Shown in pieces: positions 1 to 64,000 of a stretch of DNA of 64,000 nucleotides (its first letter is position 1; each line of letters begins with the position of its first letter). The position numbers and the translations under genes were made by a program. Below the pieces are notes generated by a model. It was not told the DNA's origin, did no database searches, and was given only the letters and a program-made list of their open reading frames with translations. This DNA is from Sphingopyxis sp. LC81. Lineage in GTDB: Bacteria > Pseudomonadota > Alphaproteobacteria > Sphingomonadales > Sphingomonadaceae. The stretch covers positions 1 to 64,000 of the forward strand of contig NZ_JNFD01000017.1 in the NCBI RefSeq assembly GCF_000756375.1, read 5' to 3'.

Positions 1-90
1 CCCTGCTGCTCGGCATCGCCGTTTCCCTTTGCCCTGATATCCGCCTTTTAGCGCGGCGGAGGGGGGAGGGGTAGCATCATGCGGTTAACC

Positions 91-228
91 GATCCTCCCT
101 GTGCCGCAGGCATGGGGAGGGGGACCGCGCCCGAAGGGCGTGGTGGAGGGGCGGCGACGTCGCGCCAATAGCCCCTCCGTCAGCGCTTCGCGCTGCCACC
201 TCCCCATGGCTTCGCCACAGGGAGGATC
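91..228. repeat. Intergenic imperfect inverted repeat
   Basis: The outer arms are near-complementary: GATCCTCCCTGTG...CATGGGGAGG at 91-120 faces CCTCCCCATG...CACAGGGAGGATC at 199-228. Inside them lie further complementary pieces (GTGGAGGGGC near 143-152 against GCCCCTCC near 171-178). The whole element could fold into one long cruciform or hairpin. It carries no convincing gene and sits just upstream of the HAD phosphatase. It resembles the palindromic intergenic repeats scattered through sphingomonad genomes. Whether it moves like a MITE cannot be told from one copy. Confidence 0.7.
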
Positions 229-279
229 TTTTCACCTCCGCTTGCCCCCATACGCCCCAGCCTTTATGCGGCCGCCATC

Positions 280-957
280 ATGCCCGCCCCGCTCGACCAT
301 ATCGACAGCTGGATCTTCGATCTCGACAACACGCTCTATGCGCCGTCGGCGAGGCTGTTCGACCTGATCGACGAACGCATGGGCGCCTTCATCATGCGGC
401 TGCTGAATGTCGACGCCGCCGAGGCGCGGCGGGGGCAGAAGCAATATTTCCACGACCATGGCACGACGATGGCGGGGCTGATGCGGCACCACGGCGTGCA
501 CCCTGAGGATTTTCTGGTCGATGTCCATGACATCGCGCTCGATCGGCTGAGCGTCGATGCGCGGCTGCGCGCCGGGCTCGAACGCCTGCCGGGGCGCAAG
601 CTGATCTTCACCAACGCCGATGCCGATTATGCGGCGCGCGTGCTTCACGCGCGCGGGATCGCCGATCTGTTCGACGGCATCTGCGATATCCGCGTCACGC
701 GCTATACGCCGAAGCCCGATCCCGAAGCTTATGCGATGATGATCACGCATCTGGGAGTCGACCCGGCGAAGAGCGTCTTCGTCGAGGATATGGCACGCAA
801 CCTGACTCCAGCGAAGGCACTCGGCATGACGACCGTCTGGCTGGACAATGGCAGCGAAAGCGGCCATCGCGACCACCTGCCAAGCCATGTCGATTTTCAC
901 GCGACCGACATCGCCGACTGGCTCGACAATCTGCCTTTACCATGGGGAATTTCATGA
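280..957 (+). CDS. HAD-family hydrolase, pyrimidine 5'-nucleotidase type
   Basis: This 225-residue protein has the complete haloacid dehalogenase phosphatase motif set. Motif I is DLDNT (D14 nucleophile, D16 acid/base), motif II is the TN at about 111-112, motif III is the lysine before PDPE near 145, and motif IV is VED at 168-170. The helical cap between motifs I and II matches the SDT1/pyrimidine 5'-nucleotidase subfamily, which dephosphorylates nucleoside monophosphates or similar small phosphates in the cytosol. The substrate cannot be fixed from sequence. Its TGA overlaps the dapD start in an ATGA junction, so the two are probably cotranscribed. Confidence 0.85.
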
Positions 958-1796
958 CCACCGACCTCACATCGACGATCGAAGCCGCATGGGATGACCG
1001 CGACACGCTGGGGCTGACGACGACCGGCGCGGTGCGCGAAGCGGTCGAGACCGCGCTCGCCGGCCTCGACGACGGCAGCTACCGCGTCGCCGAGCGTGAC
1101 GCCGGGGGAACCTGGCAGGTCAACCAGTGGCTGAAGAAGGCGGTGCTGCTGTCGTTCCGCCTCAACGACATGGAATTGATCGAAGGTGGTCCCGGCGGGG
1201 CGCGCTGGTGGGACAAGGTGCCGTCGAAATTCGCCGGCTGGGGCGAGAATCGTTTCCGCGACGCGGGTTTCCGCGCCGTCCCCGGATCGATCGTCCGCCG
1301 CGGCGCCTTTATCAGCAAGGGCGCGGTGCTGATGCCGAGCTTCGTCAACATCGGCGCCTATGTCGGCGAGGGGTCGATGGTCGACGCCTGGGCGACCGTC
1401 GGCAGCTGCGCGCAGATCGGCGCGAACGTCCATCTGTCGGGCGGCGCGGGGATCGGCGGCGTGCTCGAACCGCTGCAGGCCGGGCCGGTGGTGATCGAGG
1501 ACGGCGCCTTCATCGGCGCGCGCGCCGAAGTCGCCGAGGGTGTGATCGTGCGCGAGGGCGCGGTGCTGTCGATGGGCGTCTATCTGGGCGCGTCGACCAA
1601 GATCGTCGACCGCGCGACGGGCGAAATCTTCGTCGGCGAAGTCCCCGCCTATTCGGTCGTCGTGCCGGGCGCGATGCCGGGCAAGCCGCTGCCCGACGGG
1701 ACGCCCGGGCCGTCGCTCTATTGCGCGGTGATCGTCAAGCGCGTCGATGCCAAGACGCGCGCGAAGACCGGAATCAACGAGCTGCTGCGCGACTGA
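954..1796 (+). CDS. dapD: 2,3,4,5-tetrahydropyridine-2,6-dicarboxylate N-succinyltransferase
   Basis: DapD succinylates tetrahydrodipicolinate using succinyl-CoA in the succinylase branch of lysine and meso-diaminopimelate synthesis, so it feeds peptidoglycan and protein. The 280-residue protein has an N-terminal helical domain followed, from about residue 105 to 220, by the hexapeptide-repeat left-handed beta helix typical of the family (repeats such as [32 protein letters not shown]). I chose the ATG at 954 because it overlaps the upstream stop as ATGA and is preceded by GGGGAA. An in-frame ATG at 942 would add only MGNF. The length is normal for the family. Confidence 0.95.
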
Positions 1797-1865
1797 TCGC
1801 GAAGCCGATGGCCGTCAGTATCGGGCGTCGTAACCGACGCTCGTCGAGGCCTGCTGCCCGTTGGT

Positions 1866-1949
1866 AGACATATTATAACAAGATAATTATTGCGAACTAT
1901 TCGCGATTGGGGAGGCCATCTGTTTCGATAGCGGCCGCGAGGGGGAATT
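1866..1949 (+). promoter_or_regulatory. AT-rich leader upstream of TonB receptor
   Basis: The stretch around 1868-1893 (ATATTATAACAAGATAATTATT) is by far the most AT-rich sequence near the left edge of this GC-rich window. It precedes the isolated receptor gene by about 60 bases. It probably contains that gene's promoter, but no -35/-10 pair with standard spacing stands out. Confidence 0.3.
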
Positions 1950-4040
1950 ATGTCGGCCGTTTTTCACGGATCATCGCTGATCCTATTGGCTTTGCTGTCG
2001 GTCGCGCCCGCCACGGCGCAGGAGCCCACCGGCGACGCGCCGGCGGCGATCCCCGTTCCCGTTAATGGCGCCGAACGCTATACGCCCGCCGACTTCACGC
2101 GTTTCGCGCCGCGCACCGCGCTCGACATGGTCGAGAAGGTGCCGGGCTTCCTGATCGTCACCGGGACCAACGGCGGTGAGCGCGGGCTGGGCGCGGCGAC
2201 CGAGAATGTGCTGATCAACGGCGAGCGCATCGCGAACAAATCGACCGACGCGCGCACCGCGCTGGCACGCATCACCGCCGCCGAGGTCGCCTATATCGAC
2301 ATCGTCGACGGCGCGGGGCTGAACGTCCCCGGGCTGACCGGACAGGTCGCGAACGTCGTGCTCGTCGCGGGCGCGGGGAGCGGCGGGTATAAGACGACGA
2401 TCCGCTGGCAGCCCGAATGGCGCCCGCGGCTCGAGAAGAACTGGTTGAACGGCGAGATTTCGACGACGGGCAAGCTCGGCGGCACCAATTTGACATTGAG
2501 CCTCAAGAACGAAGCCACGCGCAAGGGTCATTGGGGGCCCGAGCGCGTTTACGACGGCAATGGCGTGCTGCTGTTCACGCGCGACGAGTTCGGCGCCTAT
2601 GATGGCGAGCGGCCGCGGCTGTCGGCGGCGCTCGCGCGCACCACAGCGAACGGCAACAAATGGAATTTGAACCTTGGCGGCCAGCTGCAGCTGCTCGACG
2701 AACGCGTCGACAGCGTGTCGCAGCGGCCGGCGAACGGCACGGTGCGCGAGGCGTTCAAGTTCACCGAAGACGAAGTCAATTTCGACATCGGCGGCGATTA
2801 TGAGCTGGGGCTGGGCAAGGGGCGGCTGAAGCTGATCACGCTCTATCGCTTTGAGCATAGCCCGTTCGTCGACAGCTTTATCGTCGATCGCGCGGTCGGC
2901 GGCCGGACGGGCGAGCGCTTCAAGCAGACCGCCGACGAGGGCGAGTCGATCTTGCGCGGCGAATATAGCTGGCGCACCGGCGGCGGCACCGACTGGCAGG
3001 TCGCGCTGGAGGGCGCGTACAACACGCTCGACGTCGATTCCGAATTTGCGGTGCTGCAACCCGACGGCAGTTTCCGGCCCGTCATCTTCGGCGGCGAGCG
3101 GACCAAGGTCGAGGAAAAACGCGGCGAGGCGTCGCTGACCTGGGGGCGCTCACTCGCGTCTAATTTGACCGCACAGGTCAACCTTGGCGCCGAATATAGC
3201 GAACTGACCTCGTCGGGTCCGGGCGGACTGACGCGCCGCTTCGTCCGGCCGAAGGGCAAGGTCGCGCTGGCGTGGAAGGTTGCGCCCAAGACGACGATCA
3301 ACTGGTTCGTGCAGCGCCGCGTCGACCAGCTCGACTTTTTCGATTTCGCGAGTTCGGTCGATGTCGCGAACGGGCAGGGCAATGGCGGCAACGGCCTGCT
3401 CGTCCCGCCCGTCCTCAATCGCACCGAGCTGGAAGTCGTGCAGGACATGGGTGCGTGGGGCAATGCGTCGGTCGCCTTCGCTTATGCTTACGCGCAGGAC
3501 CTCGTTGACCAGGTGCCGCTGTCGCCGACCACCGAAGGACGCGGCAATTTGCCGCCCGCGCATCTTTATCGCATCAGTTCGAAGGCGACCTTGCTGCTCG
3601 ACCCGCTGGGGTGGAAGGGCGCGCGGATCAACAGCGATATCACCCTGCGTCGCAACCGCGTGCGCGACCCGCTCACCGACCTGTGGCGCGACCAGAGCGA
3701 GGGGCAGGAGTATCTCGTCGATTTGAGCCTGCGTCACGACGTGCCGGGGACGAACCTCGCGTGGGGCGCGGGCTATTTCGACGAACGCTATAGCCCGAAT
3801 TTGCGGCTCGGCGCGATCGAGAAGGAATATACCGACGGGCCGTTCGTCACCGCCTTCGTCGAGCATAAGGATGTCGCGGGCTTCACGGTGAAACTGTCGT
3901 ACCGCAACCTTGCGGGGATGAAGGACGGGTTCGACCGGACGGTGTTCGTCGACCGGCGCGATGGGCCGGTCGCGTTCAGCGAACGCCGGCTGCGCAAGTT
4001 CGGGCGCTTTTTCCAGCTGACGGTGACAGGTACGCTTTAG
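1950..4040 (+). CDS. TonB-dependent receptor-like outer membrane protein
   Basis: The 696-residue protein begins with a secretion signal (hydrophobic core about residues 9-20, cleavage likely near ATAQ at 21-24). Residues about 45-135 form a TonB-dependent receptor plug domain, with the ENVLINGERIANKS segment typical of plug loops. The rest is an amphipathic beta-barrel-like sequence ending in an aromatic-rich last strand (FFQLTVTGTL). Such receptors import siderophores, cobalamin, sugars or other large nutrients across the outer membrane using TonB energy. No canonical TonB box is obvious, and no transporter gene lies next to it, so the ligand is unknown. It stands alone, ended by a strong hairpin. 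Confidence 0.8.
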   Translation: MSAVFHGSSLILLALLSVAPATAQEPTGDAPAAIPVPVNGAERYTPADFTRFAPRTALDMVEKVPGFLIVTGTNGGERGLGAATENVLINGERIANKSTDARTALARITAAEVAYIDIVDGAGLNVPGLTGQVANVVLVAGAGSGGYKTTIRWQPEWRPRLEKNWLNGEISTTGKLGGTNLTLSLKNEATRKGHWGPERVYDGNGVLLFTRDEFGAYDGERPRLSAALARTTANGNKWNLNLGGQLQLLDERVDSVSQRPANGTVREAFKFTEDEVNFDIGGDYELGLGKGRLKLITLYRFEHSPFVDSFIVDRAVGGRTGERFKQTADEGESILRGEYSWRTGGGTDWQVALEGAYNTLDVDSEFAVLQPDGSFRPVIFGGERTKVEEKRGEASLTWGRSLASNLTAQVNLGAEYSELTSSGPGGLTRRFVRPKGKVALAWKVAPKTTINWFVQRRVDQLDFFDFASSVDVANGQGNGGNGLLVPPVLNRTELEVVQDMGAWGNASVAFAYAYAQDLVDQVPLSPTTEGRGNLPPAHLYRISSKATLLLDPLGWKGARINSDITLRRNRVRDPLTDLWRDQSEGQEYLVDLSLRHDVPGTNLAWGAGYFDERYSPNLRLGAIEKEYTDGPFVTAFVEHKDVAGFTVKLSYRNLAGMKDGFDRTVFVDRRDGPVAFSERRLRKFGRFFQLTVTGTL

Positions 4041-4052
4041 CGTCACCGCGGT

Positions 4053-4076
4053 GTACCCCGGCTTTCGCCGGGGTAC
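4053..4076. terminator. Bidirectional hairpin between convergent genes
   Basis: A perfect 10-bp stem GTACCCCGGC / GCCGGGGTAC closes over a TTTC loop. It lies between the stop codons of the rightward TonB receptor and the leftward gpmA. There is no long T run, so it may act as a factor-assisted terminator or be a short member of the CCCCGG intergenic repeat family. Confidence 0.6.
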
Positions 4077-4082
4077 GGGATC

Positions 4083-4769
4083 TTACCGCTCGCTAAGGTA
4101 GTAACGCTCGCGCGCGGTCAGATCGTCGTTCAGCTCATAGACGATCGGCTGCCCCGTCGGGATTTCGAGCCCGGTGATGTCGGCGTCCGAAATGCCCGAG
4201 AGATGCTTGACGAGCGCACGCAGGCTGTTGCCGTGCGCGGAGATCAGCACGGTCTTGCCCGCGGCGAGTTCGGGGACGATCGCGGCTTCATAGTAGGGCA
4301 GCACGCGTTCGATCGTGTCCTTGAGGCTCTCGGCCGAAGGGATATCGATGCCGGCGTAGCGCGGGTCGGTCGACAGGTCCCACGGCGAGCCGGCGTCGAG
4401 CGGCGGCGGCGGGATGTCGAAGCTGCGGCGCCAGATCTTGACCTGATCGTCGCCATGCTTCGCCGCGGTCTCGGCCTTGTCGAGCCCGGTGAGCCCGCCA
4501 TAGTGGCGCTCGTTGAGGCGCCAGTCCTTGGTGACGGGGAGCCAGAGGCGGCCCATCGCCTCGAGCGCCAGGTTCAGCGTCTTGATCGCGCGCGACTGGA
4601 CCGAGGTGAAGCAGGTGTCGGGGGCGATGCCCTTCGCCTTCATCAGCTCGCCCGCGGCGATCGCTTCGGCGACGCCCTTTTCGGTGACATCGACATCCCA
4701 CCAGCCGGTGAAGCGGTTTTCGAGATTCCACTGCGACTGGCCGTGACGGATGAGGATGAGCTGGGGCAT
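4083..4769 (-). CDS. gpmA: 2,3-bisphosphoglycerate-dependent phosphoglycerate mutase
   Basis: This glycolytic and gluconeogenic enzyme interconverts 3- and 2-phosphoglycerate in the cytosol. The histidine phosphatase motif [10 protein letters not shown] places the phosphohistidine at H9, with R8, R60, E87 (NERHYGG) and the second histidine H179 (ISAHGNS) completing the catalytic pocket. The 228-residue length fits the cofactor-dependent class, and the C-terminal tail that covers the active site is present. It is transcribed towards the preceding receptor gene, and its upstream region is shared with the divergent small heat shock gene. Confidence 0.95.
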
Positions 4770-4837
4770 TTCGGATCCTTGCGCTGGAGAGAGACGCCGC
4801 CCTTTAGCGCGGGTTTTCGCCGAACGCCAACCGCCCT

Positions 4838-4866
4838 CTTGAAATGGTTTCGCCGGCTACCAGATT
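4838..4866 (+). promoter_or_regulatory. Candidate RpoH (sigma-32) promoter
   Basis: CTTGAAA at 4838-4844 is an exact match to the heat-shock -35 element. After a 15-base spacer comes CCAGATT at 4860-4866, a partial match to the CCCATnT -10 element. It points at the small heat shock gene, about 90 bases upstream of its start codon. The -35 match is seen directly; the promoter function is inferred. Confidence 0.5.
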
Positions 4867-4867
4867 G

Positions 4868-4957
4868 ACCCTGTCCGGCCGCCGACACGGGGCCGGGCGG
4901 CGATCGCGGCACGTTCTCCGCGGTCCCTTGCTTCGCTTTGTAAAGGAAGAGAGATCC
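4868..4957 (+). promoter_or_regulatory. Possible ROSE-like RNA thermometer in 5' leader
   Basis: The leader ends with TTGCT (4928-4932) about 11 bases before the AGGA Shine-Dalgarno core (4944-4947). This is the arrangement of ROSE thermometers, in which U(U/C)GCU pairs with the ribosome binding site. The upstream part is strongly GC-rich with complementary CCGGCC / GGCCGG pieces near 4875-4895. ROSE elements are common before alphaproteobacterial small heat shock genes. No folding calculation was made. Confidence 0.4.
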
Positions 4958-5413
4958 ATGCGTAACAGTTTCGACTGGACCCCCTATCGCCGTTCGACCG
5001 TCGGGTTCGACCGGCTGTTCGATTTCCTCGAAACGGGCGGTTCGGGCGCCGAAAATTATCCGCCCTTCGACATCGAAAAACTCGCCGACGACCATTTCCG
5101 CATCACCGTCGCGGTCGCGGGCTTCAAGTCCGACGAGATCGACATCACCGCGCAGCAGAATATGCTGACCGTCAGCGGCCGCAAGGCGCCGGTCGCCGAA
5201 GGCGAGGCGCGCCAATTGCTTTATAGCGGCATCGCGACGCGCGCGTTCGAGCGCCGCTTCCAGCTCGCCGATTTCGTGCGCGTCGAACAGGCCGACCTCG
5301 CCGACGGGCTGCTCGCGATCGACCTGGTGCGCGAAGTTCCCGAGGCGATGAAGCCGCACAAGATAGCGATCGGCGGCAGCTCGCCGGTGATCGAGGACAA
5401 GAAGGCCGCGTAA
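4958..5413 (+). CDS. Hsp20/alpha-crystallin family small heat shock protein
   Basis: This 151-residue ATP-independent holdase would bind unfolding proteins in the cytosol during heat or other stress. The N-terminus (SFDWTPYRRSTVGFDRLFDFLE) is like that of IbpA-class proteins. An alpha-crystallin domain spans about residues 33-130, with FRITVAVAGFK and the AFERRFQLADFV strand. The ATG at 4958 follows an AAGGAAGAG ribosome site; a longer reading from 4844 would run through the candidate promoter and is rejected. A strong intrinsic terminator follows. The leader suggests both sigma-32 and RNA-thermometer control. Confidence 0.92.
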   Translation: MRNSFDWTPYRRSTVGFDRLFDFLETGGSGAENYPPFDIEKLADDHFRITVAVAGFKSDEIDITAQQNMLTVSGRKAPVAEGEARQLLYSGIATRAFERRFQLADFVRVEQADLADGLLAIDLVREVPEAMKPHKIAIGGSSPVIEDKKAA

Positions 5414-5437
5414 AGGGCGCCCGATCGAACGATGTTG

Positions 5438-5469
5438 CGGGGTCCGGAGTCCCTTCCGGGCCCCGTTTT
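5438..5469 (+). terminator. Rho-independent terminator after hsp20
   Basis: The stem CGGGGTCCGGA (5438-5448) pairs with TCCGGGCCCCG (5455-5465), 11 bp with one G-U wobble, and is followed by TTTT. It lies just after the hsp20 stop and just before the end of the convergent acetyltransferase gene. Confidence 0.8.
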
Positions 5470-5474
5470 CGTAC

Positions 5475-5942
5475 CTAAAGCACGCGCGTCATGAAACGGC
5501 TGAACGGGTCGGGCTGGTAATCGGCGAAGGGCTCGCACTCGGTGAAGCCGTAACGCTGGTAAAGCGCGATCGCGGGTTCGAAGGCCCCGCTCGACCCGGT
5601 TTCGAGACTCAGGCGCTCAAGGCCACGGTCGCGCGCGACATCGATGATATGATCGAGCATATGCGCGGCAACGCCCTGCCGCAGGAAGGGTTCGGCCGTG
5701 CGCATCGACTTGATCTCGCCGTGCGCGCCATCGAGCATCTTGAGCGCCCCGCAGCCCGCGAGCTCGTCGCCGCGGTGGATCGACCAGAAGGTGACGCCGT
5801 CGGCGCGGAGGCCATCGAAGTCGAGGAAGTGGCAGCTTCCGGCCGGCGAGTTCGCGAGCATGCCCGCGAAATGTTGCTCGAGCAGCGCACGGATGGCGGC
5901 GCCCGACAGATCATCTTCGACGATCCGCCAGGCTCCCGTCAC
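5475..5942 (-). CDS. GNAT family N-acetyltransferase
   Basis: A GCN5-related acetyltransferase, expected to move an acetyl group from acetyl-CoA to an unknown amine. The acetyl-CoA binding region is visible as [20 protein letters not shown] (about residues 84-103), followed by the family's C-terminal strand with [11 protein letters not shown]. The GTG at 5942 makes a GTGA overlap with the upstream carboxypeptidase stop, suggesting translational coupling. An in-frame ATG at 5969 would add nine residues and is the alternative. It is the last gene of a lipoprotein/carboxypeptidase/acetyltransferase operon. Confidence 0.8.
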
Positions 5943-7048
5943 AGCAGTTGATCCAGCGTCTGAAGGCATGCGTGCGCGAGCAGCTTCGAGCGTTCGGGCG
6001 ACCAGCCTTGGGCGGGGTCGGGGAGGTCGCGATTGTCCTTGAACGGCATTTCGAGCGTCATCGACACCGCGCCGAAGCGTTCGGCGAGCTGTGTCGTCGA
6101 CATCGAGAGATTCGCCTGCCCCGGCGCGGTTTCGGTATAGCCGAGGTCGAGCTGGAAATCGGGGGTGTTCGCCGCGAGCGCGGTTTCGAAGGCCTTATAT
6201 TTTTCGGTTTGCTCGGGCTTGAGCGACGGAATGCCTTCGAAGCCCGCGAGGAAGACCGCGGGGATCGCTTCGTCGCCGTGGACGTCCATCGCCCAGTCGA
6301 CGCCGGTTTCATCCATCGCGTTACGCACCACGAGGACTTCGGGGCTGCGTTCGGCGGTCGGGTTATCCCATTCGCGGTTGAGGTTCACCCCGGCAAAATT
6401 GGTGCGCAGATGCCCGCGGCACGAACCGTCGGGATTCATGTTCGGGACGATGTGGAAGCGGCATTTCTGCCGCAGCGAACGCGCGTGCGGATCGGCGGGG
6501 TCGACGAGCTTTTCGAGCGCGCCTTCCATCCACCATTCGGCCATGCTCTCGCCCGGATGCTGGCGCGCATAGAGCCAGACCTGCGTCTCGCCGGTGCCGA
6601 GTTCGAGGCAATCGATCGGCTGGCCTTCGAGGCTGGTGCCGAGGCAGCGGTAGGTCACACCCTCGCATTCGGCGATCTGGGCGACGAGGTCGTGGTGGCG
6701 CTCCATCGAATAGGGCGCGAAATAGGCGATGTAGAGGATCGGGCTTTCGGCGGTGTGCTGGATCGTCAGCGTGCCAGCGTCGTAGCTGGTGTCGAGGCGG
6801 AACCAGGTTTCGCGATCGGTGCTGGCGCAGGCGGCATAACCCGGCCAGCCGTCGGGATAAGCCGAATCGCCAAGCCCCGTGATCGCGAGGTCGAGCGCGT
6901 CGCCGACCGCGCACGACACGCGGAAGTGGAACCATTGGAAAAAGTCCGATTCGCGGTCCTTGCGAATCGAAAGGCGCGCCGACGTGCCGTCGACATTTTC
7001 CACGACGATATTGCCGCTGTCGAAAGCGGCGTTGATGCTGATGGTCAT
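5939..7048 (-). CDS. M14-type zinc carboxypeptidase (cytosolic carboxypeptidase-like)
   Basis: A 369-residue metallopeptidase with an N-terminal beta-sandwich domain (about 1-125) like that of Nna1/cytosolic carboxypeptidases, followed by an M14 catalytic domain. Zinc ligands are H164 and E167 in QHPGES, and H257 in DVHGDE. Substrate-binding residues are R215 and the NR pair in VNLNREWDN, and the catalytic glutamate is probably E333 in TLEMPFKDN. There is no signal peptide, so it acts in the cytosol, trimming C-terminal residues of an unknown substrate. The ATG at 7048 overlaps the upstream lipoprotein stop (ATGA). Confidence 0.9.
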
Positions 7049-7665
7049 TTGACGCTGATAGTGCGTCCCGATTCCCCGGGGAAGTCCTTGAATAGAGCTT
7101 CGGCCAATTTCGCCGCCGCGAGGCTGGGCTGGCTGGCGGGCACCTTCACCGGAACAGCGGTCACTGCGCGGCCTTCCCATAAAGCCTGACCGCTCGCCGC
7201 ATCGTCGATGCGCACCGCGAGTTGCAGATCGGCCATCCGCTTGGGACCGCCGCCGAGGTTGAGGCCGATTCCGAGCCCGACGCCCGACCCGTAGCTGCCC
7301 GTCGAACCGCCGACCCCGACCGAGACGGGCGAACGGCGGCCGACGCCTTCACGGTTCATGCGTTCGAAACCGATGCGCACCTTCAAGGGCGCGCGGGCAC
7401 CGTCGGGCGCCGCGACGAGTCCCTGCCGTTGCAATTGCTGTTCGACCGCGGTGCGGTAGCTGTTCCATTCGAGCGAGGGCGCGTCGATCATCGCCCCGGC
7501 GTTGCCGAGCGGCGCGGCGTCGACAGTGTAGCGCGTGCCCGGCGCCCAGCCCGCAGGCGCGCTGGCGTGGAAACGCGTGACCTCGACCGGGGGAACCGCG
7601 GTGGCGCAGCCACCGAGAGCGAGCGCCGCTGCGGCAAGCAGGGCGACGGAAATTTGACGCGTCAT
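7045..7665 (-). CDS. DUF4136-like lipoprotein
   Basis: This 206-residue protein starts with a lipoprotein signal: basic MTRQ, a hydrophobic stretch and the lipobox LGGC with C20 as the lipidated residue. The mature part resembles DUF4136 proteins, which are outer-membrane or periplasmic lipoproteins of unknown role. A glycine-rich low-complexity loop ([20 protein letters not shown]) occurs in the second half. I prefer the ATG at 7665 to one at 7686, because it places the signal peptide right at the N-terminus. It is the first gene of the operon with the M14 carboxypeptidase and GNAT. Confidence 0.75.
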
Positions 7666-7717
7666 CCGGACATCATGCGCCAGCAAATATGGCTTGGCAA
7701 TGAACGGCCTATCGCGC

Positions 7718-7790
7718 CGTCATGCCGGGCTTGACCCGGCATCCATCGGCGATGGCGCAGCTGGACCCCGGATCAAGTCCGGGGTGACGA
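7718..7790. repeat. GTCATCCCGG-type palindromic intergenic repeat, copy 1
   Basis: Two hairpins stand head to head: ATGCCGGG/CCCGGCAT (7722-7742, 5-nt loop) and ACCCCGGA/TCCGGGGT (7765-7785, 5-nt loop). The ends CGTCA and TGACG are complementary, so the whole unit is also an inverted repeat. The right half is identical to that of the copy at 30470-30562. It lies between two genes that both read leftward. Confidence 0.8.
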
Positions 7791-7828
7791 TAAAAGGGGA
7801 GGGCGCGATCTACATCGCGCCCGTCCGA

Positions 7829-8506
7829 TCAACGATAGAAGATGTGGTTGTCGATCTGCGCGATGCGCGTCTTGCGCCAGCCCGGCGAGACATAGCGCGC
7901 GTGGAAGAAGAGCGCGCCCGGGGCGTGGTTCTTCCAGCTGCCGTCGCGGGCGATCTGCGCGATCGCGACAGCGTTATTCCACTGCGCCGCGTTGCGCACC
8001 GCGGGCATCCGGCCGCCGCGCACGAAGCTGAACTGGCTCTTTTGGTGGACGACGCCGCAGAGGCTCTTGGGGAAGCGGCCCGACTGGGCGCGGTTGATCA
8101 CGACATGCGCGACCGCGAGCTGGCCGGGGAGCGATTCGCCGCGCGATTCGAAATAGACCGCGCCGGCGAGGCAGCGCAGTTCGGCGTCGATGTCGGCGGG
8201 CTTGGGCGTTTCGGCGACGAGTTCGGCGAGCGAATCGGCGGTCGAGTCAGCGGTCACCGGGGCCGGCTTCGGCTCGGTGGCGGGTTCTTCGTCGGTCTTG
8301 CTATTGTCTTCGACCGGCGCTTCGGCCGTGGTCGACAGATCCGCCTTTTCAGCCACGACCGGCGCGTCGGCGCCCGGCAGGATGATCGTGGGGATATTGG
8401 CGTCGGCCGCAAGATCGCTTGCAAAGCCCGGTTCCGCCAAAAGCAGCATGGAGGCGGCAGTCATGCCGACGGCAGCCATGCCGGCTACGTTCAGAATGCG
8501 ACTCAT
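7829..8506 (-). CDS. SleB-type cell wall hydrolase
   Basis: A 225-residue exported protein. Residues about 5-30 are a signal or anchor segment (AGMAAVGMTAASMLLLA), followed by an acidic, proline-rich linker and, from about 105 to the end, the Hydrolase_2/SleB domain with AVYFESRGE carrying the probable catalytic glutamate. Relatives are lytic transglycosylases or amidases that cut peptidoglycan; SleB of Bacillus degrades spore cortex. Here a housekeeping role in wall turnover is more likely. The start was set at the ATG at 8506, preceded by GGAC. The alternative is a TTG four codons upstream. Confidence 0.82.
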   Translation of the reverse strand: MSRILNVAGMAAVGMTAASMLLLAEPGFASDLAADANIPTIILPGADAPVVAEKADLSTTAEAPVEDNSKTDEEPATEPKPAPVTADSTADSLAELVAETPKPADIDAELRCLAGAVYFESRGESLPGQLAVAHVVINRAQSGRFPKSLCGVVHQKSQFSFVRGGRMPAVRNAAQWNNAVAIAQIARDGSWKNHAPGALFFHARYVSPGWRKTRIAQIDNHIFYR

Positions 8507-8700
8507 ATTGTCCGTCAAAAGTGCGGCCGATGAACCGAACCTCTCAAAACAGGCGGGGGACTAAGGTCCTGTATCGCCGCCTGCGGTCATCGTCCGACTG
8601 CGTGTCCAAACCGTTTGCCGGGTGCTTGCAAAGCAGTGCAACCCGCGGAACGACCTACGCGTTATCGAATGGGCGGCACTTATTGTGCGCCGCAACAGAG

Positions 8701-9036
8701 TCAAGTTAACGCGGCCCACTCCGCGACGAGTTGTGGCGCATCTGCGATATCCAGTTCGATCAGCCACATATCGGGATCGGCCTTTCGCCGCCGTTCCCGA
8801 TAGATCGCCCGCGATTCACCATCTTTTGCGTCGGCCGGGCCGACCGCCTCCCAGATATAGTGGCCGTCCGCCGAAAAGCGGCGTTCGAGCAGCGGTCCCG
8901 CTTCACCGCGATCGCTGCATTGGACGAGGATGATTCCGGAGGTTTCGTCGCCCTTGATAACCACGGTCGCAAAGCCGCCGGCCGCTTCGGTGCGGCGAAG
9001 CAGCAGGTCGACGAGGAAGCGGCTTTTGAGCCGCAT
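8701..9036 (-). CDS. DUF1491 family protein
   Basis: A 111-residue soluble protein recognised as DUF1491, a family found mainly in alphaproteobacteria, with the conserved start RLKSRFLVDLLLRR and the C-terminal DPDMWLIELD block. Its function is unknown. The codon before the ATG is GTG, so either could serve as start. It lies directly downstream of ptsN (24-base gap), suggesting cotranscription from the hpf-ptsN unit. The 194 bases beyond its stop hold no recognisable gene, only the upstream region of the cell wall hydrolase. Confidence 0.8.
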   Translation of the reverse strand: MRLKSRFLVDLLLRRTEAAGGFATVVIKGDETSGIILVQCSDRGEAGPLLERRFSADGHYIWEAVGPADAKDGESRAIYRERRRKADPDMWLIELDIADAPQLVAEWAALT

Positions 9037-9060
9037 CACGGGATGGCTCGCAGCGCGGCG

Positions 9061-9525
9061 TTACGCCGCGTCACGCGCTTCGGTGTCGGCGAGCATCGCA
9101 TAAAGCGCTTCGTCACTCTTCGCGCCGCGCAGCCGTTCGGCAATCGCGTCGTTGCGGAGCATGCGCGACACGCCCGCGAGCGCCTTCAGATGATCGGCGC
9201 CGGCATCGAGCGGCGAGAGCAGGATGAAGAGCAGGTCGACCGGCAGGCCGTCAACCGCGGTAAAGTCGATCGGACGCGCCAGTTGCAGGAACAGGCCGCG
9301 CACGCCGCCGAGATCGGCCATCTTGGCATGCGGAAGCGCGATCCCGCGCCCGAATCCGGTCGAGCCGAGGCGTTCGCGTTCGAGCAGCGCCTCGCTGACT
9401 TCGCCCGCATCGAGGCCGAGCGAACGCGCCGCGAGATCGCCCACGAAGGGGAAGAGCGCCTTTTTCGAATCGAGCTGCACATGCGCGCGCACGGTCGCCG
9501 GATAGAGAAGGGAAGAAAGATTCAT
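9061..9525 (-). CDS. ptsN: PTS IIA-like nitrogen regulatory protein PtsN
   Basis: EIIA-Ntr is the output phosphocarrier of the nitrogen PTS. It takes phosphate from NPr and regulates potassium transport, sensor kinases or (p)ppGpp enzymes by binding them. The phosphorylated histidine is H66 in GRGIALPHAK. The 154-residue length is typical, and the fold is the fructose-type EIIA. The start MNLSSLL at 9525 was preferred to one 15 codons upstream. Placement next to hpf is widespread in proteobacteria, although rpoN, the other usual neighbour, is not in this window. Confidence 0.92.
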   Translation of the reverse strand: MNLSSLLYPATVRAHVQLDSKKALFPFVGDLAARSLGLDAGEVSEALLERERLGSTGFGRGIALPHAKMADLGGVRGLFLQLARPIDFTAVDGLPVDLLFILLSPLDAGADHLKALAGVSRMLRNDAIAERLRGAKSDEALYAMLADTEARDAA

Positions 9526-9673
9526 TGTCTGATCAAATCTTGTTAAACGCCGGCCGCCGCCAGAAAACATGCTGGCAGGCGATCGCGGATCTGTCGTGGC
9601 AGGCCCCCCGCCAACCCGGCTTCGGGCATCGTTGGGCGCGGCCCTTAAGCCGGATGGCGGAGAAAATCCAGCC

Positions 9674-10246
9674 CTATCGTGGCTCGACCCAGCCGATCGT
9701 CCCGTCGTCGCGGCGATAGACCATATTGTGCGTGCCGGTCCTGCTGTTGACGAAGAGCAGCGCGTTGGTGTTGCGAAGGTCGAGCATCATCACCGCGTCG
9801 GACACGCTGCTGCTCGGAATATCGACGCGCGTTTCGGCGATGATCGCGGGCGCGTCGCCCGCATCCTCTTCGCCGCCGCCGTCGAACACGGTGTAGCCCG
9901 CATTGTCCTCGATCTCGTCGACCGTCGGCGAAGGTGCCGCCACGCCGTTGTTATGATCCTTCAACCGCCGCATATAGCGCCTGAGCTGCTTTTCGATGCG
10001 CTCGGCGGCGCCTTCGAATGCGACATGCGCATCCTGCGCCTGGCCGTGCCCCTTCAGCACCAGCCCCTGCATCACATGCGCGACGATGTCGCACTGGAAA
10101 CTGTCGTGCGGTCCTTTTCCGAAGGTCGCGTGCGCCCCGATTGCGCGCGAGAAATATTTGTCGGCAATCGCGTTCATCCGGTCCGACACATGCGCCTGGA
10201 GCGCTTCGCCGGTTTCGATCTGGTGGCCAGAGACGCGGATTTCCAT
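9674..10246 (-). CDS. hpf: Ribosome hibernation-promoting factor, long form
   Basis: This 190-residue protein has the N-terminal HPF/RaiA domain (about 1-100; MEIRVSGHQI start, beta-alpha-beta fold that blocks the decoding centre). A linker follows, then the C-terminal dimerisation domain (about 135-190, MLDLRNTNALLFVNSRTG and the YRRDDGTIGWVEP tail). The two-domain long form drives 100S ribosome dimers in stationary phase. The gene is followed by ptsN after about 150 bases. That gap carries no clear gene or terminator. Confidence 0.93.
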   Translation of the reverse strand: MEIRVSGHQIETGEALQAHVSDRMNAIADKYFSRAIGAHATFGKGPHDSFQCDIVAHVMQGLVLKGHGQAQDAHVAFEGAAERIEKQLRRYMRRLKDHNNGVAAPSPTVDEIEDNAGYTVFDGGGEEDAGDAPAIIAETRVDIPSSSVSDAVMMLDLRNTNALLFVNSRTGTHNMVYRRDDGTIGWVEPR

Positions 10247-10291
10247 TTTTCTTCTCCTTCTTGGCCGGCGCGATGATTTAGGGAAAGGTCA

Positions 10292-10993
10292 TCACACCGT
10301 ATCGAGCCACAGCGGCTGGTTCAGCCCTGCGACAAATTCGGCGTGGCGCGCGAGTTCGGCGGCCGACGCCATATGGGGACGGGGTTCGCGAAAGGGACGG
10401 TCGGCGCCGCGCGATGCGGCGGGCGCCGCGGCGTTCGAAACGGTGATACTCGCGCCCGAGGCGGCGAGGCCGAGGCCGATCTGCCGGCCGCCGGTCATCT
10501 CGATATAGAGATGCGCGAGCAGTTCGGCGTCGAGCAAAGCCCCATGCTTGACGCGGTGGCTGCGGTCGATGCCGTAGCGCGTGCAGAGCGCGTCGAGGCT
10601 GTGTTTCGCGCCGGGGTGGAGCTTGCGCGCCATCTGCACCGTGCAGCACATGCGCGTCATGTCGAGCGCGGGGCGCCCGGCGCGCGCGAGTTCGGCGTTG
10701 ACGAATCCGAAGTCGAAGGCGGCGTTGTGCGCGACGAGCGGCGCGTCGCCCAGAAACTCCATAAGTTCGTCGACGCGCGTCGCGAACAGCGGCTTGTCCG
10801 ACAGGAACTGGATCGACAGGCCATGCACGGCCTCGGCCGCGGCGGGCATGTCGCGTTCGGGATTGAAATAGGCGTGAAAGGTGACGCCGGTTTCGCGGCG
10901 GTCGACCAGCTCGACACATCCGATTTCGACCAGCCTGTCCCCGCTTCTGGGGTCGAAACCCGTGGTTTCGGTATCGAAAATAATCTCGCGCAT
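10292..10993 (-). CDS. dnaQ: DNA polymerase III epsilon subunit
   Basis: The 3'-5' proofreading exonuclease of the replicative polymerase. The DEDDh active site is complete: D7 and E9 (FDTET, Exo I), D94 (HNAAFD, Exo II), then H150 and D155 (HGALLD, Exo III). The 233-residue length matches the family. The start MREIIF at 10993 places Exo I at the usual distance from the N-terminus; an in-frame ATG at 11002 is the alternative. It is the last gene of the ppsR-maf-aroE-coaE-dnaQ operon, 19 bases after coaE. Confidence 0.95.
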   Translation of the reverse strand: MREIIFDTETTGFDPRSGDRLVEIGCVELVDRRETGVTFHAYFNPERDMPAAAEAVHGLSIQFLSDKPLFATRVDELMEFLGDAPLVAHNAAFDFGFVNAELARAGRPALDMTRMCCTVQMARKLHPGAKHSLDALCTRYGIDRSHRVKHGALLDAELLAHLYIEMTGGRQIGLGLAASGASITVSNAAAPAASRGADRPFREPRPHMASAAELARHAEFVAGLNQPLWLDTV

Positions 10994-11012
10994 CGAAGCC
11001 ATAATCTGGACC

Positions 11013-11636
11013 CTATCGGGCGTGGAAACAAGAGGCGATAAATCTTATCTGGCGGTGCGTCTCGCTTTTCGGGCGGCCCGTTTCGATGATGAAATCGGCG
11101 CGCGCCCGCTTGACGCGGTCGGGCACCTGCAGCCGGCGGATCGCTTTCAATTTCGCAGCGGTCATGCCGGGGCGGCGCATCACACGCCTCCGCTGCAGCC
11201 ATGCCGGTGCCGAGACGACGGCGATCGCGCCGACCTTTCGCCAGCCACCCTTTTCGAAGAGCAGGGGGATGTCGAGCACGACGACGTCGCGCGCGCGGTG
11301 GCGCGCAAGGAAATTTTTCTGCGCTTTGCCGATTGCCGGGTGGACGATCGCTTCGAGCGCCGCGAGTTCGTGCGTGTTGCCGAGCACCAGCGCGCCGAGT
11401 TTTTGGCGATCGACGCCGTTCGGGCCGGTGGTGCCGGGAAAGCGCGCCTCGATCGCGGCGACCAATGCGCCGCCGGGGCCTTGCAGTCGGTGGACCTCGG
11501 CATCGGCGTCGAACACCGGCACGCCTTCGCGTTCGAACATCATCGCTGCGGTCGACTTGCCCATGCCGATCGACCCGGTGAGTCCGAGAATGAAGGGACG
11601 GCGGAGCCGCGAACCGAGGCGCTTGTGATGCGTCAT
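11013..11636 (-). CDS. coaE: Dephospho-CoA kinase
   Basis: CoaE phosphorylates the 3'-hydroxyl of dephospho-CoA, the last step of coenzyme A synthesis. A P-loop GLTGSIGMGKST is seen at about residues 18-29, followed by the DAD segment and the family's VVLDIPLLFE block. The 207-residue length is normal. The N-terminal basic extension (MTHHKRLGSRLRR) before the P-loop is slightly long, and an internal start is possible. Its start overlaps the aroE stop as ATGA, indicating translational coupling. Confidence 0.93.
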   Translation of the reverse strand: MTHHKRLGSRLRRPFILGLTGSIGMGKSTAAMMFEREGVPVFDADAEVHRLQGPGGALVAAIEARFPGTTGPNGVDRQKLGALVLGNTHELAALEAIVHPAIGKAQKNFLARHRARDVVVLDIPLLFEKGGWRKVGAIAVVSAPAWLQRRRVMRRPGMTAAKLKAIRRLQVPDRVKRARADFIIETGRPKSETHRQIRFIASCFHAR

Positions 11637-12445
11637 GCCGTAAGCAGCGCGCGCAGCTCCTCGTCGCGGCCCTCGGGCGGGGCGCTGCCGAAGAATAGCT
11701 CGAACGCGAGCGCGGCCTGGCCGATCAGCATGTCGAGCCCGTCGACGGTGTCGAGCCCGCGCGCCTCGGCCGCCTTGAGCAAGCCGGTCTGAAGCGGCGA
11801 ATAGACGAGGTCGTAGACGATCGCGTCGTCGGCGAGCGGCGACAGGTCGAGATCGAGCGGCGGCTGGCCCTTCATCCCAAGACTGCTCGAATTGACGAGC
11901 AAGGATACCGGCGGGAGCTGCGCATCGAGCGCTCGCGTCTCGCCCTTGAGGCCGAAGGTCGCGAGCAGGCCCATCGCTTTGAGCGGGCTGCGGTTGAGGA
12001 TCGTCACCGGCCCGACATTGGCACGCGCGAGCGCGAACAGCACCGCGCGCGCCGCACCGCCGGCACCGACGACCGCGACCGGCGCGCCCTCGAGATCGAG
12101 TTCGGCGAGCGGCGAATAGAAACCGGCAGCGTCGGTGTTGGTGCCGATCAGCGATCCGTCCTTTTGCCGGACGATCGTGTTCATCGCACCGATCGTGCCG
12201 CGAATGTCGCCGGGATCGTCGACGAGATCCATCACCGCCGCCTTGTGCGGCATGGTGACATTGCAGCCGCGCCAGTCGGGATCGGTGCGGCGCTCCGCGA
12301 TATAGGCGGAGAGGTCTTCGGGCTTCACATGTTCGCGCCGATAATCGCCGGTGAGCCCGAGGGCATCGAGCCAGAAGCCGTGGATCAGCGGCGATTTCGA
12401 CTGGGCGATCGGGTCACCGATCACTTCGGCATAGGGTTTGCTCAT
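11633..12445 (-). CDS. aroE: Shikimate dehydrogenase
   Basis: AroE reduces 3-dehydroshikimate to shikimate with NADPH in aromatic amino acid synthesis. The substrate-binding SKSPLIH (about 16-22), the catalytic lysine K68 in NVTMPHK and the nucleotide-binding glycine loop GAGGAAR are all present. The 270-residue length is standard. The start at 12445 overlaps the maf stop (ATGA), while a longer reading runs through maf in another frame and is rejected. It sits third in the ppsR operon. Confidence 0.95.
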   Translation of the reverse strand: MSKPYAEVIGDPIAQSKSPLIHGFWLDALGLTGDYRREHVKPEDLSAYIAERRTDPDWRGCNVTMPHKAAVMDLVDDPGDIRGTIGAMNTIVRQKDGSLIGTNTDAAGFYSPLAELDLEGAPVAVVGAGGAARAVLFALARANVGPVTILNRSPLKAMGLLATFGLKGETRALDAQLPPVSLLVNSSSLGMKGQPPLDLDLSPLADDAIVYDLVYSPLQTGLLKAAEARGLDTVDGLDMLIGQAALAFELFFGSAPPEGRDEELRALLTA

Positions 12446-13038
12446 GATGCAGCCAATCCAGAGGTGCGCAGCCACGCGAGCAAGGGAAGCATCGGCATAC
12501 CGATGATGGTCCAGGGATCGCCCTCGACCTTTTCGAACAATTGCACGCCCGCTCCTTCGATTTCGTAACAGCCGACGGTCCAGCGGATGCTGTCCCATTC
12601 GCGTGCGACATAGTCGGCGATGAAGGCGTCGGACAAGGGGCGCATCCACAGCTTCGCTTCGCCGATCGCGCGCCAGATGGGCGCACCGTCGCGCGCGGCG
12701 ACCGCGGCGCTGAACAGCCGGTGGCGCGTGCCGGCCATGCGGCGAAGGTGATCGGCCGCCTCGTCGGGACTTTCGGGCTTTGCGAGCATCGAGCCATCGT
12801 CGAGGGCGAGGGTGGAGTCGGCGCCGAGCACGGTCACGCCGGGAAGCCGCGACGAGATTTTGACGGCCTTCGCCTCGGCGAGCGCGTCGGCGATGTTGCG
12901 CGGGGTCTGCCCGGCGGCGAGCAGCGAGGCGGTGAGCGCCTCTTCGTCGACATGCGCCGCGCTCGTTTCGAAGTCGAGCCCGGCGGCGCGGAGCATCGCG
13001 GCGCGGCCGCTGCTTTGCGAGGCGAGGAGGAGGGTCAT
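12442..13038 (-). CDS. maf: Maf-like nucleoside triphosphate pyrophosphatase
   Basis: A Maf/YceF/YhdE-family house-cleaning pyrophosphatase of 198 residues. It would hydrolyse non-canonical or modified nucleotides to monophosphates. The family start LLLASQSSGRAAML and the metal-binding aspartate in LGADSTLAL (about residue 74) are visible, as are the later WRAIGEAKLWM and GCYEIEG blocks. Which nucleotide it prefers cannot be told. The ATG at 13038 overlaps the ppsR stop (ATGA). Location beside aroE, coaE and dnaQ is conserved in alphaproteobacteria. Confidence 0.92.
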   Translation of the reverse strand: MTLLLASQSSGRAAMLRAAGLDFETSAAHVDEEALTASLLAAGQTPRNIADALAEAKAVKISSRLPGVTVLGADSTLALDDGSMLAKPESPDEAADHLRRMAGTRHRLFSAAVAARDGAPIWRAIGEAKLWMRPLSDAFIADYVAREWDSIRWTVGCYEIEGAGVQLFEKVEGDPWTIIGMPMLPLLAWLRTSGLAAS

Positions 13039-13847
13039 GCGGCGGCGCGATCTTCGACGAGCTTGATCACCGCGGCGGCGGTTTCCTCGATCGAACGGCG
13101 CGTGACGTCGATCACCGGCCAGCCATTGTCGGCGAACATCCGCCGCGCATAGGCGAGCTCGGCCTTGACGCGCTCGTCGTCGACATAGCTCGTCTCGGGC
13201 GCCTGATTGAGCGAGAGCAGGCGGTTGCGGCGCACCTGCACCAGCCGGTCGAGCCCGGTGGTGAGCCCGACGATCATCGGGCGCTTCAGGGTGAACAGCG
13301 CGTTCGGCGGCGGCGATTCGGGAACGATCGGGATGTTCGCGGTCTTGAAGCCGCGGTTCGCGAGATAGATGCTCGTCGGGGTTTTCGAGGTGCGCGACAC
13401 GCCCGCGAGCACGATGTCGGCCTGTTCCCAATTTTCCCAGCCAATGCCGTCGTCGTGCGCGACGGTAAATTGAATCGCCTCGACGCGCGCGAAATAGGCG
13501 GCGTCGAGCACATGCTGGCGGCCGGGACGCGCCTTCGCTTCCTGGCCGAGCATCCGCGACAGTGCGTCGGTGACCGCGTCGAGCGCCGCGACCGTCGGCA
13601 GGTTGAGCGCGGTCGCGCGGCGTTCGAGGCTGACGCGCAGTTCGCCGTTCACCAGCGTGAAGAGGATCATCCCGGGGCTCGCCTGCACCTCGGCCATGAT
13701 CCGGTCGAGATGCGATTCCGATCGCACCATCGGCCAGAAATGGCGCACGACCTCGACATCGTCGAACTGCGCGATCGCCGCCTTGGCGATATTTTCGAGT
13801 GTCTCGCCCGTGGAGTCGGATATGAGATGTAAGTGGAGCCGGCCCAT
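13035..13847 (-). CDS. ppsR: Pyruvate,water dikinase / PPDK regulatory protein
   Basis: A DUF299 bifunctional kinase/phosphorylase that inactivates and reactivates phosphoenolpyruvate synthase or pyruvate,phosphate dikinase by ADP-dependent threonine phosphorylation. The P-loop GVSRTSKT lies at 149-156, and the family N-terminus HLHLISDSTGET is intact. Length is 270 residues. The first codon is taken at 13847 (MGRLHLH); longer readings extend into the origin-like region and are rejected. It is the first gene of the leftward operon and the left neighbour of the candidate origin. Its target kinase gene is outside the window. Confidence 0.92.
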   Translation of the reverse strand: MGRLHLHLISDSTGETLENIAKAAIAQFDDVEVVRHFWPMVRSESHLDRIMAEVQASPGMILFTLVNGELRVSLERRATALNLPTVAALDAVTDALSRMLGQEAKARPGRQHVLDAAYFARVEAIQFTVAHDDGIGWENWEQADIVLAGVSRTSKTPTSIYLANRGFKTANIPIVPESPPPNALFTLKRPMIVGLTTGLDRLVQVRRNRLLSLNQAPETSYVDDERVKAELAYARRMFADNGWPVIDVTRRSIEETAAAVIKLVEDRAAA

Positions 13848-13905
13848 CGCGGCACCATGGCGGGAAACTCCCGAAAAAGGCAAGTCGCGAAGCGTTTTAC
13901 CGCCC

Positions 13906-13914
13906 TGTGGATAA
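13906..13914 (-). other. DnaA box 1
   Basis: TGTGGATAA on the plus strand is a perfect 9-mer DnaA box (TTATCCACA) on the minus strand. It lies just upstream of ppsR and in opposite orientation to the other two boxes. Confidence 0.8.
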
Positions 13915-13987
13915 GTTTTGGCATAAGCGCAGGGATGAATTCGGCACGCGCGATTCATCCCCGGCCGTGTCGATTCCGCTCCACCGC

Positions 13988-13996
13988 TTATCCACA
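13988..13996 (+). other. DnaA box 2
   Basis: A perfect TTATCCACA, immediately followed by AAGGGATGAATC. It is 20 bp (about two helical turns) from box 3 in the same orientation. Confidence 0.85.
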
Positions 13997-14007
13997 AGGG
14001 ATGAATC

Positions 14008-14016
14008 TTATCCACA
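14008..14016 (+). other. DnaA box 3
   Basis: A perfect TTATCCACA preceded by a GAATC methylation site that shares base 14007 as its last base, so methylation could sit right beside DnaA binding. Confidence 0.85.
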
Positions 14017-14145
14017 GGCTGTGAATTAGGGGGACAGCGACAAACGACTCTGCGCGCCAACTCGCCAGGCCCAGAGTCAAGCTGTTGGCAAAAAGGACGC
14101 CCCGGCCTAAAGCCGCGCTTGTCCGCCGACCTACAAACCACCACA

Positions 14146-14166
14146 ATATTATTTAATATGTATATG
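14146..14166. other. AT-rich tract, possible DNA unwinding element
   Basis: The sequence around ATATTATTTAATATGTATAT is almost free of G and C in an otherwise GC-rich region. It lies about 130 bp from the nearest DnaA box and directly before hemE. It could be the unwinding element, the hemE promoter -10 region, or both, as at the Caulobacter origin. Confidence 0.5.
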
Positions 14167-14186
14167 AAGAGAGAAAGAGGGCCCGC

Positions 14187-15215
14187 GTGAAGGCGTCACC
14201 GAAGAACTTGCTGGCCACGCTGCGCGGGGTGCGGCACGAGCGCCCGCCCTTGTGGCTGATGCGCCAGGCCGGACGCTATCTGCCCGAATATCGTGCCCTT
14301 CGCGAAACCAAGGGCGGCTTTCTCGAGCTTTGCTATGATCCCGAGGCCGCGGCCGAAGTGACGTTGCAGCCGATCCGGCGTTTCGGTTTCGACGGGTCGA
14401 TCCTCTTTTCGGACATTCTCGTGATCCCGCACGCGCTCGGCCAGCATTTGTGGTTCGAGGCCGGCGAGGGGCCGCGGCTCGCACCCCCACTCGTCGATAG
14501 CACGCTGGCGTCGCTCGAGACGGCCCACCAGCGGCTCGACCCCGTCTATGCCACCGTCGCGCGCGTCGCGGCCGCGCTCCCGCCCGAAACGACCTTCCTC
14601 GGCTTTGCGGGGAGCCCGTGGACGGTCGCAACCTATATGGTGGCGGGGCAGGGGTCGAAGGACCAGGCCGCGGCCAGGCGGCTTGCGTTCGGCGATCCAG
14701 CGGCGTTCCAGGCGATTATCGACGCGATCGTCGAGCTGACCGTCACTTATCTGTCGGGCCAGATCGAAAATGGCGTCGACGCGGTGCAATTGTTCGACAG
14801 CTGGGCGGGCAGCCTGAGCCCTGCGCAATATGAGCGATGGGTGATCGCGCCCAACGCCGAGATCGTGCGCCGATTGAGGACGCTCCATCCCGATACGCCG
14901 ATCATCGGCTTTCCAAAGGGTGCGGGCGGCAAGCTCCGCGCCTATGCCGACGAGACCGGCGTCGACGCGATCGGGCTCGACGAGACGGTCGATCCGCTGT
15001 GGGCCGACGCCATCTTGCCGGCGCATCTGCCCGTACAGGGCAATCTCGACCCGCTCGCGCTCGTCGCCGGCGGCGAAGCGCTCGATACCGCGATCAACCG
15101 CATCCTTGCGGCATTCCCGTCGCGTCCCCATATCTTCAACCTCGGCCATGGCATCGTGCCCGACACGCCGATCGCGCATGTCGAGCATCTGATCAGGCGC
15201 GTTCGCGGCGGATAA
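14187..15215 (+). CDS. hemE: Uroporphyrinogen decarboxylase
   Basis: HemE removes the four acetate carboxyls of uroporphyrinogen III to give coproporphyrinogen III in haem synthesis. The conserved N-terminal PPLWLMRQAGRYLPEYR block with its substrate-binding arginines and the FSDILVIPHALG segment holding the catalytic aspartate are intact. The 342-residue length is typical. The start is a GTG at 14187 preceded by AAAGAGGG. A ten-codon reading frame starting at ATG 14158 ends across this GTG (GTGA). It is followed four bases later by hemJ, so both would form a haem unit next to the origin. Confidence 0.95.
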   Translation: MKASPKNLLATLRGVRHERPPLWLMRQAGRYLPEYRALRETKGGFLELCYDPEAAAEVTLQPIRRFGFDGSILFSDILVIPHALGQHLWFEAGEGPRLAPPLVDSTLASLETAHQRLDPVYATVARVAAALPPETTFLGFAGSPWTVATYMVAGQGSKDQAAARRLAFGDPAAFQAIIDAIVELTVTYLSGQIENGVDAVQLFDSWAGSLSPAQYERWVIAPNAEIVRRLRTLHPDTPIIGFPKGAGGKLRAYADETGVDAIGLDETVDPLWADAILPAHLPVQGNLDPLALVAGGEALDTAINRILAAFPSRPHIFNLGHGIVPDTPIAHVEHLIRRVRGG

Positions 15216-15218
15216 TCT

Positions 15219-15665
15219 ATGGAACTGGCGGGTTTTTTGGGGGCGACCATGCTTTGGATCAAAGCCGCGCATATCATTTTCGTGATTTTCCTGATGGCCG
15301 GCCTGTTTATGATGCCGCGCTTTTTCGTCTATCACCACCAAGCGCCCGTCGGGTCCGACGAGGACAAGAAGTGGATCGAGCGCGAAGACCGGCTGCGGCG
15401 GATCATTTTGAATCCCGCGTTGATTATCGTCTGGATCTTCGGGCTGATGCTCGCCTTCAACGGCGATTATTGGCGCGAGGGCTGGTTTATTGCCAAGCTG
15501 GTCCTCGTGCTCGCGCTGTCAGGCTATCATGGCTGGATGATCGGCTATGCGAAAAAGCTCGCGCGCGGGCTTCGTCCGCTCACCGAAAAGCAGCTTCGCC
15601 TGCTCAACGAGGTCCCCGGGATCGCCGCGGCGATTATCGTCATCCTCGTCGTGGTGCGTCCCTGA
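15219..15665 (+). CDS. hemJ: Protoporphyrinogen IX oxidase, HemJ type
   Basis: A 148-residue inner-membrane protein of the HemJ family, which oxidises protoporphyrinogen IX to protoporphyrin IX and is the usual form in alphaproteobacteria. About four membrane segments are seen. The first (LWIKAAHIIFVIFLMAGLFMMPRFFVYHH) carries the conserved histidine and the MPR-F-YHH signature, and LRRIILNPALIIVW follows. The start MELAGFL at 15219 is used; an internal ATG at 15249 (MLWIKAAH) would give the shorter form seen in some relatives. It directly follows hemE. Confidence 0.9.
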   Translation: MELAGFLGATMLWIKAAHIIFVIFLMAGLFMMPRFFVYHHQAPVGSDEDKKWIEREDRLRRIILNPALIIVWIFGLMLAFNGDYWREGWFIAKLVLVLALSGYHGWMIGYAKKLARGLRPLTEKQLRLLNEVPGIAAAIIVILVVVRP

Positions 15666-15691
15666 ATCCCTGCCCTTCGGGCGCTGCCCGA

Positions 15692-15718
15692 TTGACTTGA
15701 CCCCGGCCCGGTTATAGG
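15692..15718 (+). promoter_or_regulatory. Promoter-like sequence upstream of rho
   Basis: TTGACT (15692-15697) and TATAGG (15713-15718) are separated by 15 bases, short of the usual 17. They lie about 140 bases upstream of the rho ATG, leaving a long leader in which rho could autoregulate by attenuation, as in other bacteria. A shifted TTGACC overlaps the -35. Confidence 0.35.
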
Positions 15719-15859
15719 GGCCGATCAACCCCGCTCCGCGCGGGCGGCGCTTCCTTGCGCCGAAGCTATCTTGAACGGTCGTCCCACGGCCGGATAGGCA
15801 CCCCAGGGTGCATCGAAATCGACTGTTATTTTCTCCCAAAATCTACCTGGAATCCATCC

Positions 15860-17116
15860 ATGCATCTTAAAGAACTCAAAACCAAAGCCCCCGCCCAGCT
15901 CGTCGAAATGGCTGAAGAGCTGGGGGTCGAGGGCGCGTCGACGCTGCGCAAGCAGGACCTGATGTTCTCGATCCTGAAAGTACTCGCCGAAGAGGGCGAG
16001 GAAATCATCGGATCGGGCACGATCGAGGTTCTCCCGGACTCGTTCGGTTTCCTGCGCTCGTCCGAAGCCAATTATCTCGCGGGTCCCGACGACATCTATG
16101 TCTCGCCGAACCAGGTCCGCAAATATGGCCTGCGCACCGGCGACACCGTCGAAGGCGAGATCCGCGCGCCGCGCGACGGCGAGCGTTATTTTGCGCTGAC
16201 CAAGCTGATCAGCGTCAATTTCGACGATCCCGACGTCGTCCGCCATCGCGTCAATTTCGACAACCTCACGCCGCTCTATCCGAACCAGAAGCTGTCGCTC
16301 GACACCGTCGACCCGACCGTCAAGGACAAGTCGGCCCGCGTGATCGACCTCGTCAGCCCGCAGGGCAAGGGCCAGCGCGCGCTGATCGTCGCGCCGCCGC
16401 GCACGGGCAAGACGGTGCTGCTGCAGAATATCGCCAAGGCGATCACCGACAATCATCCCGAGGTTTACCTCATCGTCCTCCTCGTCGACGAACGTCCCGA
16501 GGAAGTCACCGACATGCAGCGCAGCGTGAACGGCGAGGTCGTCTCCTCGACCTTCGACGAACCCGCGACGCGTCACGTCCAGGTCGCCGAAATGGTGATC
16601 GAAAAGGCCAAGCGCCTCGTCGAGCACAAGAAGGATGTCGTCATCCTGCTCGATTCGATCACGCGCCTCGGCCGCGCCTACAACACCGTCGTCCCGTCGT
16701 CGGGCAAGGTGCTCACCGGCGGTGTCGACGCGAACGCGCTCCAGCGCCCGAAGCGCTTCTTCGGCGCCGCGCGTAACATCGAGGAAGGCGGTTCGCTGTC
16801 GATCATCGCGACCGCGCTGATCGATACCGGCAGCCGCATGGACGAAGTGATCTTCGAAGAATTCAAGGGCACGGGTAACTCGGAAATCGTGCTCGACCGC
16901 AAGGTTGCCGACAAGCGCATCTTCCCGTCGCTCGACGTCGGCAAGTCGGGCACCCGCAAGGAAGAATTGCTCGTCGAAAAGGACAAGCTCAGCAAAATGT
17001 GGGTGCTGCGCCGTATCCTCATGCAGATGGGCACGATCGACGCGATGGAATTCCTGCTCGACAAGATCAAGGATTCGAAGACCAACGAGGATTTCTTCGA
17101 CTCCATGAATCAGTAA
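15860..17116 (+). CDS. rho: Transcription termination factor Rho
   Basis: A 418-residue hexameric RNA-dependent helicase that ends transcription and limits antisense RNA. In order: an N-terminal helical domain ([22 protein letters not shown]), a cold-shock-type RNA-binding domain with GFLRS (about 63-67) and the DDIYVS motif, then the RecA-like ATPase with Walker A APPRTGKT (178-185) and Walker B ILLDSITR. The secondary RNA-binding Q and R loops follow. The start at 15860 is the standard one; a reading from 15755 would run into the leader. Being next to hemE, hemJ and the parABS block is typical for alphaproteobacteria. Confidence 0.97.
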
Positions 17117-17128
17117 GCCGACCCAGCG

Positions 17129-17422
17129 ATGGCCGTGATCGAACATGCCTTGCTTCCCGTTTGTGCGGGAAGCGAGGCCGCGTTCGAGGCGGCCGCCCGC
17201 GCGGCGCGGCCGCTGATCGAAGCATCGCCCGGTTTTATTTCAATCGAAATTCGCCGCCCGACAGAAACTGGACAGGCCTATCTGCTTTTGGTGAAGTGGA
17301 GGTCGGTCGAGGATCATCGGGACGGCTTCCGGCAATCGGACCGTTATCAACAATGGCGGGCGTTGCTGCATCCCTTTTATGACCCTATGCCAGAGGTCAG
17401 CTATTTCGGAGACGCGCTGTGA
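17129..17422 (+). CDS. Antibiotic biosynthesis monooxygenase (ABM) domain protein
   Basis: A 97-residue single-domain protein with the dimeric ferredoxin-like ABM fold. The pattern of strand (AVIEHALLPV), helix (AFEAAARAARPLIEASPG), strands with a KWRSVEDH block, and the C-terminal VSYFG segment fits the family. Members include quinol monooxygenases, haem-degrading enzymes and stress proteins of unknown activity; no specific substrate can be assigned. It starts 12 bases after rho and overlaps the TerC gene by four bases (GTGA), so it is probably cotranscribed with both. Confidence 0.75.
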   Translation: MAVIEHALLPVCAGSEAAFEAAARAARPLIEASPGFISIEIRRPTETGQAYLLLVKWRSVEDHRDGFRQSDRYQQWRALLHPFYDPMPEVSYFGDAL

Positions 17423-18144
17423 TTTTGGAATTTTTGACCCAGGCCGGCGCGCATGCCGCCGGATTTGGCGGACCCGCCGACATGTGGGGCGCAATCGTCA
17501 ACGATTTTTCGAACATCACCGAACCCGCGGCCTTCGCCGCCTTCCTGCAGGTGCTGATGATCGACCTCGTCCTCGCGGGCGACAATGCGATCGTTGTTGG
17601 CGCACTCGCCGCGGGGCTTCCCGCCGAACAGCGCAAGAAGGTCATCCTGATCGGCGTGATCGCGGCATTGGTGTTGCGCATCGCCTTCGCGCTCGTCGTG
17701 ACCCAGCTGATGCAGATCGTCGGGCTGATTTTCGTCGGCGGGCTGCTGCTCGTGTGGGTGGCGTGGAAGATGTGGCGCGAGCTGCGTCACACCGGCCAGT
17801 CGCATGGGTCGCCCGAGATTGCGGGTGACGAGCATTCGGGCCTGAAGCCCGCCAAGAGCTTTGCCGGCGCCGCCTGGGCGGTCGCCGTCGCCGACGTCAG
17901 CATGAGCCTCGATAACGTCCTCGCGGTCGCCGGTGCGGCGCGCGAGCATCCGGGCATCCTGATCGTCGGCCTGATCTTTGCCGTCGCGCTGATGGGCCTC
18001 GCGGCGAACATCATCGCCAAATATATCGAGCGTTACCGCTGGATCGCTTACGTCGGCCTTGCCGTGATCGTCTATGTCGCGGTCAAGATGATCTACGAAG
18101 GCTGGGTCGACCCCGGGGTCGGGGTCGGAACGCTCTTCGGCTAA
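17419..18144 (+). CDS. TerC/YjbE family integral membrane protein
   Basis: A 241-residue protein with about seven membrane helices. The family signature acidic clusters are present: DLVLAGDNAIVVG in the first half and DVSMSLDNVLAVAG in the second, which together form a metal-binding site. Related TerC proteins export manganese or help metalate exported enzymes, and others are linked to tellurite resistance. A manganese-related role is the best guess. A cytoplasmic loop separates the two halves. The GTG start overlaps the ABM stop. A strong terminator follows. No manganese riboswitch was recognised upstream. Confidence 0.85.
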   Translation: MILEFLTQAGAHAAGFGGPADMWGAIVNDFSNITEPAAFAAFLQVLMIDLVLAGDNAIVVGALAAGLPAEQRKKVILIGVIAALVLRIAFALVVTQLMQIVGLIFVGGLLLVWVAWKMWRELRHTGQSHGSPEIAGDEHSGLKPAKSFAGAAWAVAVADVSMSLDNVLAVAGAAREHPGILIVGLIFAVALMGLAANIIAKYIERYRWIAYVGLAVIVYVAVKMIYEGWVDPGVGVGTLFG

Positions 18145-18150
18145 AAAAGG

Positions 18151-18183
18151 AAAAGCCAGTCCTTCGCGGGACTGGCTTTTTTC
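18151..18183 (+). terminator. Rho-independent terminator
   Basis: AAAAGCCAGTCC pairs with GGGACTGGCTTTT over a short TTCGC loop, and the descending arm runs into TTTTTT. This is the clearest intrinsic terminator in the left half and closes the rho-ABM-TerC unit. Confidence 0.9.
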
Positions 18184-18206
18184 TTGTCCGTTCCCATCTT
18201 TGGGGC

Positions 18207-18608
18207 ATGTCCGCACTCCACATGACCCGCGTCGCCGTCGGCTGCGCCGACTATCCGGCGCTGGAGGCGCGGATCGCCAACTATGCCGCGGGCGGCGAAA
18301 TTCGCTTTGCGACGCGGTTCCGGCCCAAGCGCGCCGACGAGCTGGTCGGCGGCAAGCTCCATTTCATCGTGAAACACACGCTCGTCGCGCGCGTCGAGAT
18401 CTTGCGTTTCGAGGATCGCAGCGACGGTCGCGTTGACATCGTCTGCGTCGCCGATCTCGAGCGCGTGCACCCGCAGCCGAAGCGTGCGCATCAGGGCTGG
18501 CGCTATCTGGCCGACGCCGACGCGCCAAAGGGCGTCGACGATCAAAGCGGGGTCGGCGCGCTACCGCCCGAACTCTATCGCGAGCTCGCCGAACTGATGC
18601 TGATCTAG
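18207..18608 (+). CDS. DUF1489 family protein
   Basis: A 133-residue soluble protein recognised as DUF1489, an alphaproteobacterial family of unknown function. Conserved blocks include the TRFRPKRADEL segment, GGKLHFIVKH and the AHQGWRYL block near the C-terminus. It has no signal peptide or membrane helix. Its TAG stop shares the CTAG palindrome with the stop of the convergent SnoaL-like gene, so the two coding regions overlap tail to tail by four bases. Confidence 0.82.
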   Translation: MSALHMTRVAVGCADYPALEARIANYAAGGEIRFATRFRPKRADELVGGKLHFIVKHTLVARVEILRFEDRSDGRVDIVCVADLERVHPQPKRAHQGWRYLADADAPKGVDDQSGVGALPPELYRELAELMLI

Positions 18609-19009
18609 TTCGCGGCTTGCGCTGCGAGCATTTCGCCCATCTTTTCCCAGACCTTGTTGATCGCCTTGAGCGGTCGAACCATCACTTTGAAATCTTTTAT
18701 TTTTCCGTGATCGTTCCAGGTGATGATGTCGACGCCGTTGATCTGGATGCCGTCGAGGACGCTCTGGAACTCGAGCACCGCCTGGTCGCCGTCGACGATC
18801 TCGCGCAGATAGCGGAAATCGTCGCCGCCGAGGACGTGGCTCGCGGCGTGGAGATAGGCGAAAACCTTGTCGCGGCCTTCCTGCGGCGTGTGGACGACGG
18901 GCGAGTGGAACACCGCATCCTCGGCGAGCAGGTCGCGCAAGGCCTGCGGGTCGCCGCCGCCTGCCATATAGGCGTGCCAGGCGGCGAGGCCGGGATGCGG
19001 CGCGCTCAT
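18605..19009 (-). CDS. SnoaL-like / NTF2-fold protein
   Basis: A 134-residue protein with the cone-shaped nuclear transport factor 2 fold: an N-terminal helical part (AAWHAYMAGGGDPQALRDLLAEDAVFHSPV) and a curved sheet with VLEFQSVLDGIQINGVDIITWNDHGKI. Such proteins are small hydrolases, isomerases or binding proteins, and the sequence does not show which. The start overlaps the dienelactone hydrolase stop by four bases, so it is the second gene of a two-gene unit and may act on a related small molecule. Confidence 0.78.
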   Translation of the reverse strand: MSAPHPGLAAWHAYMAGGGDPQALRDLLAEDAVFHSPVVHTPQEGRDKVFAYLHAASHVLGGDDFRYLREIVDGDQAVLEFQSVLDGIQINGVDIITWNDHGKIKDFKVMVRPLKAINKVWEKMGEMLAAQAAN

Positions 19010-19704
19010 GCGAGCTGCTCGGCGAAGAAGGCGCGGGTGCGGCCGTCGGCGAGCTGTGCGCCCTCTTCGTTGCGGCGGTTGCCCATTGTCGCGGCGAAAC
19101 CATGGTCGAGCCCGGGATAGTCGTGGAGCGTGACCTTCGGGTGCGGGTCGAGCGCGTCGTGGATCTTTTTCTGCGCCGCATGATCGACGAAATGATCCTC
19201 GGTCGGGATATGGAGCATCAGCGGGTTCGCGATCGCGTGGCTTTCGTTCAGCATCTGGTCGATCATGACGCCATAATAGCCGACCGATGCGTCGATATCG
19301 GTGCGCGTCGCGGCCATATAGGCGAGGCGGCCGCCGAGGCAGAAACCGACCGCGCCGATCCTGTCGGCGCCCTGATTGCGCAGCCAGTGGATCGCGGCCT
19401 CGATATCCTTGACCCCGTCGTCGGCGTCATATTGGCCGAAATAGCCGAGCGCCTGCTGGAATTCGGCCTCGACATCGGGGCTGAGTTCGACCCCCGGCGC
19501 GAAACGCCAGAAAATGTCGGGTGCGATCGCGAGATAGCCTTCGGCCGCCCAGTCGTCGCACTTTTGGCGGATGCCTTCGTTGACGCCGAAAATTTCGGGG
19601 ATGACGATGATTGCGCGCACGCTGTCGGCGTCGGGGCGCGCGACATAGGCGGGGATCGTGCCGGCGCCATCGAGCGTCGGGATGTCGGTGTTCGTTGCGG
19701 CCAT
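19006..19704 (-). CDS. Dienelactone hydrolase family protein
   Basis: A 232-residue alpha/beta hydrolase with the dienelactone hydrolase signature. The nucleophile is the cysteine in GFCLGGR (about residue 122), followed by the aspartate in PTEDHFVD and the histidine in GLDHGFAAT. Classical members open the lactone ring of dienelactone in chloroaromatic breakdown, but many are general carboxylesterases. No aromatic degradation genes lie nearby, so the substrate is open. The protein is cytosolic (no signal peptide). It is translationally coupled to the SnoaL-like gene. Confidence 0.85.
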   Translation of the reverse strand: MAATNTDIPTLDGAGTIPAYVARPDADSVRAIIVIPEIFGVNEGIRQKCDDWAAEGYLAIAPDIFWRFAPGVELSPDVEAEFQQALGYFGQYDADDGVKDIEAAIHWLRNQGADRIGAVGFCLGGRLAYMAATRTDIDASVGYYGVMIDQMLNESHAIANPLMLHIPTEDHFVDHAAQKKIHDALDPHPKVTLHDYPGLDHGFAATMGNRRNEEGAQLADGRTRAFFAEQLA

Positions 19705-19811
19705 GTGGGGAGCTCTCCTGACTCTTGCTTCTTTGCGGTGAAAGCGCGAAGCTAGCGGCGCTGCGGGCGTGGCTCAAGCGGCTTACCGGCATTTCGGGGC
19801 GGAGACTGGCG

Positions 19812-20108
19812 ATGAAGTTCAATATCGAGATCGATTGCACCCCCGAAGAGGCGCGGCGCCTGTTCGGCCTTCCCGATCTCGAGCCGCTGCACGACATCTA
19901 CCTCGACCGCGTCAAGGAATTGATGGCGAAGGGGATCACCCCCGACATGGTCCAGTCGATGGTCAAGACCTGGGTGCCGATGGGCGGCAGCGGGCTCGAA
20001 CTCGTCCAGTCGCTGCTTGGCCAGTTCGGCGGCGGATTGATGGGCGGCGCGTCGAAGTCGGCCGACAAGGACGATGACGACAAGTCCGCCAAGGGGCGCA
20101 AGAGCTGA
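19812..20108 (+). CDS. DUF6489 family protein
   Basis: A 98-residue protein with the start MKFNIEIDCTPEEARRLFGLPDLEPLH, a form I recognise as DUF6489, common in sphingomonads and of unknown function. The middle is an amphipathic helix ending in a glycine-rich hinge, and the C-terminus is a charged, probably disordered tail ([14 protein letters not shown]). The ATG at 19812 was chosen over an in-frame upstream start because it gives the family N-terminus. Its TGA overlaps a CTG that probably starts mnmE, so the two may be translationally coupled. Confidence 0.78.
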   Translation: MKFNIEIDCTPEEARRLFGLPDLEPLHDIYLDRVKELMAKGITPDMVQSMVKTWVPMGGSGLELVQSLLGQFGGGLMGGASKSADKDDDDKSAKGRKS

Positions 20109-21436
20109 ACCAAGCCATTGTAAGCGATACGATTTTTGCGCTGTCGAGCGGGATGCCGCCGGCGGCGATCGGCGTCGTGCGCGTCAGCGGACCGCAGGCT
20201 GCAGCAGCGCTGAAAGCGCTCGCGGGACGGCTGCCCGAACCGCGCTATGCCTCACTCGCCGCGCTCAAAGACACCAATGGCACACCGCTCGATAGCGCGT
20301 TGATCCTCTGGTTCCCCGGCCCGGCGACGGCGACCGGCGAAGATCTCGCCGAACTGCATCTGCACGGCGGGCGCGCAGTGGTCGCGGCGGTGGAGGCGGC
20401 GCTTGGCGCGATGCCGGGGGTGCGGCCCGCGGTCGCGGGGGAATTTACGCGGCGCGCGTTCGACAACGGCCGGATCGACCTTGCCGAGGCCGAGGGGCTC
20501 GCCGACCTGCTCGCGGCCGAGACCGAAAGCCAGCGGGTGCAGGCGCTCGGCATGGCGAGCGGGCATGTCTCGCGTGCGGTCGCGGGTTGGCAGGACCAAC
20601 TGCTCACGCTGATGGCGGGCGCCGAGGCCGAACTTAATTTTGCCGATGAGGATGATGTCGAAGTTGGCGACGCTGTTGCGCAGCGTCTGATTGCGGGGAT
20701 GGGGGCCCTTTCGGGCGAGCTCGGCGAATGGCTGGCGCGGCCGGCGGCGGAGGTGATCGCCGAGGGGCTGTCGGTGGTGATCGCGGGGCCGCCGAATGCA
20801 GGAAAATCGACCTTGATCAATGCTTTGGCGCGGCGCGAGCTGGCGATCGTGTCGCCGGTCGCGGGGACGACGCGCGACGTGATCGAAACGCCGCTCGCGC
20901 TCGACGGGATCGCAATGCGTTTTTCCGACACCGCGGGGATCCGCGGTGAGGGCGCCGACGAAATCGAGGCGATCGGGATCGGTCGCGCGAAGGCGGCGGT
21001 CGAGGGTGCGGATATCCTGCTGTGGCTTGGCCCGCCAAAGGCGGCGCCAGCGCATCCGCGCTGCATCACGATCGCCGCGCAGGTCGATCGCTGGGCGGGC
21101 GATGCGGCGGCGGAGGCCGGGGCGGCGCATTGCGACCTGATTCTGTCGGCGGCGACGGGCGAGGGGATGGACAAGCTTCACCGCTATATCGTCGACATGG
21201 CGCGCACCTTGTTGCCGCGCGAAGGCGAAGCGGCGCTGCGCCAGCGCCAGCGCGCCGCGCTCGCCGAAGCGCGCGATTGGCTGACGATTGCGGCAGGGAC
21301 TCGCGAGACGCACGATTTAATCCTACTCGCCGAGCGGCTTAGGCTTGCTGCGACCGCGCTTGATCGAATCACCGGGCGTGCCGGAGTCGAAGAAATGCTC
21401 GACGCCCTGTTCGGGCGTTTCTGCATCGGGAAATGA
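20105..21436 (+). CDS. mnmE: tRNA modification GTPase MnmE
   Basis: MnmE works with MnmG to place carboxymethylaminomethyl groups on uridine 34 of certain tRNAs. An N-terminal tetrahydrofolate-binding domain is followed by a helical domain with an inserted G domain (P-loop GPPNAGKST, then DTAG) and the C-terminal FCIGK motif. The usual reading begins at ATG 20153, but the ten codons before it encode [10 protein letters not shown], the conserved first strand of the family. No ATG, GTG or TTG is available there. CTG at 20105, overlapping the preceding stop as CTGA and following AAGGGG, is the best start; ATT at 20117 is the alternative. Confidence 0.9.
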
Positions 21437-21452
21437 TGTTCCACGTGAAACA
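21437..21452. other. parS centromere site 1
   Basis: TGTTCCACGTGAAACA is a 16-bp match to the consensus ParB-binding parS site (TGTTTCACGTGAAACA) with a single base different in the left arm. It begins immediately after the mnmE stop codon, in the short gap before mnmG. Confidence 0.88.
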
Positions 21453-21512
21453 TCGGGCGGCAAGCAGCGCGGTGGATTCGGCGCGCGCTTTGCGGTAAAG
21501 GCCGCACCAATC

Positions 21513-23381
21513 ATGCAGAATGAAGCAATTTTCGATGTCATCGTCGTCGGCGGTGGCCATGCCGGAACCGAAGCCGCGGCCGCCGCGGCGCGGCTCGGTG
21601 CGTCCGTCGCGCTCGTCAGTTTCGACCCCGCGCTGATCGGCACGATGTCGTGCAACCCGGCGATCGGTGGGCTCGGTAAGGGCCATTTGATGCGCGAGGT
21701 CGACGCGCTCGACGGCTGGATGGCGCGCGCTGCGGATAGCGCGGCGATCCATTATCGCATGCTCAACGCGTCGAAGGGGGCGGCGGTGCAGGGACCACGC
21801 GTCCAGGCCGACCGCAAACTCTATCGCGAGGCGATCCAGAACTTGCTCGCGGCCGAGGACGGCATCACCGTCGTCGCGGGCGAAGCGGCCGCGCTTCGGC
21901 TGTCGGAGGATGGGTGCGTCGAAGGGCTCGATCTCGCCGACGGGTCTGTTTTGAAGGCCCGCGCCATCGTGCTCGCAACGGGGACATTTCTCGGCGGCCG
22001 ACTCTTCCGCGGCGAAGAACGGATGGAGGGCGGGCGCATCGGCGAAGCGGGCGCACACCGCCTCGCCGAACAATTACGTGCGGCCGACCTGCCGATGGCG
22101 CGGCTCAAGACGGGCACGCCGCCGCGGCTCGACGGGCGGACGATAGACTGGGCGCGGCTCGATGAGCAGCCGTCGGATAGTGCGGAAGGCGCGCGCTGGA
22201 CCTGTTCCACGTGGAACAGTGAACGGACGGTGCCGCAGATTTTTTGCGCGATCACGCGCACCAATGCCCAAAGTCACGCGATCATCGCGGCGAATCTCGA
22301 TCGCTCGCCGCTGTTCACGGGCGCGATCGGCGCGGCGGGGCCGCGTTATTGCCCGTCGATCGAGGACAAGATCCACCGTTTCGCCGACCGCGACGGGCAT
22401 CAGGTATTTCTGGAACCCGAGGGGCTCGATTCGTTCCTCGTCTATCCGAACGGGATTTCGACCTCGCTGCCCGCCGATGTGCAGCTTGCGATGCTGCGCA
22501 CGATGGAGGGGTTGGAGGCGGTCGAGATGGTCGTGCCGGGCTATGCGGTCGAATATGACCATATCGACCCGCGCGCGCTCGACCGGACATTGCAGGTGCG
22601 CGCGATGCCCGGGCTTTGGTGTGCGGGGCAGATCAACGGCACGACGGGATATGAGGAGGCGGCGGCACAGGGGCTGGTCGCCGGAGCGAATGCCGCGCTC
22701 GCCGCGCAGGGCCGCGATCCGCTGATCCTCGACCGGTCCGAATCCTATATCGGCGTGATGGTCGACGATCTGGTTCTGCAGGGCGTCACCGAACCCTATC
22801 GCATGCTCACCGCGCGCGCCGAATATCGACTGCGCCTCCGCGCCGACAATGCCGCGACGCGGCTTACGCCGAAGGGGATTGCACTGGGGTTGGCGCGGCC
22901 CGCGACCGCCGCGCTGTTCGCCGCGCGGCAGGCCGAACGGGCGCGCGCCGAAGCCCAGCTCGATGCGCCGGTCGCGACCGCCGATTATGCTGCGGTCGGA
23001 CTGGCCCTCCCGGGCGATGGTATCGCGCGCAAGCGGATCGACCTGCTGCGCTATCCCGGCGTGACGATGGCCCGGCTCGCCCTGCTTGCGCCCGAACTCG
23101 ATTCGATCGATCCGGCGATTCTGTCCGAGATCGCCGAGGATGCGCATTACGCGCCCTATATCGCGCGGCAGGATGCCGAACTGCGCGCGCTCGCCGCAAA
23201 TGAGGCGATCATGCTCGACCCCGCGCTCGATTATGCCGCGATCGGCGGGCTATCGCGCGAGATGGTCGAACGGCTGACGAAGGCACAGCCCGAGACGCTG
23301 GGGCAGGCGGCGCGGATCGACGGGGTGACCCCGGCGGCGCTGACCGCAATCATGGTACATAGCCGGCGGCGCGCCGCATGA
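21513..23381 (+). CDS. mnmG: tRNA uridine-5-carboxymethylaminomethyl modification protein MnmG (GidA)
   Basis: The FAD-binding partner of MnmE, 622 residues. The dinucleotide-binding loop VVGGGHAG is at about 10-17, followed by the [14 protein letters not shown] block and the second nucleotide region ATGTFLGG. The C-terminal helical tRNA- and MnmE-binding domain is complete. The ATG at 21513 gives the standard N-terminus. The loop around residues 231-235 reads CSTWN, because a perfect parS site is written into the reading frame at 22203-22218. Only 12 bases separate its stop from the next listed start region of rsmG. Confidence 0.96.
22203..22218. other. parS centromere site 2, inside mnmG
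   Basis: TGTTCCACGTGGAACA is a perfect 16-bp palindrome and a canonical parS variant. It is read within mnmG as Cys-Ser-Thr-Trp-Asn, in a region where MnmG proteins vary. Confidence 0.9.
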
Positions 23382-23414
23382 GCCGATCGACGTTTGAAAA
23401 CAGAGGGTGCGCAC

Positions 23415-24074
23415 GTGTCGGTTGAACTGCTTGATAGCGAAGACGCCGCACGGGCCTGGATCGGCGAGGCATTTTCACCGACCGCTGGTCAATGGAAACA
23501 GCTTGAGCGCTTCGTCGATCTTTTGATCGCCGAAAGCGTGCAGCAGAATCTGATCGCGTCATCGACGATCCCGACGATGTGGGTCCGGCATATTGCCGAC
23601 AGCGCCCAGCTCTTGTCTTTCGACACCCGCGACAGCGATGGTCTCTGGATCGATCTTGGAAGCGGCGCGGGATTGCCGGGGCTGGTTATCGCCATATTGA
23701 GTCCGCGCCCGGTGCTGCTCGTGGAGTCGCGAAAACGACGCTGCGATTTCTTGCGCAGCGTCGCTGCGGAGCTTGATCTCGCAAATGTCGAGGTCGTCGA
23801 AGCGCCTTTGGAGCGGATCGAAACGCGGCCCGCATCGACAATCAGCGCGCGCGCCTTTGCCCCGCTCGACAAGCTGCTCGACTTATCCGCGCGTTTTTCC
23901 ACCGAATCGACGCGCTGGCTGCTGCCAAAAGGCCGAAACGCGGTTAAGGAACTGGCTTTGCTGCCCCAGCCATGGCAGAGAATGTTCCACGTGGAACAGA
24001 GCCGTACCGATGCTGAGAGCCAGATTTTGGTCGGCTCCGGAAAAATCGCGGCAAAACAGCGAGGAAAGCGATGA
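23415..24074 (+). CDS. rsmG: 16S rRNA (guanine-527 N7)-methyltransferase RsmG (GidB)
   Basis: RsmG methylates G527 of 16S rRNA using S-adenosylmethionine; its loss causes low-level streptomycin resistance in many bacteria. The SAM-binding loop LWIDLGSGAGLPGL is at about 75-88, and the ESRKRRCDFLR block follows. The GTG at 23415, preceded by AGAGGG, gives 219 residues; a TTG at 23394 is an alternative. The C-terminal region reads MFHVEQ across an embedded parS site. Its stop overlaps the parA start (ATGA). Confidence 0.93.
   Translation: MSVELLDSEDAARAWIGEAFSPTAGQWKQLERFVDLLIAESVQQNLIASSTIPTMWVRHIADSAQLLSFDTRDSDGLWIDLGSGAGLPGLVIAILSPRPVLLVESRKRRCDFLRSVAAELDLANVEVVEAPLERIETRPASTISARAFAPLDKLLDLSARFSTESTRWLLPKGRNAVKELALLPQPWQRMFHVEQSRTDAESQILVGSGKIAAKQRGKR
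23983..23998. other. parS centromere site 3, inside rsmG
   Basis: A second perfect TGTTCCACGTGGAACA palindrome, encoding Phe-His-Val-Glu within MFHVEQ of RsmG. It lies only about 75 bp upstream of parA. Confidence 0.9.
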
Positions 24075-24853
24075 TCCGCATTGCCGTGGCGAACCAGAAG
24101 GGTGGGGTCGGCAAGACGACGACGGCAATCAATCTGGCGACCGCGCTCGCGGCGACGGGCTGGCGCACGCTGATCATCGACCTCGATCCGCAGGGCAATG
24201 CGTCGACCGGGCTGGGAATCAAGCAATCGCAACGCGAATCTTCGAGCTATGAATTGCTGCGTGGCGACGCGACGCTGGCCGAGTGCGCGATCCCGACCGC
24301 GGTGCCGCGGCTCGACATCGTCACCGCGACGGTCGACCTGTCGGGGGCCGAGATCGAGCTGATCGAATTTCAGGACCGGTTGCACCGTCTGCAACAGGCG
24401 CTGTCGAGCGCCGAGGCGGGGCAGTGGGATATCTGCCTGATCGACTGCCCGCCATCGTTGGGCATGCTGACACTCAACGCGCTGATCGCGGCCGAATCGC
24501 TGATCGTGCCGCTGCAATGCGAATTCTTCGCGCTTGAGGGGCTCAGCCAGCTGCTCACCACGGTCGAACGCGTGCGCGAACGCTTCAACCAGAAATTGTC
24601 GATCCTGGGGGTTGCGCTCACCATGTTCGATCGCCGCAACCGGCTGACCGATCAGGTGTCCGACGATGTGCGCGAGGTGCTCGGCCCGGTCGTGTTCGAA
24701 ACGGTGATCCCGCGCAACGTCCGCCTGTCCGAAGCGCCGAGCCATGGCTTGCCGGCCTTGATCTACGATCATCGCTGCGCCGGATCGGCGGCCTATATCG
24801 CACTCGCACGCGAGTTGATCGACCGGCTTCCTAACGTCCGTAAGGCTGCTTAA
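24071..24853 (+). CDS. parA: Chromosome partitioning ATPase ParA
   Basis: The 260-residue Walker-type ATPase that moves the ParB-parS complex and thus the origin region to the new pole. The deviant Walker A motif KGGVGKTTT lies at residues 10-18 with the signature lysine at its start (K10), followed by Walker A' (IIDLDPQGN) and Walker B (LIDCPPSLG). It lacks the N-terminal DNA-binding extension of plasmid ParA, which fits a chromosomal (type Ib, Soj-like) protein. It is coupled to rsmG by ATGA and to parB, whose ATG follows its stop directly. Confidence 0.96.
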   Translation: MIRIAVANQKGGVGKTTTAINLATALAATGWRTLIIDLDPQGNASTGLGIKQSQRESSSYELLRGDATLAECAIPTAVPRLDIVTATVDLSGAEIELIEFQDRLHRLQQALSSAEAGQWDICLIDCPPSLGMLTLNALIAAESLIVPLQCEFFALEGLSQLLTTVERVRERFNQKLSILGVALTMFDRRNRLTDQVSDDVREVLGPVVFETVIPRNVRLSEAPSHGLPALIYDHRCAGSAAYIALARELIDRLPNVRKAA

Positions 24854-25819
24854 ATGGCTGATAATAAAGACGAAAATGGATCGGAATCGACACCGGCGCG
24901 CAAGCGCCCTTCGGGCCTCGGTCGCGGGCTCAATGCGCTGTTCGGCGATGTCGCGGTCGAGGCACCGGTGCTTGCGACCCCCGGCAGCGCCGCGAAGGCC
25001 ACGCCGGTGGCGGGCGATTCGGTGCAGCATGTTCCCGTCGGGGCGATTCGCCCGCTGCCGGGCCAGCCGCGCCGCCATTTCGACGAAAATGCGATCGCCG
25101 AGCTCGCCGATTCGATCGGGCTGCGCGGATTGCTGCAGCCGATCATCGTCCGCCGCTCGCCCGATGGTGAAGGTTATCAACTTGTTGCCGGTGAACGGCG
25201 CTGGCGCGCGGCACAGCGCGCGGGGTTGCACCAGATTCCCGCGCTTGTGCGCGAACTCGACGATGCCGCGACCTATGAGATCGCGTTGGTCGAGAATATC
25301 CAGCGCCAGGATCTCAACGCGATCGAAGAGGCGAGCGCCTATCGCCGCCTGATCGAGGATTTCGGGCATAATCAGGAAGCGCTGGCGAAGCTGGTCGGCA
25401 AGTCGCGCAGCCATGTCGCGAATCTGATGCGCCTGCTCGACCTGCCCGCGAGCGTGCAGACGCTCGTTGGCGACGGATCGCTCGCGATGGGTCATGCGCG
25501 CGCGCTGATCGGCGCCGACGGCGCCGAGGCGATCGCGCGCCGCGTCGCGAAGGAAGGGCTGTCGGTCCGTGCGGTCGAGGCGCTGGTGCGCGCGGGCAAG
25601 GGTGGCGATGCGCCGCGCAAGGCTCCGCTTGAATTCAAGAGCGCCGATGGCGGGCGCGATCCCGATATCGTCGCGGTCGAGCGGCACCTGTCCGAACTGC
25701 TCGGAATCGGTGTCGCGATTCATTATGCCGGTGAGGGCAAAGGCGCGTTGACGCTGAAATTCGCATCGCTCGACCAGCTCGATATGATCTGCCAGCGATT
25801 GTCGGGCGAATCGATCTGA
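24854..25819 (+). CDS. parB: Chromosome partitioning CTPase/DNA-binding protein ParB
   Basis: A 321-residue parS-binding protein that loads on DNA as a CTP-dependent clamp. In order: a short N-terminal ParA-stimulating region (RKRPSGLGRGLNALFGD), the ParB/Srx CTP-binding domain with GERRW at 113-117 and ENIQR at 147-151, the helix-turn-helix at about 174-194 (NQEALAKLVGKSRSHVANLMRLL), and a C-terminal dimerisation domain. Its substrates, three parS sites, lie 0.9-3.4 kb upstream in the same gene cluster. Confidence 0.96.
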   Translation: MADNKDENGSESTPARKRPSGLGRGLNALFGDVAVEAPVLATPGSAAKATPVAGDSVQHVPVGAIRPLPGQPRRHFDENAIAELADSIGLRGLLQPIIVRRSPDGEGYQLVAGERRWRAAQRAGLHQIPALVRELDDAATYEIALVENIQRQDLNAIEEASAYRRLIEDFGHNQEALAKLVGKSRSHVANLMRLLDLPASVQTLVGDGSLAMGHARALIGADGAEAIARRVAKEGLSVRAVEALVRAGKGGDAPRKAPLEFKSADGGRDPDIVAVERHLSELLGIGVAIHYAGEGKGALTLKFASLDQLDMICQRLSGESI

Positions 25820-26105
25820 TCTGCGCCGGGCTGGGTGCATGTGCGATTCTTGCCGGACGCGGCTCAATTTGTGCCAGTCCGGGCCGTTAATGAGGGAAAC
25901 GGGGCTCCTCCGCTCCGCTTTATATGCTTCTAAAGCCCTGATTTCGCCCGGTTACATCGCGTAACACGGGCCAATCCTTGTTGCACCGTTAACCAATATT
26001 GCTGGCAAAGCCTGAACGGGTCGCCCCGTAGAGAGGTTGGCGAATGGGGTGGGATATCCATTCGAATTTCGACTTCCAATTTTCGAAATCAAGGGACCAA
26101 ATCAT
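25820..26105. other. Intergenic region between parB and DUF4402 gene
   Basis: These 286 bases carry no convincing gene. The second half is relatively AT-rich and contains GTTAACCAATATTG at 25988-26001, which resembles the TTAACC half of CtrA-type boxes. It is likely to hold the promoter of the DUF4402 gene. No hairpin terminator for parB was recognised. Confidence 0.5.
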
Positions 26106-26603
26106 ATGCGCAACTTTGGAATGAAGCGCGCCCTCTTGGGCGCCGCGATTGCTGCCCTCGCCATGAACGCCTCGGCGGCGCATGCGGCGTCGGCCACCGG
26201 TACGGCAACAGCGAAGATCCTGCGCCAGATCACGCTCACCAAGACCAGCGATCTGCAATATGCGACGATCATCAGCGGCGCGACCGCCTCGACCGTCGCG
26301 GTGTCGACCGCCGGTGCCGCGAGCTGCGGCGCGGGCCTGACCTGCACGGGCACGACGACGGCGGGCAGCTATGACGTCCAGGGCACCAACGGTGCCGTGG
26401 TGCTGGTCGGCGGCGATTCGAGCGTCACGCTCAACGGCTCGCTCGGCGGCACGATGTCGTCGACGCTGACCTATTCGTCGGCGAACATCACGCTGGGCGC
26501 CACGGGCGGCAGCTTCCAGGTCGGCGGCACGCTGAGCGTCGGCGCCAACCAGGCCGCGGGCGATTATTCGGGGACGTTCAACGTCACCGCGAACTACCAA
26601 TAA
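26106..26603 (+). CDS. DUF4402 domain secreted protein, pilin-like candidate
   Basis: A 165-residue exported protein: signal peptide about 1-27 (GMKRALLGAAIAALAMNASAAHA), then a mature DUF4402 domain rich in Gly, Thr, Ser and Ala. It shows short alternating beta strands (ITLTKTSDLQYATI, STLTYSSANITLGA) and the C-terminal GTFNVTANYQ strand. The domain has a pilin-like immunoglobulin appearance, and the protein is followed by a chaperone and an usher-like gene, so a fibre subunit is a reasonable but unproved role. Two cysteines (near residues 77 and 82) might form a disulphide. A strong terminator follows, suggesting abundant separate expression. Confidence 0.8.
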   Translation: MRNFGMKRALLGAAIAALAMNASAAHAASATGTATAKILRQITLTKTSDLQYATIISGATASTVAVSTAGAASCGAGLTCTGTTTAGSYDVQGTNGAVVLVGGDSSVTLNGSLGGTMSSTLTYSSANITLGATGGSFQVGGTLSVGANQAAGDYSGTFNVTANYQ

Positions 26604-26646
26604 GATTGGGGGGCCTGGCGGGCCGAGATCCGCCAGCCGTTAAAAT

Positions 26647-26681
26647 GGGGTCGCCGGCATGGATCCGGCGACCCCTTTTTT
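26647..26681 (+). terminator. Rho-independent terminator after DUF4402 gene
   Basis: A perfect 11-bp stem GGGGTCGCCGG / CCGGCGACCCC with a 7-base loop is followed by six Ts. It separates the DUF4402 gene from the chaperone and usher genes and would make subunit mRNA much more abundant than read-through. Confidence 0.92.
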
Positions 26682-26792
26682 GTGCCAGCCGCCGCGATGG
26701 TTAGCGAAATCTCAACCATGTTGGCGCAGGCAGGATGCGACCATCGGGACGGTGTGGGGCCGTTTCCCGGACGATTGTGGGGATCGTATCCA

Positions 26793-27617
26793 ATGCTTCG
26801 CTTTTTGAAGGCCTTTGGCCTGTTCACCGCGGCTGCGCTCGGCGCCGCGGCATCGCCCGCGCTGGCGGCGGGCGACCTGCTCGTCGCGCCGACGCGCGTC
26901 ATCCTCGATGGATCGCGCGGGACCGAGGTGGTGCTCAATAATATCGGCAGCGAGCCCGCGACCTATCGCATCAGCCTCGAGATCAAGCGGATGACCGCCG
27001 AGGGCGGGCTCGACGAGATCGCCGAGGAGAATGTCACGGCGGCCGAACGGACCGCGCTCGACATGATCGCCTTCAGCCCGCGCCGCGTCACCCTGCCGCC
27101 GAACCAGCCACAGGTCGTGCGCGTCGGGGTGCGCTTGCCCGAAGGGACGCCGCCGGGCGAATATCGCGCACATATGCTGTTCCGCGCGGTTCCCGACGCG
27201 GCGCCCGCGACCGCAGAGCCCAAGCCGGCGAGCGAGGGGGTGTCGATCGCGCTCACGCCGATTTACGGGATCACGATCCCGGTGATCGTGCGTGTCGGCG
27301 ACCTCGGCGCCGAAGCATCGATCGGCGCGGCGTGGGTCACCGAAACCCAGGATGGGCCGGCGTTCAATTTCGACCTTTCGCGTACGGGCGATCGCTCGGT
27401 CTATGGCGATATCGAGGTAACGCGGCCGGGGGTCGCCGAGCCCTTGCTCGTCGCGCGCGGCATCGCGGTCTATCCCGAGGTCGGCGCGCGCAAGGTCTCG
27501 CTCCGCGTTCCGGGCGAGCTCGCGGCGAAGCTGAAGGGGCCGGTGCGTATTCGCTATAGCGAAGACCGCGAAATCGGCGGCGGCACGATCGACGAGGCCG
27601 AGCGGGTGGTACAATGA
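26793..27617 (+). CDS. PapD-like periplasmic pilus chaperone
   Basis: A 274-residue exported protein with a signal peptide (about 1-26, FLKAFGLFTAAALGAAASPALAA cut short here) and a two-domain chaperone layout. The first domain has TRVILDGSRGTEVVLNNIG and the F1-G1-type strand region PRRVTLPPNQPQVVRVGV, where pilus chaperones hold subunits by strand donation. The second domain carries the YGITIPVIVRVG segment. The family folds and delivers subunits to an outer-membrane usher. It lies between a pilin-like gene and an usher-like gene, which supports this role. Confidence 0.85.
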   Translation: MLRFLKAFGLFTAAALGAAASPALAAGDLLVAPTRVILDGSRGTEVVLNNIGSEPATYRISLEIKRMTAEGGLDEIAEENVTAAERTALDMIAFSPRRVTLPPNQPQVVRVGVRLPEGTPPGEYRAHMLFRAVPDAAPATAEPKPASEGVSIALTPIYGITIPVIVRVGDLGAEASIGAAWVTETQDGPAFNFDLSRTGDRSVYGDIEVTRPGVAEPLLVARGIAVYPEVGARKVSLRVPGELAAKLKGPVRIRYSEDREIGGGTIDEAERVVQ

Positions 27618-27649
27618 TGGCGTAAGGACGGAGCGACGCGGGCGGGGCG

Positions 27650-30421
27650 ATGATCCGCGCGATGCTCTCGCGATGGAAACCGGCGATGATGGCCGGGCTG
27701 GCGCTGGTGGGGCTCGTTCCCGCCGGCGCCGAAGCCGTTGAGAAAAAGCCCGTTTCGATTGCGAGCGATGGCTGGGCGCCGAATGAGGACGACAGCTGGT
27801 TGTTCGATGTGCGCTCGGGGCAATACCGGCTCGGCGACGGGGTACGCGGCTATCAGACTCCGCAGGGGGTGTGCGTCGATCTTGGCGATGTCGTGCTCGC
27901 GCTCGACCTCGCTGTGCGTGTCGACAAGAAGTTGCGCCGCGCAACCGGCTGGGTGTTCGACGAGCGGCGCAGCCTGACGATCGACCGCGACGCGGGCGAC
28001 GTGCGCGCGGGGAGCGAGAGCTTTCGCCTGACTGCGACGACGATCCGCGACACGTCCGCGGGGTGGTGCGTCGACCTCGATAGCCTGAACGACTGGCTCG
28101 GGGTGCCGCTGACCGCCGATCTGTCAAATGCGGTGCTGCGGGTCGATACGAAGGACAAGCTGCCGTTCCAGCTCGCCGCCGAACGCCGCGCGCGCGCCGC
28201 GGCGATCCGCCCGCAGGCGCAGTTCGATCTTGCGAGCCTGCCGCAGACGGCGCGGCCGTATCAGGCATGGGCGACGCCCTCGATCGATGTCGTCGCATCG
28301 GCGGGCGTCGTGTCGGACAAGCGCGGCGGATCCTATGTCCAGGGGCGCTACGAGATTTTCGCGGCGGGCGAGGTCGCCCGGCAAAGTTTCGAGGCACGAC
28401 TGTCGTCGGACAATGAGGGTGTGCCCGACAGCCTGCGGATGCGGCTCTATCGTACCGATCCGCAAGGGCGGCTGCTCGGTCCGCTGAGGGCGACGCATTA
28501 TGGCGTGGGCGATGTCAGCCTGCTCTCGACCGGCATCGTCGCCGCGTCGGCACCGGGTCGCGGCGCGGTGCTCACCAACCGCCCGATCGAGCGGCCCGAC
28601 GCGTTCGACAAGACGACGTTCCGCGGCGATTTGCCCGCGGGCTGGGATGCCGAGCTGTATCGCAACGGGCAATTGCTCGCTTTTACGAGCCCGAACGGCG
28701 ACGGGCGCTACGAGTTTATCGACGTGCCGCTGCAATATGGCGCGAACCGCTTCGAAATCGTGCTGTACGGGCCGCAGGGGCAGATACGGCGCGAAATCCG
28801 GCAGGTGCAGGTGGGCATGGATTCGATCCCGCCGCAGCAAACCTGGTATTGGGCGGGCTTCGCGCAGGAAAATGCCGACCTGGTCGAGTTTGGCGACCGG
28901 CGGCGCGGGGCGTTCCGGCGCGGCTGGCGCGGGACGATGGGGGTCGAGCGCGGGCTCGACACGCGCACGTCCGCCGCGGCCTATTTCCACAGCCTGCTGA
29001 TCGAAAATGTCCGCTATAATTATGGCGAGGTCGCGTTGCGCCGCTCGATCGGGCCGACCTTGCTCGAGGTCGGGGGATCATACGCTGATAATGGCGGCTT
29101 CGCGGCACGCGCGAGCTGGCTTGCCGCGTTCGGCGAAACCTATGTGCGTGCCGACGCGATGCGCGGCTGGGGCGGGTTCGTTTCGGATCGTTTGATCAAT
29201 AATATCAACGGTATCTATTCAGTGTCGGTCGACCAGTCGGTCAAGTTCGGGCGAATGGTGCTGCCGCTGCATTTCGACGTGCGGCAGGTCGAACGATGGT
29301 CGGGGGTCGACAGCCTCGAAGCCAGCGCGCGCGCGTCGGCGAGTTTCCGCGCGCTGACCTTTACCGGGCAACTCGACTGGAGCCGCACCAAGGTGCCGAT
29401 CGGTCCTGACCCGCCCGACAATCTCTCCGCCAGCCTGCTTGCCAACGCCCGCATCGGGCGCGTTCGCGTCCGCGGCGAGGCGCGTTTTGCGCTGTCGGGC
29501 GCCAATACCGATTCGCGCATGACCCTGATCGGCGAATGGGCCGGGAAGGGCGACGCGGAATGGCGCACCGAGCTCGGCTATGACCGCGGGCTCGATCGTG
29601 CACGCGCCGGGCTTGGATATACGCGCCGTTTCAACAAGTTGCAGCTGACGGGATTCGGCGAGGTCGCGAGCGACGGATCGGTCGCGGCGTCGCTGGCGCT
29701 CGCTTTCAGCTTTGGCCCCAGGTCGGCGGGCGGTTGGCGCGTGTCGAGCGAGAAGCTCGCGAGCCGCGGGCAGGTGGTCGCCGAGGTCTGGATGGACGAG
29801 AATGGCGACGGGGTCCGCCAGCCGGGCGAAGCCGCGCTGCCCGACGTGCCGCTGACCGCGGGCAACGCCTTTGTCGACGCCGCGACCGACAAGGCGGGGC
29901 GCGGTGCGATCGACGGGCTCGAACCCTTCCGCCCCGTGATGATCGGCATCGACGCGGGCAGCTTGCCCGATCCCTATGTCCAGCCCGCGCTGCCGGGAGT
30001 CGTGGTGACCCCGCGGCCCGGCGTTGCGACGCGCGTGCTGCTGCCGATGGCGGCGGCGGGTGAGATCGAGGGCACTCTGCGCCGCGATGGCGGCAACCCG
30101 ATCGAGGGGCTGGGAGTCGAACTCATCGACGCCGAAGGGCGCGTGCGCGCGACGACGATCACCGAATTCGACGGCTATTTCCTGTTCGAGGGCGTCGCTT
30201 ACGGGCGCTATACGGTGCGGCTGGGCAAGGCGTCGGCTGCGGCGCTCAGGCTCGACGGGGCTTTTGCTATCGGCGCGGTTCCGGGCAAGGCGACGCCGCG
30301 GGTGCGGCTGGGGACAGTCACGCTGAAACCGCTACGCCGTGATGTTGCGATACGGGAAGATGTGTCGCCCGGGAGCGCCAGTGCGCGCGGACCGCCGGGC
30401 GAGGGAGATGGTGCGCAATAG
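27650..30421 (+). CDS. Usher-like outer membrane protein with SdrD-B and regulatory-like C-terminal domains
   Basis: A 923-residue exported protein (signal about 1-29). The middle, about 200-700, is rich in alternating amphipathic strands with YGPQGQIRREIRQVQVG and repeated Arg/Tyr/Gly strands. It resembles the barrel of an outer-membrane usher. Near 713 is WMDENGDGVRQPGEAALPDVPLT, a calcium-binding SdrD B-type repeat signature. About 805-865 resembles a carboxypeptidase regulatory-like domain (EFDGYFLFEGVAYGRYTVRL). It follows the chaperone by 32 bases. It may translocate DUF4402 subunits, but similarity to classical FimD is weak, so it could also be an adhesin. Confidence 0.7.
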   Translation: MIRAMLSRWKPAMMAGLALVGLVPAGAEAVEKKPVSIASDGWAPNEDDSWLFDVRSGQYRLGDGVRGYQTPQGVCVDLGDVVLALDLAVRVDKKLRRATGWVFDERRSLTIDRDAGDVRAGSESFRLTATTIRDTSAGWCVDLDSLNDWLGVPLTADLSNAVLRVDTKDKLPFQLAAERRARAAAIRPQAQFDLASLPQTARPYQAWATPSIDVVASAGVVSDKRGGSYVQGRYEIFAAGEVARQSFEARLSSDNEGVPDSLRMRLYRTDPQGRLLGPLRATHYGVGDVSLLSTGIVAASAPGRGAVLTNRPIERPDAFDKTTFRGDLPAGWDAELYRNGQLLAFTSPNGDGRYEFIDVPLQYGANRFEIVLYGPQGQIRREIRQVQVGMDSIPPQQTWYWAGFAQENADLVEFGDRRRGAFRRGWRGTMGVERGLDTRTSAAAYFHSLLIENVRYNYGEVALRRSIGPTLLEVGGSYADNGGFAARASWLAAFGETYVRADAMRGWGGFVSDRLINNINGIYSVSVDQSVKFGRMVLPLHFDVRQVERWSGVDSLEASARASASFRALTFTGQLDWSRTKVPIGPDPPDNLSASLLANARIGRVRVRGEARFALSGANTDSRMTLIGEWAGKGDAEWRTELGYDRGLDRARAGLGYTRRFNKLQLTGFGEVASDGSVAASLALAFSFGPRSAGGWRVSSEKLASRGQVVAEVWMDENGDGVRQPGEAALPDVPLTAGNAFVDAATDKAGRGAIDGLEPFRPVMIGIDAGSLPDPYVQPALPGVVVTPRPGVATRVLLPMAAAGEIEGTLRRDGGNPIEGLGVELIDAEGRVRATTITEFDGYFLFEGVAYGRYTVRLGKASAAALRLDGAFAIGAVPGKATPRVRLGTVTLKPLRRDVAIREDVSPGSASARGPPGEGDGAQ

Positions 30422-30469
30422 ATGCGATGGCTGCTTTGGGTGGTAAGCGGAGCTGGCCTCACTTTCCTT

Positions 30470-30562
30470 CGTCATCCCGGGCTTGACCCGGAATCCCGCT
30501 TCTTTTGAAGGACGGGCGGCTTTTGATTTCAAGCGGGACCCCGGATCAAGTCCGGGGTGACG
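30470..30562. repeat. GTCATCCCGG-type palindromic intergenic repeat, copy 2
   Basis: CGTCATCCCGGGCTTGACCC at the left faces a right half identical to copy 1 (ACCCCGGATCAAGTCCGGGG...). Between them, ATCCCGCTT and AAGCGGGA form an inner stem. It fills much of the 187-bp gap between the convergent usher-like and patatin genes and may help end transcription from both. Confidence 0.8.
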
Positions 30563-30608
30563 ATGATGAGAGGGCAGCCTTCGGTCGAATGTAGACGTTC
30601 TCCCGCTG

Positions 30609-31571
30609 TCAACTCAGCAGCGGTTCCAGCGCGTCCCATTCGCGGTCGACCGCGCGGCGGCCGGCGTCGATTGCGGCGCGGATTTTCGCCGGGTTGAATT
30701 CGAGCGTTTCGGCGACTTCTTCTTCGGGTTCGATGATGCGGATCGGCGCGAAGCGGTAGCGCGCGATCTGGACGTCGAGCGGACGAAGGATGCGCGCGGC
30801 CTGCGCGCCGCCGATGCCTTCATTCTGGAGCGCGCGAAGCTGCCCCTCGCGCGCGGCGATCAGGTCGTTGATCAGCGCGGCGCCGGCGAGGTCGTTCGCC
30901 GACACTTCGGATTGCAATATATCGACCGCGCGCAGCCCGATCTTGATGAGGTTGGGGAAGGTGCGCACCGGGCCGGGGCGCGGCGCGGGCGAGGCGCGCA
31001 CCGCGATCACCCCGCGTGGGTTCATTTCGAGCGCCGAGCTTAAAGGGGTCACATCGCGTACCCCGCCGTCGACCCATTGTTCTTCGGTCCCGTCGCTCGC
31101 GCGCGTTTTCAGCGGATCGAAAAAGAGCGGCATCGCGCAGCTCGCGTAAACCCAATTGTGGATGCCGGGCACGCTCTCGTCGATCGCGCGATAGCTGCCG
31201 GTGCCGAGATTGACGACGCCGAGGAGCAGCTTGCGCCCGCTCGCGCGCAGCTTGGTGTCGTTCGCGAAGCCCTTGAGCAGCCGTTTGAGCGGCGCGGTGT
31301 CGTAGAGCGCATCCTCGCCAAGCAAGCCCCCGACGACGCCGAGCGGGCGCGACTTATAGATCGAGCTGTTGCCGCGGATACCAAGCCAGGCATCGAGCAG
31401 GCCCGGCACATCGTCCTGCGCGACGCCGAGCGCCTGGATCGCGCCGGTCGATACGCCCGCGACGATGTCGAGGCGAACGCCGCGATTGACGACGAGTTCG
31501 TGGACGACGCCGACCTGAAAGGCGCCTTTCGCGCCGCCGCCGCTCAATACGATTGCCAGACCGCCTGCCAT
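30609..31571 (-). CDS. Patatin-like phospholipase
   Basis: A 320-residue lipid acyl hydrolase of the patatin family. The oxyanion-hole glycines GGGAKG are at 11-16, the catalytic serine is S41 in GVSTG, and the second dyad residue is D168 in VDGGV, so the site is complete. The C-terminal region (about 215-320) is helical and basic. There is no signal peptide, so action on membrane phospholipids from the cytosolic side, or delivery by another route, is possible. The start MAGGLAIVLSGG at 31571 places the first strand as in the family. Confidence 0.88.
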   Translation of the reverse strand: MAGGLAIVLSGGGAKGAFQVGVVHELVVNRGVRLDIVAGVSTGAIQALGVAQDDVPGLLDAWLGIRGNSSIYKSRPLGVVGGLLGEDALYDTAPLKRLLKGFANDTKLRASGRKLLLGVVNLGTGSYRAIDESVPGIHNWVYASCAMPLFFDPLKTRASDGTEEQWVDGGVRDVTPLSSALEMNPRGVIAVRASPAPRPGPVRTFPNLIKIGLRAVDILQSEVSANDLAGAALINDLIAAREGQLRALQNEGIGGAQAARILRPLDVQIARYRFAPIRIIEPEEEVAETLEFNPAKIRAAIDAGRRAVDREWDALEPLLS

Positions 31572-31676
31572 GCTGCGCCTCCTTGATCGGCGCCTGTTTA
31601 CAGCAGTTCGGGCCATCTCCCAACCCTCGCCGGCGTGTTTGGTCGATCCGGGGATCGCCAAATCCTTGGCGAAATA

Positions 31677-31691
31677 TTAACCAGTCTTTAG
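31677..31691. promoter_or_regulatory. TTAACCAG-type motif, copy 1 (CtrA-like)
   Basis: TTAACCAGTCTTTAG fits TTAA-N7-TTAA except for the last base. It lies 53 bp upstream of the first GT-C gene and matches the copy at 33586 at 14 of 15 positions. CtrA of Caulobacter binds TTAA-N7-TTAA, but the regulator here is not proved. Confidence 0.45.
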
Positions 31692-31743
31692 CCGGCAATT
31701 GCTTATAAACCGGCGCGGCCCCTCGAGGCCTGGGGGGGCACCG

Positions 31744-33600
31744 ATGGCCGAAACGATCACCGAAGCGCGCAGGCGTGAGGACTCTGTCACCCGGCTTTCG
31801 CCCGATCGGCTGGCGTTGATTCTGTGGCTGGGCTTCGTTGCGGTCAGCCTGCTCCTGCATCGCGATGCCATCGCCGCGCTGTCCTTTTCCGATCCTGACA
31901 ATGCGATGCGGCTGGTGCAGGTCCGCGACCTGGTGAGCGGGCAAAGCTGGTTCGACACGACGCAATATCGGACAAATCCGATGGGCGGCGGCGGGCCCAC
32001 GCACTGGTCGCGCTTCGTCGATGCGCCGATCGCCGCGTTGATCGCGTTGCTGAGCCTGCTTTTCGAACCGCAAGCCGCCGAACGCTGGGTGCTCGCACTC
32101 TATCCGCCGTTTCTGGCGCTGCCGCTGCTGCTCGTCTTTTCGCGGATCCTGCAAATATTGGGCGGCCGGCAATTCACCTTCATCGGGCTTGCGATCGCGG
32201 CGACGACGCTCAGCTATTTGCATCATTTCGCGCCGCTCAACATCGATCACCATGGCTGGCAGGTTCTGCTGTCGGTCGTGCTGCTGTGGCTCGCGCTCCG
32301 GCCGGCAAGCTTTGCGAACGGATTCCTGTCGGCGTTCGTCGCGGGCATCTATGTCGAGATTTCGCTCGAAGGCTTTCCGCTTCTGGGGCTGTTCTGGGCG
32401 CTTTTTGTCGTCGACTGGCTGCGCGATCCGGCCAAGGCTAGCCGATTGCGCGGCTTTTCGGCCGGGATGATCCTGTTGCCGGCGTTATGGGCGCTGCCCT
32501 TCCGCGGCACGACCTATGTCGTGAGCATCCTCTGCGACAGCTTTTCCTTGCCCTATATCGTGGCGACCGCGCTGGCTGGGCTGGTTTTCACGGCCTTTCT
32601 GGCCGCGCCCTTCCGCTGGACCGCGACATTGCCCCGGCGGATTACGCCGGTGATCATCGCGGGCCTTCTGTTCGGGGCCGGCTTTGTCCTCACCGGGCCG
32701 TCCTGTCTTTCCGGTCCATTCGGCACGCTGGAACCGCTCGTGCGGACCTATTGGTATGATCCGATCCTCGAAGGACGTCCGCTCTGGGCGCAGGAACCCG
32801 CCAGGCTGCTCGCCTATATCGTCCCAAGCCTTGTCGGATTGTTGGCGACGATCGGGGCTTGCTGGAAGGCACGCGGACGTCCCGATGCCGAAAACTGGTT
32901 TCGCCTTGCATTCCTGATCCTGTTCAGCGCGATTCTGGCAATGCTGGTCATCCGGGCGCTCAACGTCGCGCATGCCTTTATGGTGCCTGCGTTCGCGGCG
33001 CTCGCGACGGGACTATGGCGCTGGATTCATGCGCAGTCGAATATGGCGCGGCGTCTTTGCGGACATTTGCTGCTTTTGTTGTCGATCCCGACGGTCGATA
33101 TCGCGCTCGGCTATCGCCTGTCATCGCTTGTCGCAGGCCCCGCGGCAGGTCCGGAAGCAAGGCCGCAAAATGCGGCCTGCCTTCAGTCGAATCCTACGCT
33201 CGCCGGGGAGCCGCCGGCGCTTCTCTTTACCTCGACGCATATCGCCCCGGCGCTCTTGGTCAGCACACCGCACAGCGTCGTGGCGACCGGTCATCACCGC
33301 AATCACGCGGCGCTCAATCGGGTGATATCGGCGTTTCTTGCACCGCCCGATGGCGCGCGCTCGTTGGTCCGAGCGGAAGGCGCGCGCTATGTCGTATTTT
33401 GCAGTGGCGAACTTGGGCCGCTGGCTGCCGCGAACCGGAACGGGCTCGCCGCGCACCTGATCCAGGGCAGGACGGTCGATTGGCTGGAACCGCAACACCG
33501 GTTCGCGTCGGGTGGCTTGCAAGTGTATCGCATCGTTTATCCAGCCGCGAAAAAGCGCGGTATCAGTGAAAAACCCATCCCGGCGTTAACCAGTTTTTAG
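31744..33600 (+). CDS. GT-C fold membrane glycosyltransferase, paralogue 1
   Basis: A 618-residue integral membrane protein with about eleven to thirteen helices. The first periplasmic loop has a D-P-D acidic motif (D50, D52) within SFSDPDNAMRLVQVRD, followed by QYRTNP and HWSR. A second loop has DHHGWQ at about 167-172. These features resemble GT-C enzymes of the STT3/PMT/ArnT type, which use polyprenyl-phosphate sugars. The C-terminal soluble part has HSVVATGHHRN and YVVFC. Relatives are often misnamed as AcrB-type transporters. The acceptor is unknown. It starts the surface-glycan locus and is paralogous to the gene at 35645. Confidence 0.75.
   Translation: MAETITEARRREDSVTRLSPDRLALILWLGFVAVSLLLHRDAIAALSFSDPDNAMRLVQVRDLVSGQSWFDTTQYRTNPMGGGGPTHWSRFVDAPIAALIALLSLLFEPQAAERWVLALYPPFLALPLLLVFSRILQILGGRQFTFIGLAIAATTLSYLHHFAPLNIDHHGWQVLLSVVLLWLALRPASFANGFLSAFVAGIYVEISLEGFPLLGLFWALFVVDWLRDPAKASRLRGFSAGMILLPALWALPFRGTTYVVSILCDSFSLPYIVATALAGLVFTAFLAAPFRWTATLPRRITPVIIAGLLFGAGFVLTGPSCLSGPFGTLEPLVRTYWYDPILEGRPLWAQEPARLLAYIVPSLVGLLATIGACWKARGRPDAENWFRLAFLILFSAILAMLVIRALNVAHAFMVPAFAALATGLWRWIHAQSNMARRLCGHLLLLLSIPTVDIALGYRLSSLVAGPAAGPEARPQNAACLQSNPTLAGEPPALLFTSTHIAPALLVSTPHSVVATGHHRNHAALNRVISAFLAPPDGARSLVRAEGARYVVFCSGELGPLAAANRNGLAAHLIQGRTVDWLEPQHRFASGGLQVYRIVYPAAKKRGISEKPIPALTSF
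33586..33600. promoter_or_regulatory. TTAACCAG-type motif, copy 2 (CtrA-like)
   Basis: TTAACCAGTTTTTAG covers the last five codons of the upstream GT-C gene, including its TAG stop, and lies 70 bp before the flavoprotein start. It is nearly identical to the copy at 31677, although the two flank different sequence types. Confidence 0.45.
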
Positions 33601-33655
33601 CCATAATTCCCCCAAGTCGGCAGGCAGCAATCTGATCCGTGTGGGGGAATATCAC

Positions 33656-35191
33656 GTGACCAACACCCAAGTGTCGAAAAGCCGTCCGACGAGCGCCGAC
33701 GTCGCCATCATTGGCGCCGGCCCCGCGGGGCTGACCGCCGCCTATCAGCTGACCCAGCAGGGGTATAGCGTGACGGTGATCGAAAAGGACCCCGTCTATG
33801 TCGGCGGGATCAGCCGCACGGTCGAACATGAGGGCTTTCGCTTCGACATCGGCGGCCACCGCTTCTTTTCGAAGAGCCGCGAGGTCGTCGACCTGTGGAA
33901 CGAGATCTTGCCCGACGATTTCATCGAGCGCCCGCGGATGAGCCGCATCTATTATGAGGGCAAATTCTATTCCTATCCGCTGCGCGCGTTCGAGGCGCTG
34001 TGGAACCTTGGCATCTTTCGCTCGACGCTCTGCATGATCAGCTATGCGCAGGCGAAGTTGCTGCCGAACAAGAATGTCCGCAGCTTCGAGGACTGGACGA
34101 TCAACCAGTTCGGGCGGAAGCTTTATTCGATCTTTTTCAAGACCTATACCGAGAAGGTGTGGGGCATGCCGTGCGACGAAATGTCGGCCGACTGGGCGGC
34201 GCAGCGCATCAAGGGGCTTAGCCTCGGCGGCGCGGTGATCGACGGGCTGAAGCGCAGTCTCGGGCTCAACAAGAAGCCCAATGATGGCATGGCGACCAAG
34301 ACTTTGCTCGAAACCTTCCGCTATCCGCGGCTTGGCCCCGGCATGATGTGGGATGCCGCGCGCGACAAGGTCGTTGCGGGCGGCAACCATGTGTTGATGG
34401 GCCACAGCTTCAAGCAGCTGACGCAGGATCAGAAGACGGGCCGCTGGCGGATGACCGCGACGGGCCCCGACGGCGATGTCGTGATCGATGCCGCGCATGT
34501 CATCAGCTCGGCGCCGATGCGCGAGCTCGCGGCGCGTATCCATCCGCTGCCGGCGTGCGCGCTCAGCGCCGCGCCGAACCTCAAATATCGCGATTTTCTG
34601 ACCGTCGCGCTCAAGATTCGCTCCGAGGATCTGTTCCCCGACAACTGGATCTATATCCACGACAGCAAGGTGCAGGTCGGGCGGGTGCAGAATTTCCGCA
34701 GCTGGTCGCCCGAAATGGTGCCCGACCCCGAACTCGCGTGCGTCGGGCTCGAATATTTCTGTTTCGAAGGCGACGGGCTCTGGGCGGCGAGCGATGAAAA
34801 GCTGGTCGCGCTGGCGACGAAGGAAATGGAAATCCTGGGCCTTTGCGATCCCGAAGATGTCGTCGGCGGCGCGGTCGTCCGGCAGGAAAAGGCCTATCCG
34901 GTTTATGACGATGATTATGCCGTGCATGTCGAGACGATGCGCAGCGAGCTTGAGGCGCGTTATCCGACGCTGCATATGGTGGGGCGCAACGGCATGCACC
35001 GCTATAACAACCAGGATCATGCGATGATGACCGCGATGCTGACGGTGCGCAACATCGTCGCCGGCGAAAAACTCTATGATATCTGGGGCGTCAACGAGGA
35101 CGCCGAATATCATGAGAGCGGCACCGAAGGCGAGCAGGCCGCGCTCGCGTCGGTCCGCGAGGTTCCCACGCGCGTGGCGAAGGCCGCGTAA
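33656..35191 (+). CDS. UDP-galactopyranose-mutase-like FAD-dependent protein
   Basis: A 511-residue soluble flavoprotein. The FAD-binding loop GAGPAG is at 20-25, followed by the GGISRTVEHEGFRFDIGGHRFFSK block and, near the C-terminus, GMHRYNNQDHAMMTAM, which binds the flavin. The layout resembles UDP-galactopyranose mutase and related sugar-isomerising or desaturating oxidoreductases. Making a furanose or oxidised sugar nucleotide for the neighbouring glycosyltransferases is the best guess. GTG at 33656, preceded by GGGGGAA at a good distance, is preferred to GTG at 33641. Confidence 0.8.
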   Translation: MTNTQVSKSRPTSADVAIIGAGPAGLTAAYQLTQQGYSVTVIEKDPVYVGGISRTVEHEGFRFDIGGHRFFSKSREVVDLWNEILPDDFIERPRMSRIYYEGKFYSYPLRAFEALWNLGIFRSTLCMISYAQAKLLPNKNVRSFEDWTINQFGRKLYSIFFKTYTEKVWGMPCDEMSADWAAQRIKGLSLGGAVIDGLKRSLGLNKKPNDGMATKTLLETFRYPRLGPGMMWDAARDKVVAGGNHVLMGHSFKQLTQDQKTGRWRMTATGPDGDVVIDAAHVISSAPMRELAARIHPLPACALSAAPNLKYRDFLTVALKIRSEDLFPDNWIYIHDSKVQVGRVQNFRSWSPEMVPDPELACVGLEYFCFEGDGLWAASDEKLVALATKEMEILGLCDPEDVVGGAVVRQEKAYPVYDDDYAVHVETMRSELEARYPTLHMVGRNGMHRYNNQDHAMMTAMLTVRNIVAGEKLYDIWGVNEDAEYHESGTEGEQAALASVREVPTRVAKAA

Positions 35192-35216
35192 GCGCTTGGC
35201 CGGGGGGATCGGCGCC

Positions 35217-35648
35217 ATGCTACCGGTGACCAGATTGATCGCGTCAGTGCGGCGCGGCGAGATTCGCTGGCTGAACTATCTGCTCGCAAGCGTGCTCGCG
35301 CTGGGCAGCGATGCGGGGCTTTTCCTGTTGCTGCTCGACGCCGGGCTGTCGCCCGTAACGGCGTCGGCGACCGGCTATTGCGCCGGGATTCTCGTGCACT
35401 GGCTGGTGTCGAGCCGGCTCGTTTTTGCCGACGGCGCCGCAGCGCGCGGCACGGGTGAGCGCCATCGCCAGAAACTGCTCTTCGTCGGATCGGCGCTCGT
35501 CGGTCTTGCCGTCACGACCGCGATCGTCGGCGGGGGCAGCGCGCTCGGCCTCGATCCGCGCCTCGCAAAGCTCGCGGCGATCGTCGTCAGCTTCCAGACG
35601 ACCTATTTGCTGCGCCGCCATATCGTGTTCCGGACGGCGGCGGCATGA
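35217..35648 (+). CDS. GtrA family membrane protein
   Basis: A 143-residue protein with four predicted membrane helices and the family pattern RWLNYLLASVLALGSDAGLFLLLL, CAGILVHWLVSSRLVF and a C-terminal LRRHIVF. GtrA-like proteins are thought to flip polyprenyl-phosphate sugars across the inner membrane. Here it would supply donors to the GT-C enzymes before and after it. The start at 35217 lies 25 bases after the flavoprotein stop, and its stop overlaps the next start as ATGA. Confidence 0.85.
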   Translation: MLPVTRLIASVRRGEIRWLNYLLASVLALGSDAGLFLLLLDAGLSPVTASATGYCAGILVHWLVSSRLVFADGAAARGTGERHRQKLLFVGSALVGLAVTTAIVGGGSALGLDPRLAKLAAIVVSFQTTYLLRRHIVFRTAAA

Positions 35649-37513
35649 GTGACGCGTCCGCGCTTCCCGCGGGCGCGGAGCCATCGGTTCGTGCACCCGA
35701 ATCGGGCGGCATCGTGCTGAGCCCGTGGTTCACCCCGGTCCGGATCGCGCTGATTATCTGGGGGCTGATGAGCCTCGTTGCCATTGTCGCGAAATGGCAG
35801 GCGATCGGCGCGCTCGATCTGTCGGACACCGACGACGCGATGCGCATGGCGCAGGTCCGCGACCTCCTTGCGGGGCAGGGCTGGTGGGATCTTTCGCAAT
35901 ATCGCGTCAATCCGGCGGGCGGCGGGGTGCTGATGCACTGGTCGCGCATCGTCGATGCGCCGCTCGCGGCGGGCACCCTGCTGCTGAAACCGCTGTTCGG
36001 ACAGGCGATGGCCGAACGGATCGTGATGACGCTGTGGCCGCCGCTGCTCGGCGCGGCGCTCAGCGTTGCCTGCGTGCTCGGTTATCGGGGGCTGTCCGAC
36101 CGGCGGATCGCCTATGCCGTGCCGCTCTTCCTGATCATGTCGGGTTATATATTGGTGCAGTTCCGCCCGCTCCGGGTCGACCATCACGGCTGGCAGATTT
36201 TCTTTGCGATGCTGATCATGGCGCAGGCGCTGCGGCCGCCAAGCTGGTGGGCGGGCCTGCTCGGCGGATTGTTCGCCGCGGCGCTGCTCGCGGTGTCGAT
36301 CGAAGGATTGCCGATTGTCGCGCTGTTCGCCGGGCTGGCTGCGCTGCGCTGGGCGCTGCACGGGCGCTCCGAGGATCGCGCGCGGCTTTGCGGCTATATG
36401 GGCGCACTCGCGGGCGGCGCGCTGCTGCTCCAGTTTGCGACGCGCGGTCCCGCGGGGCTGCTCGGCAGCTGGTGCGATTCGCTTTCGGCGCCCTATATGG
36501 CGGCGTTCGCCGTTGCCGCCGCGGTGACCTTTGCGGCCGCGCGGGCCAACCCGCGCCAGTGGGCGCGTTTCCTGCTGTTGGGGCTGGCCGGCGTGTCGGC
36601 GGCGGGGGCGCTGGTGTGGACCGAACCGCAATGCGCGAAGGGCCCCTTCGCGGCGCTCGATCCGATCGTGGTGCAATATTGGTATCTTAATGTCCTCGAG
36701 GGCCAGCCTTTGTGGATGTCGGAACCGTCGAGTGCGATCCACGTGCTCGTGCCATCGCTGATCGGTCTCGCCGGGTCGTTGCTCGCGTGGCGGAGCTGCT
36801 CGTCGGCCGTCGACCGCGGGAACTGGGCGACGATCATCGTCGCACTGGTCGGAGCGGCCGCCTTGTCGGTGTTCGTCCTGCGCAGCGTTTCGACCGCGCA
36901 TGTCTTTGCCTTGCCCGGCTGCGCCTGGCTCGGCCTGCGCGCCTGGGCGTGGGCGCGGACGATTCCTTCGACCTTGCCGCGAATCTTCGCGTCGGCTGCC
37001 GCTGCGCTGACGCTGCCGCTGCTCGGCAGCATGGCTGTCGCCGCCGTGCTCGGCCTGGTGGTCCCGTCGCTGAACGCCGAAGAGGACAAGGCCGTTGAAG
37101 AGGCCGCCGCGGCCAAGCCCTATCGGGAGGACTGCCTAGATCCCGCGGCGATCGCCGACCTGAACCGTCTGCCGGCGACGACGATCCTGACCCCCATCGA
37201 TCTGGGCGCGCCGGTGATTTTCTGGACGCGCCATAGCCTGGTCGCGACGCCGCATCATCGCAACAAGGAGGCGATGGCGGACTCGATCCGCGTCTTCGCC
37301 GGCGACCCCGGGCACGCCGAGGCGCTGGTCCGCAAGCAGGCGGCGACGCTGATCGTGTTTTGCCGGACCGCCAACGACCTCTCCAAATATCGCCGCGCCC
37401 GGAAAGACGCGCTCGCGGCGCAGCTTTACGCCGGAACGCCGCCCGCGTGGCTCGAAGCGGTGCCGATCGTGTCGCGCGCCGGGCTGTCGGTGTGGCGGGT
37501 GAAGCCCGAGTAA
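35645..37513 (+). CDS. GT-C fold membrane glycosyltransferase, paralogue 2
   Basis: A 622-residue membrane protein sharing the architecture of paralogue 1: D61-T-D63 in LSDTDDAMRMAQVRD, QYRVNPAGG and HWSR in the first external loop, then DHHGWQ near 178-183. At the C-terminus are HSLVATPHHRN and LIVFC, so the family-specific motifs are kept in both copies while the rest has diverged. Likely activity is transfer of a sugar from a polyprenyl-phosphate donor to a surface glycan or protein in the periplasm. It is the last gene of the locus and ends six bases from the convergent msrB stop. Confidence 0.75.
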   Translation: MSDASALPAGAEPSVRAPESGGIVLSPWFTPVRIALIIWGLMSLVAIVAKWQAIGALDLSDTDDAMRMAQVRDLLAGQGWWDLSQYRVNPAGGGVLMHWSRIVDAPLAAGTLLLKPLFGQAMAERIVMTLWPPLLGAALSVACVLGYRGLSDRRIAYAVPLFLIMSGYILVQFRPLRVDHHGWQIFFAMLIMAQALRPPSWWAGLLGGLFAAALLAVSIEGLPIVALFAGLAALRWALHGRSEDRARLCGYMGALAGGALLLQFATRGPAGLLGSWCDSLSAPYMAAFAVAAAVTFAAARANPRQWARFLLLGLAGVSAAGALVWTEPQCAKGPFAALDPIVVQYWYLNVLEGQPLWMSEPSSAIHVLVPSLIGLAGSLLAWRSCSSAVDRGNWATIIVALVGAAALSVFVLRSVSTAHVFALPGCAWLGLRAWAWARTIPSTLPRIFASAAAALTLPLLGSMAVAAVLGLVVPSLNAEEDKAVEEAAAAKPYREDCLDPAAIADLNRLPATTILTPIDLGAPVIFWTRHSLVATPHHRNKEAMADSIRVFAGDPGHAEALVRKQAATLIVFCRTANDLSKYRRARKDALAAQLYAGTPPAWLEAVPIVSRAGLSVWRVKPE

Positions 37514-37519
37514 AGGGCG

Positions 37520-38005
37520 TCAGGCGGGGCGGAAGGTCAGCGCCGCGCCGTTCATGCAATAACGCTTGCCCGTCGGTTTCGGCCCGTCGTTGAAGACGTG
37601 GCCGAGATGCCCGCCGCAGCGTCTGCAATGCACTTCGGTGCGCGCATAGCCGAGTTCGCGATCGGTCGCGGTGCCGATGCCGCCCTTCAGCGGCGCCCAG
37701 AAGCTCGGCCAGCCGGTGCCGCTGTCGAACTTTGTCCTGCTCGAATAGAGCGGCAGCGCGCAGCCGGCGCAGTCGAAAATGCCGGTGCGTTTTTCCTTGT
37801 CGAGCGGGCTGGTGAAGGGGCGCTCGGTCGCCGCTTCGCGGAGCACGCGATATTGCAGCGGCGACAGGCGCTTTTTCCATTCGGCATCGGAAAGCTGCCA
37901 GCCCGGCTGCGCTTTCGGACGCGACGATTTGGCGAAGAGCATCGGTGCGCCGATGATGGCGCCGCCCAGCGCGAGTCCGCCGAGAATGAAACGACGTTCG
38001 ATCAT
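37520..38005 (-). CDS. msrB: Peptide-methionine (R)-S-oxide reductase
   Basis: MsrB repairs the R isomer of oxidised methionine. The zinc site is C79, C82, C127 and C130 (DCAGC and HCRRC), and the catalytic cysteine is C150 in RYCMNG. The N-terminus (ERRFILGGLALGGAIIG) has a twin-arginine-like pair ahead of a hydrophobic stretch, so the enzyme may be exported by Tat or anchored in the inner membrane with its active domain in the periplasm. The length is 161 residues. It is convergent with the GT-C gene and its upstream gap leads towards the P450. Confidence 0.93.
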   Translation of the reverse strand: MIERRFILGGLALGGAIIGAPMLFAKSSRPKAQPGWQLSDAEWKKRLSPLQYRVLREAATERPFTSPLDKEKRTGIFDCAGCALPLYSSRTKFDSGTGWPSFWAPLKGGIGTATDRELGYARTEVHCRRCGGHLGHVFNDGPKPTGKRYCMNGAALTFRPA

Positions 38006-38048
38006 ATCCTCGATACGTACGTCTGGGTGAAAGGGTTACAAGTCCGCT

Positions 38049-39284
38049 TCAATATTTCTCGATTTTGGCGGGCAGCGTGCGGAAACCGTGGACGAAGCAG
38101 GCGTGGACGCGCTCGGGGGTGCCCGTGACTGTCACCCGCATCCGCCGCGCCGCCATTTCCTCGAGCAGGATGCGCAGCTGCAATTCGGCGAGGCGTGCGC
38201 CGACGCAGCGATGGACGCCATAGCCGAACGACAGGTGCCGCCGGGCGTTTTCACGCGTCAGGTCGATGTCGTCGGCGTCGCTGAACACGCTTTCGTCGCG
38301 GTTCGCCGACAGATACCAGAGGATCAGCTTGTCGCCCTTGGCGATCTTGTGCCCGAACAGCTCGGCATCGGCGAGCGCGGTGCGCCGCATATGCGCGAGC
38401 GGGGTCTGCCAGCGGATGATCTCGCTGACCGCATTGGGGATCAGTGCCGGATCGGCCTCGAGCTTCGCGCGTTGCTCGGGGAATTGGTCGAGGCCGTAAG
38501 CGAGCCCCGACATGGTGTTGCGCGTCGTGTCGTTGCCGCCGACGATCAGGAGCACGAGGTTTCCGATGAACTCATATTTGTCCATGTGGCTCATCGCTTC
38601 GCTGTGCAGCATCATCGAGAGCAGGTCGGGGGTCGGCGGCTGGTCGAGCTTTTCCATCCACAGTTTCTGGAAATAGACGAAGGCCTCTTCGAGCACCGCG
38701 CGGCGCTGTTCCTTGAGCTCGGGCTTCTGCGCGAGTTCGACGTCGCCCATCCAGTCGGACCATTCGCTCAATTTGCGGCGATCTTCCCACGGGAAATCGA
38801 ACAGGATCGCGAGCATCTGCGTCGTCAGTTCCATCGACACACGGTCGACCCAGTCGAACGTCTCGCCCCACGGCAGGCCGTCGAGCACTTCGCCGGTGCG
38901 GTTCCTTATATCTTCGGACAGGCGCGTCATTTCGGCGGGGGTGAAGGCGGGGGCGACGGTGCGGCGCTGGTCGGTGTGCTGCGGCCGGTCCATCGCGATG
39001 AACATCGGCAGGCGGAAATCCTCATCCTCGTCGCGTTCGAGGATCGTGATGCCGCCATATTCCCACGACGAAGAATAAATGTCGGGCAGCGCCTCGACAT
39101 GCTGGATCGCCTGATGACTCGCGATGTTCCAATAGGGCCCGTGGACGCTGTCCTCGCACTTCACGATGCCGCCCAATTTGCGGAGTTCGGCGAAGGGTTC
39201 CTGCCAGCGATCCTCCGAATAGATCGCGGCGGGACTCATGTCATAGCGGTCGGTGACGGGCTGGGGCGCAGCTGCAGTCGCCAT
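38049..39284 (-). CDS. Cytochrome P450
   Basis: A complete 411-residue bacterial class I P450. The I-helix oxygen-activation motif is GGNDTTR at 249-255, the ExxR pair is E288 and R291, and the haem cysteine is C360 in [10 protein letters not shown]. The sequence around [10 protein letters not shown] and the RRTALAD block recalls CYP153-like alkane and terpene hydroxylases of sphingomonads, but the substrate is not certain. No ferredoxin or ferredoxin reductase gene lies next to it in the window, so its redox partners must be encoded elsewhere. Confidence 0.93.
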
Positions 39285-39372
39285 CGGGCATCCTCCTCCT
39301 CAAAAGGGACTCGCCGCGACGCTTGCCGCCGTCGGCCAGATCAGTTGCAGGATGCCACTGTTTACAGCTTTG

Positions 39373-40665
39373 TCAACGAGGCTGGGACGAAGCGGCCTCG
39401 GCGGCTGCTGCAGCGGCAGCCGCACCCTTTGTCCGGCGCCAGAATTTCCAGCCGCTACCGCCGCTGAGCACGCCCGACCGGAACAGGCGCACCGACAGGA
39501 AGATGACGAGCGCGACCCAGATCGCCTGCCAGCCGAGCGCGAGCAAATGGACCGCCTTGGCATCGTCGGTCGCGGCGCGCGCCGCCATCGCAAGCGGCGA
39601 GGAGAAGGGGAAGATCTGCGCGAAATGGGCGAGACCGCTGCCCGGCGCGCTCGCGGCCGCCGCCGACAGGCTGAACATGCCGACCTGGAAGATGGTGATC
39701 GGCAGGCTGAGCATCTGGATTTCGCGCACCGATCCCGCCTGCGCGCCGACGCCGAGGAAGACCGCGCCGAGCAGGAGGAAGGACAGGATGAAATAGGCAA
39801 AGCCGATGCCCAGGAAAAAGGGCCAGCCCGTCGCCGGCATCGAGGCGAGCGCGGCGGTCGCCTTGCCGGCCTTGCCCGCGGCGGCGATCGCGGCGGGATC
39901 GACCTGCGTCGCGGCGATCAGTCCGCCGCCCATCGCGACGATCATCCAGAAGGCGATAAAGAGCACGGCGACGCCGAGCATGCCGAGCAGCTTGCCGAGA
40001 AAGACGCTTTCGAGCGGCACCGCGGCGGCGAGAATCTCGATGACCTTGTTGCCCTTTTCCTCGGCGAGCGAGCTCACCGTCTGGCCCGCCAGCAGCAAGG
40101 TCAGGAGGAAGATGATGAAGACCGCGCCGAAACCGAGCGACTGTTGCACCGCGATGCTGGTGCCGCTGCTCGATAGCGCTTCGAAATCGGGGGTGATGGA
40201 TGGCATCGGCCCGGCGGCGCGCGCGCGCTGCACATCGCCCGCGAGCAGCGCGAGATAGCGGCCCGCGCTGCTGCCCTTTTCGCGCTCGACGATGCGCGGC
40301 GCGGTCAGGGGGCCGCTCATCACCGCATAGGTGTCGCTGCCCTTTTCGCGGGCGATCGCAACGGGATCGCCGATGGCGGGGCTGGCGATGCGGATATCGA
40401 GCGGTGCGGGTTCGCGGGTCATTCCAGCCCGGAGTCGCTGATCGGAGGCCCGAAGCGCCTCGATATCTGCCGGATGGGCGACGACGACGATGCGCCCGGC
40501 GCCGCGCGCGCTATCGGCAAGCTGCGATGCGCCCATGCCGCCGGCGAGCCCCATCGCGACCATGAACAAGGGTGCGAGCAGGAAGAGAAGGAAGGTCGGG
40601 GTCGCGACGATCGCGAGAAAGTCGCGCCGCGCAACGACGAACATGCTGCGGATGAAGGGGGTCAT
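39373..40665 (-). CDS. ABC transporter permease, NatB-like
   Basis: A 430-residue membrane subunit: an N-terminal helix (about 18-40), a large periplasmic loop (about 60-175, with [16 protein letters not shown]), then about five more helices in the C-terminal half, with [27 protein letters not shown]. This is the ABC-2 exporter topology of NatB-type proteins. Substrates of relatives include sodium ions, antibiotics and lipids; none can be chosen here. It is coupled to the ATPase gene by an ATGA overlap. The C-terminus has an alanine-rich tail. Confidence 0.88.
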
Positions 40666-41618
40666 GCGCTGGCCTCCTCTACGGCGTCCTCAGTGGCATC
40701 GGCGTCGAATCCCGCGTCGACCTGCCGGACGATATGGACGAAGGCGTCGTGCAGCGCCGGGCGGCTGATCGACAGGCCGGTGACGCCATGACCGCTCGCG
40801 GTGATGCGCGCGAGCAACGGTTCGACATCGGCGTCCTGAATCGCGAAATGCCAGGCGTCGCCGCGGAGTTCCGCGCCCGCAGGGAGATTTGCGGCAACCG
40901 CGGCAGCGTCGCCCGCGGTTCGAGGGGTGTAGCGCACCTGCATCGGGAGCAGCGCGCGCGCCTCGTCGACCGTGCCCTCGAACCGGCGCGCCGAGCGCGC
41001 GATGATCGCGATGCGGTCGCAGAGGCGTTCGGCATGCGCCATGACATGCGTCGAGAAGAGGATCGTCGCGCCGCGGTCGCGCTCGCGCCGCACGAGCATT
41101 TCGAGCCGCTCCTGATTGACGGGGTCGAGCCCCGAGAAGGGCTCGTCGAGCACGATGAGGTCGGGGGCGTGGACGATCGATCCGATCAGCTGGATCATCT
41201 GCGCCATGCCCTTCGACATCTTGCGGATCTTTTCGTCGATCACGCGCTCGAGCCCGAGTTCGGTCATGAATCCCGCGGCGCGGCGGCGCCCCTCGGACCA
41301 GTCGAGCCCGCGCAGCGCGCCCATGAACGCAATCGCCTCGCGCGCTTTCATGCCCGGATACAGCCCGCGTTCCTCGGGAAGATAGCCGATGCGGTGGCGT
41401 ACCGACTGCGGCCGCTGCCCGCCAAACAGGCGGCTTGTCCCCGCATCGGGGTCGATGATGCCGAGCGTCATGCGCAGGCTCGTCGTCTTGCCGGCGCCAT
41501 TGGGGCCGAGCACGCCATAAATGCTGCCCGTTGGCACCGCGAGGGACACATGATCGACCGCTTTGTAATTGCCGAAATATTTGGTGAGGCCATTCGCCTC
41601 GACGCTGAAATCGCTCAA
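40662..41618 (-). CDS. ABC transporter ATP-binding protein, NatA-like
   Basis: The 318-residue ATPase of the two-gene exporter. Walker A is [10 protein letters not shown], Walker B is [13 protein letters not shown], and the signature motif reads SKGMAQ in place of LSGGQ, a substitution also seen in NatA. A C-terminal extension of about 90 residues follows the core. The pair is divergent from queG with 66 bases between the starts. Together with the permease it would form a homodimeric or heterodimeric exporter in the inner membrane. Confidence 0.9.
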
Positions 41619-41684
41619 ACCCGGGTCCCCAATCTTGGCTCACCAAACTATGGCACGGCGAGGCCGCTCGCGTATAGAGCGGCA

Positions 41685-42749
41685 ATGGTTGCCGAAGCCT
41701 TGCCTCTGGAAACGCTTCTCCTCGAAGAACGGCTCGAAGCCGTCGCGCGCGCGCATGGTTTCGCGGCGTTCGGGATCGCGCAGGCCGATGCGGCGCCTGA
41801 GACCGCGGCGCGGCTCGACCAATGGCTGGCCGAGGGGCGCCACGGCGATATGATCTGGATGGAAAGCCGCGCCGCGCAGCGCGGATCGCCCAAGGGGCTG
41901 TGGCCCGAGGTCAAATCGGTGATCGCATTGGGCATGAGTTACGCGCCAGCACTCGACCCGCTGGCGCTCGCCGATCACCCCGAGCGCGGGCGTATCTCGG
42001 TCTATGCGCAGGGCGGCGACTATCATGACGTCGTCAAGAAAGCGCTGAAGGCGGTCGCGCGCTGGCTCGTCGCCGAAGTGGAGGACGCCGAGGTCAAGGT
42101 GTTTGTCGACACGGCGCCGGTGATGGAAAAGCCGCTGGCGGCGGCGGCGGGACTCGGCTGGCAGGGCAAGCACACCAATCTCGTCAGCCGCGATCATGGA
42201 AGCTGGCTGTTCCTTGGCGCGATCTACACGACGCTGGAGCTGGAGCCGTCGAAGCCCGGGCGCGATACGTGCGGCAGCTGTTCGGCGTGCCAGGAGGTGT
42301 GCCCGACGCAGGCCTTTCCCGCGCCGTACCGGCTCGATGCGCGGCGCTGCATCTCGTATCTGACGATCGAGCATAATGGGCCGATTCCCCTCGCGCTGCG
42401 GCGCGGGATCGGCAACCGAATCTATGGCTGCGACGATTGTCTGGCGGCGTGTCCGTGGAACAAATTCGCCGAAACCGCGCACGTCCATCGCGCCTTCCTG
42501 CCGCGCGCCGAACTGGCGGCGCCGTCGCTTTCCGACCTGCTCGCGCTCGACGATGCCGATTTCCGTCAGGTCTTCGCGGGGTCGCCGATCAAGCGGATCG
42601 GGCGCGGGCGGATGGTGCGCAATGCCGCGATCGCGGCGGGGAACAGCGGCGATGTGCGGTTTGTGCCCGTGCTCGAACGGCTGGCGAAGGATGAATCGCC
42701 GATGGTTGTCGACGCGGCTTTATGGGCGCTCGCCGAACTGGCGTCCTGA
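41685..42749 (+). CDS. queG: Epoxyqueuosine reductase
   Basis: QueG reduces epoxyqueuosine to queuosine in the wobble base of tRNA, using cobalamin and two 4Fe-4S clusters. Cysteines 196, 199, 202, 206 and then 222, 249, 252, 256 fit the two ferredoxin-type clusters ([11 protein letters not shown] and CDDCLAAC). The cobalamin-binding and D142 (VDTAP) regions are intact. The C-terminal HEAT-like repeat (about 300-354) is typical. The ATG at 41685 fits the family start. Length is 354 residues. Confidence 0.94.
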
Positions 42750-42756
42750 CGTCATA

Positions 42757-43134
42757 TCAGCGTTGAAGCGACTGGGCGCAGCTGTTCACTTCGGCGTTGC
42801 GGCCATCGGGCGTGCGCGCGTCGACATGCGTCGCAACGGGATTCGCGCCCGCGCGCGGGGCGTAGAAATAGACATCGAGGATGCAGTTCGACCCGGCGAA
42901 CTGCAGCTTGCGGCCGGCGCCTTCGGTGATATCGAGCTGCGGCTTGCCGAACATCCGGCCGATCGCGTCGGCGCTGTTGCCGATCAGCGCGTTGTTCTGC
43001 ACCGGGCGGACCACCGTGTTCGGCGGCGGGGTTGCCGCGGACGGTGTCGACGGGCGCGGGATCGCGGGGCCGGCGCACGCACCGAGCGTCAAAGCGAGAC
43101 CGGCGATGGCGGTCAGGCGGCGGTTTTCGATCAT
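42757..43134 (-). CDS. Small lipoprotein of unknown function
   Basis: A 125-residue protein with a lipoprotein signal (MIENRRLTAIAGLALTLGAC; the cysteine at 20 is the lipidated residue). It is followed by a proline-rich linker and a compact C-terminal part with one further pair of cysteines (near 84 and 119). I do not recognise the family. The start overlaps the stop of the EI24 gene (ATGA), so it is the second gene of a two-gene unit and ends seven bases from the convergent queG stop. Confidence 0.7.
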   Translation of the reverse strand: MIENRRLTAIAGLALTLGACAGPAIPRPSTPSAATPPPNTVVRPVQNNALIGNSADAIGRMFGKPQLDITEGAGRKLQFAGSNCILDVYFYAPRAGANPVATHVDARTPDGRNAEVNSCAQSLQR

Positions 43135-43814
43135 CTTTTCTGGTCCCCATTGCGCAGATGCAGCATGTGCACGGCCATAGCCGCGCTCAATATCGGCGCC
43201 AACAGATTGGCGATAGGCACCACGAAGCTTGCGGCGGACAGCAGCCCGAGCGACCAGCGCGCAGGCCGGTCGAGCCGTGGACGGTCCGGATGGCGCGCGA
43301 GCACCATCGCCTCGAGATCGCGGCCGAGCAGCACCGCGTTGACGAGCAGCGCGAAGATCGGCGTGCCGATACCGGTGACGAGCAGCAGGATGTAGATCGG
43401 CAGCGCGAGCAGGTTGCCGCCGATCAGCCGCACCAGCGAAGCGAGCGCGAGGCCGATATTCTGGCGCCAGCCGACATCGACGGCTTGGCTTGCGGCGGCG
43501 GGATAGTGGCGGCCCTCGACATCGGCGACGATGCCATCGGCGAACAAGCCGACGACGACGATCGCGACGGCGCGGAAGAGCAGCCAGCTTCCCGCGATGA
43601 TGGCCAGAACGATCAATATTCCGGCCATATCGAGTTGCGCTTCGTCGAGCCATTTCCAGTGCGCCAGCGCCCAGCGCGCCGCGAAAAAGATCGCGGCGCC
43701 CGAGGCAGCGAGGAGCAGGAGCGTAAGCGCGAGGCTTTGCGCCAGCACGCGCATCACGCGGGGCTGCGGTAAGTCCCTTAGCGCGAGCAGGAAGGCGTGA
43801 ACGGCGCGGGCCAT
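43131..43814 (-). CDS. EI24 domain integral membrane protein (CysZ-like)
   Basis: A 227-residue protein with about five membrane helices, including LAQSLALTLLLLAASGAAIFFAA and ILIVLAIIAGSWLLFRAVAIVVVGL. It has the family's GIVADVEGRHYP loop. It belongs to the EI24/CysZ family; CysZ of Enterobacteria helps take up sulfate, but the role in this organism is unknown. The internal ATG at 43814 gives a normal N-terminus; a reading from 43850 adds twelve residues. It is coupled to a small lipoprotein gene downstream. Confidence 0.8.
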   Translation of the reverse strand: MARAVHAFLLALRDLPQPRVMRVLAQSLALTLLLLAASGAAIFFAARWALAHWKWLDEAQLDMAGILIVLAIIAGSWLLFRAVAIVVVGLFADGIVADVEGRHYPAAASQAVDVGWRQNIGLALASLVRLIGGNLLALPIYILLLVTGIGTPIFALLVNAVLLGRDLEAMVLARHPDRPRLDRPARWSLGLLSAASFVVPIANLLAPILSAAMAVHMLHLRNGDQKR

Positions 43815-43924
43815 GGGCGCAGGGATGGTGGGCGCGCGCGCGCGGGTCAAGCGTTATGCTTGCCTTGGCGGGCCCCGCCGCCTAAGGCGCGCGGCAGCTT
43901 TTTCCACGCATCACAGGATTTTTC

Positions 43925-44923
43925 ATGGCCTCCACCGCCCGTTTCGACGTTGTCGCCATCGGCAACGCCATCGTCGACGTCATCGCCCGCGCCGACGATG
44001 CGCTGATCACTGCCGAAGGTCTGACCAAGGGGTCGATGCGGCTGATCGACGCCGAAGAGGCCGAACGCCTTTACGCGGCGATGGGACCCGCGATCGAAAT
44101 GTCGGGCGGTTCGGCGGCCAATACGCTCGCCGGGATGGCCGCGCTCGGCCAGCGTTGCAGCTTTATCGGACAGGTCGCCGACGATCAGCTCGGCCATGTT
44201 TTCACGCACGATCTGCGCGCGCTCGGCGTCGCTTATGAAACCCCGCCGCTCAGCGAAGGCGCGCCGACCGCGCGCTGCCTGATCCTCGTCACCCCCGACG
44301 GCCAGCGCACGATGAACACCTTCCTCGGTGCGAGCCATCTGCTCGAGCAGTCGATGATCGACGAAGCGTGGATCGCCGATTCGGAGATTCTCTATCTCGA
44401 AGGCTATTTGTGGGATCCCGAGCTGTCGCGCGCGGCGATGCGGCGCGCGATCGACGTGTCGCGCGCAGCGGGACGCAAGGTCGCCTTCACGCTGTCGGAT
44501 GCGTTCATCATCGACCGCCACGGTGCCGATTTCCGCAAGCTGATCGCCGAGGGGCTGTTCGACATCCTCTTCGCGAACGAGGTCGAGATTTGCGCGCTCG
44601 CTGAAACCGATGATTTCGAAGCCGCTGTCGCGAGCGTCGCGGCGCAGGTGCCGCTGCTTGTCGTCACGCGCGGCTCGCACGGCGCGATCGCGCTGACGGG
44701 CGGCACGCGCACCGAAGTCGGCGCCGAGCCGATCGATACGGTCGTCGATACCACCGGCGCGGGCGACCTGTTCGCCGCGGGTTTCCTCTCGGGTCAGGCG
44801 CAGGGCCGTCCGATTGCCGATTGCCTGACGATGGGCGCCGTGTGCGCGCGCGAAATCATCGCACAGGTCGGTCCGCGCGCGCAGACCGACCTCAAGGCGA
44901 AGATCGCCGAACGGCTGGGCTAG
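43925..44923 (+). CDS. PfkB-family adenosine kinase
   Basis: A 332-residue ribokinase-fold sugar kinase close to the adenosine kinase group of alphaproteobacteria. Conserved parts include the N-terminal DVVAIGNAIVDV strand, the substrate-binding GGSAANT and the catalytic anion hole DTTGAGDLFAAGF with the general base aspartate. It phosphorylates adenosine (or a related nucleoside or sugar) with ATP in the cytosol, a purine salvage role. Its own promoter is likely in the 110-base upstream gap. It is followed after about 56 bases by a small membrane protein gene. Confidence 0.88.
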   Translation: MASTARFDVVAIGNAIVDVIARADDALITAEGLTKGSMRLIDAEEAERLYAAMGPAIEMSGGSAANTLAGMAALGQRCSFIGQVADDQLGHVFTHDLRALGVAYETPPLSEGAPTARCLILVTPDGQRTMNTFLGASHLLEQSMIDEAWIADSEILYLEGYLWDPELSRAAMRRAIDVSRAAGRKVAFTLSDAFIIDRHGADFRKLIAEGLFDILFANEVEICALAETDDFEAAVASVAAQVPLLVVTRGSHGAIALTGGTRTEVGAEPIDTVVDTTGAGDLFAAGFLSGQAQGRPIADCLTMGAVCAREIIAQVGPRAQTDLKAKIAERLG

Positions 44924-44979
44924 GAACCTTCGTCGGCCGTGAAGCGTCCTATGCGCCAGACAGCATGGGAGAGACTCTT

Positions 44980-45237
44980 ATGGCCGACGAAATTCACGAG
45001 ACGCGCGATCCCGACGGGACGACGCACACCACCACGGTTATCGACCGCGAACCGCGCCGTCGCGGCGGGTTCGGGATGGGACTGATTTTCCTCGTCGCGA
45101 TTCTGGTCGCGGCCTTTTTCGCTTTCCAGTTCCTCGCCAACGACAAGGCGCAGAGCGGCGCGGTCAGCGACGCGGCGCAAAAGGTCGGCGATGCCGCCGA
45201 AAATGTCGGCGACGCGGCGCAGAAAGCGGTCGATTAA
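44980..45237 (+). CDS. Small single-pass membrane protein with C-terminal heptad-like repeats
   Basis: An 85-residue protein of unrecognised family. Residues about 1-32 are polar with an RRRGG turn, about 33-55 form one membrane helix (GMGLIFLVAILVAAFFAFQFLA), and about 63-85 contain DAAQKVG, DAAENVG, DAAQKAV, three tandem seven-residue units that look like an amphipathic helix. The ATG at 44980 follows a GGGAGAG ribosome site; an earlier in-frame ATG at 44965 is unlikely. The C-terminal part would face the periplasm or the cytosol depending on topology. Confidence 0.7.
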   Translation: MADEIHETRDPDGTTHTTTVIDREPRRRGGFGMGLIFLVAILVAAFFAFQFLANDKAQSGAVSDAAQKVGDAAENVGDAAQKAVD

Positions 45238-45240
45238 GGA

Positions 45241-46773
45241 TCAGCCGGCGGGCGCCGCGGCGGGTTCGGGGTGTTTCCTGAACAATTCGCGGTCCGCCGG
45301 GCCGAAGCCGCGCGTCCAGATCAGCCAGCCATAGACGCCGAGGATGAAGGGAACGCCGATCAAGAGCTCGGCCCATTCGGGAAGCTGCGTCGCGCCATAG
45401 CCGAGGATGGTCGCGCCCGCGGTCGCCCAGACGAGCGCCCAGCGCAGACTGTTCACCGGCGCACCGAGGATGCGCGCGAGCAGGCGGGCTTTCACCAGCG
45501 ACGCAAATCCGAGCGCGAGCATCAGCGCGAGCGCCACGGCGCCGGCGTAATAGATCGGCGGTAGCCCCATCGATTTGGCGATCAGGATCAGCGCGACGCT
45601 GAGCCCCGCCTGTAGCGCGAGCGTCGCGATGCTGATGAGCAGGTTGCGGTGGCGCGCGACATAGACGAGCGCCGCCTCGCTGACGACCGCGGTCGCTGCG
45701 ACGACCTCGGCGGCGAGCAGGAAGGCGAGCGCGGCGGTGCCGCTGACGAATTCGGGGCCGACGAGCCCCATCACTGCCTCGCCCGGAATGCCGAGCGCGA
45801 GCGCGACACCGGCCTGCGCGGCGATGATCCAGAAGCCGACCTGGCTCACTTGTGCCGCCACGGCGGCAAGCCGCTTTTCGGCGAGGTTGCGCGTGATCAC
45901 GGGGCCCAGGATCGGCTCGAAGCTGGTCTTGAGCTTCTGCGGCAGCGAGGCGACCTGCTGCGCCATATAATAGATGCCGTAGATCGTCGGCGAGGTGAAC
46001 TGGCCGAGAATGAAGAGGTCGAGGCGCCGTGTGCCCCATTCGATCGCATCGGCGGCGGCGAGCGGCGCGCCGCGCCGCGCAACTGCGATCAAATGCGCGG
46101 GATGCGGTTGCCACCCGCGCGGCCCGCCATAATGGCGCAGCATCGGGATCAGCGCGGTGAGGAAGGCGCCGAGCATCGCGGCGGCGTAGGAGAGCATCAG
46201 CCCGTCGCGCACCGACACGAACCAGAATCCGGCCGCGGCGATGCTGATCACCCAGGGCTCTACCACCGCGCGGGCGCGAACGGTGGCGCCGACGTCGAAT
46301 TTATACGCGCACGCCGCGAGCGCGATATCGGTGCCCGCGATCGCGAAGACGAGCAGCGCCATCCAGCGATCGGCGCTGTCGATGCCGCCCGACGGGAACA
46401 TCAGCTGCGGGAACAGCGCGAGCAGCAGCGACCCGGCGGCCGACGCGACAAAGGCGACGAACATGCCGTCCCATACGACGGTGCGCTGGTCGGCCCCGGG
46501 GGCGCTGAGCTGTTCGGCGAGGCCGCGCTTGAGGCCCAATGTCGCGAGCTGCGCGACGAGCTCGATGACGAGCACGGCGAAAGCGAAGCGACCGACCGCC
46601 TCGGGCCCGTACCAGCGGCCCGCGACATAGAGGAAGGGCAGGCGCGCAACGAGGCGGAGGATGAAGCCGAAAAAATTGGTGCGTCCGCCCTTGGCGAGCG
46701 CGGCGGTGTCGGCATCGCCCGGGGGCGTGCCGGGGGGTGAAGAGGGCGCGGCTGCGCTGTCCGTCTGGCTCAA
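45241..46773 (-). CDS. Polysaccharide flippase (MOP superfamily, Wzx/MurJ-like)
   Basis: A 510-residue protein with about twelve to fourteen hydrophobic helices across its length. The pattern of N-terminal SAPGADQRTVVWDGMFVA and repeated helical pairs, with IYYMAQQVASLPQKLK, is typical of Wzx-type translocases that move lipid-linked oligosaccharides over the inner membrane. The exact lipid carrier and sugar are unknown. The gene begins 76 bases from gpsA and is read in the same direction. It ends three bases from the convergent small membrane protein gene. Confidence 0.82.
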   Translation of the reverse strand: MSQTDSAAAPSSPPGTPPGDADTAALAKGGRTNFFGFILRLVARLPFLYVAGRWYGPEAVGRFAFAVLVIELVAQLATLGLKRGLAEQLSAPGADQRTVVWDGMFVAFVASAAGSLLLALFPQLMFPSGGIDSADRWMALLVFAIAGTDIALAACAYKFDVGATVRARAVVEPWVISIAAAGFWFVSVRDGLMLSYAAAMLGAFLTALIPMLRHYGGPRGWQPHPAHLIAVARRGAPLAAADAIEWGTRRLDLFILGQFTSPTIYGIYYMAQQVASLPQKLKTSFEPILGPVITRNLAEKRLAAVAAQVSQVGFWIIAAQAGVALALGIPGEAVMGLVGPEFVSGTAALAFLLAAEVVAATAVVSEAALVYVARHRNLLISIATLALQAGLSVALILIAKSMGLPPIYYAGAVALALMLALGFASLVKARLLARILGAPVNSLRWALVWATAGATILGYGATQLPEWAELLIGVPFILGVYGWLIWTRGFGPADRELFRKHPEPAAAPAG

Positions 46774-46849
46774 GCCTTCCGCCCCTTCTGCTTTGCCCTG
46801 ACCGTCAGTCTAGCGCGGCCGGGGAGTGCAGGCAATTGTGCGAAGATAT

Positions 46850-47842
46850 TCATCGCCCTTCGGGTCGCAGCGGGCGGCTGAGCAAGGCCTGAATGGCGTC
46901 GGTGACGCGCGTTTCGCCGGCAACGAGGCGCGCAACGGTGTCGGTGATCGGCATGTCGATGCCATCGGCGCGCGCCGCGGCGGCGACCACGGGCGCGCTG
47001 AACGCGCCCTCGGCGACGGTACGGCGGTCGGCCATCAGTATCTCGGCCGCCTCACCGCGCCCGAGCCCCTGGCCGAGCGCGAAGTTGCGCGAGTTCGACG
47101 AGGTGCAGGTGAGGACGAGGTCGCCGAGTCCCGCGAGGCCCGCGAGCGTTTCGGCCTGCGCGCCGCGGGCGAGTCCGAAGCGCGTCATTTCGGCAAAGCC
47201 GCGGCTGATCAGCGCCGCGCGCGCGTTGAGCCCGAGCCCGGCGCCGTCGACGATACCGCAGGCGATCGCGAGGATATTCTTGACCGCGCCGCCGATCTCG
47301 GCACCGATGACGTCGGTCGACACATAGGGGCGGAAATGCGGGCGCGCGAGCGCCTGCGCTATCCCGGCCGCGAGATCGGCGTCGGCGGCGGCGAGCGTGA
47401 TCGCGGTCGGCAGCCCGGCGGCGACTTCGTGCGCGAAGGTCGGGCCGGAGAGCACGGCATGCGGCCGCGACGGCGCGATATCGCGCGCCATATCGATCGG
47501 AAAGGCGAAGCTGCCCTCCTCCATGCCCTTGCTGCAAAAGATCAGCGGCGCGTCACCTGGCGGAAGTTCGGCGAGTACCGCGCGCAGGAACGGAACGGGG
47601 ACGACGACGAGCAGCGCGTCGAGATCGGCCATGTCGGCAAGCGCGCCGGTCGCGGTCAGCGAGGGCGAGAGCGCGGCGCCGGGAAGGAAAACCGGATTGC
47701 GGTGCTCGGCGTTGATCGCCGCGACGACGTCCTCCTCGCGGGCCCACAGGCGGACGGGGGCGCCATCGGCGGCGAGAAGCTGCGCCAGCGCGGTGCCCCA
47801 TGCGCCGCCGCCGATCACGCCGAACTTGGAATATGACGTCAT
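46850..47842 (-). CDS. gpsA: Glycerol-3-phosphate dehydrogenase [NAD(P)+]
   Basis: GpsA reduces dihydroxyacetone phosphate to sn-glycerol 3-phosphate, the phospholipid backbone. The nucleotide-binding [10 protein letters not shown] loop is at about 10-19. The lysine in the [11 protein letters not shown] block and the [11 protein letters not shown] region with the catalytic and substrate residues are present. Length 330 residues is standard. The ATG at 47842 overlaps the tsaD stop (ATGA), so it is coupled to tsaD. The flippase gene follows it. Confidence 0.95.
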
Positions 47843-48873
47843 GCTTTCACTCCGGCGCCGCGCACGGCTTCGGCTTCGGGGTCGAGCGGCCAGCGCGGGC
47901 GCGCGGCGGTGTCGAGCGGATCGGTGAGGCCGACCGCGAAACGCTCGGCGCCCGCCCATGCGATCATCGCGCCATTGTCGGTGCAGAGCCAGAGCGGCGG
48001 CGCGACGAAGGGCTTGTCGAAGCGCGCCGCGAGATCGGTCAATGCGCCGCGAATCGCGCCATTGGCGGCAACCCCGCCCGCGACGACGAAAGCGGTCGCA
48101 TCGGGGCAGGCGGCGAGCGCGATGCGGCTGCGGTCGACAAGGCAGTCGACGACCGCCTGCTGGAACGAGGCCGCGAGGTCGGGGATGCTGTGCGTGCCCG
48201 ATGCGGCCACCCGCGCGACGGCGCTCTTGAGCCCCGCGAAGGAGAAATGCGGTTCGGCGCTGCCGACGAGTGGGCGCGGCAGCGGCACGGCATGGGGATT
48301 GCCGTCCTTCGCGATGCGCTCGACCGCGGGACCGCCGGGATAGCCGAGGCCGAGCAGCTTCGCGGTCTTGTCGAAGGCTTCGCCCGCGGCATCGTCGATC
48401 GTCGTCGCGAGGCGGCGGTAGTCGCCGACACCGCGCACGAGCAGGAGCTGGCAATGGCCGCCCGACACGAGCAACAGCAGATAGGGGAAGGCGAGGCCGG
48501 GCTCGACGAGGCGCGGGCTGAGCGCATGACCTTCGAGATGGTTGACCGCGATCAGCGGCTTGTTCGCGGCGTGGGCGAGCGCCTTGCCGGTGACGAGCCC
48601 GACCATCACGCCGCCGATCAGCCCCGGCCCGGCGGTCGCGGCGATCGCATCAACATCGGCAAGCGACACGCCGGCATCGGCGAGCACACCCTCGACGATC
48701 GGCGCGAGGCGGTCGACATGCGCGCGCGCCGCAATCTCGGGAACGACGCCGCCATAAGGACTATGCTCGGCCTCCTGTCCCGCGACGCGGTGCGCCAAAA
48801 TGCGCCGTTCGCTATCGACGAGCGCTGCCGCGGTTTCGTCGCAGCTCGATTCAAGGCCGAGGATCAGGGTCAT
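47839..48873 (-). CDS. tsaD: tRNA N6-adenosine threonylcarbamoyltransferase TsaD
   Basis: TsaD (formerly Gcp/YgjD) joins threonylcarbamoyl groups to A37 of ANN-decoding tRNAs with TsaB and TsaE. The ASKHA nucleotide-binding fold is clear, with the N-terminal [17 protein letters not shown] motif, the metal-binding histidines in AARAHVD and NHLEGH, and the late [13 protein letters not shown] block. The length is 344 residues. It is divergent from hemC with about 63 bases between the starts, an arrangement common in alphaproteobacteria. Confidence 0.95.
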
Positions 48874-48936
48874 ATTGTTGCGCGTTCCTTTACCCGCCCC
48901 TTTATCGGCAGGGCAAGCCGCGCTAGCAGCGGGACG

Positions 48937-49884
48937 ATGAATAGACTTCCGACCCCCGAAAGCCCGCTGCGTATCGGCACCCGGGCCTCGCCGCTCGCGA
49001 TGGCTCAGGCCCATATGGCGGCTGCGGCGCTGATTGCCAGCCATGGCATCGATATGACGGCGCTCGAAATCGTGCCGATGACCGCGACGGGCGACAAGAT
49101 ACAGGACCGTGCGCTCGCCGAGGTCGGCGGCAAGGCGCTGTGGACGCGCGAGCTCGATGCGGCGCTCGATGCTGGCGTGATCGATATTGCGGTCCATTCG
49201 CTGAAGGATGTCGAAACGATCCGCGACGCGCGCTTTTTCCTCGGCGCGATGCTCGAACGCGCCGACCCGCGCGACCGGCTGGTGGTGCGTGAAGGCATAA
49301 AGGCGGCAACGATCGCCGACCTGCCACGGGGCGCGCGGCTTGGGACGAGCAGTCCACGCCGCGCGGCGCAGGTTAAGCGGATCCGCCCCGACCTCGAAAC
49401 CGTGCTGCTGCGCGGCAATGTCGCGACGCGGCTCGCGAAGATTGCCGCGGGCGATGCCGATGCGACCTTGCTCGCGGCGGCGGGGCTCGAGCGGCTGGGG
49501 ATGCACGACGTCGGTTTGGTACAGGAGACGAGCCTGCTGCTTCCCGCGGCGTCGCAGGGGGCGATCGGGATCGAATGCCGCGCCGACGACGCGGCGACGC
49601 GCGCGCTGCTTGCCGCGGTCGACCATGCGCCGACGCATCTTGCCGTCGCGGCCGAGCGCGCGTTTCTGGCGGCGCTCGGCGGTGACTGCCGTTCGCCCGT
49701 CGCGGCGCATGCGCGCTGGCAGGACGACGGCGCGCTGCGCCTCGATGCCGAGATTTTCTCCGACGATGGCGCCGATCATGCGGCGGGATATGTCATCGTC
49801 ACCGACGATGCGGCCGCGCCGGCCTTGGCGCACCGGTTGCTCGATGAAGCGCCCGACAGCGTCCGGCGGCTGTTCGCGGCATGA
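48937..49884 (+). CDS. hemC: Hydroxymethylbilane synthase (porphobilinogen deaminase)
   Basis: HemC joins four porphobilinogen units into hydroxymethylbilane. C251 in GGDCRSPV carries the dipyrromethane cofactor, and D91 in HSLKDV is the catalytic aspartate. Substrate-binding [10 protein letters not shown] and LRGNVATR blocks are present. The 315-residue length and the ATG at 48937 fit. It overlaps hemD by four bases (ATGA), giving a hemC-hemD-mitofilin-like unit. Confidence 0.95.
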
Positions 49885-50570
49885 CCGACGGCCTGCCGCT
49901 GATCGTGACGCGGCCCGAGCCGGGCAACGCAGCGACGGTGGAGCGGGCGAGGGCGATGGGGTTCGACGCCCGTTCGATGCCGCTTTTTACGGCGCGCGCG
50001 ATCGATTGGCGCCCGCCGGCTCCCGGCGATTTCGACGCGCTGCTGCTGACCAGCGCCTTTGCCGCAAGGCTGGCGGGGCAGGGGCTGGCCGAGCTGGCGG
50101 CGCTGCCCGTCTATGCTGTGGGCAATGCGACCGCGCGCGCGGCCGAGGCCGCGGGCCTGACGGTGGCGATGACCGGATCGTCGGGCGCGCAGCGGCTTCT
50201 TGACGATATGACGTCAGACAATATCCACAATATTCTGTGGCTTTGCGGCCGTGACCGGTCGGAATTCGACACGCGGGGGGCGGCGATTACGGCGCTGCCC
50301 TGTTACGCCGTCGATCCCGCCCCGGTGCCGGCCGAATGGGACGCGCTGATCGCCGCCCCCGCGCTGCTGCTCGCGCATTCGGCGCGCGCCGCCGAGCGGA
50401 TTTCGCAGCTCGTCGGCGATGCGCGCGCTCACCTTTCGCTCGTCGCGATCAGCCCGGCGGTGGCGGCTTCGGCGGGCGACAGCTGGCGCGATCTGGCCAT
50501 CGCGGAACAGCCCGACGATGTCGCAATATTGGCACAAGCGCGTGCTTTGTGGCACAAGGGCGAAAAATAG
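49881..50570 (+). CDS. hemD: Uroporphyrinogen-III synthase
   Basis: HemD closes hydroxymethylbilane into uroporphyrinogen III with inversion of ring D. It is the poorly conserved two-lobed family: an N-terminal [22 protein letters not shown] start, followed by [34 protein letters not shown] and a second lobe with [12 protein letters not shown]. The 229-residue length is typical. Position directly after hemC with an overlapping start supports the assignment more strongly than the motifs alone. Confidence 0.9.
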
Positions 50571-50589
50571 GGTCGTTCGAAAGAGAAAT

Positions 50590-51486
50590 ATGGCAATCGA
50601 CAGCATCGACACGTCCTCGTCGGCGGACGAGGCAGTACCCGAAAGGGGACTATCGTTTCGCGCTCTCGCCATCGGTGCCTTCCTGCTGCTTCTGATCGGT
50701 ATCGCCGGCGGCGGATGGGCTGTGAATCGCTGGCTGACGGGCAACAACTTACCACCCACCGCGAAAATGGTCGCGGCGCCCGCGGGGGCGGCCAATCCGC
50801 TTGCCGCAAAAAGCGGGGCGAATGCGCCGCCGCTGATGATCGCGCCGATCGACGGCGCCAACGCGCTCGCGGCGCGCGTCGCCGAACTCGAACAACGCCT
50901 GTCGCGGATCACGCTCGAAGCCGAATCGGCGTCGGGCAACGCATCGCGCGCCGAGGGGCTGCTCGTCGCTTTTGCGGTGCGCCGCGCGCTCGATCGCGGG
51001 CTGTCATTGGGCTATCTCGACGCGCAGCTGCGGCTGCGTTTCGGCGACGACCAGCCCAATGCCGTCAAGACGATCATCGATACGTCGCGCGATCCGGTGA
51101 CGCTCGAACAGCTGCGCGCCGAACTCGATGCGATGGGGCCACAGCTTGTCGGGCGCGGCGGCGACGGAAGCGGCAGCCTGTGGACGGGGCTTCGCCGCGA
51201 GCTGGGTGAATTGTTCGTCGTGCGCGCCGCCGGAACCCAGTCGCCGCGCGCCTCCGAACGGCTCGAGCGCGCCCGGCGCTATCTTACGGCCGGGCAGGCC
51301 GACCTTGCGATCGCCGAGGTCGAAGCGATGCCCGGGGCGGAGGTCGCGAGCGAGTGGGTGATCGATGCGCGGCGCTATCATGAGGCACGGCGCGCGCTTG
51401 ACCTGATCGAGACGGCGGCGATATTGGAGCCGCGCGACAGCCCCGCTGCCGCGATCGCCCGCAACGCGGCCGATCCGACCCCATAG
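50590..51486 (+). CDS. Mitofilin/Mic60-like membrane protein
   Basis: A 298-residue protein with a short polar N-terminus, one membrane helix at about 25-45 ([19 protein letters not shown]), a proline- and alanine-rich linker, a coiled coil about 87-120 ([25 protein letters not shown]) and a helical C-terminal domain with [19 protein letters not shown]. Placement after hemC-hemD matches alphaproteobacterial Mic60/mitofilin (COG4223), which shapes intracytoplasmic membranes and links to the outer membrane. This copy is short for the family. Function is inferred from layout and neighbours. Confidence 0.65.
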
Positions 51487-51536
51487 CGCGCAATCCTCCA
51501 AAGGGCTGCCCGCCGTTTAGAGAGAAAGCCCGTTCC

Positions 51537-52739
51537 ATGGCCCTCGCCGATCCGCAGCGCATCGAAGCGCTCGACCCGCTCGATCCCCTCCAGCTCGACG
51601 CCGAGCTCAGCGAAGAGGAGCGGATGGTTCGCGATACCGCGCGGTCCTATGCGACCGATGCGCTGTTGCCGCGCGTCACCTCGGCGTTTCTCGACGAGCG
51701 GTTCGACCGCGAGATCATGTCCGAAATGGGCGCGCTCGGCCTGCTCGGCGCGACGATCGATCCCGAATATGGCGGCGCGGGGCTGAATTATGTCAGCTAC
51801 GGGCTGATCGCGCGCGAAGTCGAACGCATCGATTCGGGCTATCGCTCGGCCTGTTCGGTGCAGAGCTCGCTCGTGATCCACCCGATCAACGCCTATGGCA
51901 GCGAGGAACAGAAGCGCAAATATCTGCCCGGGCTGACTTCGGGCGAACTCGTCGGCTGTTTCGGCCTCACCGAGCCCGATGCCGGCAGCGACCCCGGCGG
52001 CATGCGCACCCGCGCCGAGAAGATCGAGGGCGGCTACCGCCTCAAAGGCGCGAAGATGTGGATCACCAATTCGCCGATCGCCGACGTCTTCGTCGTGTGG
52101 GCGAAGTCGGAGGCGCACGACGGCGCGATTCGCGGTTTCGTGCTCGAAAAGGGCATGAAGGGGCTTTCGGCGCCGAAGATCGAGGGCAAGGTGAGCCTGC
52201 GCGCCTCGGTCACCGGCGAAATCGTCATGGATTCGGTCGAGGTCGGCGAGGATGCGCTGCTGCCGCATGTCTCGGGGCTCAAAGGTCCGTTCGGCTGCCT
52301 CAACCGCGCGCGCTACGGCATCGGCTGGGGCGCGATGGGCGCGGCCGAATTCTGCTACGAAGCGGCGCGCAATTATACCGGCGAACGCAAGCAGTTCGGG
52401 CGGCCGCTCGCGGCGAACCAGATCGTCCAGCTGAAGCTCGCGAACATGCTCACCGAGATCGCGCTGGGGCTCCAGACCGCATTGCGCGTCGGCCGGCTGA
52501 TCGACGAGGGGCGCCTGATTCCCGACGCGATCAGCCTGCTCAAGCGCAACAATTGCGGCAAGGCGCTCGATATCGCGCGCGTCGCGCGCGACATGCACGG
52601 CGGCAACGGCATCTCGGCCGATTATCATGTCATCCGCCATGCGGTGAACCTCGAGACGGTGAACACCTATGAGGGCACGCACGACGTCCATGCGCTGATC
52701 CTCGGCCGCGCGATCACCGGCATTTCGGCCTTTGCCTGA
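51537..52739 (+). CDS. Acyl-CoA dehydrogenase, glutaryl-CoA dehydrogenase-like
   Basis: A 400-residue flavoenzyme with the three acyl-CoA dehydrogenase domains (helical, beta with [18 protein letters not shown], helical). The probable catalytic base is E379 in [11 protein letters not shown]. The sequence ending [14 protein letters not shown] and the [16 protein letters not shown] block are like those of glutaryl-CoA dehydrogenase, which converts glutaryl-CoA to crotonyl-CoA in lysine and tryptophan breakdown. The next gene encodes a class III CoA transferase that could activate glutarate, which supports the assignment. Confidence 0.88.
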
Positions 52740-53868
52740 GCCCCAGGGCTTAAAACCTTTGCAGGGCATCCGCGTCGTCGAACTGGCGCGGGTGCTCGCG
52801 GGGCCGTGGTGCGGGCAATTGCTCGCCGATCTGGGTGCCGAGGTGGTGAAGGTCGAGCGGCCGGGGGTTGGCGACGATACGCGCAGCTGGGGCCCGCCGT
52901 TCATTGTGGATGAGAGCGGCGAGAATCTCGGCGCCGCTTATTATCACAGCACCAACCGCGGCAAGACAGGCGTGGCGATCGACATTGCGACCATCGAGGG
53001 GCAGGCCGAGGTGCGCGCGCTGCTTGCAGACGCCGATGTGGTGATCGAGAACTACAAGGTCGGTGGGCTTGCCAAATATGGCCTCGACCCCGCGACGCTG
53101 TGCGCCGATTTCCCGCGACTGGTCGTCTGTTCGATCACCGGCTTCGGGCAGACCGGTCCCTATGCACACCGCGCGGGATATGATTTCATCATCCAGGCGA
53201 TGGGCGGCGCGATGTCGCTGACCGGCGAGCCCGACGGCGCCCCGCAAAAGGCGGGCATCGCCTATGCCGACATCTTCACCGGCATGTATTCGACGGTCGC
53301 GATCCTCGCGGCGTTGCGGCGGCGTGACGCCACGGGGCGCGGTGCGCACATCGACATGGCGCTGCTCGACTGCCAGGTCGGGGTGCTCGCGAATCAGGCG
53401 GCCAATTATCTCGCGAGCGGGACGTCGCCCAAGCGGATGGGCAATGGGCACGCCAATGTCGTGCCTTATCAGGCGTTCGCGACCGCCGACGGCCAGCTGG
53501 TGATCGCGGTCGGCAACGACGGCCAGTTTCGTAAATTATGTGTGATCCTGGGCGAGCCCCGCTGGGCCGACGATAAGCGTTTCGTGACCAATTCGGCGCG
53601 GCTTGCGAACCGCGCCGAATTGATCCCGCTGCTGGCGGCGAAGATCGCCACATGGGACGCGCTACCGCTGTCGCTGGCGCTTGAGGCCGAAGGGGTGCCG
53701 GCGGGGCCGATCAACGATATCGCGAGCGTTTTTGCTGATCCGCAGGTTCAGGCGCGCGGGATGCGTTTCCGCCCCGACGGCGCCAGCGTCGACGGGCTCG
53801 CCAGCCCGATCGTCATCGATGGCGAGCGCATGGTCGCGGCGACTGGGGCGCCTCCGCTGGCGCAATAG
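52732..53868 (+). CDS. CaiB/BaiF family CoA transferase
   Basis: A 378-residue class III CoA transferase with the catalytic aspartate at D180 in [11 protein letters not shown]. The N-terminal [31 protein letters not shown] block and the [15 protein letters not shown] region are typical. The start is a TTG at 52732 whose reading overlaps the dehydrogenase stop by eight bases, so the two are coupled. An internal TTG near 52756 is an alternative. A role in making glutaryl-CoA from glutarate, using succinyl-CoA, is the likely one by gene context. Confidence 0.85.
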
Positions 53869-53870
53869 AA

Positions 53871-53899
53871 AAAGGGGCGCCGCAGCGGACGCCCCTTTC
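53871..53899. terminator. Hairpin between convergent genes
   Basis: AAAGGGGCG pairs with CGCCCCTTT (nine base pairs) over a 10-base loop that can itself fold. It lies in the 48-bp gap between the CoA transferase and the convergent TonB receptor and provides A and T runs for both directions. Confidence 0.8.
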
Positions 53900-53916
53900 T
53901 CCCCCTTATCCGAAGA

Positions 53917-56271
53917 TCAGAATTTGACGGTGCCGGTGACGAATACCTGGCGCGGATTGCCGTAGAAGGCGGTCAGCGTGCCTTCGCGGCCGAGCGCCGA
54001 GGTCGGCAAGCCGTTCGCGCCCGGAATGATCGCGCCGGTGGTCGGATTGACGTTCACGAACGTATAGCCCGAGGTCTTATATTCCTTGTTCGTCAGGTTC
54101 TTGCCGAACACGCCGAGGCTCCAGCGGTCGTCGGGCGCGGTGTAGACGATGCTGGCGTCCCACAAAGCGAAGCCCTTCTGGTCGATATAGGGGTTCGGGA
54201 TTTCGAACTGATAGGTCTTGCTGCGATACGACAAGGTCGTCCCGAAGCTCAAATCGCCGTCGCCGATCGGGGTCGAGTAAGCGAGGGTGCCGCTGGCGGT
54301 CCATTTCGGCGTATTCTGTACCTCGCGGAAATCCGAAACATCGGTCGGCGTGTTGACCCCGCCGACGAGGATGTTCGAGATATATTCCTTATAATCGGCC
54401 TGGATAAAGCCGAGCGCGGTCGACAGCGTCAGCCGGTCGCCCGCGGTCGCCAGATCCTCGCCGAGCCGGGCGCGGCCCTCGAATTCGACGCCCTTGAAGG
54501 TCGCCTTGCCGGCGTTCGAGACGACGCCGCAGAAGCTCGGCAGCCCGCTGACGGTGCAGGCGACCGATCCCGGGATCTGGACGTCGGTGTAATCGGCATA
54601 GAAGGCGGCGAGCGCGACGTTGACCGCGCCGTCCATCAGGCTGCCCTTGTAGCCGACTTCATAGCTTTCGACCTTTTCGGGGCGGAAGCTCAGAAAGGAG
54701 GCGATTTCCGCGTCGGTCGGGCGGCCCGGGATGGCGCCCGGCGCGTTGACGCCGACGCCGCGCGGATCGAAGCCGCCGCCCTTGAAGCCCTGCGAATAGC
54801 TCGCGTAGAAATTATGGTCGGGGGTTGGCTTGAACGACAGCGACGCGCGCGGGGTGAATTTCTTGAAGTCGCGCTTGCCGTTGAAATTGGTGCCCGGCGC
54901 GCCGAACGCGACGCCCGCGCCGCCGAACACCGGCGAACCGCCGCCGAGATAATTCTGCCGCAGGATCGACGCTTCGCGTTCGTCCCACGTGTAACGGCCG
55001 CCGACCGACAGGCTGAGCTTGTCGTTGAAATCATAAGTGAAGTCGCCGAACACCGCGAAGGTCTGGGTGTCGACATCGGCCTCGGTGAACGCGGTGAGGC
55101 CTGCCAGATTGTTGAAGATGCGGACGTCGAACAAGGTGTCGGCGGTGGCGTCGAGATAATAGAAGCCGAGCAGACCCTTCAGCCTGTCGCCTTCATACAG
55201 CAGCTGGAATTCCTGGCTGATCTGCTCGTTGTAATAAAAGCCGGGAACGTCGATGTCGACGCCGGGCAAGGCGTCGAAGTCGATCGGAGTCGACGAGGTG
55301 TCCTTGCGCCAGGCGCTGATCGACCGCAGCGTGACCGTGTCGCTGAGCTCGGCGGTGACATTCATCGCGAGGCCGTAGGCCTCGATCTCCTGCTTCGGAT
55401 CGTTGAGGCCGCCGCGGCTGTCGAACACATCGTCGAGCACGGGGGCGTTCGTGAGCAGCGACGGGATCAGGCGATGGCCGCCGCGCGGATCGCTCTTGTC
55501 CTTGCTGTAATCGCCCGAAATGCGGATCAGCACCGGCGCGCCATAACCGCCGAGCTCGACCGTGCCGCGGCCTGCCCAGACGTCCTTGTTGTAATTTTCG
55601 CGGCCGGTGGTGAGATTGTCGCCGAAACCGCCGCGCGACAGGCGTGCGACCGAGCCGCCAACGCGGAGCAGGTCGCCGATCGGCGCGCTCGCGGTCACGA
55701 CGAGGTCGGCCTGGTCGTAGGTGCCAAGCGTGCCCTTGATCTTGAGCGAGAATTCTTCCGGCAGCTGCTTGGTCACATATTTGACCGCGCCGCCGATCGT
55801 GTTGCGGCCGTAAAGCGTGCCCTGCGGCCCGCGCAGGATTTCGATGCGTTCGACGTCATAGATGTCGAGCACCGCGGCCTGCGGGCGGTTGAGATAGACG
55901 TCGTCGAGGTAGATGCCGACGCCCTGTTCGAAACCCGACACCGGGTCCTGCTGGCCGACGCCGCGGATGAACGCGCTGAGCGTCGAATTGGTGCCGCGCG
56001 AAACCTCGAGCGTCGTGTTCGGGGTTGTCTGGGCGACGTCGGTGATGTCGAGCGCCCCGGCCTTTGCCAGCGCCTCGCCCGAAAAGGCGGTGATCGCGAC
56101 GGGCACGTCGATCAGGCGTTCGTCGCGGCGGCGTGCCGTCACGATGATCTCGTTATCGCCGGCGTCGGTCGCGCCCGCTTCCTGCGCGAAAGCCGCGGGA
56201 GCGAAGGCGATCATGGAAAGCGCGCTGGTGGCAAGGATGGCACGACGCAGCGGGCGGGCGAAAGGACGCAT
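53917..56271 (-). CDS. TonB-dependent receptor
   Basis: A 784-residue outer-membrane receptor. The signal peptide is about 1-29 (ending FAPAAFAQ), followed by a TonB-box-like DNEIIVTARRR segment at about 38-48, a plug domain at about 50-160 (VPVAITAFSGEALAKAG and ILRGPQGTLYGRNTIGGAV) and a 22-stranded barrel ending with the aromatic VTGTVKF. It belongs to the large sphingomonad receptor family used for iron chelates and for organic nutrients. The divergent TetR gene and the palindrome between them point to ligand-controlled expression. The ligand is unknown. The ATG at 56271 was preferred to an upstream start at 56373. Confidence 0.93.
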   Translation of the reverse strand: MRPFARPLRRAILATSALSMIAFAPAAFAQEAGATDAGDNEIIVTARRRDERLIDVPVAITAFSGEALAKAGALDITDVAQTTPNTTLEVSRGTNSTLSAFIRGVGQQDPVSGFEQGVGIYLDDVYLNRPQAAVLDIYDVERIEILRGPQGTLYGRNTIGGAVKYVTKQLPEEFSLKIKGTLGTYDQADLVVTASAPIGDLLRVGGSVARLSRGGFGDNLTTGRENYNKDVWAGRGTVELGGYGAPVLIRISGDYSKDKSDPRGGHRLIPSLLTNAPVLDDVFDSRGGLNDPKQEIEAYGLAMNVTAELSDTVTLRSISAWRKDTSSTPIDFDALPGVDIDVPGFYYNEQISQEFQLLYEGDRLKGLLGFYYLDATADTLFDVRIFNNLAGLTAFTEADVDTQTFAVFGDFTYDFNDKLSLSVGGRYTWDEREASILRQNYLGGGSPVFGGAGVAFGAPGTNFNGKRDFKKFTPRASLSFKPTPDHNFYASYSQGFKGGGFDPRGVGVNAPGAIPGRPTDAEIASFLSFRPEKVESYEVGYKGSLMDGAVNVALAAFYADYTDVQIPGSVACTVSGLPSFCGVVSNAGKATFKGVEFEGRARLGEDLATAGDRLTLSTALGFIQADYKEYISNILVGGVNTPTDVSDFREVQNTPKWTASGTLAYSTPIGDGDLSFGTTLSYRSKTYQFEIPNPYIDQKGFALWDASIVYTAPDDRWSLGVFGKNLTNKEYKTSGYTFVNVNPTTGAIIPGANGLPTSALGREGTLTAFYGNPRQVFVTGTVKF

Positions 56272-56358
56272 ATGACTCTCCCATGTGGCGGGTGACCCCT
56301 CGCCACCCTGTTTGCTTTTCTTGGGCTGGTGCTTGCCAAGCCGCGCCGCATCCAATAG

Positions 56359-56385
56359 TGAAACATGAACCAAGTTTCAACTTGG
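56359..56385. promoter_or_regulatory. Candidate TetR-family operator
   Basis: CCAAGTTTCAACTTGG at 56370-56385 is a perfect palindrome of six-base arms around TTCA. An overlapping inverted repeat TGAAAC-N9-GTTTCA spans 56359-56379. It lies near the middle of the 203-bp gap between the divergent TonB receptor and TetR genes. Autorepression and control of the receptor is the obvious model. Nothing else of note is seen in that gap. Confidence 0.5.
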
Positions 56386-56474
56386 AATATGGCTCTGTCG
56401 TTTTTTGCTTGCCAGTGGTGCGGAAATGCCACGATGCAGGGGAAGCCGGACGGAGGGGAGACGGAAAGGCAAGC

Positions 56475-57125
56475 ATGGATCAGCCGCACACCGAAACGGG
56501 GCAGGCCGACACCGAACGGAGCGCGGGCGACGCGCGCGACAAGACGCCGCGCACCGAGCGCGGGCGGCGGACGCTGCGCAAACTGCTCGACGCGGCGGCG
56601 ATCGAATTCGGCGAGCGTGGATTTCACGAGGCGTCGATCAGCGCGATCACGCGCCGCGCCGGAACCGCGCTCGGCAGCTTCTACACCTATTTCGATTCGA
56701 AAGAGGAAATCTTCCAGGCGCTCGTCCGCTATATGAGTGAACGGTTACGCGACCATGTCACGCCGATCGTCCAGGCCGCGCCCGACGAGATCAGCGCCGA
56801 ACGCATCGGGCTCGAATCCTATCTGGGCTTCGTGCGCGCGAACAAGGAGATCTACCGCATCATCGATGAAGCCGAATTCGTCGATTATGCGAGCTATCGC
56901 CGCCATTATGAAACGACCGTCGCGCGCGTGCGCCAGCGGCTGGAGAATGGCGCGGCGCGCGGCGAAATCCGCGATGACGTCAGCGAAATCCACGCGTGGG
57001 CGATCGGCGGGATGAACGTGTTTCTGGGGATGCGCTACGGATTGTGGGATACCGAGAGCGACATTTCGGAGATCGCGCGGATCGCCAACGACCTGCTCGC
57101 GAACGGGCTGAAGAAGCGCGACTGA
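56475..57125 (+). CDS. TetR/AcrR family transcriptional regulator
   Basis: A 216-residue regulator with a polar N-terminal extension, a helix-turn-helix at about 34-80 (RRTLRKLLDAAAIEFGERGFHEASISAITRRAG in short pieces) ending in SFYTYFDSKEEIF, and a ligand-binding helical domain (about 95-216). The gene is divergent from a TonB-dependent receptor and is the most likely controller of it. It ends one base from the convergent metW stop, with no room for a hairpin terminator. The effector is unknown. Confidence 0.9.
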   Translation: MDQPHTETGQADTERSAGDARDKTPRTERGRRTLRKLLDAAAIEFGERGFHEASISAITRRAGTALGSFYTYFDSKEEIFQALVRYMSERLRDHVTPIVQAAPDEISAERIGLESYLGFVRANKEIYRIIDEAEFVDYASYRRHYETTVARVRQRLENGAARGEIRDDVSEIHAWAIGGMNVFLGMRYGLWDTESDISEIARIANDLLANGLKKRD

Positions 57126-57126
57126 T

Positions 57127-57711
57127 TCAGCGCGAAATCAGAAAGATCGCATGTTCGGCGCGCCAGCTGGCGGCGGCGTCGCTTGCCGGCCTGTCGCCCG
57201 ACAGATGCCATACGCGCTCGACTTTGATGCCCTTCGCGCGGACGAGGTCGCGAAAATCGCTGACCGTGACATGGTGGATGTTCGGCGTTTCATACCAGGC
57301 GACGGGCAGGAGCCGCGTCACCGGCATCCGCCCGTTCCACAGCAAGGCGAGCCGGACGCGCCAATGCGCGAAATTGGGGAAGCTGACGAAGGCGCGCGGC
57401 GCGATGCGCAGCAATTCGTCGACGACGCGGTCGGGGCGCTCGGTCGTCTGGAGCGTTTGCGAGAGGATCGCATAGTCGAAGGCGTCGTCGGGATAGTCGG
57501 CCAGGTCGCGGTTGGCGTCGCCCTGCACGACCGACTGGCCGCGCGCGATCGCGGCGGTGACATTGTCGGGGTCGATCTCTAGCCCGCGCGCATCGACGCC
57601 CTTGCCCTGGAGCGCGGCCATCAATTCGCCGTCGCCGCAGCCGACATCGAGCACGCGCGACGCCCGCGGAACGGCATCGGCGATGATCGCCAGATCGGGG
57701 CGCAGCTTCAT
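57127..57711 (-). CDS. metW: Methionine biosynthesis protein MetW
   Basis: A 194-residue class I methyltransferase-fold protein. The SAM-binding loop VLDVGCGDGELM is at about 20-31. The DDAFDYAILSQTLQ segment and the conserved NFAHWRVRL block are as in MetW. MetW is needed for full activity of MetX in many proteobacteria, and the two are usually adjacent. Here an acetyltransferase gene lies between them, joined on both sides by ATGA overlaps, so the three form one unit. Confidence 0.92.
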   Translation of the reverse strand: MKLRPDLAIIADAVPRASRVLDVGCGDGELMAALQGKGVDARGLEIDPDNVTAAIARGQSVVQGDANRDLADYPDDAFDYAILSQTLQTTERPDRVVDELLRIAPRAFVSFPNFAHWRVRLALLWNGRMPVTRLLPVAWYETPNIHHVTVSDFRDLVRAKGIKVERVWHLSGDRPASDAAASWRAEHAIFLISR

Positions 57712-58145
57712 CGACCGGCCTGCCTGTAAACATCGGGGAAATGCCGCTGCATGAACGGCGTGCCGTCCTCGACCGGCGTCCAGCCTAGCGCGGCATACAG
57801 CCCGTGCGCGTCGCTGGTCGCGAGCATCCACCGCCGCAGCCCCTGCAGGTCGGGATGATCGTGCAGCGCGGTCACCATGCGCGCGGCGAGACCGTGTCCG
57901 CGATGCGCCTCGAGGACATAGACGTCGGCCAGATAGGCGAAGGTCGCGCGATCGGTGACGACGCGGGCAAAGCCGACCTGCTCGCCGCCCGCCGCGAAGG
58001 TGCCAACGCAGATTGATCCGGCAATCGCGCGTTCGACCACGGCGCGCGAAATATTCTCGGCCCAATAGCTCTGCGTCAAAAAGGCATGGATTGCGCCGGC
58101 CTGCATGTCGGACCGATCGAAGGACAGGCGATAGTCGTCGCTCAT
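57708..58145 (-). CDS. GNAT family N-acetyltransferase
   Basis: A 145-residue acetyltransferase with the core fold: [13 protein letters not shown], then [20 protein letters not shown], whose RGHGLA holds the acetyl-CoA pyrophosphate, and [10 protein letters not shown] at the C-terminus. The substrate is unknown. The gene sits between metX and metW with ATGA overlaps on both ends, so it is expressed with homoserine acetyltransferase and may act on a related small molecule. Confidence 0.85.
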
Positions 58146-59266
58146 ATGAGGCCCGATCGCAGGGACCCCGCGACGAGGCGATCGAGCGCGGGGACATCGA
58201 GGAGGAAACTGTCGTGGCCGAAGGGCGCGGACAGCTCGACGAAGCTCGCCGCGGCGCCGACGCTTTGCAGCGCCTGCACGACGCGCCGCGATTCGGAGGT
58301 CGGATAGAGCCAGTCGGTGTCGAAGCTGACGAGCGTGAAGCGCACGTCTTTTGCACCCGCGAACGCGCCAGCAAGCCGCCCGTCGTGCGGGTCGGCGAGG
58401 TCGAAATAGTCCATCGCGCGCGTGATATAGAGATAGGCGTTGGCGTCGAAGCGGTCGGTGAAGGCGAGCCCCTGATGCCTGAGATAGGATTCGACCTGGA
58501 AATCGGCGTCGAAACCGAAGCTCTTGATGTCGCGCGCCTGCAGCCGGCGGCCGAACTTCTCGGTCAGCCCTTCCTCGGACAAATAGGTGATGTGCGCCGC
58601 CATGCGCGCGACCGCGAGCCCCTTGGTGGGTGCGCGCGCGCTGCCATAATATTGCCCGTCCTGCCAGTCGGGATCGGCCATGATCGCCTGCCGCCCGACC
58701 TCGTGGAACGCGATATTCTGCGCCGAATGGCGCGCCGCGCTCGCGATGACGAGCGCCGAGGCGAGACGGTCGGGGTAGGTCGCGGCCCAGGCAAGCGTCT
58801 GCATGCCCCCCATCGACCCGCCGACGACGGCATGAAGTCGCGAAATGCCGAGATGGTCGAGCAGCATCGCCTGCGCACGCACCATGTCGGTGATCGTGAT
58901 GACCGGAAACGCCATGCCGAGCGGGGCGCCGGTCGCGGCATCGGGTGAGGCGGGGCCGCTCGTCCCCATGCAGCTGCCGAGCACATTGGCGCAGATGACG
59001 TGGAAACGGTCGGTGTCGATCGGCTTGCCCGGCCCAACCATGCGCGCCCACCAGCCGGGCTTGCCCGTCGCCGGATGGTCGCTCGCGACATATTGATCGC
59101 CGGTGAGCGCATGGCAGATCAGCACCGCGTTCGACTTGTCGGCGTTCAATGCGCCATAGCTTTGATAGGCGATCGTCACCGAGCTCAGCACCTGTCCGCT
59201 GTCGAGCGGCAGCGGCGCGGCGATCGTCACGCTGTGATGCTGGATATCGTGGAGCAGGCTCGCCAT
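58142..59266 (-). CDS. metX: Homoserine O-acetyltransferase
   Basis: MetX acetylates homoserine with acetyl-CoA, the first committed step of methionine synthesis in this group (some relatives use succinyl-CoA). The alpha/beta hydrolase triad is present: S151 in GGSMGGMQ, the aspartate in FDTDWLYP and the histidine in FGHDSFL. Length is 374 residues. The ATG at 59266 is preferred to an in-frame 59347. It is divergent from hisC and leads a metX-GNAT-metW unit. Confidence 0.93.
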
Positions 59267-59345
59267 GGTTTGCCGGGGGCTAAGCGGGCGCGCGCACCCT
59301 GTCAACGTGCTGGACTCGGGCCACACAGCCGCTAAACGGCGCGGC

Positions 59346-60461
59346 ATGACCGACGCGACCCAAAGCCTTCAGCCCAAGCCGTGGATCAGCGGCATCGCTC
59401 CCTATGTTCCCGGCAAGTCCGCTGGCGCTGACGGCCGTCCGCTGATCAAGCTTTCGGCGAACGAGAATCCGCTGGGCACCGGCGAAAAGGCGCGTGCGGC
59501 GTTCGCCGCGGCGCAGGCGGCGCCCGATGCGCTGTCGCGCTATCCCGACCCCGGTTCGGTCGAGCTGCGCGAAACGATCGCGGCGAAGTTCGGGCTCGAT
59601 CCGGCGCGGATCATCTGCGGCAACGGGTCGGACGAATTGCTCCACCTCGCGGCGGGCACTTATGCCGGCGTCGGCGACGAGATTCTCTACGTTCGCTATG
59701 GCTTCGCGGTCTATGAAATCGCCGCGCGCCGCGTGGGCGCGGTGCCGGTCGAGGCGGACGACAAGGATTATGCGACCGACGTCGATGCGTTGCTCGACGC
59801 GGTGACCGACAAGACGCGCGTCGTCTATCTCGCCAATCCGAACAATCCGACGGGCACGCTCGCGACGCGCGACGAGGTTGCGCGGCTCTACGCCGGGCTG
59901 CCGAAAAATATCCTGTTCGTGATCGACCAGGCCTATTCGGAATATCTCTCCGACGCCGAGGACGACGGCGGGCTCGAACTTGCGAAGACGCAGCCGAATG
60001 TGTTCGTCACGCGCACCTTCTCGAAGATCCACGGGCTCGCCGCCGAACGCATCGGTTGGGGCTATGCCGCCGCCGAAGTGATTTCGGCGCTGCACCGCAT
60101 CCGCCTGCCGTTCAACGTGACGCGCGCGGGACAGGCGGCGGCGGTCGCGGCGCTCGGCGACGAGGAATTCGTCGCGCACAGCCGCGAGCATAATGCCGAA
60201 TGGCGCGCCTGGCTGGCGGGCGAACTCGAAAGCCTCGGCAACCATGGTGTGCGCGTCGTGCCGTCGGCGTGCAATTTCCTCCTCGTGCTGTTCGAAGGCG
60301 ATGTGAGCGCCGAGACCGTCTATAACCGGCTGATGGAGGCGGGCTATATCGTGCGCTGGCTGCCGGGGCAGGGACTGCCGAATGCGCTGCGCATGACGAT
60401 CGGCACCGAGGATGAGACGCGCGGGCTCGCGGCGGCGATCCGCGCCGCGCTGAACGACTGA
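59346..60461 (+). CDS. hisC: Histidinol-phosphate aminotransferase
   Basis: A 371-residue type I aminotransferase that transfers the amino group from glutamate to imidazoleacetol phosphate in histidine synthesis. PLP is bound by K227 in [16 protein letters not shown], with D194 and Y197 in VIDQAYSEY and the N167 to T169 region of NPNNPT. The neighbouring tyrA suggests it may also serve the aromatic amino acid branch, as relatives do. The ATG at 59346 follows the divergent metX. Confidence 0.9.
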
Positions 60462-61375
60462 TGCCAAGGGCGTCGAGCGTCGATCGCGTCGCCATCGTCG
60501 GGCTGGGCCTGATCGGCTCCTCGATCGCGCGCGCGATCAGGGAGCGGTTGCCAGAGGTGGCGGTCGTTGGCCATGACGCGAGCGCCGAAGTGCGCGAGAT
60601 TGCGAGGGAACTCGGCCTTTGCGATACGGTCAGCGATGACGCGGTCGCCGCGGTGGCCGACGCCGACCTTGTCATCCTCGCGGTGCCGGTCGGCCGGATG
60701 GCCGACGCGGCGACGGCGATCGCGCCAGGGCTGAAGGCCGAGGCGATCATTTCGGACGTCGGCTCGTCGAAGGCGGGCGTTGCCGAAGCGCTGGCGAAGG
60801 CGCTGCCCGATCATGCCGTCATCCCGGCGCATCCGGTCGCGGGGACCGAGAATAGCGGCCCGGCGGCGGGTTTTTCGTCCTTGTTCGAAGGCCGCTGGTG
60901 CATCGTCACGCCGGGCGCGAGTGCGTCCGAAGACGCCGTGACGGCGGTGACGTCCTTCTGGCAGGCGCTCGGCGCGAAGGTCGAGACGATGGACGCCGCG
61001 CACCACGACATGGTGCTCGCAGTGACGAGTCATTTGCCGCATCTCATCGCCTATACGATCGTCGGCACCGCGAGCGAGCTCGAAGAAGTCACCGAGAGCG
61101 AAGTGATCAAATATTCGGCGGGCGGCTTTCGTGACTTCACGCGCATCGCGGCGAGCGACCCGGTGATGTGGCGCGACGTTTTCCTCGCGAACAAGGATGC
61201 CGTGCTCGCGACCTTGCAGCGTTTCAACGAGGATCTGACCGTGCTCCAGCAGGCGATCCGCCGCGGCGACGCCGACAAGCTCGAGGACTGGTTCACGCGC
61301 ACGCGCGCGATCCGCCGCTCGATCATCGAACAGGGGCAGGATGATGCGGCGCCCGACTTCGGGCGCAAGCATTAA
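60461..61375 (+). CDS. Prephenate/arogenate dehydrogenase family protein
   Basis: A 304-residue TyrA-family enzyme that makes the tyrosine precursor by oxidative decarboxylation of prephenate or arogenate. The NAD(P)-binding loop GLGLIGSS lies at 14-21, followed by the catalytic PAHPVAGTE block and the HHDMVLAVTSHLPH region. Whether it prefers prephenate or arogenate cannot be told. Its start overlaps the hisC stop by one base (TGATG), so they are coupled. The C-terminal helix-rich domain is complete. Confidence 0.9.
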   Translation: MPRASSVDRVAIVGLGLIGSSIARAIRERLPEVAVVGHDASAEVREIARELGLCDTVSDDAVAAVADADLVILAVPVGRMADAATAIAPGLKAEAIISDVGSSKAGVAEALAKALPDHAVIPAHPVAGTENSGPAAGFSSLFEGRWCIVTPGASASEDAVTAVTSFWQALGAKVETMDAAHHDMVLAVTSHLPHLIAYTIVGTASELEEVTESEVIKYSAGGFRDFTRIAASDPVMWRDVFLANKDAVLATLQRFNEDLTVLQQAIRRGDADKLEDWFTRTRAIRRSIIEQGQDDAAPDFGRKH

Positions 61376-61377
61376 AA

Positions 61378-61457
61378 CCGTCGCACCCGCGAAGGCGGGG
61401 GCCGCTGTCGGACTTGGGCTACGCCTCTAGCGGCCCCTGCCTTCGCAGGGGCGACGG
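61378..61457. repeat. Palindromic intergenic repeat
   Basis: The arms CCGTCGC...GCGAAGGCGGGGGCCGCT and AGCGGCCCCTGCCTTCGC...GCGACGG are mutually complementary over most of 80 bases. The element lies between the convergent tyrA-type and acyltransferase genes and could end transcription from both. It belongs to the GC-rich repeat class of sphingomonads, but its sequence differs from the GTCATCCCGG copies at 7718 and 30470. Confidence 0.75.
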
Positions 61458-62177
61458 TCACGCTTCCAGCAACGCTTCGGGTGGGTTCAGCGCATTGATC
61501 GCGACGCGCACGCGGGCCTCGGCGTCTTCGCGCGGCAGCCCCGCTGGGATCGTTTCGCCGACCTTGTAAGTGATCGTCCCCGGCCATTTGACCCAGCGGC
61601 GCGGCGGAAAGGCGAGGCCGCTGTTCACCGCCACCGGGATGACCGGAATATTGAGCAGGCGATACATGCCTGCAAAACCGGGGCGTAGCGGCGGCGCTTC
61701 GCCGTGCGGGACGCGTGTTCCCTCGGCGAACAGCACCAGCGGACGCCCCGCCGCGAGCGCGGCCTTCGCGGCGCCAAGCATCGCGCGCATCGCCTTGCCC
61801 CCGCCGTCGCGGTCGACCGGGATCAGGCCGTAAAAGCGTGCCGCCTGGCCCCACACGGGGATCGAGAACAGCTCTTCCTTCGCGAATACCGCGGGGTGTT
61901 TGAACAGCATCGGCTGCTCGACCGTTTCGAACGCCGATTCATGCTTGAAGACGTAGAGGACCGGGATGTCGGGCATCTCGCCCTCGACGACGATCGTCTG
62001 GCCGAGCAGGAAGCGGCAGAAGATCCGGTGCGCCTGCGCCCAGATGCGCACGAAGAAAATCGTCCCGCGGTGCGAGATCGGCAGCGCGATCACCCCGCCG
62101 ATCGAGCTGATGCTGCTCATCACGAAAAAGGCGATCCAGAACAGGATCGAACGGAACAGGGCGATGGTATATCTCAC
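61458..62177 (-). CDS. Lysophospholipid acyltransferase family protein (PlsC-like)
   Basis: A 239-residue membrane-bound 1-acyl-glycerol-3-phosphate acyltransferase relative. The catalytic histidine block reads KHESAFE (HX4E where HX4D is usual), and the glycerophosphate-binding block is VLFAEGTR with the later PVIPVAVNSG. An N-terminal membrane helix is present (TIALFRSILFWIAFFVMSS). The variant acid residue may still support activity. It would make phosphatidic acid or acylate a related lipid. It overlaps the next gene by four bases. Confidence 0.88.
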   Translation of the reverse strand: MRYTIALFRSILFWIAFFVMSSISSIGGVIALPISHRGTIFFVRIWAQAHRIFCRFLLGQTIVVEGEMPDIPVLYVFKHESAFETVEQPMLFKHPAVFAKEELFSIPVWGQAARFYGLIPVDRDGGGKAMRAMLGAAKAALAAGRPLVLFAEGTRVPHGEAPPLRPGFAGMYRLLNIPVIPVAVNSGLAFPPRRWVKWPGTITYKVGETIPAGLPREDAEARVRVAINALNPPEALLEA

Positions 62178-62704
62178 AGGCCGAGCAGCCCGCCCGCCAG
62201 TCCGGCCAGATATTTGTGATATTCGCGAAACAGCGTCGCGAAATTGGGCTGGCTGCGCACCGCGTCGGGCAGGATCGTCACCTTGTCGCCGACCGCGCGG
62301 CCGATTTCATATTCGGCGCGGCGCATGTGCCAGTCGGTGGTGATCAGCCGGATGCTCTTATATTTGCGGCGCTGCGCCCAGGTCGCGACCTCGGTCGCGT
62401 TCGAGCGCGTATCCTCGGCCTCGAACCCCAGCGCGATGCAGCAGTCGAACAGGCTGACCGGGCGTTTATACGCGGCCGCGAGCTCGCGCGGCTTCACTTC
62501 GCGCGCGACGCCGCTGATGAGGAGGCGCTTGGCGTCGCCCGCCTCGAGCCGTTCGAGCGCGCGGTCGATGCGTCCCGGGCCGCCCGTGAGCACGACGATC
62601 GCGTCGGTCTTTTGCGCGTCGGCGGGCAGCGGGAGCAGCAGCGCGAACCATGCGAAGCCGAGCACCCAGGCCAGGAACAACAGGGAAATCAGGCGCTTGA
62701 TCAT
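62174..62704 (-). CDS. YdcF family membrane-anchored protein
   Basis: A 176-residue protein with an N-terminal membrane helix (LISLLFLAWVLGFAWFALLLPL) and a DUF218/YdcF-type domain. It has TDAIVVLTGGPGRIDRAL, LLISGV and SNATEVATWAQ, plus the TTDWHMRRAEYEI block. Relatives such as ElyC and SanA affect envelope integrity. A role in lipid-carrier or peptidoglycan metabolism is proposed for some but not proved. The ATG at 62704 overlaps ftsX's stop, and the stop overlaps the acyltransferase start. Confidence 0.85.
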   Translation of the reverse strand: MIKRLISLLFLAWVLGFAWFALLLPLPADAQKTDAIVVLTGGPGRIDRALERLEAGDAKRLLISGVAREVKPRELAAAYKRPVSLFDCCIALGFEAEDTRSNATEVATWAQRRKYKSIRLITTDWHMRRAEYEIGRAVGDKVTILPDAVRSQPNFATLFREYHKYLAGLAGGLLGL

Positions 62705-63606
62705 AGAATCTTCTTGAGCGCCGCGAGCAGGGTCTGGCGCGCGGTGAGGGCTGCGAGCGCGATAGCCAATAGCGGCAGCGCCAGCAAGAGCGCCCAGCCG
62801 GCGGGGCCGAGCGACGCGGTCGCCGCAAGTCCCGCTGTGACCCCCGACCATTGCAAGCCGATCAAGAGCAGGATCGCGGCGGCGACGACGGTGCCCAGCG
62901 CGATGCCGTAAGCGGTGTCGATCGCGATGCGGCGCTGGAACAGCCGCGTGATCTGGCGGTCGGTGGCGCCGATCATGTGAAGCATCTCGATCGTCGTATA
63001 ATGGGTGCCCAGCGCGGCGCGCGCGGTCATGATCACCACCGCGGCGCTGGCGAGCGTCATCAGCACCACCATGCCGCCGGCGATCCACGCGAGCGAGCGG
63101 ATCAGCCGCGCGACCGGGCCGAGCCATTCGGCGTGCGGGATGATCCGCGCGCCGGGCGCTTCGCGCGCGACCAGCGCCTGCAACTGGCGCATGGGACCGG
63201 TTCGGTCCTCGCCGACAAAGTCGATGTCGACGAGCGCGGGCAGGGGAAGCGACTTCAGCACCGGATCGTCGCCCTCGGCGGCGCCGAACCATTGGCCAAG
63301 CGTTGCCTGCAGCTCTTCGGGCTCGACCGAGCGCGCCGAGAGAACGAAGGGCTGCGCGGCGGCCGCCCGGCGGAGCGCCGCGGCCTGCTCGGCGCGCGTC
63401 ACCGGGTTCGCGGTGACGATCTGGACGGTCACGCGCCCGGCGATCGCGGCGCCAATCGCATTCGCCGATCGTGCGAGCCCGACCCCGGCGGCGGCGGCGA
63501 GCAAGGTCAGCATCATCAATATCGCGATCACCCACGGCGTCGGGCCCGACAGCCGGCGGTCGGGAAGCAGGCGGCGATGCTGGACGGGAACGCGCGGGAT
63601 GATCAT
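62701..63606 (-). CDS. ftsX: Cell division protein FtsX
   Basis: The membrane subunit of the FtsEX complex, which signals across the inner membrane to activate septal peptidoglycan hydrolases. It is 301 residues with an N-terminal helix (about 25-48), a periplasmic loop (about 55-165) and three helices in the C-terminal part (WIAGGMVVLMTLASAAVVIM, then two near the end). The C-terminal topology and order ftsE-ftsX are typical. ATGA overlaps link it to ftsE and YdcF. Confidence 0.93.
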   Translation of the reverse strand: MIIPRVPVQHRRLLPDRRLSGPTPWVIAILMMLTLLAAAAGVGLARSANAIGAAIAGRVTVQIVTANPVTRAEQAAALRRAAAAQPFVLSARSVEPEELQATLGQWFGAAEGDDPVLKSLPLPALVDIDFVGEDRTGPMRQLQALVAREAPGARIIPHAEWLGPVARLIRSLAWIAGGMVVLMTLASAAVVIMTARAALGTHYTTIEMLHMIGATDRQITRLFQRRIAIDTAYGIALGTVVAAAILLLIGLQWSGVTAGLAATASLGPAGWALLLALPLLAIALAALTARQTLLAALKKIL

Positions 63607-64000
63607 GCCCGGTTCGCCGGTGGGTAGCGTAGCGCGCCGGTGGGGTCGGAAAGCCGCCCCTTTTCGAGCCGCATCATCTGCGCATTTTCGATGCGGCTGA
63701 TCAGGTGGATGTCGTGCGTCGCGACGACGACGGTGGTGCCGAGGCGGTTTAGTGCCTCGAACAATCCCAGCAGACGCATCGCCATTTCGGGGTCGACGTT
63801 ACCCGTAGGCTCGTCGGCGACGAGCAATTGCGGCCGCGCGATGACGGCGCGTGCGATCGCAACGCGCTGCTGCTCGCCGCCTGACAGCGTCGCGGGGCGC
63901 GCATCGGCGCGGTCGCCGAGCCCGATCCAACTCAGCATCTCGCCGACGGGGCCCGACAGATCCTCTTCGCTGACCCCCGCGATACGCAGCGGCAGCGCGA
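63603..64000 (-). CDS. ftsE: Cell division ATP-binding protein FtsE (partial)
   Basis: The C-terminal part of the FtsE ATPase; the N-terminus lies beyond the right edge. Visible are the ABC signature LSGGEQQRVAIARA, Walker B LLVADEPTGNVDP and the switch histidine in THDIHLI. The reading continues upstream in frame to the window end (ALPLRIAGVSEEDLSG). FtsE energises FtsX to control septal wall hydrolysis. Its stop overlaps the ftsX start as ATGA. Confidence 0.93.
   Translation of the reverse strand, partial: ALPLRIAGVSEEDLSGPVGEMLSWIGLGDRADARPATLSGGEQQRVAIARAVIARPQLLVADEPTGNVDPEMAMRLLGLFEALNRLGTTVVVATHDIHLISRIENAQMMRLEKGRLSDPTGALRYPPANRA

Follow-up and report, generated by a model that had tools for sequence, protein, structure and literature searches.

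The window analysed here, a stretch of 64,000 nucleotides from Sphingopyxis sp. LC81, belongs to a 4.4-Mb draft genome of 48 contigs, in which it begins at base 1 of contig 17, and contains, between the genes for PPSR (COG1806) and hemE, an intergenic gap of 339 bp with a GC content of 55%, compared with 66% for the window. The hemE gene is 90–91% identical in the closest named relatives, including Sphingopyxis sp. HIX and S. panaciterrae, and up to 98% identical in further genomes of the same genus. Based on Pfam matches, the minus-strand genes near the gap encode PPSR, Maf, shikimate dehydrogenase, CoaE and a dnaQ-like RNase_T exonuclease, while the plus-strand genes encode hemE and UPF0093. 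An earlier, sequence-only reading of this DNA had the flanking genes mostly pointing away from the gap, and this is true of the nearest typed genes on both sides; the next open reading frame on the right (15725–17146, minus strand) has no Pfam match. Searches of the window against Rfam (at the gathering threshold) and for tRNAs yielded no match, and folding the gap as DNA revealed nothing convincing (z −1.85, with 2 of 100 shuffles equally good).

Table. Features of the PPSR–hemE gap and its surroundings (positions in the window; genus gaps, n = 30; order gaps, n = 70)
Feature	Position	Strand	Basis or conservation
PPSR / Kinase-PPPase (COG1806) gene	13035..13847	-	Pfam PF03618
Very probable oriC: PPSR (COG1806)–hemE intergenic gap	13848..14186		synteny and site clustering
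DnaA box 1, perfect	13906..13914	-	exact in 26/30 genus gaps
Degenerate DnaA box TTGGCATAA, 3 mismatches, 12 bp from box 1	13918..13926	-	offset test, order sequences
GGGATGAAT copy 1, weakly conserved	13932..13940	+	exact in 4/30 genus gaps
GANTC (GATTC)	13952..13956		23/30 genus gaps
GGGATGAAT copy 2	13953..13961	-	exact in 21/30 genus gaps
GANTC (GATTC)	13972..13976		30/30 genus gaps
DnaA box 2, perfect	13988..13996	+	exact in 23/30 genus gaps
GGGATGAAT copy 3, between boxes 2 and 3	13998..14006	+	exact in 16/30 genus gaps
GANTC (GAATC), overlapping GGGATGAAT copy 3	14003..14007		28/30 genus gaps
DnaA box 3, perfect	14008..14016	+	exact in 28/30 genus gaps
Degenerate DnaA box 4 TGTGAATTA, 2 mismatches, inverted, 3 bp from box 3	14020..14028	-	order consensus TGTGGATAA
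GANTC (GACTC), site kept amid variable flanks, N varies across order	14046..14050		30/30 genus; 46/70 order
GANTC (GAGTC), overlapping GTCAA-N4-TTGGCA element	14074..14078		30/30 genus; 23/70 order
Element GTCAA-N4-TTGGCA-N17-TAA, putative IHF-like site and/or hemE promoter	14076..14110	+	order comparison
AT-rich tract, candidate duplex-unwinding element	14145..14165		low genus identity (22nd percentile)
hemE	14187..15215	+	Pfam PF01208
parS-like site, just after mnmE	21437..21452		TGTTNCACGTGNAACA match
parS-like site, in mnmG	22203..22218		TGTTNCACGTGNAACA match
parS-like site, in rsmG	23983..23998		TGTTNCACGTGNAACA match
parA	24071..24853	+	Pfam AAA_31 (best match)
parB	24854..25819	+	Pfam ParB_N, HTH_ParB, ParB_C

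The gap lies between hemE and COG1806, as in the hemE-type oriC of Alphaproteobacteria, and the underlying gene order is widely retained. A PPSR homologue adjoins hemE in 75 of 80 order-level loci; in one of the remaining five the contig stops too early, and in four no PPSR was seen in the examined flank, although their contigs reach well past hemE. At the class level, PPSR is found within 1.6 kb upstream of hemE in 60 of the 80 genomes compared (193 searched, 163 with hemE), three of the 60 being from the window's own family. Four Sphingomonas-type records (L025, L034, L060, L061) have no PPSR homologue in the examined flank of hemE, and two records titled Microvirga and Bacillus (L048 and L050) carry sphingomonad-like hemE/PPSR loci with about 70% hemE identity and are probably mislabelled or contaminated assemblies. 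To the right of the gap, parAB and the three parS-like sites are assembled together at a distance of 7–12 kb; these sites, located 7.3–9.8 kb from the gap and before parAB, are the only TGTTNCACGTGNAACA matches in the whole genome. All three carry C at position 5, where the parS consensus has T.

Perfect DnaA boxes (TTATCCACA) cluster in the PPSR–hemE gap and nowhere else in the genome. Three of them had been read in the gap, and they are indeed the only ones in the window; seven exist in the whole genome, three inside 111 bp of the gap and the remaining four each single. For conservation, we considered a genus set comprising the 30 genomes closest by hemE score among 79 with a match (80 searched; the window's own included), and every gap of this set holds at least one perfect box: three in 18, two in 11 and one in a single gap. 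Across the order, 35 of 70 gaps have no perfect box. Regarding the weak box beside box 1, alignment of 53 anchored order sequences yields a mean of 4.9 mismatches at offsets 11–12, whereas the mean in 500 base shuffles never falls below 6.2 at any offset, a result that is only indicative because the sequences are related. The repeated GGGATGAAT motif, which the sequence-only reading had likewise singled out along with an inverted repeat, is real in both respects: of 11 copies genome-wide, 3 fall in a 75-bp stretch inside the gap. However, the left arm of the 13932/13953 inverted repeat is exact in just 4 of the 30 genus gaps, so that the two arms probably do not function as a unit. Exact GGGATGAAT is missing from 60 of 70 order gaps; the motif is mainly a genus-level feature. 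It resembles what we take to be low-affinity ATP-DnaA sites, a similarity that we treat as a lead only.

Taken together, the clustering of DnaA boxes, the adjacent parS/parAB, the conserved gene order and the literature discussed below argue strongly, and GC skew in congeners weakly, for the reading proposed at the outset, that is, that the PPSR–hemE gap is very probably the chromosomal origin oriC. The competing reading is an origin near dnaA, in which case the hemE gap would represent a DnaA-regulated, GANTC-rich promoter region. The dnaA gene is located elsewhere in the assembly (domain C15:29139–29618), one perfect DnaA box (C15:28567) lies no more than about 1 kb from it, and in one congener (G004) the skew minimum is closer to dnaA than to hemE. 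However, the genome-wide confinement of clustered perfect boxes to hemE and the presence of parAB and three parS-like sites beside hemE speak against an origin on the dnaA side, as does the skew of all four congeners, and we consider such a location highly improbable.

As the draft source genome cannot be ordered, skew was sampled in four closed congeners (G023, G039, G004 and G060), two of them with 40 and two with 20 segments of 20 kb each. In a two-arm model, hemE is superior to dnaA as origin in four of four (R2 for hemE/dnaA: G023, 0.541/0.379; G039, 0.349/0.201; G004, 0.386/0.330; G060, 0.552/0.364), and it is the best-fitting position in none (rank 7/158 in G023, 24/146 in G039, 31/128 in G004 and 23/142 in G060). 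For G023, the cumulative minimum falls in the sample just left of hemE (4112501–4132500; hemE at 4152820, dnaA at 358), on a flat stretch that begins at 3.64 Mb, and the maximum is near the antipode; the best-fit origin at 3.66–3.76 Mb is barely better than hemE (R2 0.544 versus 0.541). The best-fit origin is at 3.54–3.74 Mb in G060 (hemE at 3.77 Mb), about 290–390 kb from hemE in G039, and more than 500 kb from hemE, closer to dnaA, in G004. As regards the skew minimum suggested earlier as a check, hemE is preferred over dnaA throughout, but only in two of four congeners does the minimum lie close to hemE, at a distance of roughly one sampling step or less, and in G004 it is nearer to dnaA. 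GC skew thus weakly supports an origin at hemE; it is supporting, not decisive. In the window itself there is no lasting change of sign at the gap, skew being positive left of it (1–14000) and from 18 kb on, and negative only at 14–18 kb and 32–34 kb. Positive skew left of the origin is the reverse of what would be expected; among the congeners, the sample that adjoins hemE on its left has a skew of +0.014 in G060 and −0.003 in G023.

The hemE-proximal half of the gap features a bipartite element, the two parts of which, GTCAA-N4-TTGGC and TTGGCA-N17-TAA, are each present in 33 of 70 order gaps; other spacings (N2–N8 and N14–N20, respectively) do not occur in these 70 gaps. The first half resembles an IHF site, with one mismatch to the consensus, and the second half resembles a promoter with a poor −10 region, although a scan of positions 13800–14300 for sigma-70 promoters and terminators found none and did not list TTGGCA-N17-TAA either. 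Since GTCAA-N4-TTGGC is matched 12 times genome-wide (both strands together) versus 8 times for a reversed control, this core alone is not origin-specific. We favour the view that the element may constitute an IHF-like bend beside a hemE promoter. In some lineages, this half of the gap looks as if it had been rebuilt: GTCAA-N4-TTGGCA is missing from the gaps of L063, L068, L041 and L064, and the latter two have TTGAC in that part. The AT-rich tract noticed earlier is present at about 14140–14170. Inspection of the hemE-proximal tract by eye for a DnaA-trio, an idea taken from an excerpt of PMC8287927, showed no clear repeat.

The gap also holds an array of GANTC sites. The sequence-only reading had counted five within about 130 bp and estimated that well under one would be expected; both figures hold, the expectation being 0.29 when calculated from the window rate for the 130-bp stretch that starts at 13952, which exhibits the highest GANTC density in the window. 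Five or more sites arise in 0.08% of dinucleotide shuffles of the gap. Across 2.4 Mb of sampled sequence from four congeners, such a count is reached in 0.085% of overlapping segments of 339 bp and in 0.48% of the GC-matched ones. For the order-level comparison, six of 80 loci were dropped for a partial PPSR match (L010) or because no PPSR was found (L018, L025, L034, L060, L061), as were five further loci lying outside, or unplaced in, Sphingomonadales (L080, L081, L083, L085, L087); the final 70 include the window. These 70 gaps contain 320 GANTC sites (14.0/kb) versus 96.6 in shuffles, while seven palindromes of the same composition occur 30–122 times (1.3–5.3/kb), pooled counts that overstate significance because related sequences are not independent. 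In the loci surrounding the gaps the GANTC density is 2.28/kb.

Among the 46 order gaps that hold the site at 14046, N is C in 24 and A in 22, with no other base; 24 gaps are devoid of the site, and 15 of these show TTGAC in the same columns. On the hemE protein tree, the numbers of changes (Fitch) are 4 for G, 5 for A, 5 for T and 6 for C, compared with 11 for N, and amount to 14 at 14045, 10 at 14041 and 24–34 at the other ten neighbouring positions examined. Few changes at the four fixed bases and more at N are what one would expect if the GANTC word itself were selected, and the GANTC sites of the origin gap appear to be kept by selection across the sampled order. Among the titles and passages found in a literature search, none reports GANTC selection at Sphingomonadales origins, which does not by itself prove that no such report exists. 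The origin itself was to be expected; the apparent selection on GANTC inside it is less so, and is what we consider new in the present analysis.

The genome encodes both CcrM (match to the solved CcrM 6pbd; E 7.5e-153) and GcrA, and with a CcrM gene and GANTC sites apparently under selection, both features of a CcrM-regulated origin are present. The enrichment does not, however, appear to depend on CcrM: GANTC density is 6.97/kb in the 55 class-level gaps whose genomes have CcrM (173 sites observed versus 99.4 in shuffles; 7 of these gaps lack the motif) and 10.3/kb in the five whose genomes have no clear CcrM (20 sites observed versus 8.6 in shuffles), a difference in the opposite direction (Mann-Whitney p 0.12). 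For this comparison CcrM status was assigned by hand, three of the five gaps come from one family, another GANTC methylase or a different reason for the motif is possible, and gap ends are approximate (55 bases trimmed on the hemE side). The hemE gaps of that one family (L267, L241 and L281, from genomes G102, G200 and G270) contain 9.7–14.8 GANTC/kb.

Two roles for methylation, which are not mutually exclusive, may be considered. The first is control of initiation by CcrM methylation of the GANTC cluster, in logic like Dam/SeqA at E. coli oriC. Such a role would fit (i) the enrichment of GANTC over shuffles and other palindromes, (ii) retention of the site at 14046 while its N varies, (iii) the encoded CcrM, (iv) the extra chromosomes that follow CcrM over-expression in Caulobacter (PMC3973325, in excerpt), and (v) the restraint by hemi-methylation proposed for Agrobacterium ori2 (PMC11514494, in excerpt). 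On the other hand, the N at 14046 is just A or C, and the gaps from genomes without a clear CcrM are the richer ones. Moreover, according to the same excerpts, Caulobacter without ccrM initiates normally and has a DNA content like that of the wild type, and CcrM depletion or excess changed Agrobacterium ori2 but had no obvious or significant effect on ori1.

In the second role, the sites would act not in initiation but in the control, by GcrA and CcrM, of a hemE (or PPSR) promoter embedded in the origin. Here, the encoded GcrA and the promoter-like TTGGCA-N17-TAA with its single spacing are in favour, as is the GAGTC that ends 6 bases ahead of TTGGCA. The motif YGAKTCK has been proposed for GcrA activation, with no such preference in B. 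subvibrioides (excerpt of PMC7987155), and a YGAKTCK site is present in 40 of 70 order gaps; yet it accounts for 0 of 149 genus GANTC sites and for 62 of 320 order sites, below the 29% expected from base frequencies, and we do not favour it as the cause of the GANTC array. Control of the promoter is further at odds with the lack of a sigma-70 consensus match at 13800–14300 and with the position of sites 13952–14003, which lie amid the DnaA boxes and at a distance from the promoter-like element. Based on the GANTC-rich gaps from genomes without a clear CcrM, the YGAKTCK counts and the results for Caulobacter and Agrobacterium ori1, we regard tuning of transcription as a possibility that we lean against, and tuning of initiation as rather unlikely.

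Returning to the origin as such, a scheme may be outlined in which DnaA-ATP would load on the strong boxes 1–3 and then spread over the weak boxes, while a bending protein (IHF) or RNA polymerase would act at GTCAA-N4-TTGGCA-N17-TAA. The AT-rich tract before hemE would then open and forks would depart both ways, after which ParB bound to the three nearby parS-like sites would segregate the new origins. With the encoded CcrM methylating GANTC, new origins would probably be hemi-methylated for a time, and this methylation may tune either initiation or hemE transcription. The sequence-only reading had timing set by DnaA and CcrM together: control by DnaA we infer in the ordinary way, while a part for CcrM is suggested by the encoded enzyme and the selected GANTC sites but has to be reconciled with gaps that are still rich in GANTC although their genomes have no clear CcrM. 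It is tempting to speculate, though we think it unlikely to prove correct, that the selected array, at fixed places and partly overlapping conserved elements, works in sphingomonad origins as a switch that depends on CcrM and either makes the origin refractory or licenses it for initiation. If so, Alphaproteobacteria would have their own equivalent of Dam/SeqA acting on a DnaA-type origin, together with a putative reader of hemi-methylated GANTC, in an order whose origins mostly have no recognisable CtrA sites; the published tests in Caulobacter (PMC3973325) and at Agrobacterium ori1 (PMC11514494) showed, in the parts consulted, no CcrM effect on initiation.

Comparison with described origins places the gap in familiar company. 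According to an excerpt of PMC4741004, the oriC of S. granuli TFA, a member of the same genus, was located with Ori-Finder close to hemE, a position shared by most Sphingomonadaceae that DoriC lists, and Sphingopyxis is described as having conserved DnaA boxes as well as a putative DUE; GANTC, parS and GGGATGAAT are absent from the consulted part of that description. For Novosphingobium PP1Y, a putative origin close to hemE and a dnaA gene is given (PMC4059872, in excerpt), and in Sphingomonadales dnaA is not conserved near ori and parAB has been suggested as the ori anchor (PMC8116508, in excerpt). These three papers, as far as consulted, show that the location and kind of origin were already known. 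The conserved GANTC array is a real and testable addition at an origin that is otherwise ordinary in kind and place.

Exact matches to TTAA-N7-TTAA or TTAACCAT, which we take to be the CtrA site consensus, are found in none of the 30 genus gaps, and across the order in 2 of 70 gaps for the former and in 0 of 70 for the latter. In this respect the genus gaps differ from Cori of Caulobacter crescentus, for which an excerpt of PMC1914354 reports five CtrA sites and also an IHF site. Cori otherwise resembles the gap in its DnaA boxes and several GANTC motifs (the latter from an excerpt of PMC3973325), and the statement in the sequence-only reading that the Caulobacter and Rickettsia origins lie at hemE is correct, as the excerpt gives hemE/COG1806 flanks for both; the ori of Rickettsia prowazekii is likened to the gap by these flanks alone. 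Agrobacterium ori2 shares GANTC in the origin, where hemi-methylation has been proposed to limit initiation, but is a RepABC origin and not of the DnaA/hemE type (PMC11514494, in excerpt).

With the sites listed above, named bases are now available for asking if methylation by CcrM has any influence on initiation where the origin is of the DnaA type and has no CtrA sites. We know of no SeqA-like reader for GANTC. In oriC of E. coli, the GATC sites of Dam adenine methylation are situated among the DnaA boxes, and the gap described here likewise has methylation sites among its DnaA boxes, albeit for a different methylase.
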